Of a stretch of DNA of 39,263 nucleotides, positions 1 to 39,263 are shown piece after piece (position 1 is the stretch's first letter; each line of letters opens with the position of its first letter). Under the pieces are notes generated by a model. The model was given only the letters and a program-made list of their open reading frames with translations, did not search any database and was not told the origin of the DNA. The stretch is from SAR116 cluster bacterium AG-325-I21 (GTDB taxonomy: Bacteria > Pseudomonadota > Alphaproteobacteria > Puniceispirillales > Puniceispirillaceae). The position numbers were made by a program, and so were the translations under genes. The stretch is taken from contig QBYK01000015.1 of NCBI GenBank assembly GCA_003282865.1, forward strand, positions 1 through 39,263, given 5' to 3'.

Positions 1-228
1 CTCTCAGGAGTCAGACTTTCAGCCGTGTATGCGCCAATTGGCGCTACTATAGGCGAATGGGTTGGCTCATCTCAAGGGCTTGGTTATTTGATGTTGCTGG
101 CAAATGGCCGCGTGAAAACCGATCTAATGTTCGCAGCCTTGTTCACCTTGGGGGCATTATCCATGGGTCTGTACTGGCTGATTTCGTTATTAATACGCCG
201 TTATTTTGGGCGATTTCAAGGTAATTAA
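1..228 (+). CDS. ABC transporter permease, C-terminal fragment (ThiX/SsuC type)
   Basis: The frame is open from the first base, so this is the 3' end of a gene that begins outside the window. The visible 75 residues contain the stretch GVRLSAVYAPIGATIGEWVG followed by a hydrophobic segment (about residues 50-65) and a basic tail. This matches the C-terminal EAA-loop and last membrane helix of binding-protein-dependent permeases of the nitrate/sulfonate/thiamine-precursor class. The GATIGEWVGSS..GLGYL pattern most resembles the permeases annotated as pyrimidine-precursor (ThiX-like) transporters; the substrate is inferred and could instead be a sulfonate or another small molecule. It converges on the minus-strand hydrolase gene at 361. 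Confidence 0.75.
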   Translation, partial: LSGVRLSAVYAPIGATIGEWVGSSQGLGYLMLLANGRVKTDLMFAALFTLGALSMGLYWLISLLIRRYFGRFQGN

Positions 229-360
229 AAAGTTAGGAAGAACAGAATTAATGACGTCAAAGATTTTCAGAATCTAACTTGTTAAATTTTAAAAAAATTA
301 AGTTCTAAAACAAAGAAGGCCCTTGGTAATAAAAATGTCGCATAATGTATATTATGGTAT

Positions 361-1140
361 CTACTTGAGGATAAATGTAAGCCCATCAATACCGGGTTCA
401 GTTCTGTCCGGGCAGATTGCAGACAATGTCTCATAATCAGCCTCAAGACCCAGATGTGTTAGCACGGCTCTCTTTGGCTTTACCTTTTCTATCCAGCCAA
501 ATGTTTGCTCATAATGACTGTGTGATTGATGCGGCGAGGAACGTAACGCCTCAACAATCCAAAGGTCAATGCCTGCCAACTTATCAAAGACATCATCGCT
601 CATTCCAACAACATCAGTAGAGTATCCAAATTTATTGTCAAAAAGAAAACCAAGCGAGTTTGTGTTACCGTGATCCTGATGCAGCACATCAATCTGGCAA
701 CCGCCAATGCTTAATTTATCACCAGCAGCGATAACTTGAATTTTCATTGGCGGAACAAAATAGGAAGGCGATTCTAGCAATTTTGTAAAAAGATAGGGAA
801 ACCGCGCAAGAATTTCACGGGAATGCTGTTTTGTTGCAAGAACAGGTATATCATTGCGGTCTGGCCAGTAAAAAGCACGCAAATCATCAAGCCCGGCAAC
901 ATGATCAGAATGCGTGTGGGTTATCAGCAAGGCATCTATCTTTTTTATCCCAAGCGGTATCAGCTGGTTGCGAATATCTGGGCCTGCATCAACTAAGATT
1001 ACCGTATCATTCACTTCAACAAGCACAGCGCAACGTTGGCGCCGATTACGTTCATCTTCTGGGTTGCATTTACCCCAGCCAGCTTGGCCAAGCGCCGGAA
1101 CTCCCACTGATGTTCCACATCCAAGCATTGTGACTTTCAT
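361..1140 (-). CDS. MBL-fold metallo-hydrolase, PhnP-like
   Basis: This 259-residue protein has the metallo-beta-lactamase-fold metal site H75-T-H77-S-D79-H80 (HTHSDH), an N-terminal GCGTSVGVP loop, a VDAGPD strand, and later HQDHGN and THLG motifs. Together these are the signature of the PhnP / phosphoribosyl-1,2-cyclic-phosphate phosphodiesterase-like branch. The real substrate in organisms without a C-P lyase operon nearby is unknown; the family cleaves cyclic phosphodiesters with two bound metals. The start codon overlaps the tatD stop (ATGA-type), so the two are translationally coupled. It is the last gene of the minus-strand run from mltB. The same tatD-MBL pairing is common in alphaproteobacteria. 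Confidence 0.9.
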   Translation of the reverse strand: MKVTMLGCGTSVGVPALGQAGWGKCNPEDERNRRQRCAVLVEVNDTVILVDAGPDIRNQLIPLGIKKIDALLITHTHSDHVAGLDDLRAFYWPDRNDIPVLATKQHSREILARFPYLFTKLLESPSYFVPPMKIQVIAAGDKLSIGGCQIDVLHQDHGNTNSLGFLFDNKFGYSTDVVGMSDDVFDKLAGIDLWIVEALRSSPHQSHSHYEQTFGWIEKVKPKRAVLTHLGLEADYETLSAICPDRTEPGIDGLTFILK

Positions 1141-1940
1141 GATATATCCATGCGGCTAAACAAGCGAAGTGTATTTGCGCGAGTAATATTTGCCATCTCC
1201 ACTGGCTGTTTGCCCCGAACTGTGGCTAACTTTGCCAATGTATGAGCTGTGTAAGCTGGTTCGTTTGAACGCCCACGATACGGCGCAGGCGCAAGATAAG
1301 GCGAATCTGTTTCAACAAGAATTCGATTTTCCGGAATTTTAGTCGCAATTGCGCGTAAGTCCTCAGCTTTGTTGAAGGTTATGATGCCTGAAAAACTAAT
1401 ATAAAATCCAATGTCAATGGCTCGTTCTGCCAATTCAGCCCCAGAACTGAAACAATGCAAAACGCCACGAAAGGTTCCCTTTTCCATCTCATCTTCAAGA
1501 ATGGCTGCCATATCGCTGTCCGCATCACGCGCATGAACGATAATTGGCAAATCCAGACAGCGGGCGACCGCAATTTGTGCTCGGAAACTATCCTTTTGTT
1601 GTTTTGGTGAAGCATAATCATAAAAATAATCAAGGCCTGCCTCTCCAATAGCAACGCATTTTGGATGATCAGCAGACGCTAGAATCGCGTCGATATTGGC
1701 TGCGTCTGGTTCGGTACCCGCCTCGTGCGGATGAATGCCAACCGAACACCAAATATTTTCATGAGCCTCAGCCAAGGCTTTCGGCCTATCAGCTGTTGTC
1801 AACTTTACGCCAATGGTGATGATATGGGAAACACCAGCCTCAGCAGCACGTGCCAAAACGCCCTCAAGATCGCTGGAGAGCTGTTCATAATCAAGATGGG
1901 CGTGACTATCAATCATCATAGGCTTGGAACTATCGCGCAT
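1137..1940 (-). CDS. tatD: TatD family metal-dependent hydrolase/DNase
   Basis: This 267-residue TIM-barrel amidohydrolase-like protein begins its first strand with MIDSHAHLD (H13 and H15 metal ligands). It also carries GEAGLDYFYD, HARDADSD, HCFSSG and ETDSPYLAPAPYRG, the ordered motifs of the TatD/YcfH family. TatD proteins are Mg-dependent 3'-5' exonucleases or D-aminoacyl-type hydrolases; the role in this organism is inferred from the family. The start at 1940 gives eight residues before the first strand; an internal Met at residue 8 or 9 is an alternative. It follows metG by a few bases and overlaps the downstream hydrolase gene by four, so it sits inside one operon. Confidence 0.92.
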   Translation of the reverse strand: MRDSSKPMMIDSHAHLDYEQLSSDLEGVLARAAEAGVSHIITIGVKLTTADRPKALAEAHENIWCSVGIHPHEAGTEPDAANIDAILASADHPKCVAIGEAGLDYFYDYASPKQQKDSFRAQIAVARCLDLPIIVHARDADSDMAAILEDEMEKGTFRGVLHCFSSGAELAERAIDIGFYISFSGIITFNKAEDLRAIATKIPENRILVETDSPYLAPAPYRGRSNEPAYTAHTLAKLATVRGKQPVEMANITRANTLRLFSRMDIS

Positions 1941-1945
1941 GGACG

Positions 1946-3487
1946 TCAGCCCTCATCCAAAAACCGGGGAAAGACCGGTTCCGGCTTAGCAATCCCCTGC
2001 CCGCTGGCGAGTCGCGCCTTACCGACAAGGAAATTAAAGTTGCGCTGCGTCGGGTCGACCCCGAGCTGATCTAATATTTTTCCAGCCGAATCCGGCATTA
2101 CTGGCTGAACCAGAATTGCAATTTTTCGAATGGTTTCAGACAAAACAGCAAGAACTTCTGCCATGCGCTCGGGATCAGTTTTCTTTAATGCCCATGGGGC
2201 AATAGAATCAACATATCGGTTGGCTTGTGAAATAACCTGCCAGATTATTCGTAACGCTTCATGGAATGCCTGATTATCAATATGTCGACGCACATTAATT
2301 ATTAATGAGTCGACGCTTTTTAAAAGTTCTTGATCTTCTGATTTTAATGGTTCCGGTATTGCTGGCATAATGCCATTACAATTCTTGAAAACCATCGACA
2401 ACACACGCTGTGATAAATTACCAAGGTCATTAGCAAGGTCACCATTTATCCGCTGCGTCATTGCCTGAACCGAAAAATCACCATCATTACCAAACGGTAC
2501 CTCACGCATCAAAAAATAGCGCGTTTGATCAAGACCGTAAGTTGCAGCAAGGTGATTTGGATCAATTGCATTACCTAAAGATTTTGAAATTTTCTGCCCG
2601 TCATTTGTCCACCAACCATGCGCGTAAACACGTTTTGGTAATGGCAGGTCAGCGGCCATAAGAAACGCTGGCCAATAAACTGCATGAAATCGCAATATGT
2701 CCTTACCAACCATGTGTAAATCAGCGGGCCACACCCTCGCGTATTTTTCCTTATCACCTGCTGGCCCATTCTCCGGCCAACCGGTTGCCGTCAAATAATT
2801 TGTCAGTGCGTCAAGCCATACGTACATAACGTGGTTATCATCACCTGGTACGGGAACACCCCATTTGAAGCTGGCCCGACTCACCGACAAATCACGAAGC
2901 CCGCTTTTTACAAAGCTTTTGACCTCGTTAAACCGGCTTTCCGGCCCTACAAAGCGGGGGTTTTCGTCATAAAACGCCAATAGCTTGTCCTGCCAAGCCG
3001 AGAGGTTGAAAAAATATGAAGGCTCCTCAACCCACTCCACAGGCGCTCCGGTTGGAGCCATGCCGCCAACAAGCTCGGTTTCAGCAAAAAATGTTTCATC
3101 CCGAACAGAATACCACCCTTCATATTTTCCTAGCATTATATTGCCGTTATCTTGAAGTATGGACCAAATTCTCTGGCAAGCCGCTTTGTGCCGATTTTCT
3201 GTCGTCCGGATAAAATCATCATTCGAAAAATTCATGGCTTTGGTCAAATCACGAAAATTTTGGCTAACCTGATCGGTAAAGTGCTGCGGTGTGAGACTCA
3301 CAGCCTCCGCAGCCTTCTCAACTTTTTGTCCATGTTCGTCAGTTCCAGTGAGAAAGGTCACATCGTATCCATCAAGGCGCTTGAAACGGGCCATTACGTC
3401 ACAGGCAAGCGTTGTGTAGGCATGGCCAATATGAGGTTTATCGTTCACATAATATATCGGCGTTGTTATGTAATAGTTCTGGCTCAT
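1946..3487 (-). CDS. metG: methionyl-tRNA synthetase
   Basis: This 513-residue class I aminoacyl-tRNA synthetase charges tRNA-Met. The HIGH signature is at residues 19-22 (PHIGHAY) and the KMSKS loop is present as KISKSLGN near residue 300. The connective-peptide region (YEGWYSVRDETFF) has no CxxC knuckle, so this is the zinc-less form. There is no C-terminal EMAPII-like tRNA-binding domain. Both traits are usual for the shorter alphaproteobacterial enzyme. The 3' end is five bases from tatD, and the 5' end is separated by about 70 bases from holB. Length and motifs are normal and nothing suggests damage. Confidence 0.97.
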   Translation of the reverse strand: MSQNYYITTPIYYVNDKPHIGHAYTTLACDVMARFKRLDGYDVTFLTGTDEHGQKVEKAAEAVSLTPQHFTDQVSQNFRDLTKAMNFSNDDFIRTTENRHKAACQRIWSILQDNGNIMLGKYEGWYSVRDETFFAETELVGGMAPTGAPVEWVEEPSYFFNLSAWQDKLLAFYDENPRFVGPESRFNEVKSFVKSGLRDLSVSRASFKWGVPVPGDDNHVMYVWLDALTNYLTATGWPENGPAGDKEKYARVWPADLHMVGKDILRFHAVYWPAFLMAADLPLPKRVYAHGWWTNDGQKISKSLGNAIDPNHLAATYGLDQTRYFLMREVPFGNDGDFSVQAMTQRINGDLANDLGNLSQRVLSMVFKNCNGIMPAIPEPLKSEDQELLKSVDSLIINVRRHIDNQAFHEALRIIWQVISQANRYVDSIAPWALKKTDPERMAEVLAVLSETIRKIAILVQPVMPDSAGKILDQLGVDPTQRNFNFLVGKARLASGQGIAKPEPVFPRFLDEG

Positions 3488-3555
3488 GGAGTTAATCCGG
3501 TCAAACGCGTTGTAAAATACATTGAAATAAGCAATGAGTTAGCCCAGTCATATCC

Positions 3556-4635
3556 CTAGGGCAAGGTTTTCTCACTTAATTTAATCATTTGCCTAAGTAA
3601 AAACTGAGAAAAATCCATATGAAAACCCTCGGCCCTCGCTGACTCACGCAAGAATTCTCCATGAAATACAGCCAATTGGCTGCTCGAATAGCGGCCGCAT
3701 AAGACGCGGATGGCAGGCACCTCAAAGTCACACGGGAGAGACGCGTTGCGGCCACTTGCCGTCAACGCTGTCAACCGCAGCAATCTCTCTAGGCAAAAGG
3801 CTGCTCCCTCACGGCTTAGCCGGCCTGCCGCCGCACCGCGCCCCCATTTGCTCGTCAAAGCAGCCATTGCGCTGACATCAGGTTTGGGCTTGGCAAGCAG
3901 TGAACAGGCGACTTGATAACAATCAGCAGCCCCGCTATCGAACAGAGAGATGGCCCGTCCTGGTGCGCCATTACACAACTGAGATAGTAAATCAATTTGT
4001 TTAACATCAGCATCTGGCCATTTCTTTGTCAAAACATTCCGGCATGAAAGGGCATCTAGAGCCGATAGTCGAACCACACGGCATCGTGAGCGGATAGTGG
4101 GTGGTAGTTGGCCTGGGCACGATGAAACAAGTAAAATAACAGAGTTCTCTGGTGGTTCTTCCAAAAGTTTAAGCATGGCATTGGCCCCATTACGGTTTAC
4201 CTCGTCCATGGAGTCAATTACGGCAACCCGAAATCGACCACGGGCTGGCTTGTGCGCCATGAAAGGCACCATCGCACGAATTTGATCAATTTTGATTTGG
4301 CCGGATCTATTATCATCAAGAATGGGCGCAATTGCCAAATAGTCAGGATGCGCACCGTTAAAAACCAGCTTACCCCCAGGATCATCACGCGACACAGAAA
4401 ATTCGTCAACCTCTGCACCGAAGAGATCTGTCGTGTTAACCCTCTCAGATAATAACCATGCGGCAGCAAGCCGCGCCACAGTGGCCTTCCCGATGCCGAA
4501 CGGGCCTGTTAGAAGCCACGCATGGTGCATACGCCCTCTAGTCATCGAAGTGGCAAATGATTCGACAAAATCACGGTGACCAATCACCGGCGTGGACCCA
4601 GCAATTTTTTCATAATTATTGTCAGCGTCACTCAT
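3556..4635 (-). CDS. holB: DNA polymerase III subunit delta'
   Basis: This 359-residue AAA+ clamp-loader subunit has a P-loop-like GPFGIGKATVAR near residue 45 preceded by HAWLLTG. It also has the typical DQIRAMVPFMAHKPARGRFRVAVID block, a DEVNRNGANAMLKLLEEPPENSVILLVSS block (sensor region) and PTIRSRCRVVRL, all diagnostic of HolB. It helps load the beta clamp onto DNA. It lies directly downstream of tmk, a pairing seen in most bacteria, with 55 bases between them. The C-terminal collar domain (about residues 240-359) is weakly conserved, as is usual for the family. Confidence 0.95.
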   Translation of the reverse strand: MSDADNNYEKIAGSTPVIGHRDFVESFATSMTRGRMHHAWLLTGPFGIGKATVARLAAAWLLSERVNTTDLFGAEVDEFSVSRDDPGGKLVFNGAHPDYLAIAPILDDNRSGQIKIDQIRAMVPFMAHKPARGRFRVAVIDSMDEVNRNGANAMLKLLEEPPENSVILLVSSCPGQLPPTIRSRCRVVRLSALDALSCRNVLTKKWPDADVKQIDLLSQLCNGAPGRAISLFDSGAADCYQVACSLLAKPKPDVSAMAALTSKWGRGAAAGRLSREGAAFCLERLLRLTALTASGRNASLPCDFEVPAIRVLCGRYSSSQLAVFHGEFLRESARAEGFHMDFSQFLLRQMIKLSEKTLP

Positions 4636-4690
4636 TGTTTATTTGCTCAATTCCCGGAAGTTAAATATTTGTCTTCATGTATTAAAGCGA

Positions 4691-5353
4691 CTACTGACTT
4701 GGCGCTTCTGTTATAAATCTATGTGCCGCCAGTAGCTTCTTAACTTTGGAATTGACATCTCTCGCTACATCGTCAGGCGGTCTTGCAGCATCGATTTTGA
4801 CAATACGGTTTGGCTCTTTTCTAGCCCGGGTTAAAAACCCCTGCCTGACTTTTTGATGGAAAGCCTTACCTTTGGCTTCAAACCGGCCTTCTGATCCGCC
4901 ACGCTGAGCAGTTCGGGCAAGTCCAACATTGCTGTCTACATCCAGTAAGAGGGTCAAATCAGGCACCAGCCCGTTGCATGATAATTGGTCAAGTCTATCG
5001 AGCGCCTCACCACTGATCCCGCCCACAAAACCCTGATAAATATGGGTGGAGTCCGTAAACCGATCACAAATTACAATATCACCGCGTTCCAGGGCAGGCA
5101 AAATCACATGAACAACGTGCTCATGACGCGAGGCTGAAACCAGCATGGCCTCGGTAGCGGATTGCCATTTTTGGACCAAACCATGAAGCAACAACCTACG
5201 TATTGACTCGGCATCTTCAGTCCCACCAGGTTCGCGCGTAAGACATAGAGAAAGTTCTTCATAGTTTTTTTCAATCCAAACCTTTAGGCGTTGAATTTGG
5301 GTTGTTTTTCCGCTTCCTTCACCACCTTCAAATGTAATAAACAGGCCACGCAT
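4691..5353 (-). CDS. tmk: thymidylate kinase (dTMP kinase)
   Basis: This 220-residue kinase phosphorylates dTMP to dTDP using ATP. The P-loop is FEGGEGSGKTTQ (residues 8-19), followed by LTREPGGTEDAE (DRX/TMP-binding region), the CDRFTDSTHIYQGF motif and an arginine-rich lid with FEAKGKAFHQKVRQGF. The length is typical. The gene begins eight bases after the D,D-carboxypeptidase stop, so the pair is almost certainly co-transcribed; holB follows. A slightly extended C-terminal tail (HRFITEAPSQ) is the only unremarkable variation. Confidence 0.96.
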   Translation of the reverse strand: MRGLFITFEGGEGSGKTTQIQRLKVWIEKNYEELSLCLTREPGGTEDAESIRRLLLHGLVQKWQSATEAMLVSASRHEHVVHVILPALERGDIVICDRFTDSTHIYQGFVGGISGEALDRLDQLSCNGLVPDLTLLLDVDSNVGLARTAQRGGSEGRFEAKGKAFHQKVRQGFLTRARKEPNRIVKIDAARPPDDVARDVNSKVKKLLAAHRFITEAPSQ

Positions 5354-5361
5354 TTCATGTT

Positions 5362-6540
5362 TTACCTTGCCGTTGACGAGATAACTGGCGCCCCAAAAAC
5401 AAGATACTTGATTGCTGCGCTGACGCGATCAAAAATTCCAAGAACCTGAACATCTTGCGCTGCATGAAGCGACAATTCTTGCGTCTCACCATTCACAAGC
5501 AGCGTAAGCGTACCCAACTGATCATCTTTTTTAATAGGGGCTGGGATCGGATCAAGCCACTGCACTGATAGTTTTGTACCCCGCCGTTCTTGATAGGACA
5601 AAAACAAATGTAGCGGTTCATTAAGCACTAAGTCTACCGTTGGCTCCATACCCAGCCATACATTTGCTTGATCGACCACCTGCCCTTTATCAAAAAACCG
5701 GTAGGTTTGAAATTCGCGAAACATCAAATCCATCAGCCGGTTAGACTCAGCCGATCTCTGTTTTATGCTTGTCATACCATTTAAGACCATAATAACACGT
5801 TGGTCATCACGCACAGCAGACCCGACAAGCCCATATCCCGACTCTTGTGTATGACCCGTTTTGAGACCGTCGGCTCGCGCGTTGCCATACATCAACGGGT
5901 TACGATTTGGTTGACGAATCTTGTTATAGGTAAACTCCCGTTTCGCAAAGATGGGATATAATTCAGGATATTTATCTGCCGGAAAACGCCTTATCAATTC
6001 AGTAGTAAGGATGTTGAGGTCTTTTGCCGTTGTAGTAAGATCAGGATCTGGCCAGCCCGTTGAATTGCGAAAATTAGTATTTTTCATCCCTATTTTCTTG
6101 GCCCAAAAATTCATCTCATCTGCAAATGCATTTTCAGTCCCAGAAATACCTTCTGCCATTACAATAGCTGCATCGTTCCCTGACTGAACAATAATACCAT
6201 GCAAAATATCACTGACCTTGACTTTGCTTCCCACCTCTAAAAAGGTCCGCGATCCACCTTTTTTCCATGCTTTCGTTGACACAACAAATTCATCATCCAT
6301 TCTTAGTGCACCATCAACAATGCGTTGAAAGGCCACGAACACGGTCATGATCTTTGCCATTGACGCTGGCTTCATTGGTTCGTCAGCATTTTTGGTGAAC
6401 AAAACCTTACCCGACAAAAAATCAGTAACATGCGCCTGTTTTGCTGGCGAGGTAATTTCGGCTGCACCTACCTGCATGGCAGCACCGGCCGAAAGACTCA
6501 AAATCACTAAACTTGTCCAAAACTGTAATTTCATCCTCAT
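5362..6540 (-). CDS. D-alanyl-D-alanine carboxypeptidase (PBP5/6 type)
   Basis: This 392-residue secreted penicillin-binding protein trims the terminal D-Ala from peptidoglycan stem peptides. An N-terminal signal peptide (about residues 1-27, ending QVGAAE) is followed by the serine peptidase S11 triad: S60-M-A-K63 (SxxK), S120-G-N122 (SGN) and K227-T-G229 (KTG). The C-terminal domain (about 285-392) fits the PBP5_C beta domain, and the final hydrophobic/basic stretch may be the membrane-binding amphipathic helix. The gene is between rlpA and tmk, and its neighbours rlpA and mltB are also cell-wall enzymes. The start is set by the signal peptide; no shorter start would keep it. Confidence 0.93.
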   Translation of the reverse strand: MRMKLQFWTSLVILSLSAGAAMQVGAAEITSPAKQAHVTDFLSGKVLFTKNADEPMKPASMAKIMTVFVAFQRIVDGALRMDDEFVVSTKAWKKGGSRTFLEVGSKVKVSDILHGIIVQSGNDAAIVMAEGISGTENAFADEMNFWAKKIGMKNTNFRNSTGWPDPDLTTTAKDLNILTTELIRRFPADKYPELYPIFAKREFTYNKIRQPNRNPLMYGNARADGLKTGHTQESGYGLVGSAVRDDQRVIMVLNGMTSIKQRSAESNRLMDLMFREFQTYRFFDKGQVVDQANVWLGMEPTVDLVLNEPLHLFLSYQERRGTKLSVQWLDPIPAPIKKDDQLGTLTLLVNGETQELSLHAAQDVQVLGIFDRVSAAIKYLVFGAPVISSTAR

Positions 6541-6659
6541 TTCCCTGTCTTACAACAATGGTGGTTAATCCTGACCGAAGCTGTGAACTAAAATAATGAC
6601 ATTAGAACAGCGTCTATTTACAGGTCTTTACTTGTTAAAGCAGCACTAAATATCTTCAG

Positions 6660-7634
6660 CTAGTCAACAACGATCCGCGCACCGGTAAACCCTGTGTTCA
6701 CAATTTTTTCTAGAATTGAGTCGGCCATGGCCACATCAACCATTGGGCCAAGACGAACTCGGTAAAGCTTTTTGCCTAAATGATTTACCGTCGACACTTC
6801 GCCTGGCCCAACTTCTTTTATCTTAGATAAAACAGCCGTTGCGCTATTCTTTACGTGGAATGCGCCAACCTGAACCCAAATTTTGGTTTCAACAGGCGAT
6901 ACTGAAATTACCCTCCCAACACGTGATTGAGACAGTAATTCAAGAGCCGATTGCGTTTTATTTGTTTTGACTTTTTTCTTAATCTTACTAGATGTTGAAG
7001 TCAGATTAACCGCTGGTTCTACTGACGGAACCATCTTAGGCAATGCCCCCTGATCGTAGGCGCTTAAAGTTGGAAACTCGCCCTTTTTGGCCAATTTTTC
7101 CAGTCTTAAACTTTGTTCTGCCAATATTTGAACTCGAACCTTCGCAATGCCCTTTTCAACAAAACCAAGCAACCGCGCACCCTCACGCGATAAATCAATT
7201 ATACGGCCCTTCGCAAACGGTCCGCGATCATTAACCCGCACAACTAACGATTTTCCATTATCTAAATTCGTCACACGGACCACTGAAGGCATTGGAAGGG
7301 TTTTGTGAGCCGCCGTTGCGACTTTTGGGTCAAACACCTCGCCATTTGCAGTAGGACGGCCCAAAATAGCAGTTTCTTCACCATACCAAGATGCTAGACC
7401 AGTATTGTCATAGGTCAAATCACGCTCAGGATAATACCAAATGCCAAACTCTTGATATGGCTTTCCAATTTTGTAATGTGGTTTTGCGATCACCTCTGTC
7501 GAGACTTTTTCCTCAATTTTTTTGCGCTGATGCTTTTGCACTAGGTCAATAGCCAGCTCAGCCGAACTACACCCGCCAAGCAATAGTCCCAGAAACAAAA
7601 AACAAAAAAGCTGTTTTGCATTGAACCGCATCAA
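6660..7634 (-). CDS. rlpA: RlpA-like septal lipoprotein (lytic transglycosylase, DPBB + SPOR)
   Basis: This 324-residue lipoprotein has a signal peptide with the lipobox LLGGC, so Cys22 is predicted to be lipidated. The double-psi beta-barrel covers about residues 75-165, with GLASWYGEE near its start and VRVNDRGPF containing the conserved aspartate of the RlpA active site. A C-terminal SPOR domain (about 245-324; IWVQVGAFHV to YRVRLGPM) binds denuded glycans at the septum. Between them is a basic, low-complexity linker (KIKKKVKTNK). It sits between mltB and the carboxypeptidase gene in a cell-wall cluster. Catalytic activity is inferred from family members and not proven for this protein. 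Confidence 0.93.
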   Translation of the reverse strand: MMRFNAKQLFCFLFLGLLLGGCSSAELAIDLVQKHQRKKIEEKVSTEVIAKPHYKIGKPYQEFGIWYYPERDLTYDNTGLASWYGEETAILGRPTANGEVFDPKVATAAHKTLPMPSVVRVTNLDNGKSLVVRVNDRGPFAKGRIIDLSREGARLLGFVEKGIAKVRVQILAEQSLRLEKLAKKGEFPTLSAYDQGALPKMVPSVEPAVNLTSTSSKIKKKVKTNKTQSALELLSQSRVGRVISVSPVETKIWVQVGAFHVKNSATAVLSKIKEVGPGEVSTVNHLGKKLYRVRLGPMVDVAMADSILEKIVNTGFTGARIVVD

Positions 7635-7660
7635 ATTACCTCAGCATAGCTTCCTTCTAT

Positions 7661-8644
7661 TCATCGCAACTTGTCAGAAAGATGCCCGATCGCTAACGCA
7701 TAATAATTCGAGCGATTCCATGCGAGAATAGCATCAAAATTAGTATACACTAAATATGCCGGCCCATTAGAACCCGCGGGCAGGACAAGGCGAGCTGTAA
7801 AATCACGTGACGGTAATGGCTTGCCATCAGTTTTCATGATTCCAGCTCTTGACCATTCCAACAGTTTTAGACGAGTTTTTGCATCGGCAAGTGCTTTTGG
7901 CCCTTTGCCATCGAGCATTAGGTCAGTAGGTATTTTAACCTCCCGCCCCCAAGTCATATCGTTTCGCCAACCAGCTTTTGACAGGTAATAAGCGGTTGAG
8001 GCGAACACATCTGCCTTGGTATCCCAGATATCACGCTTGCCATCGCCATTCCAATCAACAGCATATGACAAAAAACTGGATGGCATAAATTGACTCTGTC
8101 CCATGGCACCCGCCCAAGACCCTTTCATTTTATCTGGAGCGATGTGGCCTTCCTCCAGGATTTTCAGTGCATTTAACAACTCTTTTCGGAAGTAAGCACT
8201 TCGTCGTCCATCATGCGCGAGCGTTGCTAGGGAGTGCGGCACATTAAATGATCCTAAATATTGACCAAAATTTGTTTCGACACCCCAGAAGGTCACAATA
8301 TAACGTTTTTGAACACCATACCTTTGAGAGACCTTTGTAAGAATTTCATCATGCTCCACTAGTTTTTTGGCACCAACCCGGGCCCGCGTTGCAGATGCAA
8401 TTTTGCTAAGATATTTTTTATAAGTCATCGTGAATTCAGGCTGACGGCGATCAAGTTCAATTACCCGTTCGATTGGCTTGGCATTGCCAAGGGCTGCGTC
8501 CAAAACTTGGTCAGAAATCCCGAGTGATGTGGCCTCTTTGCGCAAATCTATGAGCCATTGATCAAAGTCTGTTTCATTGGCGCTAATCGACGGAGAAATT
8601 GAGACAGCCAAAATTAATAAACAGAGGCAAATTCCATATCTCAT
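7661..8644 (-). CDS. mltB: lytic murein transglycosylase B family
   Basis: This 327-residue periplasmic muramidase-like enzyme has an N-terminal signal peptide (residues 1-22) and the SLT_2/MltB domain. The catalytic glutamate is E123 in FWGVETNFGQYLG, and GAMGQSQFMPSSF and DWNGDGKRDIW blocks follow, as in MltB. It cleaves the MurNAc-GlcNAc bond to form anhydro-muropeptides. There is no C-terminal PG_binding_1 domain and no lipobox, so it is probably soluble. It leads the minus-strand run that continues with rlpA and the D,D-carboxypeptidase, 26 bases before rlpA. Confidence 0.93.
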   Translation of the reverse strand: MRYGICLCLLILAVSISPSISANETDFDQWLIDLRKEATSLGISDQVLDAALGNAKPIERVIELDRRQPEFTMTYKKYLSKIASATRARVGAKKLVEHDEILTKVSQRYGVQKRYIVTFWGVETNFGQYLGSFNVPHSLATLAHDGRRSAYFRKELLNALKILEEGHIAPDKMKGSWAGAMGQSQFMPSSFLSYAVDWNGDGKRDIWDTKADVFASTAYYLSKAGWRNDMTWGREVKIPTDLMLDGKGPKALADAKTRLKLLEWSRAGIMKTDGKPLPSRDFTARLVLPAGSNGPAYLVYTNFDAILAWNRSNYYALAIGHLSDKLR

Positions 8645-8788
8645 TTCTTATTTTCCTCGCCAATTCTTATTCGTTTTTAAAAAGTCCAAAAATAACAAAA
8701 CGCACAGATCGTCAACTTTAGTGATTATCGTAGAGCTTTAGACAACGGATGGGCAACTGTGAAATTGCCCGGAGTTGCGTTTCTTTTG

Positions 8789-11700
8789 CTAAATCATTTC
8801 CTTGAGGTTGGTATTACCATGCGCTGGTCGTCCAAAGCCATTATTTAGCGTAATGCCCATCAATGGCGGAACGATAATCAATGTCGCAAATGTTGATAGG
8901 CCAAGCCCACCAAAAACAACAACCCCAATGCCGCGATAAAGTTCAGACCCCGCGCCCGGGAAGATGACCAACGGAACGAGGCCAAAAAGTGATGTCATCG
9001 TTGACATAAATATTGGCCGTATACGGTTTCTTGTCGCTTCGATGATAGCGTCATTTGCGGACAGCCCCTCTTCGCGCACATGTAGAGTGGTTTGTTCAAT
9101 CATGAGTATCGCATTATTTACAACAACACCGGTCAAAATCACGAACCCAAGCATCGTTAACATATCCAGTGGCTGCCTCACCGATAAGTTCAATATTGCT
9201 AGACCGCCGATACCACCAGCCGCTGCAACTGGAATGGCCAGTAGAATGATCATTGGCAGAATAAAGTTACGGAGCAAAATTACGAGAAGTAAAAAAATAA
9301 TCAAAATTGCCGTCAGGACGTTTGCCTGCATAGCGACCCATGTTGTTGCAAGCGCACTTGCCGCGCCTTCAAGCTTGATTGTGACATCGCGATCTATCAT
9401 ATCGCCCCGAATTGGTGGTAAAATTTCGGTATCAATCACATTGACTACATCTTCAAGCGACAACGCCTCGGTTGGACGTAGCCTGATTGATATCGCCTGC
9501 CGCCCACCGAGCCGCCGAATTTGTTCAGGTGCGCTAATTACTTCAATCTTCGCAAGCTGTTCAACCCTTAAAACATTGCCAAACTTGGTTACAATGGGAA
9601 TGTCCTTTAAAGCGTTAGTTGTCAGGTTTTCAGCGTCCTTTCCCGCCACCACCATATCAATTAATTCGCCATTAATTGGCACCTGAATCACATTGGCCCC
9701 ATCATTAAAAACATCAACCGCCATCGAAAACTCTCGCACTGACACGCCAGCACGGGCAAGGGCTATCAAATCAGGCGTAATACGAATTTGCGGCGCACCA
9801 GAATCCAGGCCCGGCAGCGTACGGATCTGGTTTCCGTCGCGGGCCGAAAACCGATCGCTCAACGCCTCATTTATTTGTGCAGCCACTGGCCGAATATCAT
9901 CAGCGTCAGGCCCCACAACATCAATACTGATCGAACGTGATCCGCCAACTGAACGACCAAACAGAGATGCTTGTCTTACAAAGGCCCGCGCTCCGGGTTC
10001 TGCAAAGACCGGACGCATCAGAACCATACGCAAATCCTTCACCCGCGCTGGATCACTGCTTGACGCACCGGCAAAAGCACCACCTGAATAGGCAACAAAG
10101 AAGAACCGTTCAATTGCTGGCGGCCCATCTTCTTTTGTTTCACCTTCCCATAAAGGTTGGGCTGCCTTTTCCATACGTTCAGCAATTCTAACTGTTTCCT
10201 CCATTGAATAGCCGGCCGGAACACTGATACGCCCAAAAATAAAATTGGCATTGCCATCCGGCAAATAGTCCAACTTTGGCATTAGATGAATGCCAACGCC
10301 TAATGCGCTGGCTAATAACATTGCTACAACGCCTCCCCCAATAACTTTCCGCCTTATAGCAAGTTTCGCGTAAGCAACAAAAAAATCTGATAAACCTCGA
10401 GCAATAGGATCAATTATTGGAAGGGCTGGCAGTTTTTCAAACCGACTCGCGGCTCCACCAAGGAGGCGGGCGGCCAGAGTTGGAATTACCGTTACCGACA
10501 CAACAACCGAAATTAACACAGAGACTGAAATGGCAATGCCGATGTCACGAAATAATTGTCCAACCGGCAAATTCAATGTCAAGACTGGAACAAACACGAT
10601 GACCGTGGTAAGCGCGGATCCTAAAATTGGCGCCCAAACCTGGCGAGCACCATGATACGCCGCATTTTGCGCATCAATGCCACGTTGACGAAGCCTAAAA
10701 ATATTTTCCAAAGAAACAATTGATGCATCAACCACCATGCCCACAGCAAAAGCCAATCCCGCGAGGGAGATCACATTAATCGACAAGCCGAATCCAGCAA
10801 TTACCACAAAAGTTCCAATCACTGAAACAGGAATGGCTGCAAAAATAATAAGCGTTGGCAAAAAATTACGCAAAAAAAGCATTAAGATGGTGATTGCAAG
10901 CATACCACCAATCCAAATATTCTGCTGAACCAAGTCAATCGCCGATGAAATATATTTTGTTTCGTCATAAACAACACGCAGATTTAAGCCACGCTGGTCC
11001 AATTCATTTTGGTTTAGCCCATCAACAACTGAGCGCAGACGCAACATGGTTGCAACCACATTACTACCCTGCTCTCGAATAGCGTTTACGATAATTCCCG
11101 GCTTTCCATTTAAGCGCCGAAAACTCGTTTGTTTCGGGAATCTCATATCTAAGGTCGCAACATCTTCAAGCAAAACTGGTGCAATCGCTCCCGAAGCTGA
11201 TATATCAGCCCGTAAAACGATGCGCCCAGCCGTTCGTGGCGTGTAATTTACAGCCTCGGACCTTACCGTATAAGATCGCTTTCCCTCGGTTACCATACCC
11301 ACGCTCATCATCGATGAAGATGTGCGGAGCGCGTCGATCACCTCCCCAAGAGTAATTGTATATTGAACCAACTTCTCAGGATCAATTAGTACGCGTATTT
11401 CACGGCGGCTACCGCCGTAATAATCAACCTCGGCAATACCCTCAACACGTGATAATGGCTCAACTATATTTGTGTCTAGGTACTGTCCCAGAGTTTCTAC
11501 GTCAACATCGGCACCGTCTTTGGACACTAGGGCCAACCGAGCTACGGGGCTATCATCTGAATTAGACGTTCGCACGGTCGGGGTGTCAGCATCGTTCGGA
11601 AGACCATTTACCGCTGATAGCTTACTGAGCAGTAGCACCAAAGCTTTGTTCATATCTTGGCCAACTGCATAGGTCAGCGTCACACGGCCATAGCCCCGTG

Positions 11701-11956
11701 TTGACCTTGATGCGATTTCCTCGACCCCGTTTAGTGATGAGAGTTCACTCTCAAGACGGCCTACAATTTCGCGGTCTACATCGCTTGGTGATGCGCCGTT
11801 CCAACGCACCCGCACATCAAGAACTGGTTTTTCAATATCTGGGCTCATTTGAATGGGAATGTTTTTTAGCGCAACTACGCCAAAAATAATCGTCATCAGT
11901 ATTAAGGCCATGACTGCGACCGGTCGTTCAATAGCCAGTTTGATAATGACGCCCAT
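8789..11956 (-). CDS. RND efflux transporter permease (AcrB/HAE family)
   Basis: This 1055-residue inner-membrane pump subunit has the two-fold RND plan: a first membrane helix at residues 10-30, a large periplasmic loop, a helix cluster at about 340-540, a second large loop, and helices from about 870 to the C-terminus. The transmembrane-helix-4 motif reads GMVVDASIVSLENI, with one Asp followed by Ala instead of the paired Asp-Asp of AcrB; a single acidic residue here also occurs in other RND branches. It should exchange protons for an exported substrate and work with the adaptor encoded immediately upstream (one-base overlap). No TolC-like outer-membrane gene is in view, so a distant one must serve. 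The substrate is unknown. Confidence 0.93.
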   Translation of the reverse strand: MGVIIKLAIERPVAVMALILMTIIFGVVALKNIPIQMSPDIEKPVLDVRVRWNGASPSDVDREIVGRLESELSSLNGVEEIASRSTRGYGRVTLTYAVGQDMNKALVLLLSKLSAVNGLPNDADTPTVRTSNSDDSPVARLALVSKDGADVDVETLGQYLDTNIVEPLSRVEGIAEVDYYGGSRREIRVLIDPEKLVQYTITLGEVIDALRTSSSMMSVGMVTEGKRSYTVRSEAVNYTPRTAGRIVLRADISASGAIAPVLLEDVATLDMRFPKQTSFRRLNGKPGIIVNAIREQGSNVVATMLRLRSVVDGLNQNELDQRGLNLRVVYDETKYISSAIDLVQQNIWIGGMLAITILMLFLRNFLPTLIIFAAIPVSVIGTFVVIAGFGLSINVISLAGLAFAVGMVVDASIVSLENIFRLRQRGIDAQNAAYHGARQVWAPILGSALTTVIVFVPVLTLNLPVGQLFRDIGIAISVSVLISVVVSVTVIPTLAARLLGGAASRFEKLPALPIIDPIARGLSDFFVAYAKLAIRRKVIGGGVVAMLLASALGVGIHLMPKLDYLPDGNANFIFGRISVPAGYSMEETVRIAERMEKAAQPLWEGETKEDGPPAIERFFFVAYSGGAFAGASSSDPARVKDLRMVLMRPVFAEPGARAFVRQASLFGRSVGGSRSISIDVVGPDADDIRPVAAQINEALSDRFSARDGNQIRTLPGLDSGAPQIRITPDLIALARAGVSVREFSMAVDVFNDGANVIQVPINGELIDMVVAGKDAENLTTNALKDIPIVTKFGNVLRVEQLAKIEVISAPEQIRRLGGRQAISIRLRPTEALSLEDVVNVIDTEILPPIRGDMIDRDVTIKLEGAASALATTWVAMQANVLTAILIIFLLLVILLRNFILPMIILLAIPVAAAGGIGGLAILNLSVRQPLDMLTMLGFVILTGVVVNNAILMIEQTTLHVREEGLSANDAIIEATRNRIRPIFMSTMTSLFGLVPLVIFPGAGSELYRGIGVVVFGGLGLSTFATLIIVPPLMGITLNNGFGRPAHGNTNLKEMI

Positions 11957-13239
11957 TATTGTGCGCTCTTTGATTTAGCTTTTTCGTTTCGTGTGCCAAC
12001 ATTTGGTTTGCCGACTTGGATTTTCTTGCCATCCGATAACTGTTCATTTCCGCGAACAACAACTTTCTGACCAGGAGACAAACCTTTTTGAACAATAAAG
12101 CCATCTTCAACCGCTGCGCCGATCTGAATAAGCTGACGCTTTGCTCGGCTGCCCTCTGCCAGATAAACCAAGTGCCCGCCGGTGACCGGCAGAACGGCGT
12201 CCTTGGGCACAATTACCATTGGCTTTGGGCTGGTTGTAGGCACCTGAATTACCACTACAGCGTTATCACCCTGCAAGATAAACGGTAATTTCCCAATTAC
12301 AGAAAAACGAACAGTCCTAGTCGCAGACCGAAGGTTATGTGCTGGCAAAGAAACACGTGGGGCAATATTAATTTGATTGCCGTAAAGGCTGTGCGCAGAC
12401 ACTATTTCAGTGTTTTCTAGAAAAGAAATGAATTTTACTGGGATTTCTGCTTCAATCTCAAAACTATTAAGGTCAGTGATTTTCGCGACAACTTCTCCCT
12501 CACGCGCAAAACCACGGCGATAACCAACTATAAATGTAACTTGGCCATCCATTTCTGCGCGTAGTTTTGTTGCTTTGATATTGTTTAAAAGCTGGGCTAT
12601 CTCAGCCTTTGCTTGATCAATTGTAACCCCAAATATTTTTTGCTTTGCCTTTAATCGTGCTATCGATGATTGACGTGTCAAAAGCGAGATATTGGCTGTC
12701 ATACTGTTGTTAAATGCCATTTCAGCAGCATCAACGGCAAGAGCGTTATTTGCAACGAGCCCCTCAGCGCGCTTGGCCTTACCCGCCAGCAATGCAGCTT
12801 GTGCGCTATAAATGGCCAATAATTCTGCTTCAGTCTGTAATTCAGCCTCACTATCTGCAAGTCTGAGTTCAGTTTCACGAAGATTTGCCCGCACTTTTTT
12901 AAGTTGGAGATCAAGTTTCGCGCTATCTTGAATGGCAATCACATCGCCGGAAGTCACCAAATCACCGAGGCGAACCGCATTAATATTGGTAATTGCATCA
13001 GTGGTGGCCGTTACCGAGTACCGTGGCCCCTCAATTACTCTACCTTGTACATCGGCCAAGTCCGCCAAAACTCTCGTGTTTATCTCAGTTACCTCAACTC
13101 GTGCTGCGCGTTTTTCTCCCCAAGAGTTTTGTGCTAGGGAGGGACTAACTCCCCCCTCAATCATCAGCATCGCCAAAACAGAACCGAGAAACCTTGTAAT
13201 TGACGAAGAAAGGTAGGTGAAAATCAACAAATGCTCCAA
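11956..13239 (-). CDS. RND efflux periplasmic adaptor (membrane fusion protein)
   Basis: This 427-residue protein has an N-terminal hydrophobic export segment (about residues 15-37, ending SPSLAQNSWG). Next comes the split lipoyl/barrel-sandwich domain (LGDLVTSGDVIAIQDSAKLDLQ and later LRAEMDGQVTFIVGYRRGFAREGEVVAKI). Between the two halves is a long alpha-helical hairpin of about 110 residues rich in Ala, Leu and Lys. The C-terminal beta-barrel and membrane-proximal domain finish with VIVPKDAVLPVTGGHLVYL and GLSPGQKVVVRGNEQLSDG. It links the RND pump encoded next to it to an outer-membrane channel. The adaptor stop overlaps the pump start by a base, so the two form one operon reading away from the tRNA-Ser gene. 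Confidence 0.92.
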   Translation of the reverse strand: MEHLLIFTYLSSSITRFLGSVLAMLMIEGGVSPSLAQNSWGEKRAARVEVTEINTRVLADLADVQGRVIEGPRYSVTATTDAITNINAVRLGDLVTSGDVIAIQDSAKLDLQLKKVRANLRETELRLADSEAELQTEAELLAIYSAQAALLAGKAKRAEGLVANNALAVDAAEMAFNNSMTANISLLTRQSSIARLKAKQKIFGVTIDQAKAEIAQLLNNIKATKLRAEMDGQVTFIVGYRRGFAREGEVVAKITDLNSFEIEAEIPVKFISFLENTEIVSAHSLYGNQINIAPRVSLPAHNLRSATRTVRFSVIGKLPFILQGDNAVVVIQVPTTSPKPMVIVPKDAVLPVTGGHLVYLAEGSRAKRQLIQIGAAVEDGFIVQKGLSPGQKVVVRGNEQLSDGKKIQVGKPNVGTRNEKAKSKSAQ

Positions 13240-13464
13240 AAACTACATCTCAAAACTACATACCCCCTAAGGTTATGGAGCCACCAAAGGTTTACCGTTC
13301 CAACCGGCTTAATCCGCAAGAAAAAATTTTTGGTGACACCAAATTACAAAGATTTTGACTCCGTTTTATTCCTTTTATATGGCGGCTTTTCTTGCGTTAG
13401 ACAAGCACATGATTATCAAACGACTCAAAAAGGGCAAGACTTTCGTGAACAACTCTAACGCGTA

Positions 13465-13494
13465 TTGACAGATTGGGCTGATTTCCGCTAATTC
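13465..13494 (+). promoter_or_regulatory. Candidate sigma70 promoter of tRNA-Ser
   Basis: TTGACA at 13465-13470 is followed after 18 bases by TAATTC at 13489-13494, placing a start site near 13501, just before the tRNA at 13505. The -35 box is consensus and the -10 box is weak. The position makes it the likely tRNA promoter. Confidence 0.55.
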
Positions 13495-13504
13495 CATAAT
13501 CAAC

Positions 13505-13594
13505 GGAGAGATGGCAGAGCGGTTGAATGCACCGGTCTTGAAAACCGGCAAGGTGGTGACACCTTCCAGGGTTCGAATCCCTGTCTCTCCGCCA
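13505..13594 (+). tRNA. tRNA-Ser(UGA)
   Basis: This is a 90-base cloverleaf with a long variable arm. The acceptor stem GGAGAGA pairs with TCTCTCC at 13584-13590, followed by discriminator G and an encoded CCA. The anticodon stem CCGGT/ACCGG encloses the loop CTTGAAA, giving anticodon TGA (reads UCA). The T-arm contains GTTCGAATCC. The long variable arm (about 18 bases) is typical of tRNA-Ser. The gene is intact although an integrase gene starts 150 bases downstream, so it is the target site of the island and was rebuilt by the element's attachment site. Confidence 0.96.
13583..13594 (+). repeat. Left attachment core (attL) in tRNA-Ser 3' end
   Basis: The last 12 bases of the tRNA, GTCTCTCCGCCA, recur identically at 23205-23216 in the same orientation. 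The integrase gene lies just inside this copy, which is the standard layout of a tRNA-integrated element. The core is short, so the assignment leans on the additional inner repeats near both ends. Confidence 0.65.
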
Positions 13595-13677
13595 TTTACC
13601 TTCACCACAACGTACCATAACATACCGCAAACCAAGGCTCACCTTGTGTTTCTTAAATAGCGGCATAACCATTACGT

Positions 13678-13718
13678 TTCACTGTAAGTCACCATAATCC
13701 AGTCTCATTTGTGGGCTG
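13678..13718. repeat. Integrase arm-type sites near left end
   Basis: TTCACTGTAAG at 13678-13688 is the exact reverse complement of 23182-23192. CATTTGTGGGCTG at 13706-13718 matches 23131-23143 in direct orientation with one mismatch. Both pairs lie inside the two ends of the island and are candidate integrase or excisionase binding sites; the function is inferred. Confidence 0.5.
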
Positions 13719-13743
13719 GTTTGTAAACTGGAGTTTTACGGAA

Positions 13744-14946
13744 ATGGGACTAACCAACTTTAAAATAAAATCTGCTACCATTGGCAAACGTCATCATGAT
13801 GGCCGCGGCCTTTACCTAATCCTATCTGCCAGAGGACTGGGTAAATGGACGATGCGCTATATGATAAACCGCAAGGCCAAAGAGATAGGTCTTGGGCGGT
13901 ATCCTGAACTGTCACCGGCAGATGCCCGTAAAAAGCATTTTGAAGCCCGCATTCTTATTGCTGAGGGCAAAGACCCGCTTACCGAACGACGCAAAGCCGA
14001 GGCTCAAATAAAAAGAGAGGCTTTGACACGGTTTTCAGACGTTGCCAAGAGCTATATTGAGGAACACAGCCCCAAATGGACGAGTAAAAAACATGCCCAT
14101 GACTGGGAATCAACATTGAGACGACTGGCCTACCCTGTTTTAGACCAAAAGCCCCTCGCCCAACTGGCCACAGAGGATGTGATACGGGTCTTAAAACCAA
14201 TCTGGTATTGCAAACGCGAGACAGCGCGTAAACTTCAAGGTCGCATTCAGATGATTTTTAGCTACGCAAAAGCAGGAAAACTCTATGTCGGTGAAAACCC
14301 CGCTATGTGGAAGGACCATCTTTGCCATTATTTCCCAGTATTAAGCGGACCGCACCACGTCAAACATCATAGGTCCCTTCATTATGGATTATTGCCAGGC
14401 TTTTTTGCCCAGCTAATACAATTAGATACAATAGGCTCTAAAGCCCTCCAATATACGATATTAACGGCGGCAAGAACCTCTGAGGTTCGCTATGTCAAAC
14501 GGGATGAAATAGACTTTAAAAAGATGCTCTGGAACGTTCCTGCTGAACGTATGAAGACCAGAAAACCTCATAAAGTCCCCTTGTCACACCAAGCAGCAGA
14601 ATTAATTGATGGGATAATGGCAGCTCATAATTATCCCTTTTTATTTCATGGTATAAATCCAGAAAAACCATTATCAAACATGGCGATGCTGTCATTACTT
14701 AAGAAGCGATATAAAGACGTTGATACAACTGTTCATGGTTTTCGTTCTACCTTTCGGACCTGGGCATCAGACATGACAGAGTATAATGACAGCATAATGG
14801 AATTTGCTCTCGCTCATCAACTCGATAAAAGGGTTGAAGGGGCTTACAACCGCACTGAACTGGTTGAAAAGCGCAGGCCTCTTATGCAGGACTGGGCAGA
14901 CTACGCACACGGTTATACCGCATCTCAAACCACTATTGTTCATTAG
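13744..14946 (+). CDS. int: Tyrosine-type site-specific integrase (P4 family)
   Basis: This 400-residue recombinase is predicted to drive integration at the tRNA-Ser end. The N-terminal DUF4102-like arm-binding domain (about residues 1-90: LTNFKIKSATIGKRHHDGRGLYL, IGLGRYPELSPADAR) is typical of P4-type integrases. A core-binding SAM-like domain follows (about 95-190). The catalytic domain shows the Arg in TAARTSEVRY, the HGFRSTFRTWA box (HxxR) and the C-terminal LAHQLDKRVEGAYNR with the nucleophilic Tyr. I chose the ATG at 13744 because GGAG lies about 11 bases upstream and MGLTNFKIK matches the family start; a GTG at 13711 is the longer alternative. All catalytic residues are present, so it is probably active. 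Confidence 0.93.
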   Translation: MGLTNFKIKSATIGKRHHDGRGLYLILSARGLGKWTMRYMINRKAKEIGLGRYPELSPADARKKHFEARILIAEGKDPLTERRKAEAQIKREALTRFSDVAKSYIEEHSPKWTSKKHAHDWESTLRRLAYPVLDQKPLAQLATEDVIRVLKPIWYCKRETARKLQGRIQMIFSYAKAGKLYVGENPAMWKDHLCHYFPVLSGPHHVKHHRSLHYGLLPGFFAQLIQLDTIGSKALQYTILTAARTSEVRYVKRDEIDFKKMLWNVPAERMKTRKPHKVPLSHQAAELIDGIMAAHNYPFLFHGINPEKPLSNMAMLSLLKKRYKDVDTTVHGFRSTFRTWASDMTEYNDSIMEFALAHQLDKRVEGAYNRTELVEKRRPLMQDWADYAHGYTASQTTIVH

Positions 14947-15016
14947 GGTTTAATTTGGTATGTTTTGTGTAGACCAGATGGTCATATTGATGATGAGGCA
15001 GCGGCCTTACGAACCA

Positions 15017-15035
15017 GCTTGTTAAAATAACAAGC
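15017..15035. promoter_or_regulatory. Perfect 8-bp palindrome upstream of the AlpA-like gene
   Basis: GCTTGTTA-AAA-TAACAAGC is a perfect inverted repeat with a three-base centre, ending 22 bases before the ATG of the AlpA-like gene. No T-tract follows, so it looks like an operator and not a terminator. The binding protein is unknown; either of the two HTH proteins encoded just downstream is a candidate for autoregulation. Confidence 0.45.
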
Positions 15036-15057
15036 AGTTGTGTAAAGGGACGCCCAA

Positions 15058-15348
15058 ATGTCAAAATCCAACGACGATACCCCCCCCACCTCTCAATCAG
15101 ACAATATACCCATAAAGGAAGTTGTTAAACGCGTGGGCGTTACAGCTTCCTCAATCGTGAGGTGGGTTAAAAAAGACGCATTTCCAAAACTCTACACTTT
15201 AGGCGGTCGAACATTCTTTTCAGCTGCAGAAGTTGACACCTGGATAGCCGAAAAAAGGAAAACCGTGGGTTTAATGGCACACCCCCATTTTCGAAAGATG
15301 ATGGTGATGGCGATGATGACAACGATAAATGTCAATAAAACTCAATAA
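15058..15348 (+). CDS. AlpA-like excisionase/transcription regulator
   Basis: This 96-residue protein has a winged-helix MerR/AlpA-type fold in its middle (about residues 17-68: IPIKEVVKRVGVTASSIVRW, then FPKLYTLGGRTFFSAAEVDTWI). AlpA-like proteins next to P4-type integrases act as excisionase or as activators of the integrase gene, so this is probably the recombination directionality factor of the island. An AAAGGGA ribosome site lies about 8 bases before the ATG. The C-terminus is a low-complexity Met-rich tail encoded by ATGATGGTGATGGCGATGATG, which runs into the start of the next gene; the two overlap by 20 bases. Confidence 0.8.
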   Translation: MSKSNDDTPPTSQSDNIPIKEVVKRVGVTASSIVRWVKKDAFPKLYTLGGRTFFSAAEVDTWIAEKRKTVGLMAHPHFRKMMVMAMMTTINVNKTQ

Positions 15349-15835
15349 ACGTCAACAAATAGCTGCAGAGATGCTTGGTATTGGCTACCGTCCCAGTGCG
15401 GTGGCGACCAGGCTCTCTGTGAGCCGCGAGACTATCAGCCGTTGGCAACAAGACCCAAACTTCAAGCAGCTCTCACAGCAATCTCATTTGGAGTTATTAG
15501 CTAATCTATTGTCCGACAGGCTGCTACTCATCGATAAGTGCCATAGAATTGTATCTGAAACGTTTGAAAACGGGGATATAAGCGCAACAGCAAAATCGAG
15601 CCTTGCAATACGGTATCTTGCTCTCACAGGAGCACAGTCGAACGTTTATGGAGGCATTGAGCAACGCCAAGAATTTCTGCTGTCCATAGATGAAAAAAGT
15701 AATGAGTCATTCCGCTGGATAATGGATATTTTGGACAAACTAGGTACGCTCAAGACAACAAATGGACATCTTTCTGATGCTGAATATCGAAAACGAGCTG
15801 AAAATATTGTAAGAAGAAAAGACTCAGAGAATTAA
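15329..15835 (+). CDS. HTH DNA-binding protein (phBC6A51 / terminase-small-subunit-like)
   Basis: This 168-residue protein starts with an HTH region, LNKRQQIAAEMLGIGYRPSA followed by VATRLSVSRETISRWQQDPNF (about residues 4-46). That resembles the helix-turn-helix of insertion-element and phage small-terminase-like proteins (phBC6A51 family). The rest is helical, ending in a charged segment (YRKRAENIVRRKDSEN). Its start overlaps the AlpA-like gene by 20 bases, so the two are translationally coupled. A regulatory role in the island is more likely than packaging, because no head or portal genes are present. The function is inferred from the fold only. Confidence 0.7.
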   Translation: MSIKLNKRQQIAAEMLGIGYRPSAVATRLSVSRETISRWQQDPNFKQLSQQSHLELLANLLSDRLLLIDKCHRIVSETFENGDISATAKSSLAIRYLALTGAQSNVYGGIEQRQEFLLSIDEKSNESFRWIMDILDKLGTLKTTNGHLSDAEYRKRAENIVRRKDSEN

Positions 15836-16030
15836 TCATCTAAGGGTTGATTACATTTCATGCCTTCAAGAATAGATACCCTTATTGCAAAATGCCGTTC
15901 ACGCCCGATTCATAGCAACATCCTATAAGCGCACTTGACTTTTTTTTGGAACCCCTTAACGTAGAGATATCGCCGATTTAATGAGTAACTTGCGGGCGAT
16001 TAATAAATACAGCTAAAGCACGGAGGTACA
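15836..16030 (+). other. Intergenic stretch with degenerate leader-like sequence
   Basis: There is no supported gene here. The end (about 15991-16025: GGGCGATTAATAAATAC, then GCTAAAGCACGGAGG) resembles a shortened version of the 78-bp leader found at 16068 and 16983, but it leads straight into a terminator and not into a gene. It may be the remnant of a lost cassette. A short open frame of 11 codons (MSNLRAINKYS) ends inside it and is too short to support. Confidence 0.4.
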
Positions 16031-16061
16031 ACCGCTCCAGCTTAGCTGTGGCGGTTTTTTT
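16031..16061 (+). terminator. Rho-independent terminator
   Basis: ACCGC at 16031-16035 pairs with GCGGT at 16051-16055, and the stem continues through CAGC/GCTG to a three-base TTA loop. A run of seven T follows. It would end transcription from the integrase/AlpA/HTH block before the next gene. Confidence 0.8.
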
Positions 16062-16067
16062 GTTGGG

Positions 16068-16145
16068 CTGATCCACCTAACGGATTGGGCATTTAATTAC
16101 CAACTTGTGCGCCTTGGCAGTTTGCCTAAAGCACTAAAGCGGAGG
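16068..16145 (+). repeat. 78-bp direct repeat, copy 1 (leader of nuclease gene)
   Basis: This stretch is repeated at 16983-17060 with two mismatches (76 of 78 identical). It begins CTGATCCACCTAACGG and ends TAAAGCACTAAAGCGGAGG, the last bases being a strong ribosome binding site eight bases before the ATG at 16154. It contains AT-rich TTTAATTACC that could serve as a -10 region. The two copies precede two unrelated genes, so the leader, not the gene, is what has been duplicated. Confidence 0.9.
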
Positions 16146-16153
16146 ACAAACCA

Positions 16154-16951
16154 ATGTCACATGTCGAACAACGATTGAAGGATACCATTAACTTTCTTGT
16201 CCAGCATTTACCTGGGGCTAGCGAACTTGCAGAGATAGCAGAATGCGGAACTATTGTGCTTGACTCCAGAAGAGATCGTGATGCCGAGAAAATTTTAATT
16301 GGCAAAAACACCAAGTCATATGATCAGTCTGATTTCCAACGGGCTTTAGATGAATTTAAAACTCGTAATCTTTGTAATTTGGAAATTGGTAGATTGTATG
16401 AACGCTATCTTGGATACCTGAAAGAGCAAGATAATTGGAAGGTAGCATTCACTGGTATCCTGGGTGGTTACGGTGATTTAGGGCGAGACCTAGTTTGTAT
16501 CAAAGACAACCAACATCAGATAATACAAGCAAAATGTTGGTCCAAAAAAAAAGAAATCCACGAAAAACATATTTATCAATTGTATGCGACTGTGACTCAC
16601 TACAGATTACAGTTGCGAGAATCTTTCAAATTGAAGTTCGGAAGAAAAAAAGCAAGACAAATAATGGGATCTCAAGAAATTACAGGACATTTAATCTCAA
16701 CTACTAAATTGTCAGAAATGGCAAAAAAAGTGGCAAAGCATTGCCGTATACACCACGAAATGATTGAATTGAGCAAAGCCTATCCAATGGTCAAATGCAA
16801 TATTTCCAAAAAAACTGGCGAGAAGCGCTATCATTTACCTTTCGATAGCCATTATGACTCAATTATTATCGGTAACGTAGAAGGAGAGAGGTATGTCAAA
16901 ACCGTTCAGGAGGCTGAATTTTCAGGGTTTAAAAGAATTGGGTATGCATAG
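16154..16951 (+). CDS. Predicted Mrr-like PD-(D/E)XK endonuclease
   Basis: This 265-residue protein carries a restriction-endonuclease-like core. E83 lies in a helix (LYERYLGY), then GGYGDLGRDLVC places D112, and IIQAKCW places Q125-A-K127, which fits the E...D...QxK pattern of Mrr-type nucleases. After this, helices (about 135-200) precede a Cys/His-containing C-terminal part (HCRIHH, YHLPFDSHYDSIII) that I do not recognise. No methyltransferase gene is nearby, so it may be a type IV-like restriction enzyme for modified DNA or a homing-like nuclease. It lies in the same island as the Zorya genes, consistent with a defence role. The gene is behind copy 1 of the duplicated leader. Confidence 0.7.
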   Translation: MSHVEQRLKDTINFLVQHLPGASELAEIAECGTIVLDSRRDRDAEKILIGKNTKSYDQSDFQRALDEFKTRNLCNLEIGRLYERYLGYLKEQDNWKVAFTGILGGYGDLGRDLVCIKDNQHQIIQAKCWSKKKEIHEKHIYQLYATVTHYRLQLRESFKLKFGRKKARQIMGSQEITGHLISTTKLSEMAKKVAKHCRIHHEMIELSKAYPMVKCNISKKTGEKRYHLPFDSHYDSIIIGNVEGERYVKTVQEAEFSGFKRIGYA

Positions 16952-16982
16952 CTAAAAGACTGTTTATTGACAATTTATGGGA

Positions 16983-17060
16983 CTGATCCACCTAACGGAT
17001 TGGGCATTTAATTACCAACTTGTGCGCCTTGGCAATTCGCCTAAAGCACTAAAGCGGAGG
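16983..17060 (+). repeat. 78-bp direct repeat, copy 2 (leader of W-rich protein gene)
   Basis: This is the second copy of the leader at 16068-16145, differing at two positions in the GGCARTTYGCC segment. Its terminal GGAGG lies five bases before the ATG at 17066. With copy 1 it brackets the nuclease gene as a direct repeat, so homologous recombination could delete that gene while leaving one leader. Confidence 0.9.
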
Positions 17061-17065
17061 CTAAA

Positions 17066-17560
17066 ATGAAACACACTAAGCACACTTCCTTTATCCCCAT
17101 GACACCAGATGTTCGGCCTAAACAAAGGCTAAATGAGGTTGTTGGGCTTCCTGACAAGCCTGATGATCTGAACATACTGATCGAGTGGAAGGATCCAATC
17201 TCCTCCAAGCGTTATCCCAAAGGCACGCCAAGAAAGCTGACCTTTGTGTGTAGTGTCGAATGGGCATGGTCACCCATGAATAACAGGATCGCCAATTACT
17301 ACATCAACCCCAAGCCATGGGGCTGGGCGTTCTGGGACAACTGGCTCAATGATCATGATGTGCCATGGAGCTGGTGGTGGAACTTTATTGCCTATTCAGG
17401 AAAGACTGAAGCCGATGAGAGGACTATCGCAACCCATATGCTTCTTGAAGCTTGGCGGGATGATGCCGAACATCAACTGGTTGATCACTATCATTGGATC
17501 AACAACACAGGATGCCTGAGTGTTGAGGATATTCAAGCAATCGCCAGACAAGTTTGGTAA
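17066..17560 (+). CDS. Tryptophan-rich protein of unknown function
   Basis: I do not recognise this 164-residue protein. It has 14 tryptophans (about 8.5 percent), most in residues 85-105 (PWGWAFWDNW, then PWSWWWNFIAY). It has no signal peptide and no convincing membrane helix, since the W-rich part is interspersed with Asp and Asn. The C-terminal third is acidic with several His residues (DDAEHQLVDHYHWINN). It has a strong ribosome site inside the duplicated leader and normal codon structure, so it is likely translated. Position between a nuclease and a Zorya system raises the possibility of a defence or anti-defence role, but nothing in the sequence shows it. Confidence 0.75.
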   Translation: MKHTKHTSFIPMTPDVRPKQRLNEVVGLPDKPDDLNILIEWKDPISSKRYPKGTPRKLTFVCSVEWAWSPMNNRIANYYINPKPWGWAFWDNWLNDHDVPWSWWWNFIAYSGKTEADERTIATHMLLEAWRDDAEHQLVDHYHWINNTGCLSVEDIQAIARQVW

Positions 17561-17587
17561 TCATCTCAACCCACACAGGAGCTTATT

Positions 17588-17728
17588 ATGGGCATTACGA
17601 AATTCACGTTTGTGGACAGCCCTGAGAAAATGAGGCCTCAAAATACGGGCTATTCCATCATTATCCCTCAGGTGAAAGCACCTTTGCCACGCAAAGACCA
17701 CAATTGGGATGAAATTAAAACAAAATGA
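17588..17728 (+). CDS. Small hypothetical protein, 46 aa
   Basis: This short ORF starts at an ATG eight bases after an AGGAG site and 27 bases after the W-rich protein gene. It encodes MGITKFTFVDSPEKMRPQNT and continues to DHNWDEIKTK. It is followed by an intrinsic terminator at 17773. Good ribosome site, operon position and terminator support it. The function is unknown. Confidence 0.55.
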   Translation: MGITKFTFVDSPEKMRPQNTGYSIIIPQVKAPLPRKDHNWDEIKTK

Positions 17729-17772
17729 GCCGTTAAAAAGCAAACATAGCATTTAACTTCCTCCCTAAACTC

Positions 17773-17799
17773 GGGCCGCCTTTGCGCGGTCCTTTTTTT
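17773..17799 (+). terminator. Rho-independent terminator
   Basis: GGGCCGC at 17773-17779 pairs with GCGGTCC at 17786-17792 around a six-base loop, followed by seven T. It ends the transcription unit containing the nuclease, W-rich and 46-aa genes. Confidence 0.85.
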
Positions 17800-17881
17800 A
17801 TGACAAACTCGAGCACTTACGAGGAGGCACTTTGTTTTTCAAATGATTATCCGAGGTATTTGTCCGTTGCCCATTTATGAT

Positions 17882-17995
17882 ATGCCGCGAAATCTAAGCC
17901 CGTCGCAAAAGACAGCTTTTCTGAAGAAGAGCAGAAGATATTGTAAGGAAGAAATAATGAGGTTAATTTTACTCAAAGGGAGAACGTCAGTATGA
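17882..17995 (+). CDS. Possible small ORF, 37 aa
   Basis: This short frame encodes MPRNLSPSQKTAFLKKSRRY and a basic tail. Its TGA overlaps the ATG of the next frame at 17992 (ATGA), hinting at translational coupling. The ribosome site is weak and there is no recognisable family, so this is only a candidate. Confidence 0.25.
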   Translation: MPRNLSPSQKTAFLKKSRRYCKEEIMRLILLKGRTSV

Positions 17996-18560
17996 ACACT
18001 AAACCATTAAAATCACTGTTTTTTCTGTTTTATTTAATCGGTTTCTCCACAATGTTTATTGGAAATGCGCAAAGCCAAAACTCAATAGAAAATGAACGGG
18101 CTAAGCAGCTGAAAGAGATGGGGTAAACATCTCTAACCCTGAAAATATCACCAAATTAGCAGCAGAAATCTTCTCAAAACCCGTGCTTGAGCAAGACTTT
18201 AAGACTCTGGAAAGTCTGGCGAAAGATGCAAACACTTTTTCAAATTTAGTTTCAAGGTTAAGTAATGAGTATAATGATTATCTGAGGCAAAATAGTAGGT
18301 ATGAATTTGTGACCAAAGAGGTCAAATCGGCACCAGCAATAAAAGAGTATGTAGCGTTAGATAGTAAATTCAAAGGCATCCGCAACCAAGCTTACTTGAA
18401 TTTAGGTAAGCTATCACTGGCGGATGGAAAACAGATGCAGGCTTTCCTTTTTTTGGGATGCATAACGACTATCACCCTTTTCGTGTTACCGAGGGAAAGA
18501 CAACTGTATGAGATATCAAGCGGAGCAAGAACTAAAAAAGATGTTGGGCGTGTCATCTGA
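17992..18560 (+). pseudogene. Frameshifted gene for a small exported protein
   Basis: An ATG at 17992 opens a frame with a clear signal peptide (KSLFFLFYLIGFSTMFIGNA, cleaved near SQNS) that stops after 44 codons at a GGGG-TAA (18120-18126). Reading on in the neighbouring frame gives VNISNPENITKLAAEIFSKP and a further 125-residue open frame starting at 18183. A one-base loss in the G run would explain the break. Near 18450, at a T7 run, the frame appears to break again (GMHNDYHPFRVTEGK in another frame). The product, if restored, would be a helical periplasmic protein of about 150 residues that I do not recognise. Real decay, sequencing error or programmed shifting cannot be told apart here. 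Confidence 0.5.
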
Positions 18561-18631
18561 CTCATATGTTCATTGGGAAAAATAGTTTGATTACGATGAT
18601 GACAACCAGACAAAGGCTGCCCCAAATAATA

Positions 18632-19537
18632 CTAGATTTTACATTTTGAGCATATCCGCGGAAGCTTTTGCGAAACTCTTAAATTTTCAAGCTTCATCTT
18701 GATATTCGGCGGATAATACATGGCACCGTGGAACGGGCGGGCTTTGTGACAAGCAACACACACAACCTCAAGGTTGGACAGACGAACATTGCCCCTATTC
18801 CCATCTATGTGGTGAGTGTGCAGTAAACCCGTGTTGTCTGAACAATCAATCTCACAACAACTGCATACCCAACTAGAATCGTTTCTGGTTTCCCACGACC
18901 TCCGAGCCCAATCATCAGGGTAATCTCCCTCAGGAAATGTCTCAGACGTGTAAATCGGCAAGCACCTAAAAATTGATTTGAAATCCTCGAAAAATTTCTC
19001 AAGCTCGAACTTCCTTATTACCTCAGATCGGCCTGCTTTAGTCTTCATTTCAGTATATTTTTCGTAATTCAGAGCAGTAAGACAGTTGTGGCATGGTTGC
19101 AAAAAGGCCTCCATTTTATCGCCGCGGGTGTGGGTAAGATTGCTGTATGGCCGCACCTCAAATAAACCATCGTGTCTGGCTGATGAAACGTAACGATTAC
19201 CCCGCCCCTTATCTCGCATGTCTTCTATGGTCTTACATTCGCTGACGTGGAAGCGGGTTTTTCTTGCTGGTTTTTCACTTAACGACTCCTCTTCCTCGAA
19301 GGGATCAAAGATATGTAATGTAATTTGTGTTTCACCAATAGAAAGAAGGCCAGCTGTTGTTGATAAATGTTCCACCAATTCAGCACCGCTAAGAACAATG
19401 CTGCCCTGCTCAATAATTTGCAGCTCGATGGGATTTCGAATTTGTTTGGTGTTTCGAATTTGGCCAATATTCGCTGTGACTCCTCCAATCGCTGAGAGTG
19501 CTGATTCAATACCTGTAAAATCAGCCTTTATTTTCAT
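18632..19537 (-). CDS. zorE: HNH endonuclease, ZorE-like (Zorya type II-like effector)
   Basis: This 301-residue protein has a C-terminal HNH nuclease: C225-S-C-C228, the catalytic HTHHIDGN block with H242/H243 and D245, N255 in RLSNLEVVC, and C260-VA-C263-H264. Two further CxxC pairs (149/152 and 296/299) suggest a second zinc site bracketing the nuclease. The N-terminal 100 residues are a beta-rich domain that I do not recognise. The gene overlaps zorB by one base and is the third gene of the set. In type II Zorya the effector is an HNH nuclease, ZorE, that is thought to cut or nick phage DNA after the motor complex senses infection. The assignment rests on gene order plus domain, not on sequence search. 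Confidence 0.75.
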   Translation of the reverse strand: MKIKADFTGIESALSAIGGVTANIGQIRNTKQIRNPIELQIIEQGSIVLSGAELVEHLSTTAGLLSIGETQITLHIFDPFEEEESLSEKPARKTRFHVSECKTIEDMRDKGRGNRYVSSARHDGLFEVRPYSNLTHTRGDKMEAFLQPCHNCLTALNYEKYTEMKTKAGRSEVIRKFELEKFFEDFKSIFRCLPIYTSETFPEGDYPDDWARRSWETRNDSSWVCSCCEIDCSDNTGLLHTHHIDGNRGNVRLSNLEVVCVACHKARPFHGAMYYPPNIKMKLENLRVSQKLPRICSKCKI

Positions 19538-20262
19538 TAAAAACTCTTCTCAACAGCAGGTGAAATTTTATCAAGAATACGAAACATTGCCTCTTTGGTT
19601 TTTGTTTTGATTGTAAATTCAACGCGTCGTGAACGCTTCTTATCCTCGACACCCTCTTGCATAATTAATCGTGCGGAGGATAATCCGTGAGCACCAACTC
19701 GTTTTGTCATCCAGGGTGTGAAGTATTGGGTGCCAGTCATGTTGATGGAGTATTCGAGCACAGTCCGTGTTCTAGCCTGCGATAACTGCATGTTTCGAAT
19801 AAACGCTTCACTGCGGCTTACGGAAGAACTCCATTCTGATGAAGTATGTCCTTCGATACGTACTTCGTCTATTTTAGTGTCAAAACGCGAAATCAAAAGA
19901 TCAATGTATCTTGGCATAAAATCATCTAGTACAGCTTTAAATTTGTTTGTCAGCTCTGCTTTCCCTGCCTTAAACAAAATTTCTGGTGACAAGAACCTTA
20001 TCGTCAAAGAATCACGATCTATCTCGGCGTTCCACCGTGGCAAATCATCTTTGAACTCACGTTCAAGGGCTCGATAAATTTCGAGCTCTGAGTCCTGCCA
20101 TTCATTGACAATTTCTGTAACATTCTTTGCTCGAGAGTCTGCATCTTTTGCGTAGATTACAGCGATGAATAGAAACACCATCATCAAACCAGCCATCAGA
20201 TCTGAAACAGAAATCCATTGGGCATCGCCGTCACTCTTATTTGAAAATGTGATCAAGCTCAT
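19537..20262 (-). CDS. zorB: OmpA/MotB-like stator subunit ZorB
   Basis: This 241-residue protein has a short cytoplasmic N-terminus and one membrane helix (about 19-38) containing D21 in SVSDLMAGLMMVFLFIAV, the expected proton-carrying Asp of MotB/ZorB. A helical linker leads to an OmpA-like peptidoglycan-binding domain (about 85-235). That domain has FKAGKAELT, VRIEGHTSSE and a C-terminal RRVEFTIKTK, matching the conserved TD/R pattern only loosely (GHTSS in place of GHTDS). It would pair with the ZorA homologue in a 5:2 stator anchored to the cell wall. The start overlaps the zorA stop by four bases. No flagellar genes are near, which argues against a true motor protein. Confidence 0.82.
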   Translation of the reverse strand: MSLITFSNKSDGDAQWISVSDLMAGLMMVFLFIAVIYAKDADSRAKNVTEIVNEWQDSELEIYRALEREFKDDLPRWNAEIDRDSLTIRFLSPEILFKAGKAELTNKFKAVLDDFMPRYIDLLISRFDTKIDEVRIEGHTSSEWSSSVSRSEAFIRNMQLSQARTRTVLEYSINMTGTQYFTPWMTKRVGAHGLSSARLIMQEGVEDKKRSRRVEFTIKTKTKEAMFRILDKISPAVEKSF

Positions 20263-21650
20263 TTAGCCCTCGCTTTCTTACCCAACTCAACAATTTGCCG
20301 CGTTTGCTCCAGCAAAGGTGAGTAATCAGAAACAAATTTCTGTGTCACGCCTGATAAGCTCTCCGCCATTGTACGAACAACACTCTCAATTTCTTTTTGC
20401 ATAGCCTCGTCCAGTTGAACCACAGCGTCATTCAGGCTGTTTGTAACATTTTGTAAAGACTCATTTAGTGCCTGTTGGAGCCCATCTAACATTTGTTTTT
20501 GTGCTTCACGCTGATCTCCAAGGGATGCCTCAATATTCTTACCGATATCTCCGACGGCAGTTTGCATCTGCTCTGTGGCCTCAGTTATCGACGATTTAAT
20601 TGTCTCCATGGAATCACGCTGAAAAACTACAGAAGAGGAAATTGTTTCGGTCATTTCATCAATTTTTGAAGCAATTTCAGGTATAGCGTTTTCAGCTTTG
20701 TCCCGCATCGCAGCAATTGAAGATAACCCCTCGTGCATTTTGGTTAGCTGATCAATGAGCTTCGTATTCGCCTCTGCTAAACCCGTCATATGCTCTGGTA
20801 TCGCCCGAGTTGCCTCCTCAATCTTGCCAATAGCACCCTCAGATGCATTGAGTGCCTCAACAGAACTGTCGAAAGACTTCTTCATTTCCTGCATTTGGGT
20901 CTTGTAATTATCTTGCCACTCTAATAAACGGCCTACGGCTTCATTCAATTGTTTGAAATTGTCACCAAACTGTTCAGAAATTTTTTCATTAAATTCCCTG
21001 ATAACGGATTTAAGTTCCTCAATAATCGCCTCAGAGAAAGCCTTTGACATGTGCTCGGCAAACTCCCGAAACTCCTTGATTTGTGCCTCGAATCCATGAA
21101 CTGTAGCTTTTTCAAGGTCTGTAAATGCTGCTCTAAGCCGTTGCAATTGGCCAGCAACACTGCTGTCACTGTCATCACTTAAGGCTTTGCGGATTGTATC
21201 AAATCCCTCTTTATTTGTTTGATTGGCCTCTTTAACTTGCTCTGACACATCTTGCAGGGCGTTAATCAAATCTTGACCAGTAACTTCATCAGAGGCGGTT
21301 TTAGATGTTATGATTGGTCGCACGACCCTGAAGACTAATGCACTGGCCAATCCAAGGATGGATGTGCCAAAGGCGACTTTTAATCCCTCGATAAGTGCTG
21401 GTACTGATTTGTTAATCGTGCGGATGTCAAAATCGAGCAAGCCCAGGAAAATTCCCGTAAATGTGCCGAGAATACCCAAAGTTGTCAAAATTGTTGGAGC
21501 TAAATCAACAAGAGCGCGCGCTTTACTACCCTCGCCCGCACTTCGGAGCATGAATACGGCAAATATAAGATAAGCAAGTATGATACATGTGAATGTCGCG
21601 CTTATTGGATTGCTTAACAATCCGTCAACAATACGAGAAAATGGTTCCAT
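20259..21650 (-). CDS. zorA: MotA/TolQ/ExbB-like membrane protein ZorA with coiled-coil tail
   Basis: This protein of about 463 residues has three N-terminal membrane helices: TM1 ATFTCIILAYLIFAVFML; TM2 with APTILTTLGILGTFTGIFLG, a MotA/TolQ-like helix; TM3 GLKVAFGTSILGLASALVF. These are followed by some 340 residues of Glu/Lys/Gln/Ala-rich helices predicted to be a long cytoplasmic coiled coil. That tail is the feature separating ZorA from ordinary MotA or TolQ, in which the C-terminal part is short. I chose the ATG at 21650; a TTG at 21662 would add four residues and has a poor ribosome site too (GGGGGG just upstream). It precedes zorB with overlap, so stoichiometric expression is likely. 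Confidence 0.82.
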   Translation of the reverse strand: MEPFSRIVDGLLSNPISATFTCIILAYLIFAVFMLRSAGEGSKARALVDLAPTILTTLGILGTFTGIFLGLLDFDIRTINKSVPALIEGLKVAFGTSILGLASALVFRVVRPIITSKTASDEVTGQDLINALQDVSEQVKEANQTNKEGFDTIRKALSDDSDSSVAGQLQRLRAAFTDLEKATVHGFEAQIKEFREFAEHMSKAFSEAIIEELKSVIREFNEKISEQFGDNFKQLNEAVGRLLEWQDNYKTQMQEMKKSFDSSVEALNASEGAIGKIEEATRAIPEHMTGLAEANTKLIDQLTKMHEGLSSIAAMRDKAENAIPEIASKIDEMTETISSSVVFQRDSMETIKSSITEATEQMQTAVGDIGKNIEASLGDQREAQKQMLDGLQQALNESLQNVTNSLNDAVVQLDEAMQKEIESVVRTMAESLSGVTQKFVSDYSPLLEQTRQIVELGKKARAK

Positions 21651-21731
21651 AAAGCCCCCCAATTCAACCCCAAAACGCCCTCAATCACAGCTCAAATTTT
21701 TAGAAACTGCAAAGACTTTTTTATAAATCAA

Positions 21732-22277
21732 TTAGGGCAAGGTATAAATCCACGTCATGACGCCAGTGTGATACCAACCTTTTTGTTGTAATACCCAAAA
21801 CAACCCCTCCTGAATTTTGATACCTGGCAGCAGGGGCGCAATAGCATTACGTGGATATTTGATCGGCACTTTAATTGATATTTTTTGACCATCTTTGAAC
21901 AGTGTCGCGCCATTCAATGCTAGCGCCACCCTCGCCTCAGGATGACCTACCATGTATGCGGAATTGTCCCAGGCCAACGAAGTCGGTTTTTCATAGTTCT
22001 TGATCGCTTTTTGAACCACTTTTGATTTCATAAAAAAATCACTTTGTCTCTCACCTTTTTCCTGAGACATCAGTGATAAATGTTCGATAGCGACTTCAGG
22101 ATACAGTGGATAACCGAGCAACGACATAACTATTCCAAGAATATAAATTTCTACAAGATTGTATGTAGAATAATTTTCAACACTAACTGGAATTTTGTTA
22201 AGTTCATTTAATCGATAAAGTCCAATTCCACTGAATAGAATAATAAAAATCGCAAATTTGATAATAATTTTTTTCAC
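21732..22277 (-). CDS. Small membrane-anchored protein of unknown function
   Basis: I do not recognise this 181-residue protein. It begins MKKIIIKFAIFIILFSGIGL, a strong signal-anchor or signal peptide. A second hydrophobic stretch (about 44-60, LVEIYILGIVMSLLGYPLYP) is possible. The remaining part is a mixed alpha/beta domain ending in GIKIQEGLFWVLQQKGWYHT and a hydrophobic tail. It lies 80 bases upstream of zorA on the same strand, so it could be co-transcribed with the Zorya genes, yet the published type II gene set does not include such a protein. It may be an accessory protein or an unrelated neighbour. It is divergent from the extensin-like gene. Confidence 0.65.
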   Translation of the reverse strand: MKKIIIKFAIFIILFSGIGLYRLNELNKIPVSVENYSTYNLVEIYILGIVMSLLGYPLYPEVAIEHLSLMSQEKGERQSDFFMKSKVVQKAIKNYEKPTSLAWDNSAYMVGHPEARVALALNGATLFKDGQKISIKVPIKYPRNAIAPLLPGIKIQEGLFWVLQQKGWYHTGVMTWIYTLP

Positions 22278-22442
22278 AATTAAACAACATCATATTTGCT
22301 TATTTGTGCCAAGTTTTTTACGACTGAACGGCTTTTTCTCGTTAGATCTACCGCTAGATTTGGCGGAATATTCAAAATAAAGTTGAAATGTAATGTCATA
22401 CCAAAGTGTAGGTTTATTAAATTTAACAAGTGAGACAATACA

Positions 22443-23120
22443 TTGCTTCGTTTAATCTTATCTGTAAAAGGCATATTTATCGTATCGCTGTTTATTCTGT
22501 TGTTTAGTGGAGCCGTCATAGTCATTGAAACACAGACTAGTGCAATCAGTGCATTGTATAACCAATCCCGCCCCAGCCTGATCTCTGGTGGAGGAGAGCA
22601 ATGTCTCAAAACATTGAAAGCCGAAGGGGTTGATTTTGTCGCGCGTGGCACGCGACCAAACGGCCAATGCACGATCAAGAATGCTGTAAAAATCTCAAGC
22701 ATCAACGGTATCAAATTGAGGCCAACAATTGAAATGAACTGTAAATCTGCATTGGCTACATCAAAATGGCTCGCTGACATCAATGCCAAGACAATAACAC
22801 ACATTGGAACTTTCAATTGTCGCACTCAGCGTGTGAGCCGTATGGCTAGTGAGCATAGTTTTGGCACAGCAATCGATATCACATCTATAAATGGCGCATC
22901 AGTAAGTGAGGATTGGGGCGAGGATACGCATAAAGGCCGTTACCTGGAAAAAGCCCATTCGAGTGCATGTCAAATTTTTGCAAATGTAGTCGGCCCAGAT
23001 GATAACAAAGCGCATCGTGACCACTTTCATCTCGATACTGGTATTGGCGTCGGCTGCCTGCCCGATTGGGCAAAGAAAATCAAAAAATTGGCATATAGAG
23101 CGCTGCGAGAAGTAATCTGA
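22443..23120 (+). CDS. Extensin-like LAS/M15-type peptidase domain protein
   Basis: This 225-residue protein has an N-terminal membrane anchor (about 8-28) and a C-terminal extensin-like domain (ExtC, LAS metallopeptidase fold). H138-x6-D145 in SEHSFGTAID and H194-x-H196 in RDHFHLD supply the zinc ligands of D-Ala-D-Ala-metallopeptidase-like enzymes, and several Cys (54, 76, 100, 126, 176, 204) could form disulfides in the periplasm. The start is TTG at 22443 with AAGTGAGA about 10 bases upstream. A peptidoglycan substrate is inferred from the family. It is the last gene before the right attachment site and is divergent from the minus-strand Zorya unit. Confidence 0.8.
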   Translation: MLRLILSVKGIFIVSLFILLFSGAVIVIETQTSAISALYNQSRPSLISGGGEQCLKTLKAEGVDFVARGTRPNGQCTIKNAVKISSINGIKLRPTIEMNCKSALATSKWLADINAKTITHIGTFNCRTQRVSRMASEHSFGTAIDITSINGASVSEDWGEDTHKGRYLEKAHSSACQIFANVVGPDDNKAHRDHFHLDTGIGVGCLPDWAKKIKKLAYRALREVI

Positions 23121-23181
23121 CTTGTAGACCCATTTGTAGGCTGTAATTTTTTGTGTTATTTTCAGCCATTGAAAACAACGG

Positions 23182-23216
23182 CTTACAGTGAAGTTAGGCG
23201 GAGGGTCTCTCCGCCA
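23182..23216. repeat. Right attachment site (attR) with core and inner arm
   Basis: GTCTCTCCGCCA at 23205-23216 duplicates the last 12 bases of tRNA-Ser. CTTACAGTGAA at 23182-23192 is an exact inverted copy of 13678-13688. A perfect 7-bp stem, GGCGGAG (23197-23203) with CTCCGCC (23209-23215), overlaps the core. The cox operon ends 140 bases to the right. Together these mark the island end, giving an element of about 9.6 kb. Confidence 0.65.
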
Positions 23217-23355
23217 ATCCCCCTTCTCACAACGCCATTTTTAATTAATTTTTATTATTTTTAATCGGCCTTTATCCCTGGTTGAATATTTGTACTAGAG
23301 TTTGTGTTACGTGGTGTCTCAGTATTTCAGATACACAGCAATCCTAGTCGAGGAC

Positions 23356-24807
23356 TCAGACACAATCAGTCTCAGCTTCACTAATAATAGCATCAAGAGC
23401 ATCAGCCGTATCAACATCGCGCAAAACACCTGGATGATCACATGCTACCAAATGGTGCGCAGCCGTATGGTCATTCAACAATTGTCGCCCGCCTTGATCA
23501 CCAGTCAGGGCCGCTATACCGGCCCCCACCGATGATCCCTGCCCGCTGGCATGGTTAGGGTTAAAAACCAATTGCACAGGCAGCCCATCAAGCGCGGCGG
23601 CGACCTTATCCGCCTCATACCCAATCACGATAATGGCCGGCAATATTGACGCAGCAACAAGGGCCTCAGCTGCATACCGGATAAGCGGCTTTCCAGCAAT
23701 TGGAACCAACAATTTATTCACAGGCCCCATCCGACGCGATGCGCCAGCAGCGAGAAGAATACCCGCAACTTTGGCTTCGGCTTTCGGTTCAGTAACGAGC
23801 GCGCGTGGCATCGGGCGTGATGCAATTTCCATCAGCAAACCTCCAGCAGCCATATCTGCCAGTTCCCTTCGATCTAGCCGAATATTGGCCAGCACCAATT
23901 GCAATACCCAATCGAGACCATTTAATTTTGGCGACCTTGCACATCCCGGCATGCCAATTACGTAACCACCACCAAGATCATCACCAAACCGCCCAAGCAT
24001 TAATAAGTTACCAGGATCAACGGCAAGCCCAAGCTGATCAATTTTTCCACCAACTAACAAAACCGACTGCGGAACCTCATCCTCCCGGTCCATGATTGCC
24101 GTCCCACCACAAATTAAAACGAGTTCGGCGCCCGCTTCAATACACAATCTAATTTCGTCAGCAATAGCCACGCGATCATGCGAGCAAATACGGCTATCAA
24201 CAAGGTGACAGCCAATCCGCGAAAGGCGGGCCTGTGTAACAGTATTGGTTGCACTAAATAGCCGGCCATGCTGTCCTGCAAGCTGGGTCTGAACGAGCCC
24301 AACATTGCACTGACGCAATGGATGAAACGAGAATGCAACCGCACCATTCAGGAGTGCCTCAATCTTAGCTAGTGACGCCTCAGCTACTAAAAAAGGTATT
24401 ATCTTTAAGGTAGCCACCATCTGTCCGGCTTCTAAAAGCTGATTATGCTGAACAAGAGCGAAGGTTATGGCCTCATCAACCTCATTCAACCCGCGGATCA
24501 AATCGCGGTCATAACGGATAATACCACGCTGATCGCATCGGATGTTGACTCTTCCAGTCGCGGCTCTCGAAAACGTCAAATCTTTAGGGGACAATGCCCG
24601 CGCCAAACGATCCGCAGCAGCATCTTCATGTATATCCCCCGCGTCAGGTTTGGCGCAAATCAGGGTTTTAATGCCGTCAGCCTTTAGGCTTTCTAGCATT
24701 ACTGCATCCAGAATAGTGCCCTTGGCCAGATTGCCGTCGGAACAGACGCAACGATGTGCCAATATCAAGCCCTCGCAGTTCCCAAGTGCAAAACTGGCCA
24801 ACTTCAT
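23356..24807 (-). CDS. Molybdopterin-binding / MobA-like fusion protein with an internal deletion
   Basis: This 483-residue bifunctional protein carries an N-terminal MoeA/MogA-type molybdopterin-binding region (about residues 1-335). It includes LVLICGGTAIMDREDEVPQS and the loop GGGYVIGMPGCARSPKLNGL. A MobA-like nucleotidyltransferase (LLAAGASRRMGPVNKLL onward) follows. After GQGSSVGAGIAA the sequence jumps directly to LTGDQGGRQLLNDH. The expected middle segment with the Mg-binding LADxP motif and RRGNP motif, about 65-70 residues, is absent, so nucleotidyl transfer by this domain is doubtful. The ATG at 24807 overlaps the upstream stop (ATGA). It is the last gene of the cox operon, close to the island junction. 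Confidence 0.78.
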   Translation of the reverse strand: MKLASFALGNCEGLILAHRCVCSDGNLAKGTILDAVMLESLKADGIKTLICAKPDAGDIHEDAAADRLARALSPKDLTFSRAATGRVNIRCDQRGIIRYDRDLIRGLNEVDEAITFALVQHNQLLEAGQMVATLKIIPFLVAEASLAKIEALLNGAVAFSFHPLRQCNVGLVQTQLAGQHGRLFSATNTVTQARLSRIGCHLVDSRICSHDRVAIADEIRLCIEAGAELVLICGGTAIMDREDEVPQSVLLVGGKIDQLGLAVDPGNLLMLGRFGDDLGGGYVIGMPGCARSPKLNGLDWVLQLVLANIRLDRRELADMAAGGLLMEIASRPMPRALVTEPKAEAKVAGILLAAGASRRMGPVNKLLVPIAGKPLIRYAAEALVAASILPAIIVIGYEADKVAAALDGLPVQLVFNPNHASGQGSSVGAGIAALTGDQGGRQLLNDHTAAHHLVACDHPGVLRDVDTADALDAIISEAETDCV

Positions 24808-25259
24808 CGTAACGCCCTGCAAATATAGGCGACAAAAAATTTGCCCATCACCGGAACTGCAATTTCAGCCGGTATTTTTGCTCCAACGAATAGCCCAGCC
24901 GGCCCTTTAATTTTAGCTGTCTCTGCCTCAGAAAACCCAGCCTTTGGCAAGCATTTAGGACGCTCCACATGAGCGCTGCGACTGCCAAGACAGGCAATAT
25001 GGAACAGGGACTTGCCAAGCAACTTATGAAGAGCTGTAGCATTGAACTTGGGATTAAGCGCAAGAGCGACAAGAGTTGCCTCGTTATCAAGGTCAGTATC
25101 ACTAAGAGCAATATCCGGCCAATCATCGACGACCCTTAATCCGTGAAATCGTTCGGAAATTGCAAAAGTACGTCTTGGGTCAATCACCGTAACCTCAAAA
25201 TCAGTTTGAATAGCCATTAAGGGGAGATGTTGGCCCTCATCGGGCGCATACCGGCCCAT
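24804..25259 (-). CDS. XdhC C-terminal domain protein, N-terminally truncated (CoxI remnant?)
   Basis: This 151-residue protein holds the Rossmann-type XdhC C-terminal domain: FEVTVIDPRRTFAISERF, LRVVDDWPD, ALNPKFNATALHKLL, IACLGSRSAHVERPKC and KGPAGLFVGAKIPAEIAV. The XdhC/CoxI N-terminal domain, roughly 150-170 residues in relatives, is missing, and the first glycine-rich GAxHI strand is replaced by MGRYAPDEGQHL. It starts 6 bases after coxG. In XdhC-like proteins the two domains act together in delivering molybdenum cofactor to the hydroxylase, so this piece is either a domain working in trans with CoxF or a remnant of a coxI gene. Confidence 0.65.
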   Translation of the reverse strand: MGRYAPDEGQHLPLMAIQTDFEVTVIDPRRTFAISERFHGLRVVDDWPDIALSDTDLDNEATLVALALNPKFNATALHKLLGKSLFHIACLGSRSAHVERPKCLPKAGFSEAETAKIKGPAGLFVGAKIPAEIAVPVMGKFFVAYICRALR

Positions 25260-25265
25260 ACCGGG

Positions 25266-25769
25266 TCAAGCCGATACCGGATCACGCGGTGCCGTTTCGC
25301 CGGCATCGTCTTCTTCAGGCAGGCTTTCCTCGCCAGACATGATCTTTTCGAATTTGGTAAAGAACATTTTCGATAATTTACGCGCTGTGCTGTTGATCAG
25401 ACGCCCCCCAAGTTGCGCAATTTTACCACCTGGCTCGGCCTTCGCCACATATTTCAAAAGTGTGCTGTCCTCCTCGGCGATTAATTCGACATCAGCGCCG
25501 CCCTTAGCAAATCCGGCCAAGCCACCATCGCCTGCACCAGCTAGGCTAAATCCAGTTGGTGCATTCGTCGTATCTAACGTCACCTTACCGTTGAATTTTG
25601 CTTTTACAGGGCCAATTTTCAGTGTTACCGTGGCTTCCAGCTCATTTTTATTAGTCCAGTTTAGCACCTCACATCCCGGAATACAGGCTTTCAAAATGGC
25701 TATATCATTCAATCCCTCATACACCTTTTCCAAGGGGGCGGGAATTGTTATTTCGTCGGCTAGTTCCAT
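25266..25769 (-). CDS. coxG: CoxG, SRPBCC-fold CO dehydrogenase accessory protein
   Basis: This 167-residue protein opens with MELADEITIPAPLEKVYEGLNDI, then ACIPGCEVL, VTLKIGPVKAKFNGKVTL and VAKAEPGGKIAQLGGRLINS, the ordered motifs of the CO dehydrogenase subunit G family (a lipid-binding START-like fold). The C-terminal tail (EESLPEEDDAGETAPRD) is acidic and poorly conserved. CoxG is thought to tether CO dehydrogenase to the membrane or deliver electrons to quinones. It lies between the MobA-like gene and the XdhC piece, the usual position in cox operons. A strong AGGAGAG ribosome site precedes it. Confidence 0.9.
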   Translation of the reverse strand: MELADEITIPAPLEKVYEGLNDIAILKACIPGCEVLNWTNKNELEATVTLKIGPVKAKFNGKVTLDTTNAPTGFSLAGAGDGGLAGFAKGGADVELIAEEDSTLLKYVAKAEPGGKIAQLGGRLINSTARKLSKMFFTKFEKIMSGEESLPEEDDAGETAPRDPVSA

Positions 25770-25781
25770 TAGTCTCTCCTG

Positions 25782-26435
25782 TCAGGAAGTAATCATTCGT
25801 GCATCTGGCATCTGGCCAGTGGTGTCACGAAAGGCGTCTTGTGTGTCGATGTCGACATAAAATCCCTTTGCACAACTGTCAAACGGGTAAATGAGGTCAG
25901 GATGATTATTTAGTAATCCTCGGCATCCAAGGTTGGTTTCCCCTTTGATAATTTTTTGTCGCGCTGATGCGGGAATGATAATCGGATTACCGCGGCGCGC
26001 AAATTTACCGTCCTCGCGTTGAACTGGAACGGTAATCTGACCAATACCAGCTTTTTTATGTGCGGCAAACAACGCAGCGCAATCTGCGGCCGTCAATAAC
26101 GGCAGATCAGCCAAGCAGATCATATAACAGACCGCCTCTCCTGCGGCGATAAGACCAGCTGTAACCGAACTCATTTGCCCGGATTTATACTGCGCGTTGG
26201 TAATCATGGTCAGCGCAATCCCATCCAACACTGCCTCCACCTGCGTTGCCTCATGTCCCAGCACAACAACCGGCGGCACATCAGCAAACGCAACCAATGT
26301 TAGTGCCATTTGCCGGACCATTGGAACCCCGTTTATCGGCATTAACAGCTTGTTAAACCCGCCCATGCGTTGTGACATACCTGCGGCCAGCAAAATAGGT
26401 GTCGGCTTCTTTATAGTTGTAATTTCGGGCATCAT
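25782..26435 (-). CDS. mocA: MobA-like molybdenum cofactor cytidylyltransferase
   Basis: This protein of about 217 residues shows the LLAAGMSQRMGGFNKLLMPI nucleotide-binding loop, the LADLP Mg site (MICLADLPLLTAAD), and FARRGNPIIIP, so the catalytic motifs are intact. Family members convert molybdopterin to its cytosine dinucleotide form, which CO dehydrogenase needs at its Mo-Cu centre. The frame is open up to 26471, overlapping coxF by 35 bases. The ATG at 26435 or 26432 just after the coxF stop is the more natural start, although no strong ribosome site is seen for any. It is the undamaged counterpart of the deleted domain in the gene at 23356. Confidence 0.88.
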   Translation of the reverse strand: MMPEITTIKKPTPILLAAGMSQRMGGFNKLLMPINGVPMVRQMALTLVAFADVPPVVVLGHEATQVEAVLDGIALTMITNAQYKSGQMSSVTAGLIAAGEAVCYMICLADLPLLTAADCAALFAAHKKAGIGQITVPVQREDGKFARRGNPIIIPASARQKIIKGETNLGCRGLLNNHPDLIYPFDSCAKGFYVDIDTQDAFRDTTGQMPDARMITS

Positions 26436-26436
26436 A

Positions 26437-27273
26437 TCAGCAAGCATCATCGGTGGCACGTTGTTGTCCATCTGTACGACGTGTCTGAATAATCTCAGCC
26501 ATTATTGACAGGGCAATTTCGTCAGGTGTCACCGCATTGATATGTACCCCAGCGGGCGATCGCACAGTGGCAATTTTTGCAGCAGCTACACCAGCGTTCG
26601 TCAGCTTGCTCTCATAGCTGGCAAATTTACGGCGGCTGCCGACAAAAGCGATATATTTCGCCGCCATTTTCAGTGCAGCCGTCAACGCGATAACATCGCC
26701 CTTACCTTGGGTGGCAACAACAATATAACGGTCAACACCAGACGGGGCGGAGCTATCCATCTCCGCAAGGGAGGCATATTGCCAATCAAATGTGGCGTGT
26801 TCAATCTCCCCACACAGCAAAAGGCTAAAGCCAAATGACGCTGCGATCCGCAATAGGGCTGATGCCACAGGCCCCGATCCACATACCAGCAATTCGGGCT
26901 GTGGTTTAATCGGTTCAACAAAAATATCCATTGATCCCTTGCTCGGACAGCCATTCTGCGCAACCAGCAACATCTCATCTTCGGCGGCACCTTCCATATC
27001 GGCCAGCAATTCCTCAGGACGCAGGCAAACCAGTGTTGCCTCGCCCGTTTTGATTGCTGTGATTGCTGCTTTTTTTACCGCTGCAGTCACACAGCCTCCC
27101 CCCAGCCAGCCATCGGCGAAATCACCATTGCCCAGCACCAAGGCTTTCATTCCTGGCTTTGCCGCGGTTGATGCCAATGTCCAAACCACCGTTGCCACGG
27201 CAAAAGGGGTGCCTTCAGCGCGTAATTCATCGGCAATTACATGCGCGATATATTTATTGCTTTGACGTGTCAT
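26437..27273 (-). CDS. coxF: CoxF, XdhC-family CO dehydrogenase maturation factor
   Basis: This 278-residue protein has both XdhC domains: an N-terminal one with TPFAVATVVWTLASTAAKPG and ADGWLGGGCV, and a Rossmann-type C-terminal one with ELLVCGSGPVASALLRIAASFGF and ending in RSPAGVHINAVTPDEIALSI. XdhC-type proteins help insert and sulfurate or otherwise finish the molybdenum cofactor of hydroxylases; CoxF is the version encoded in cox operons. The start overlaps the coxE stop by four bases. It is complete, in contrast with the truncated XdhC gene downstream. Confidence 0.88.
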   Translation of the reverse strand: MTRQSNKYIAHVIADELRAEGTPFAVATVVWTLASTAAKPGMKALVLGNGDFADGWLGGGCVTAAVKKAAITAIKTGEATLVCLRPEELLADMEGAAEDEMLLVAQNGCPSKGSMDIFVEPIKPQPELLVCGSGPVASALLRIAASFGFSLLLCGEIEHATFDWQYASLAEMDSSAPSGVDRYIVVATQGKGDVIALTAALKMAAKYIAFVGSRRKFASYESKLTNAGVAAAKIATVRSPAGVHINAVTPDEIALSIMAEIIQTRRTDGQQRATDDAC

Positions 27274-28454
27274 AAGCGCTGCAATTCTCCCTCAATAGCA
27301 GCCAGACTGCTTAGGGTATTGCATGGCGCAAAGCAATCAACATACGGCAACGCGGCGGCCATGCTGGCGGCTACTGGCGCGTAATTCTTCCAGCCCAATA
27401 ATGGATTTAACCATATAATTTTACATCCGCGGCGTTTCAATCGCGCCAGCGCTTCCCCTACCCCTTGGGCGTCACCAGTGTCATAACCATCCGACATGAT
27501 AATGATTACGGTTTTGCGTCCAACCGTCCGACTGGCATATTGGTTGTTAAACGTGCGCAAGCTAGCGCCAATTTTTGTGCCACCACCAAACCCTCGTGCC
27601 ATAATGGACAACCGATTCACCGCCCGCAAGGTATCATTATCGCGAAGTGCATCACTCACGCACATCAAGCTGGTATGAAACAAAAACGCATCGGTGCGCT
27701 GGTCATTACCAATTAACCCTTTGACAAAGGACAAAAATATCCGAGCGTAAAGCTGCATTGACCCTGACACATCCAGAATACTGACCAAATGCACGGGCCG
27801 GTTGGGACGGCGGCGGCGTAACAGGCGCAACGGTTCGCCCCCTGTGGCCACTGATTTACGCATGATCCGTCGCATATCCAGCCCCTCACCCTTGCAAGCG
27901 GCTTTGCGCCTGCGTGACCGCCTGTAACGGATTGCATTAGCGATTCGGCGTGCGGTTTCGGCGGCGCGTGCTTCATCCTCGGACAGAATGAATTTGCGCA
28001 TATCAGCGGTATTGCGATTGGTCACCTGCGTCGCTATCAGTTTGCCATCGCCAGAACTTTCGGTCTCGCCGTCATTATCATTATCGGGAGTATCGATGCT
28101 GCCACTGCCGTCGGCGGACGGCTCGCTGGACTTTTGCGACAGATTTATCAGATTATTTTTCTGGTCGCTGTGATTTTGCGTTGGTGTACGGTCATGGCGC
28201 TGTTTGCCGGCATTAAACCAGAAAGCAGCGAATAATTCATCAAACCGGGAAAAGCTCTCAACGTCACTGGCAAAAATAGCCTTTAATGCAAGCCGCACCT
28301 CATTTGGATTGCCAGCATCAACTAGCTGTAAAGCCTCAAGGCTGGATTGGGTTTCCGGTATGCCGGCCCGAACACCATGCACGCGCAGGTGCCGGTTAAA
28401 ATCATTCACGCGCTCAGCGATGCTGGCGCGGGTCAAAAAACGCGTTACAGCCAT
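27270..28454 (-). CDS. coxE: CoxE, VWA-domain protein for Cu/Mo centre maturation
   Basis: This 394-residue protein has an acidic linker (about 110-140, SSEPSADGSGSIDTPDNDND) and a strongly basic segment (RYRRSRRRKAACKGEG). A VWA domain follows, whose MIDAS motif reads SILDVSGSM near residue 230, with later SDGYDTGDA and IIWLNPL. CoxE works with the AAA+ ATPase CoxD in assembling the bimetallic Cu-Mo centre of the large subunit. The start overlaps the coxD stop by one base (TAATG), and the stop overlaps coxF. Confidence 0.9.
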   Translation of the reverse strand: MAVTRFLTRASIAERVNDFNRHLRVHGVRAGIPETQSSLEALQLVDAGNPNEVRLALKAIFASDVESFSRFDELFAAFWFNAGKQRHDRTPTQNHSDQKNNLINLSQKSSEPSADGSGSIDTPDNDNDGETESSGDGKLIATQVTNRNTADMRKFILSEDEARAAETARRIANAIRYRRSRRRKAACKGEGLDMRRIMRKSVATGGEPLRLLRRRRPNRPVHLVSILDVSGSMQLYARIFLSFVKGLIGNDQRTDAFLFHTSLMCVSDALRDNDTLRAVNRLSIMARGFGGGTKIGASLRTFNNQYASRTVGRKTVIIIMSDGYDTGDAQGVGEALARLKRRGCKIIWLNPLLGWKNYAPVAASMAAALPYVDCFAPCNTLSSLAAIEGELQRL

Positions 28455-29353
28455 TATCCCGCCTTGCCAGCCAAACGCTGGGCAACCTCGCTGGGAATAG
28501 CTGCCTGATCGGCCTCAGTTTTCAGCAAGCACACGAGCGACGACTTCAATGCAATTGGATCGACGGCGATGTCATTTACCCCCAAACCACCCAGCGCCGC
28601 GGCCCAATCTAGTGTTTCGGCAATACCCGGTTTTTTTTCTAAATCTTCTTTGCGCAAGCTTTGCACAAAGCTGACGATCTGGGCTGCCAATGCGGGTTCA
28701 ACCGCCGGACAACGCGCCCGTAGGATAGCTAATTCAGTTGTGCGGTCGGGATAGGGAACAAAATTATAAATACAGCGCCGCCGCAACGCATCCGACAGGT
28801 CCCGCGTACCATTTGAGGTCAACAAAACAATTGGCTTACTCGTCGCGGTAATGGTGCCCATTTCAGGTATAGTCACCTGAAAATCGGATAGTATTTCCAG
28901 GAGATAGGCTTCGAATTCCTCATCGGCCCTGTCAATCTCGTCAATCAGCAAAACCGGCGGCTTTTCTTGCTGGATCGCTCGTAACAGGGGGCGCTCCATC
29001 AGATAATCGGCTGAAAATATCCGTGTTTCGATATCGTCAATCGCTTTGCTACTATCACCTTCACGCTCACCGGTACGCTCAGCCATTGCCCGGATTGACA
29101 GCAGTTGGCGCTGGTAATTCCATTCATAGATTGCCGCCGACGCATCTAGCCCCTCATAGCATTGCAACCTAATCAATTCGGTATCATGGATGTCTGCCAG
29201 TGTCTTTGCTATCTCGGTTTTGCCCACGCCTGCATTGCCTTCAAGCAAAATGGGCCGTTCCAACCCCAGCGCAATATGCAGCGCCATCGCGAGTTCGGAC
29301 GATGCGATATAGCCTTCGCCGGCCAGCTTAGTTTGTAAATTCTGCCAATTCAT
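28454..29353 (-). CDS. coxD: CoxD, AAA+ ATPase for CO dehydrogenase maturation
   Basis: This MoxR-class ATPase (299 residues from the chosen start) has Walker A GNAGVGKTE near residue 40, Walker B LLIDEIDRAD with the following EEFEAYLLEIL, and sensor 1 LLTSNGTRDLSDAL with ALRRRC. CoxD unfolds the apo large subunit so that sulfur and copper can be added to the Mo site. The open frame reaches 29461, overlapping coxL, but the ATG at 29353 with MNWQNLQTKL matches the family start and avoids a 46-base overlap. A 62-base intercistronic gap with hairpins separates it from coxL. Confidence 0.9.
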   Translation of the reverse strand: MNWQNLQTKLAGEGYIASSELAMALHIALGLERPILLEGNAGVGKTEIAKTLADIHDTELIRLQCYEGLDASAAIYEWNYQRQLLSIRAMAERTGEREGDSSKAIDDIETRIFSADYLMERPLLRAIQQEKPPVLLIDEIDRADEEFEAYLLEILSDFQVTIPEMGTITATSKPIVLLTSNGTRDLSDALRRRCIYNFVPYPDRTTELAILRARCPAVEPALAAQIVSFVQSLRKEDLEKKPGIAETLDWAAALGGLGVNDIAVDPIALKSSLVCLLKTEADQAAIPSEVAQRLAGKAG

Positions 29354-29356
29354 GAC

Positions 29357-29403
29357 TGCCTGCGCAAAAAAAATAGCAGGCAGAGGGCAATATACCCTCT
29401 GCC
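29357..29403 (-). terminator. Terminator-like and alternative hairpin between coxL and coxD
   Basis: On the minus strand GGCAGAGGG (29403-29395) pairs perfectly with CCCTCTGCC (29387-29379) around a 7-base loop. Five bases after the stem a run of eight T follows (29373-29366). A second stem, TGCCTGC (29382-29376) with GCAGGCA (29363-29357), shares four bases with the first and covers the region just before the coxD ATG at 29353. The two folds exclude each other. This would lower coxDEFG relative to the structural genes. Confidence 0.65.
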
Positions 29404-29415
29404 GAGTCTTTGGGT

Positions 29416-31836
29416 TTAGTCGTGCAGACCAAGGCTGTTCGCTATTTTCCAGATCCGCCAATGGTCATGCGGCATATGGCTTTGCGTCAGGCCAAAGCTC
29501 TTGAACGCATCATGCACGGCGTTTGAAAACGCTGGTACACCACCAACATTTGGGCTCTCCCCCACCCCTTTGGCACCGATTGGATGATGCGGGCTTGGTG
29601 TTTCGGTAAAGTCCGTCTGGTAATTTGGTGTTTCCCAAGCGGTTGGCATGAAAAAGTCCATCAAGGTGCCGGTCGTAACGTTGCCCTGATCATCATAGGC
29701 AATTTCTTGACCTAGGGCAATCGCCAATGCTTCGGTCAACCCACCATGCACCTGACCTTCGATAATCATCGGGTTGATCCGAGTACCGCAATCGTCCAGA
29801 GCATAGAACTGGCGGATTTCAGTTGTGCCGGTATCGACATCAATTTCCATTACACAGACATAGGCTCCGAATGGATAGGTCATGTTTGGCGGGTCATAAT
29901 AGCTGACCGCTTCTAGACCCGGCTCGACACCTGGGATTGCCTGATTATATGACGCAAAGGCGATCTCCTTCATTGTTTTAAAGCGCTCGGGCGCGCCTTT
30001 GACAGAAAAGCGATCAACATCCCATTCGACGTCATTATCGTGCACTTCCAACAGATAAGCTGCGATCATCTGCGCCTTAGCGCGGATTTTACGACCAGCC
30101 ATAGCTGTTGCGGCACCTGCTACGGGTGTCGACCGTGATCCATACGTCCCCAAACCATATGGTGCCGTGTCAGTATCACCTTCCTCAAGCGTGATATCCT
30201 CTGCTGGAATGCCGATCTCAGATGCCAGAATTTGTGCAAAGGTTGTTGCGTGGCCTTGTCCTTGCGAGATTGTTCCCAATCGGGCAATTGCCGATCCAGT
30301 CGGATGGATCCGAATTTCGCATGAGTCAAACATGCCCAAGCCCAAAATGTCACAATTTTTCACCGGACCCGCACCAACAATCTCTGTAAAGTGGCTAAGC
30401 CCGATACCAATCAGCTTGCGTGTCTCGCCACGGCCGAATGCAGCCAGACGCTCGGCCTGTTCTGCTCGCAGCCCCTGATAATCCACAGCTGCCAAGGCTT
30501 TGTTCCATGAAGTATGATAATCGCCCGAATCATATTCCCAACCCAAAGCGGACTGATATGGGAACTGGTCCTTGCGTATAAAATTTTTCGCCCGCAAATC
30601 GGCAGCATCCATTCCGAGCTTAATCGCCAAAACCTCGATCATGCGTTCAATGAAGTAGGCCGCCTCAGTCACCCGGAAAGAACAACGATAAGCAACGCCG
30701 CCTGGTGCCTTGTTGGTGTAAATGCCGTCAACGGCCAGATAGGCGGTTGGAATATCATATGAACCAGTACAAATATTCATGAACCCTGCTGGGAATTTTG
30801 TTGGATCGGCACAGGCGTCAAAGGCACCGTGGTCAGCTGTTGTATGACACCATAATCCGGTAATTTTGCCCTCTTTTGTGGCTGATATCTTACCCTGCAT
30901 CCAATAATCGCGGGCAAATGCCGTGGCCATCAGATTATCCATGCGATCTTCAACCCATTTAACCGGCACACCTGTTACAATCGATGCTACAATTGCACAG
31001 ATATATCCGGGATAAACACCAACTTTGTTACCAAAGCCACCGCCGATGTCGGGGGAAACGATGCGGATATTGTGCTCGGCGATGCCGGAAATCAATGACG
31101 CCACGGTCCGCACGGCATGCGGTGCTTGGAATGTACCCCAAACGGTCAACTTGCCGTTAACCTTATCCATTGACGCCACGCAGCCACATGTCTCAAGTGG
31201 ACAGGGGTGCGTGCGATGGTAATATACCATTTCCTCCGCCATGACCTCGGCTTCTGAAAGCACTGACTCAGTGGCGGCCCGGTCTCCCGACTCCCATGTG
31301 AAAATATGGTTGGGATGGCGGCGTGGACCATGCGCCCCTTCACTTTGGTCAGCGATATCCTCTCGTAACACGGGAGCGTCATTTAGTTCCGCTTTGAACG
31401 GGTCAACAAGAACCGGCAACTCCTCGTATTCAACCATAACGGCCTGAATGCCGTCATCAGCGACATACCGGTCATCAGCGACGACATAAGCCACTTCCTG
31501 TCCTTGAAACAATACCTTGCCGTCAGCAAGAACCATTTGCTTGTCGCCCGCAAGCGTTGGCATCCAATGCAGGCCAAGCGGCTCCAGATCGGCAGCGGTC
31601 AAAACCGCATGCACACCAGGCAGCGACAATGCGGCTTCGGTGTTGATTGATTTAATTCGCGCATGCGCATACGGCGAGCGAACAAAATCACCAAACAGCA
31701 TGCCCGGCATTTTCATATCATCGACATAATTACCTTTACCTTGGGTAAAACGCGCATCCTCAACACGTTTGCGAGACGTTCCAAGACCGCTAAGCGCGGC
31801 CATGCGTTCTTCTTTCGGAGGTATAGACTCATTCAT
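29416..31836 (-). CDS. coxL: Form I aerobic CO dehydrogenase large (Mo-Cu) subunit
   Basis: This 806-residue catalytic subunit oxidises CO to CO2 at a Mo-S-Cu centre carrying molybdopterin cytosine dinucleotide. The diagnostic active-site loop is AYRCSFR at residues 382-388, with Cys385 as the copper ligand; this separates true form I CODH from form II and other hydroxylases. Other matching features are Q237 in GTFQAPH, the SPDIGGGFGNK block (261-271) and the general-base E760 in GAKGVGE. The length matches characterised form I CoxL (about 809). The gene overlaps coxS by one base (TAATG). The coxM-coxS-coxL order also fits form I. No frame damage is seen. Confidence 0.96.
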   Translation of the reverse strand: MNESIPPKEERMAALSGLGTSRKRVEDARFTQGKGNYVDDMKMPGMLFGDFVRSPYAHARIKSINTEAALSLPGVHAVLTAADLEPLGLHWMPTLAGDKQMVLADGKVLFQGQEVAYVVADDRYVADDGIQAVMVEYEELPVLVDPFKAELNDAPVLREDIADQSEGAHGPRRHPNHIFTWESGDRAATESVLSEAEVMAEEMVYYHRTHPCPLETCGCVASMDKVNGKLTVWGTFQAPHAVRTVASLISGIAEHNIRIVSPDIGGGFGNKVGVYPGYICAIVASIVTGVPVKWVEDRMDNLMATAFARDYWMQGKISATKEGKITGLWCHTTADHGAFDACADPTKFPAGFMNICTGSYDIPTAYLAVDGIYTNKAPGGVAYRCSFRVTEAAYFIERMIEVLAIKLGMDAADLRAKNFIRKDQFPYQSALGWEYDSGDYHTSWNKALAAVDYQGLRAEQAERLAAFGRGETRKLIGIGLSHFTEIVGAGPVKNCDILGLGMFDSCEIRIHPTGSAIARLGTISQGQGHATTFAQILASEIGIPAEDITLEEGDTDTAPYGLGTYGSRSTPVAGAATAMAGRKIRAKAQMIAAYLLEVHDNDVEWDVDRFSVKGAPERFKTMKEIAFASYNQAIPGVEPGLEAVSYYDPPNMTYPFGAYVCVMEIDVDTGTTEIRQFYALDDCGTRINPMIIEGQVHGGLTEALAIALGQEIAYDDQGNVTTGTLMDFFMPTAWETPNYQTDFTETPSPHHPIGAKGVGESPNVGGVPAFSNAVHDAFKSFGLTQSHMPHDHWRIWKIANSLGLHD

Positions 31837-32324
31837 TACGCTGACTCCTTCATTTCATTCATTTTGGCCGCGGCGGCAAGAATTGCTTTGACAATATTCT
31901 GATAACCTGTGCACCGGCAAAGATTGCCTGATATGCCAAATCGGACTTCTTCTTCAGATGGGTTGCTATTTTCCTGCAAAAGCCGGTGTGCGCGGGTGAT
32001 CATTCCCGGGGTGCAATAGCCGCACTGCAAGCCATGATGTTCTTTGAACATTTCTTGCAGCGCATGCAGCCCATCGGGCGATCCCAACCCTTCGATCGTT
32101 GTAATTTCAGCATGTTGGGCTTGCGCCGCAAAAACAGTGCATGATTTTACCGACATGCCATTCATATCGACCGTACAGGCACCGCAATGTGATGACTCAC
32201 ATCCAACATGCGCGCCGGTCAGGTTGAGCTCCTCGCGCAACACGTGGATTAGCAACTGACGTGGTTCGGCCATGAGTTCTACGTCTTTTCCGTTGACGGT
32301 CATTTTCAGATGTGTTTTTCCCAT
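31836..32324 (-). CDS. coxS: CO dehydrogenase small (2Fe-2S) subunit
   Basis: This 162-residue iron-sulfur subunit carries electrons from the Mo site to the FAD subunit. The plant-type ferredoxin cluster uses C42, C47, C50 and C62, and the second, helical cluster uses C101, C104, C136 and C138 (CGYCTPGM and CRCTGY). All eight cysteines are present with normal spacing. The ribosome site GGGAGAGAG lies a few bases before the ATG. It sits between coxM (14-base gap) and coxL (one-base overlap). Confidence 0.96.
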
Positions 32325-32338
32325 GTCTCTCTCCCAAA

Positions 32339-33193
32339 CTAAGCCCGCGCCAAAGCGCTGGTAATCGCTTTTTTGACGATAACGCCAGCCACATATTTTT
32401 TGAAATCGACCGGACCGCGTGTGTCAGCCACCGGGTCGGACGCATCAACGGCCGCTGCGACCGCAACTTTGATCGTTGTGTCGTCGAGGCTGCTACCCAC
32501 AAGTGCGTCAACCGCTGCACCGCAATAAACGGGTGTATCCGAGAGATTAGTCAATGCCACCGACGCCGCTGTGCATGTACCGCCCACAATCGTAATCATC
32601 ACACCGGCTGCCGCTGTTGCGTAATCGCCAATTTTGCGCTTTTGTTTTTCATAGGCAAAGCCGCCCGAAGGTTTCGCAAACGAAATGGCGGTCAAGATTT
32701 CTTCATCTTCCCGCGCGGTAAAATAGGCCGCTTCGTAAAAATCGCGCGCTTTAACCTCCCGCTTGCCCGCTGGTCCTGTCAGATGATAGGTCGCATCAAG
32801 CGTTTGCATCAAACCGGGCATGTCGTTGGCCGGGTCACCATTTGCCACATTGCCTCCAATTGTACCCATGTAGCGCACCTGCGGGTCAGCAATTTGCAGT
32901 GATGCCTCACGGATCAATGGCGCCGCTTCGGCTAGTGCTTCATCAGTGGCGAGCTCGTGCTGTGTTGTCATTGCCCCGATAGTGATAGTATCGCCATCGA
33001 TAGAAACGCCTTTTAATTCCGAAATGCCGCCGAGATCAATCAAATGGCTGATATCGGTCATCCGCTGTTTCATTACCGGGATCAAGCTATGGCCGCCGGC
33101 AACAACGCGCGCATCATCGCCCCATTTCGACAACAGGCTGATAACCCCATCGACCGTGTCAGGTTTGTGGTATTCAAAAGCACTGGCTATCAT
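32339..33193 (-). CDS. coxM: CO dehydrogenase medium (FAD) subunit
   Basis: This 284-residue flavoprotein subunit has both FAD-pyrophosphate motifs at the positions known for CoxM: AGGHS at residues 32-36 and TIGG at 111-114 ([17 protein letters not shown]). A C-terminal CODH-type domain follows (about 170-284). It passes electrons onward to the respiratory chain. It is the first gene of the operon, with AAAGGAGC seven bases upstream of the ATG. A 1.1-kb non-coding region with a 17-bp inverted repeat precedes it. Confidence 0.95.
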
Positions 33194-33360
33194 GTATTTT
33201 GCTCCTTTAATCCCCCGGCGCTCCCGTAGAACGTAGGCCTTGAGAATGTTCTATAACTTGATCGACACCCTCTCGATGCGACCATAAAGCGATAACACAA
33301 CAAACCTTATTGCGCAATCAATTAACCCATCATAATGAAAAATAAATTAATGATATTAAT

Positions 33361-33406
33361 TAGTTAATAATCATTCTTAATTACAGCTCAGAATGATTAT
33401 TAACTA
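33361..33406. promoter_or_regulatory. Perfect 17-bp inverted repeat upstream of coxM
   Basis: TAGTTAATAATCATTCT at 33361-33377 is exactly mirrored by AGAATGATTATTAACTA at 33390-33406 around a 12-base spacer, about 170 bases upstream of the coxM start. The arms are AT-rich and no T-tract follows, so an operator for a dimeric regulator is more likely than a terminator. No regulator gene such as coxC or coxH is nearby. Confidence 0.55.
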
Positions 33407-34346
33407 TCTTCGGTGGTGCACAGTCACATTTTCAACTGAACCAGACATCACCACCATTGCCGCTGCTTCAAGATGTTGGCAAAACCGAAACAACTAAAAA
33501 GGGCACAATTTGCAATCGATTGCTCTTGAGCTTAGCCCAGTTTTGAATGCCTGCACAAAAAAGCACATGCTAGAGTTCCGCTTCTTTTACAGCAAATACA
33601 GAGATATTTCAAAAGAAGGCTTGAACCCCAAGACTGACAGCAGTCCTTGCTTCAGGAAAAACTATTGGGCGAACACTAACGACTGACTCATTAAAGCGCT
33701 CAACCTTCTCTTTGTGTGATGTCGGCATGTGAATTGCTGGCATGCAAGGGCAAGAAAACTGGAAACATGTATTGTCCAAAACACATAAAAATAGTCCCAT
33801 TGAGCGTTATTCGCGCAAATCAAACGTTGACATTGCCCATCAAACACATCAACCAATCACATTAATCGCCGGCCCAAGGTGCAAGCCCCTGTTCCCTCGG
33901 GCCCATACCGTCGTGATAAAGTCATTCTTAAATAAAACGCCGCCCTCAGTAACCCTGATTTTGATTTGGGGTAAAATTATTTGAAACTAGAATAAACTAG
34001 AATAATGAATCATAATCAATAGCTTGATTTTGCATGGGACAGACTGTCTCTAAACCACTTATTTTATAATAAATACAACAGTTTGTGTCATATAGTTAAA
34101 ACGCTCAGGTATCACACCCTCGGCGCTTTTTTCCTTTGGTGTAAGTCAAGGACTCGATCAGTGACGATAATGTCATGAAAGAGCACTAAATTAGGCACTT
34201 GTATCCTTGCCGACCCCAAGAACTGGCAAGGTTTGTCAACAAATGGGGTATCAAATCGTTATACAACAATAGATTGTAAAATCGATAAAGGCACTGCCGC
34301 GGCGTTGCCACGAGAAGTCCCACCTGCGATTGATATTTGCTAGTAG
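33407..34346. other. Gene-poor region upstream of the cox operon
   Basis: I see no supportable gene here. Short frames on both strands (for example around 33609-33800 on the minus strand) lack a ribosome site and recognisable motifs. The segment is AT-rich and may contain remains of older insertions, but I cannot name any. Confidence 0.5.
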
Positions 34347-34751
34347 CTATTCGACTGGTGTCATAATTTTTTGCCCATCAACTCCGATAGCGACTACGAT
34401 TGCTTTGATCGGAACGTCACGAGTATTTTTTGAGCTGCGGACCACCCCGACATCCTCAATAAACGCGTCGTCTGGCCTATAAACTCTAGATTTCCCATCT
34501 CGGTAATTTAATGCGACTTCGCCCTGCTGGATGATCAATAGTACAGGAAAGGATTGTGTATGTGGAGCTACAGGAGCGCCGACAGGGACGGTGAATTCGA
34601 AAGCGGTTATCTTTGCCTCACCTGTTTGGTAAACAATTTTTTTGCCAAGCACCGTCTCACCCGTGAATATAATGCGTCTAACATGCCCGTTCGCGAATGC
34701 TTGCCCTATCTAGCTTGGTAAAGCTGAAAAAATAACAGCAATTCTTAACAT
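34347..34751 (-). pseudogene. Cupin-fold secreted protein gene with an in-frame amber codon
   Basis: An ATG at 34751 has a good AAAGGAG site and starts a signal peptide, MLRIAVIFSALPS, that is cut by TAG at 34712-34710. Reading through continues in the same frame as IGQAFANGHVRRIIFTGETV and then a 101-residue cupin-like domain (VPVGAPVAPHTQSFPVLLII, then QQGEVALNYRDGKSRVYRPD) up to 34347. The intact ancestor would be a small periplasmic cupin of about 134 residues. A GTG at 34652 could start a signal-less form. A single substitution explains the break, so the gene is probably freshly inactivated. Confidence 0.65.
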
Positions 34752-35183
34752 AAAAATCTCCTTTTCGTTAAAAAAACACAAAAGCCCAAGAGTCCGCTGT
34801 GTTATTCACGAAAACCGTACTGTTTATCTAGCAGTTAAAACTCACTTTTTTGCGATATGCCTTTATACAAACGCCGAGGGTTACCTCCCTGTTTGAATTT
34901 GTGGCAGGTTACCTACGCTTTCCAAGTGTTTCATGTGCACCTGTCTGATGCTTCGCTTGCGGCAGCGTGATTTATTGGAATAAAATGATCTCAAAAAAGC
35001 TATGAAAACCGGGAAAAAAGGAGGCCAAAAGACTGGCAAAATGCTGAAGCGCAAGAGCCTAATGGACAAAGGTTATTGATTGTGCAAGTTTGTAAAAGCT
35101 TAGTGGCACAACGAGGCTGCGTTAGGCTGGGTTTTACAATCCTAAAATATATTAAAAACAGTTAGATAAGAAATATTCTTGAA
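34752..35183. other. Gene-poor region between cupin pseudogene and tRNA-Ser remnant
   Basis: No gene can be supported. A 62-codon minus-strand frame (34881-35069) is basic and without motifs or ribosome site. The region lies next to the tRNA-Ser remnant and may be debris of an older integrated element; no integrase fragment can be recognised by eye. Confidence 0.45.
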
Positions 35184-35235
35184 CTTGAAAACCGGCAAGC
35201 TGGCGTCACCTTCCAGAGTTCGGATCCCGGTCTCT
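35184..35235 (+). pseudogene. tRNA-Ser 3' fragment (old attachment scar)
   Basis: These 52 bases match tRNA-Ser positions 13537-13588 at 46 sites in the same orientation. The match begins exactly at the anticodon loop (CTTGAAA) and ends in the acceptor stem (GTCTCT), after which similarity stops before the CCA. The 5' half is absent, so it is not a functional tRNA. Such one-sided tRNA copies are the usual mark of an element integrated in a tRNA gene. Confidence 0.8.
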
Positions 35236-35445
35236 GATTTTGTTCCCCACAATCAGTTGTCATTTAAGTGCCTCGATGGATCATTAATGCCCATAACCAA
35301 GTTTCAGCGACGCTAGAATCCAACATCATTGCGGGCTGCTTAATATTTTCGTTTATGGCAGATCACAGAAATGACTTAATATCTGAAATAACACACTGTC
35401 GACCTATTTTCATATCCGAGCTTGCCAGCCTAATCGCCAAAAGTT

Positions 35446-36450
35446 TTAATTTTCTAGCCTGTGTGAGTCTTTTTCTTCCCAATTCGATGTAATGGCCATT
35501 CCAATTTGCAAGTTACTCGAAAAAAAAAGTTCGTCGCTCAGTAAAGACTGAATTTCTCTACCGTCTGGGTAAATTGCCGTCACTTTAACTTTCTCGCCTT
35601 GAAATTCAATTGCCGAAATCATGGCTTCTTCCAAGCCCGATTTCTTTACTGCATGAAAAGACGTTTTATCCATTCTTACAGCATACTTCTTTCCAAGCCT
35701 TGTTACGATGTTGTGATTACCCACAAATTTTGCCACAAATTCATTCTTTGGGTGATTAAAAATAATAGCAGGTCGATCTATTTGTTCAATTTGGCCAGAA
35801 TTCATGACTACAATCACATCTGAAAGCGCTAGGGCTTCGTCCTGCGCGTGCGTCACATGAATGAAGGTTATTCCGAGCTTTTGCTGCAAGGTTTTTAGCT
35901 CATACCGCATTTTCACCCTTAGAAAGGGATCCAACGCTGATAGAGGTTCATCAAGTAATAAAATTGACGGTTTAGTTATAAGTGATCGTGCTAAAGCCAC
36001 CCTTTGTTGTTGACCTCCTGACAACTGATTAGGATACCGTTGTTTGAACTCCGACATCCTAACCATCTCCAGTATCTCGGCCGTCTGATGGCTTCTTTCA
36101 ACTGGCTTGATGCCTCGCATTTTCAGAGGAAAACCTACATTGTCCGAACAATTGAGATGGGGAAATAGCGCATAGTTTTGAAACATCATCGAAGTTCCCC
36201 GCTTAGCCGGCGGTAGATCATTAATAACAGTTTTACCCAGAACTATTTCTCCACTTGTGATATGCTCGTGTCCAGCAATCATCCGTAAAGTTGATGTTTT
36301 GCCACATCCAGATGGTCCAAGAAGACAACAATAAGTTCCAGCCTGCAGTTTTAAATTAACGTTCTTTACTGCATTAACATTTTCATAGTTCTTGTGCACG
36401 GAAGCTAGTTCTAAATCTTCAGGCTTTTGAGCGCCAAAGGTTTCTTGCAT
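35446..36450 (-). CDS. potA: ABC transporter ATPase, PotA-like
   Basis: This 334-residue ATPase has Walker A GPSGCGKTS at about residues 45-53, Q-loop FQNYALFPHL, signature LSGGQQQRVALARSL, Walker B ILLLDEPLSALDP and the switch His in THAQDEA. A C-terminal TOBE-like domain (about 245-334) follows, as in PotA and other family-1 importers. It is transcribed away from the binding-protein gene at 36669, which is unusual for Pot operons where potA usually leads. With the permeases it would power uptake of a polyamine-like or other small organic solute. Confidence 0.9.
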   Translation of the reverse strand: MQETFGAQKPEDLELASVHKNYENVNAVKNVNLKLQAGTYCCLLGPSGCGKTSTLRMIAGHEHITSGEIVLGKTVINDLPPAKRGTSMMFQNYALFPHLNCSDNVGFPLKMRGIKPVERSHQTAEILEMVRMSEFKQRYPNQLSGGQQQRVALARSLITKPSILLLDEPLSALDPFLRVKMRYELKTLQQKLGITFIHVTHAQDEALALSDVIVVMNSGQIEQIDRPAIIFNHPKNEFVAKFVGNHNIVTRLGKKYAVRMDKTSFHAVKKSGLEEAMISAIEFQGEKVKVTAIYPDGREIQSLLSDELFFSSNLQIGMAITSNWEEKDSHRLEN

Positions 36451-36668
36451 TGAAAATTTGCCTCGTTAGGTTATTCAAGACTTTATAAGTGTTGATTAAG
36501 TCAAAAGGTTGCGATTGTGTCCATCATACTAGAATTTTCTAAATCGAAGTTACCACATTGCTCAGTAATGACCGTGATGCAACATTTGCACTAGTGTCTT
36601 ATGTTTATTCTTCTAGAGTTTTTTTCTCTTTTTTTTATTATCATAATAAATTTGATTAGGAGACTTAA

Positions 36669-37949
36669 ATGCAAAAAAGTTCATCGAAGAAAATTACACG
36701 TAGGAAAATGCTTCAGAATTCTGCTGCGGTTGGCGCAGTTGCTGGCGCGAGTATTATTACTGGTTTTCCTGCAGTTCACGCCCAAGATGCTCCAACAATT
36801 CGCTATCTTGGAACAGCTGTCAACATGGGCAGCGAACCTGAGAAACGCCTATTTGAGGACACTGGCATAAAAGTTAAATATATATCAAAAACTACCGATG
36901 AAGTTGTGAAAACTATTCTAACTCAACCCAATAGCTTTGACATTGTTGACTCTGAATATTTCAGTATGCCGAAACTAGTCCCGTCTGGCAGTTTGCTTGG
37001 GATGGACACAAAGCGGATCAAGGAGTGGAGCAATGTTGTAACAGCATTCACTGAAGGTAAAGTTGGAGGCAAAACAATTGGTGACCAGGGCACCGCTCCA
37101 AAAAAAGTTCTTTATCTCAAAGGTTCAAGCTCTAAAGAATTTTCTTCAGAGGCGACTCAGTATGTTACGCTAATTCCTACGGTTTACAACGCCGATACCC
37201 TAGGTATTAGACCTGATCTGATAAAGCGGCCTATAAGTACTTGGGCAGAACTTTTAAATCCAGAGTTTAAGGGCAAAGCTTGCATTCTAAACATTCCCTC
37301 AATCGGTATAATGGATGCTGCCATGGTTGTGGAAGCCATGGGCGAGTACAAATACCCGGACAAAGGAAATATGACAAAAGCTGAAATCGACTTGACCATG
37401 AAAATCTTCACAGAAGCAAAGAAATCAGGTCAGTTTCGGGCTTTTTGGAGCGATTTTAACGAAAGCGTGAACTTAATGGCATCTGGGGAAGTGGTGATAC
37501 AATCAATGTGGGCACCCGCAATTACTGCGGTTCGATCTCAAGGTATTCCATGCGTTTATCAACCTTTAAAAGAGGGGTATAGAGCTTGGGCAGCAGGATT
37601 TGCGCTTCCATCAACAGCAAAGGGGCGCCAAGCTGATATCTGTTACGAATATATAAACTGGTTCCTATCAGGTTGGATGGGTGCTTACCTTAACCGACAA
37701 GGCTATTATTCTGCCGTGCTTTCAACGGCGGAAGCAAACATGGAGTCTTACGAGTGGGATTATTGGATGAAAGGTAAAGCGGCCACAAAAGACATACTAT
37801 CGCCAACCGGACAGAAGCTAGCTTCGATTGGTGAGGTTCGAGACGGGGGATCGTACGAAGACAGAATGGGCGGCGTAGCCTGCTGGAATGCAACCATGGA
37901 CGAAAACAAGTATATGGTAAGGAAATGGAACGAGATGATTGCTTCTTAA
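36669..37949 (+). CDS. potD: Tat-exported solute-binding protein, PotD-like
   Basis: This 426-residue periplasmic binding protein starts with a twin-arginine signal (TRRKMLQN, Arg pair near residues 11-12, then AAVGAVAGASIITGFPAVHA). The mature part has the family-1 layout: APTIRYLGTAVNMGSEPEKR, FDIVDSEYFSMPKLV, IPTVYNADTLGI, a hinge around VIQSMWAPAITAVR and a C-terminal WMKGKAA segment. The ribosome site TTAGGAG is about 7 bases before the ATG. Spermidine/putrescine is the default guess from the neighbours; the ligand is not shown by the sequence. Confidence 0.85.
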   Translation: MQKSSSKKITRRKMLQNSAAVGAVAGASIITGFPAVHAQDAPTIRYLGTAVNMGSEPEKRLFEDTGIKVKYISKTTDEVVKTILTQPNSFDIVDSEYFSMPKLVPSGSLLGMDTKRIKEWSNVVTAFTEGKVGGKTIGDQGTAPKKVLYLKGSSSKEFSSEATQYVTLIPTVYNADTLGIRPDLIKRPISTWAELLNPEFKGKACILNIPSIGIMDAAMVVEAMGEYKYPDKGNMTKAEIDLTMKIFTEAKKSGQFRAFWSDFNESVNLMASGEVVIQSMWAPAITAVRSQGIPCVYQPLKEGYRAWAAGFALPSTAKGRQADICYEYINWFLSGWMGAYLNRQGYYSAVLSTAEANMESYEWDYWMKGKAATKDILSPTGQKLASIGEVRDGGSYEDRMGGVACWNATMDENKYMVRKWNEMIAS

Positions 37950-37959
37950 TCCATTAATA

Positions 37960-37987
37960 GCAGGGCATCCTGGGAAGGGTGTCCTGC
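37960..37987 (+). promoter_or_regulatory. Intercistronic hairpin after the binding-protein gene
   Basis: GCAGGGCATCC (37960-37970) pairs with GGGTGTCCTGC (37977-37987) around a six-base loop, with two G-T pairs. No T-tract follows. Hairpins at this position in importer operons commonly protect the upstream mRNA and raise the binding protein over the permeases. Confidence 0.6.
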
Positions 37988-38008
37988 ATCTTTAAGGTGA
38001 CTGAACAA

Positions 38009-38878
38009 ATGAAAGTTAATTGGTCTTTTTTTCTGGCATTACCTTTCTACAGCATATTTGTTTTTTTCTTTTTTTTACCTCTGGTTTTAACATTTGTTGT
38101 CAGCTTTTGGGATTACACGGATTACTCGATAATACCAGATTTTATTCTATCCAATTATCATTACATATTTGAAGGATGTTTGAGTTTCGCAGATGAACCA
38201 TGTTTGACGTTCAGAACCTACGCCTCCACTTTGTTTTTTTGCCTATTTACCTGGTTCTTTACGCTCATTCTTGGCTTCACAGTTTCATTTTTTTTAGCGT
38301 TTCACGTGCGCTCCACTCCATTGCAGATTGGCTTGTTTCTTCTGTGCACGATCCCGTTTTGGACATCAAACGTCATCAGAATGGTATCTTGGATACCCCT
38401 TCTGGGTCGAAATGGAATGTTCAATGACTTTTTGCTCAACTTCAATATAATTGAAACACCGGTTGATTGGTTTTTATTTTCGCCGTTCTCTGTTTTGGTA
38501 GCTTTTGTTCATCTCTATACACTTTTTATGATTGTTCCAATTTTCAACTCAATGATGAGGATAGACCGTTCATTGATAGAAGCCGCTTTCGATGCCGGCG
38601 CCAGCCAGTATCAAATTCTTATTGGTGTAATCATACCGCTTTGTAAGCCCGGTATTCTTATTGGCTCAATTTTTGTTATCACAGTGGTGATGGGTGATTT
38701 CCTCACGATTGGAATCATGGGTGGTCAACAAATCGCATCAATAGGGAAGATCATTCAAGTTGAGATGGCTTATTTGCAACTGCCCGCGGCAGCTGCCAAC
38801 GCAGTGATCTTATTGGTTGTCACGTTGTTAATGATTTTCTTAATGACGAGGATCATTGACATTAGGAGAGAGCTTTAG
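38009..38878 (+). CDS. potB: ABC transporter permease, PotB-like
   Basis: This 289-residue membrane protein has six predicted helices, the first in FFLALPFYSIFVFFFFLPLV (residues 5-25). The EAA-type cytoplasmic loop is IEAAFDAGASQYQILIGVIIPL CKPGI (about 190-216). It resembles PotB/family-1 permeases. I took the ATG at 38009 because AAGGTG is eight bases upstream; a GTG at 37979 would add ten hydrophilic residues. The stop is directly followed by the next permease ATG (38879). Confidence 0.88.
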   Translation: MKVNWSFFLALPFYSIFVFFFFLPLVLTFVVSFWDYTDYSIIPDFILSNYHYIFEGCLSFADEPCLTFRTYASTLFFCLFTWFFTLILGFTVSFFLAFHVRSTPLQIGLFLLCTIPFWTSNVIRMVSWIPLLGRNGMFNDFLLNFNIIETPVDWFLFSPFSVLVAFVHLYTLFMIVPIFNSMMRIDRSLIEAAFDAGASQYQILIGVIIPLCKPGILIGSIFVITVVMGDFLTIGIMGGQQIASIGKIIQVEMAYLQLPAAAANAVILLVVTLLMIFLMTRIIDIRREL

Positions 38879-39263
38879 ATGATTAATAATAGAGGATTTT
38901 CCTTTTATTTTTGCCTACTTGTGTTCTCCGCATTCGTGTTATTTTTATATGGACCAACCCTCACTATTATTTTATTGAGCTTTCAAGGGCCAGAAGGTGG
39001 ACTAACATTTCCAATGAATGGATTTTCATTTCACTGGTTTTATAAGCTTTATGAAGGCGGAGGATATGTTGATATCGGATCGGCATTCAGACGATCCTTT
39101 ATTTTAGGGACGACAGTCATGGTACTGACTGTTGTGTTGTCCATAGCTGCTGGAATGGCTTTCCGAAAAAAGTTCCCTGGCTCGAGCGTTCTATTTTATT
39201 TAACAATTTCTAGTTTAATTGTCCCATCAATCATTCTTTCTTTAGGTGTCGCACTCGAATTCC
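38879..39263 (+). CDS. potC: ABC transporter permease, PotC-like, 5' part only
   Basis: The frame begins with MINNRGFSFYFCLLVFSAFV directly after the potB stop and runs out of the window after about 128 residues. The first helix (10-33), the ILLSFQGPEGG loop with PMNGFSFHWFYKLYEG and the next helices (LGTTVMVLTVVLSIAAGMAF) match PotC-type family-1 permeases. The second half with the EAA loop lies beyond the end. It should form the heterodimeric channel with the preceding permease. Confidence 0.85.
   Translation, partial: MINNRGFSFYFCLLVFSAFVLFLYGPTLTIILLSFQGPEGGLTFPMNGFSFHWFYKLYEGGGYVDIGSAFRRSFILGTTVMVLTVVLSIAAGMAFRKKFPGSSVLFYLTISSLIVPSIILSLGVALEF

Follow-up and report, generated by a model that had tools for sequence, protein, structure and literature searches.

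The window, that is, the whole stretch of 39,263 nucleotides analyzed here, is contig C15 of the draft genome (80% complete) of SAR116 cluster bacterium AG-325-I21. An intact tRNA-Ser(UGA) gene (13505-13594, forward strand; ARAGORN, and Rfam with 60.3 bits), the integration target of the locus, is followed by a Zorya-carrying integrative element (13595-23216, forward strand) with a type-2 left end and ZorA, ZorB and ZorE of type II. Beyond this element lies a CO dehydrogenase cluster on the reverse strand (23356-33193; Pfam), arranged as coxM-S-L-D-E-I-(mobA)-G with extra XdhC_C and MobA-like genes, and the CoxL motif AYRCSFR (form I pattern AYxCSFR) together with the coxMSL order places it in form I. 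Farther outwards we found a fragment of a trypsin/PDZ protease gene (33609-33806, reverse strand; 71-79% DNA identity, named from the Pfam domains of its homologues), a cupin pseudogene with one in-frame stop (34347-34751, reverse strand; Pfam Cupin_2, translation), a 52-bp piece of tRNA-Ser (35184-35235, forward strand) and, at the outer edge, divergent genes for a polyamine-type ABC transporter (35446-39263), with potA on the reverse and potD, potB and potC on the forward strand.

Comparison with relatives suggested that this tRNA gene is a busy integration site. HlyD/AcrB genes adjoin tRNA-Ser in many relatives, and the DNA on the opposite side varies widely across the eight genomes compared. 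Type-1 integrases were found at tRNA-Ser in G009, G010 and G005, and type-2 elements in G002 and G012. On contig C8 of G005, stacked type-1 ends and integrase-less cargo (PrpF-like, TauD-like) give way to genes that are syntenic with those flanking tRNA-Ser in G004 and G011; on G010:C18 (L167), a cluster of urease and ABC-transporter genes closes with a type-1 right end, to which a type-2 left end is directly joined. Sequence comparison of this kind supports tRNA-Ser(UGA) as an accretion hotspot in which elements would be added in layers.

The Zorya element appears to be the youngest layer. Its left end matched the type-2 left ends located after tRNA-Ser in G012, G002, G024 and G030 (z 4.9-19.7, 0 of 200 shuffles), and it encodes an intact tyrosine integrase (13711-14946, forward strand; Arm-DNA-bind_3, Phage_int_M and Phage_integrase). 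The element also contains a gene resembling a terminase small subunit (15329-15835, forward strand; PHROG 7344, E 2e-8), which suggests a phage-satellite-like carrier. In addition, an Mrr-type restriction endonuclease domain was detected at 16154-16951 (Mrr_cat, E 5.7e-6), possibly a second defence gene.

The 52-bp piece of tRNA-Ser had drawn attention in an earlier sequence-only reading, which described it as starting at the anticodon loop, in direct orientation, with 46 matches and 21.6 kb from the intact gene. These details held: the alignment is ungapped (46/52), it covers positions 33-84 of the 90-base tRNA, in which the anticodon loop begins at position 33, and it starts 21.59 kb past the tRNA end. 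The match is significant both within the window (E 2.5e-14) and against the whole genome (E 6.6e-13), and a search of the draft genome returned no further comparable fragment besides full tRNA-Ser genes. Because the final six tRNA bases (CCGCCA) are missing, T-stem pairs are broken and neither Rfam nor ARAGORN called a tRNA at 35184-35235, the piece is a relic and not a gene. Among tRNA alleles, those of G006 and G011 matched best (47/52), followed by that of the window's own genome (46/52) and G010 (45/52), while all alleles beyond these four closest genomes reached at most 40/52. The relic is thus nearest to the alleles of the host lineage, which fits the expectation for a displaced 3' half of a host tRNA.

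Like an attR, the scar is a 3' tRNA fragment in direct orientation that starts in the anticodon loop. It stops short of the tRNA 3' end, however, and the sequence next to it does not match the original flank: its right flank is unlike the tRNA flank, and only 68 bp resemble DNA near a tRNA-Thr element of G012. Given the missing CCGCCA and the unmatched flank, we call it an attR-like relic and not a complete attR, and we assume that its outer junction was altered later by a deletion. The element that made the scar is gone, and between the tRNA and the scar only later elements remain. That no element of the matching class adjoins the scar now, and that its 3' end and right flank differ from an intact attR, would be expected if the match were due to chance or to ordinary duplication of a tRNA, but this explanation is very improbable in view of the E value of 2.5e-14 and of the position at which the fragment begins. 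Two viral contigs carry a half tRNA-Ser beside a tyrosine integrase, starting at exactly the same base as the scar and lacking the 5' half, and half-tRNA-Leu(CAA) scars in a related family span positions 33-85. Islands in tRNA genes use three crossover subsites, namely the anticodon loop, the T loop and the T/acceptor junction (Islander, PMC4383910), and integration at the first of them should leave a fragment that starts in the anticodon loop and extends to the 3' side. We therefore read the 52-bp scar as a displaced 3' half-tRNA that an anticodon-loop integration would have left behind. Its start base, its host-lineage allele and the viral half-tRNAs all bear out the proposal that it is an old integration mark.

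The same reading had proposed that the scar brackets the cox cluster, and here the evidence pointed elsewhere. When the region from 33.2 to 35.4 kb was searched against the genus, the sequence at 33839-34057 (forward strand) proved to be 64-73% identical to sequences in G005, G010 and G006 (best E about 1e-23). These homologs terminate in the tRNA-Ser 3' end CTGTCTCTCCGCCA or in a decayed version of it and are right ends of integrative elements. Several right ends hold TGTGGGGTAAAATGTGGGGTAAGAT as a double repeat. At the left ends in G010 and G005, the interval from the tRNA to the integrase gene contains a pair that is nearly identical to it. At the tRNA, this 25-bp arm pair adjoins the type-1 integrase, and elsewhere it recurs in right ends; a reversed-pattern control gave no matches in 61 genomes. 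In the window, the relic type-1 right end retains a single arm site, TTTGGGGTAAAAT (33965-33977), and closes with a previously unnoticed second scar of 14 bp, CTGTCTCTaaacCA (34044-34057, forward strand), a decayed attR core (CTGTCTCTAAACCA) that agrees with the tRNA 3' end at 11 of 14 positions. From this core onward, the sequence resembles the DNA after tRNA-Ser in G006 (74% over 137 bp, E 6e-20), and the segment 34058-34176 (forward strand), a candidate pre-insertion flank, is 75% identical to the bases immediately downstream of the intact tRNA-Ser of that genome. The junction is thus chimeric in the way an attR requires, with element ends on its left side and the tRNA flank of G006 on its right. 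We initially considered 34058-34176 to be proven native flank but downgraded this assignment, because the G006 contigs read hold three sequences of this kind and the flank may itself be element DNA.

An intact homologue of the protease fragment is located about 5 kb downstream of tRNA-Ser in G010, beside type-1 right-end sequence. A search of viral contigs for the right-end sequence found none; two viral matches to AGACTGTCTCTCCGCCA look like chance, the rest of the end sequence being absent. A 46-bp near-palindrome (83% to its own reverse complement) was also observed in the gap after coxM (33361-33406), and similar DNA is present in G011:C2.

At the other side of the cluster, the edge of the cox layer lies at 23205-23344 and consists of a short Zorya attR followed by an element-type left end. 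The 12-bp sequence GTCTCTCCGCCA (23205-23216, forward strand) matches the tRNA 3' end at 12 of 12 positions and represents both the attR of the Zorya element and the edge that the cox element once had on its tRNA side. The following ∼128 bp (23217-23344, forward strand) form a relic type-1 left end (z 5.0-6.2 against G010, G009 and G005, 0 of 200 shuffles), with far weaker or no signal at other tRNA flanks; the match is AT-rich and modest. This homology ends 12 bp short of the cox genes, so that the integrase and its arm sites are absent from the left end.

With the left end at 23205-23344 and the right end at 33839-34057 enclosing the cluster, the cox genes sit in an element of ∼10.8 kb that has both ends and has lost its integrase. 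This is the organization of a cis-mobilizable element (CIME) remnant, with att sites at both ends (23205-23216, and the decayed one at 34044-34057) and cargo ORFs without integrase or transfer genes according to Pfam. A search of the draft genome also found no full type-1 integrase, and the 11/14 att core and the lost arm sites suggest that the cox layer would now be immobile. The type-1 right end at 33839-34057 led us to reject the 52-bp scar as the right edge of the cox element; the scar sits 1.13 kb outward of that end and belongs to another integrase class, that of the anticodon loop. It appears to be a separate fossil landing mark just beyond the cox layer, and the cox DNA ends before reaching it. 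If one older element had spanned the interval from the tRNA to the scar and carried cox together with adjacent DNA, this would account for the fact that the scar is real and lies outside cox. This possibility seems unlikely, because a separate end with its own relic of the tRNA 3' end (33839-34057) and then a tRNA-type flank precede the scar, and because the two boundaries differ in class (anticodon loop for the scar, tRNA 3' end for the cox element). Thus, we prefer an independent cox element. Of the original proposal that cox and adjacent DNA arrived through the tRNA hotspot, the entry route most likely stands for cox, whereas the scar as its bracket does not; that tRNA-Ser was used before the Zorya island is also supported.

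The distribution of the cargo was consistent with such an entry. A close CoxL orthologue is encoded by 26 of the order's 136 genomes and by 2 of the 16 in the genus, and none of the relatives examined has form I cox in the examined DNA downstream of tRNA-Ser, so that the cluster does not occupy one syntenic position in all close relatives. In the sister species G005, eight cox proteins are 85-97% identical to those of the window (mean 90%), whereas the median for 44 reciprocal best hits between the two genomes (the window's being G000) was 70%, and only 2% of them reached 85.5%. It should be mentioned that 400-kb samples, from which composition and orthologue identity were computed, yielded only these 44 pairs, that some of them are probably paralogues and that conserved enzymes inflate identity. 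The G005 cluster, too, has a type-1 end sequence at either side, although the att cores there are lost, and this arrangement together with the high identity supports a transfer of cox by this type-1 element family. The G005 cox contig (L059) also encodes two more integrase-type genes (14188-14802 and 15835-16983), one with a DUF6538 domain; a DUF6538 integrase is also present after tRNA-Thr in G012:C20, close to the stretch that is similar to the scar's right flank.

The cox genes might instead be old chromosomal DNA that came to lie by chance between unrelated element relics, an idea to which the high conservation of CoxL across bacteria and the occurrence of cox just outside tRNA-Leu half-tRNA scars in another SAR116 family would lend some weight. 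We regard it as quite unlikely: within the genus cox is confined to 2 of 16 genomes, matching element ends lie on the correct sides, and the G005 cox proteins, even CoxE and CoxI, which are poorly conserved, surpass almost every sampled orthologue in similarity. Base composition contributed little to this question. The impression that cox is richer in G+C than the pot genes was correct (51.3% and 40.8%, respectively; genome sample 46.1%), and none of 40 sampled 10-kb windows reached the cox value. However, the cox genes are also G+C-richer than the DNA around them in four of the five other hosts (G005, G022, G057 and G055, but not G042), which makes the argument weak, and we dropped G+C as a sign of foreign origin. 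Entry of the cox cluster through the tRNA-Ser hotspot thus seems most likely on the evidence of its ends and distribution.

The sequence of the locus therefore presents a stack of a half-tRNA scar, a cox element with both ends and an intact Zorya element next to the tRNA. First, an element with an anticodon-loop integrase would have integrated and then been lost except for the displaced half-tRNA. A type-1 element, with an integrase that cleaves close to the tRNA 3' end, might next have brought or captured cox, and by shedding its integrase and arm sites it would have become a fixed remnant of the cis-mobilizable type. Finally, the type-2 Zorya element would have entered the regenerated tRNA and displaced the cox layer outwards. 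Today, cox is presumably an ordinary chromosomal CO-oxidation cluster and the scars presumably have no function. Decay follows the same gradient from outside to inside: a half-tRNA scar, a cox att site of 11/14 with the integrase lost, and a Zorya att site of 12/12 with an intact integrase. As scars can also serve as targets, we only infer the age order from position, but position and decay agree on it. We consider this layered account as a whole to be probable.

How such elements might move is hinted at by a viral contig (IMGVR_UViG_3300025849_003787; L297 1-1737), on which an integrase identical to the type-1 integrase of the G005 tRNA-Ser island is followed by a terminase small subunit gene. 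With such genes on a viral contig and in the Zorya element, phage packaging would be a plausible transfer route. As a tentative extension, which we think could well be wrong, SAR116 might share tRNA-Ser(UGA) elements of one family, whose ends, made up of arm-site repeats and the tRNA 3' end, are fixed and whose metabolic cargo can be exchanged; many of them would lack an integrase and depend on resident integrases or related phages for movement in trans. The cargo would comprise CO oxidation, urease, a TauD-type dioxygenase, hydantoinase and transport genes.

Tandem islands at a tRNA gene, cis-mobilizable elements among them, are already known, and the stack in the window falls into this kind without a new mechanism. 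A close parallel is seen in Dehalococcoides (vcrABC), where the ssrA gene is followed by tandem islands with short direct repeats of the gene's 3' end between them and with a catabolic operon as cargo; 15 islands there lack an integration module and were called possible cis-mobilizable elements by the authors (PMC3146451). Those islands rely on serine recombinases and tmRNA, whereas here tyrosine integrases and tRNA-Ser(UGA) are involved and an anticodon-loop scar is added. The additive flexible islands of Methylophilaceae (PMC10872708) share recurring tRNA 3'-end repeats (20 bp there), variable cargo and a streamlined aquatic host; in the present case, by contrast, element ends with integrase arm-site repeats were identified, and the cargo concerns CO oxidation and defence. 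Tycheposons, as PMC10872708 and PMC11389934 describe them, are likewise tRNA-bound cargo elements of marine bacteria with a tyrosine recombinase; membership, which we do not claim, would also call for characteristic replication/packaging gene modules. The cox layer has no recombinase. With regard to Islander-type islands (PMC4383910), subsites A (anticodon loop) and J (T/acceptor junction) account for the long and the short scars, respectively; stacks of at least three are rare there (four are listed), and the rules applied demand one integrase per island. In SAR116, which are abundant bacteria of the surface ocean, CO dehydrogenase is known to have a patchy distribution; a phylogenomic study of the group mentions the enzyme and, in the passages found, no such element (PMC8547437). 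A bounded element around form I cox would offer a concrete route for the gain and spread of this trait and a testable explanation of its patchiness. The stack also suggests that two integrase classes exploited one tRNA at different times.

The hotspot may extend beyond the scar. PotD is 85% identical to that of a genus of another family and 75% to that of its own genus, in which pot lies elsewhere. The pot genes are probably still inside the hotspot, because it is contig C18 of the same draft genome that carries the flank equivalent to that of the relatives, the link from C15 to C18 being inferred. Finally, we examined half-tRNA-Leu(CAA) scars upstream of cox in another SAR116 family (L163 2086-2138 and 7187-7239; L159 7254-7306 and 8600-8652; L164 11905-11954) as a parallel bracket; the scars are real, yet cox there lies outside them. 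In G055 and G066, cox begins ∼115 bp past an intact tRNA-Leu.
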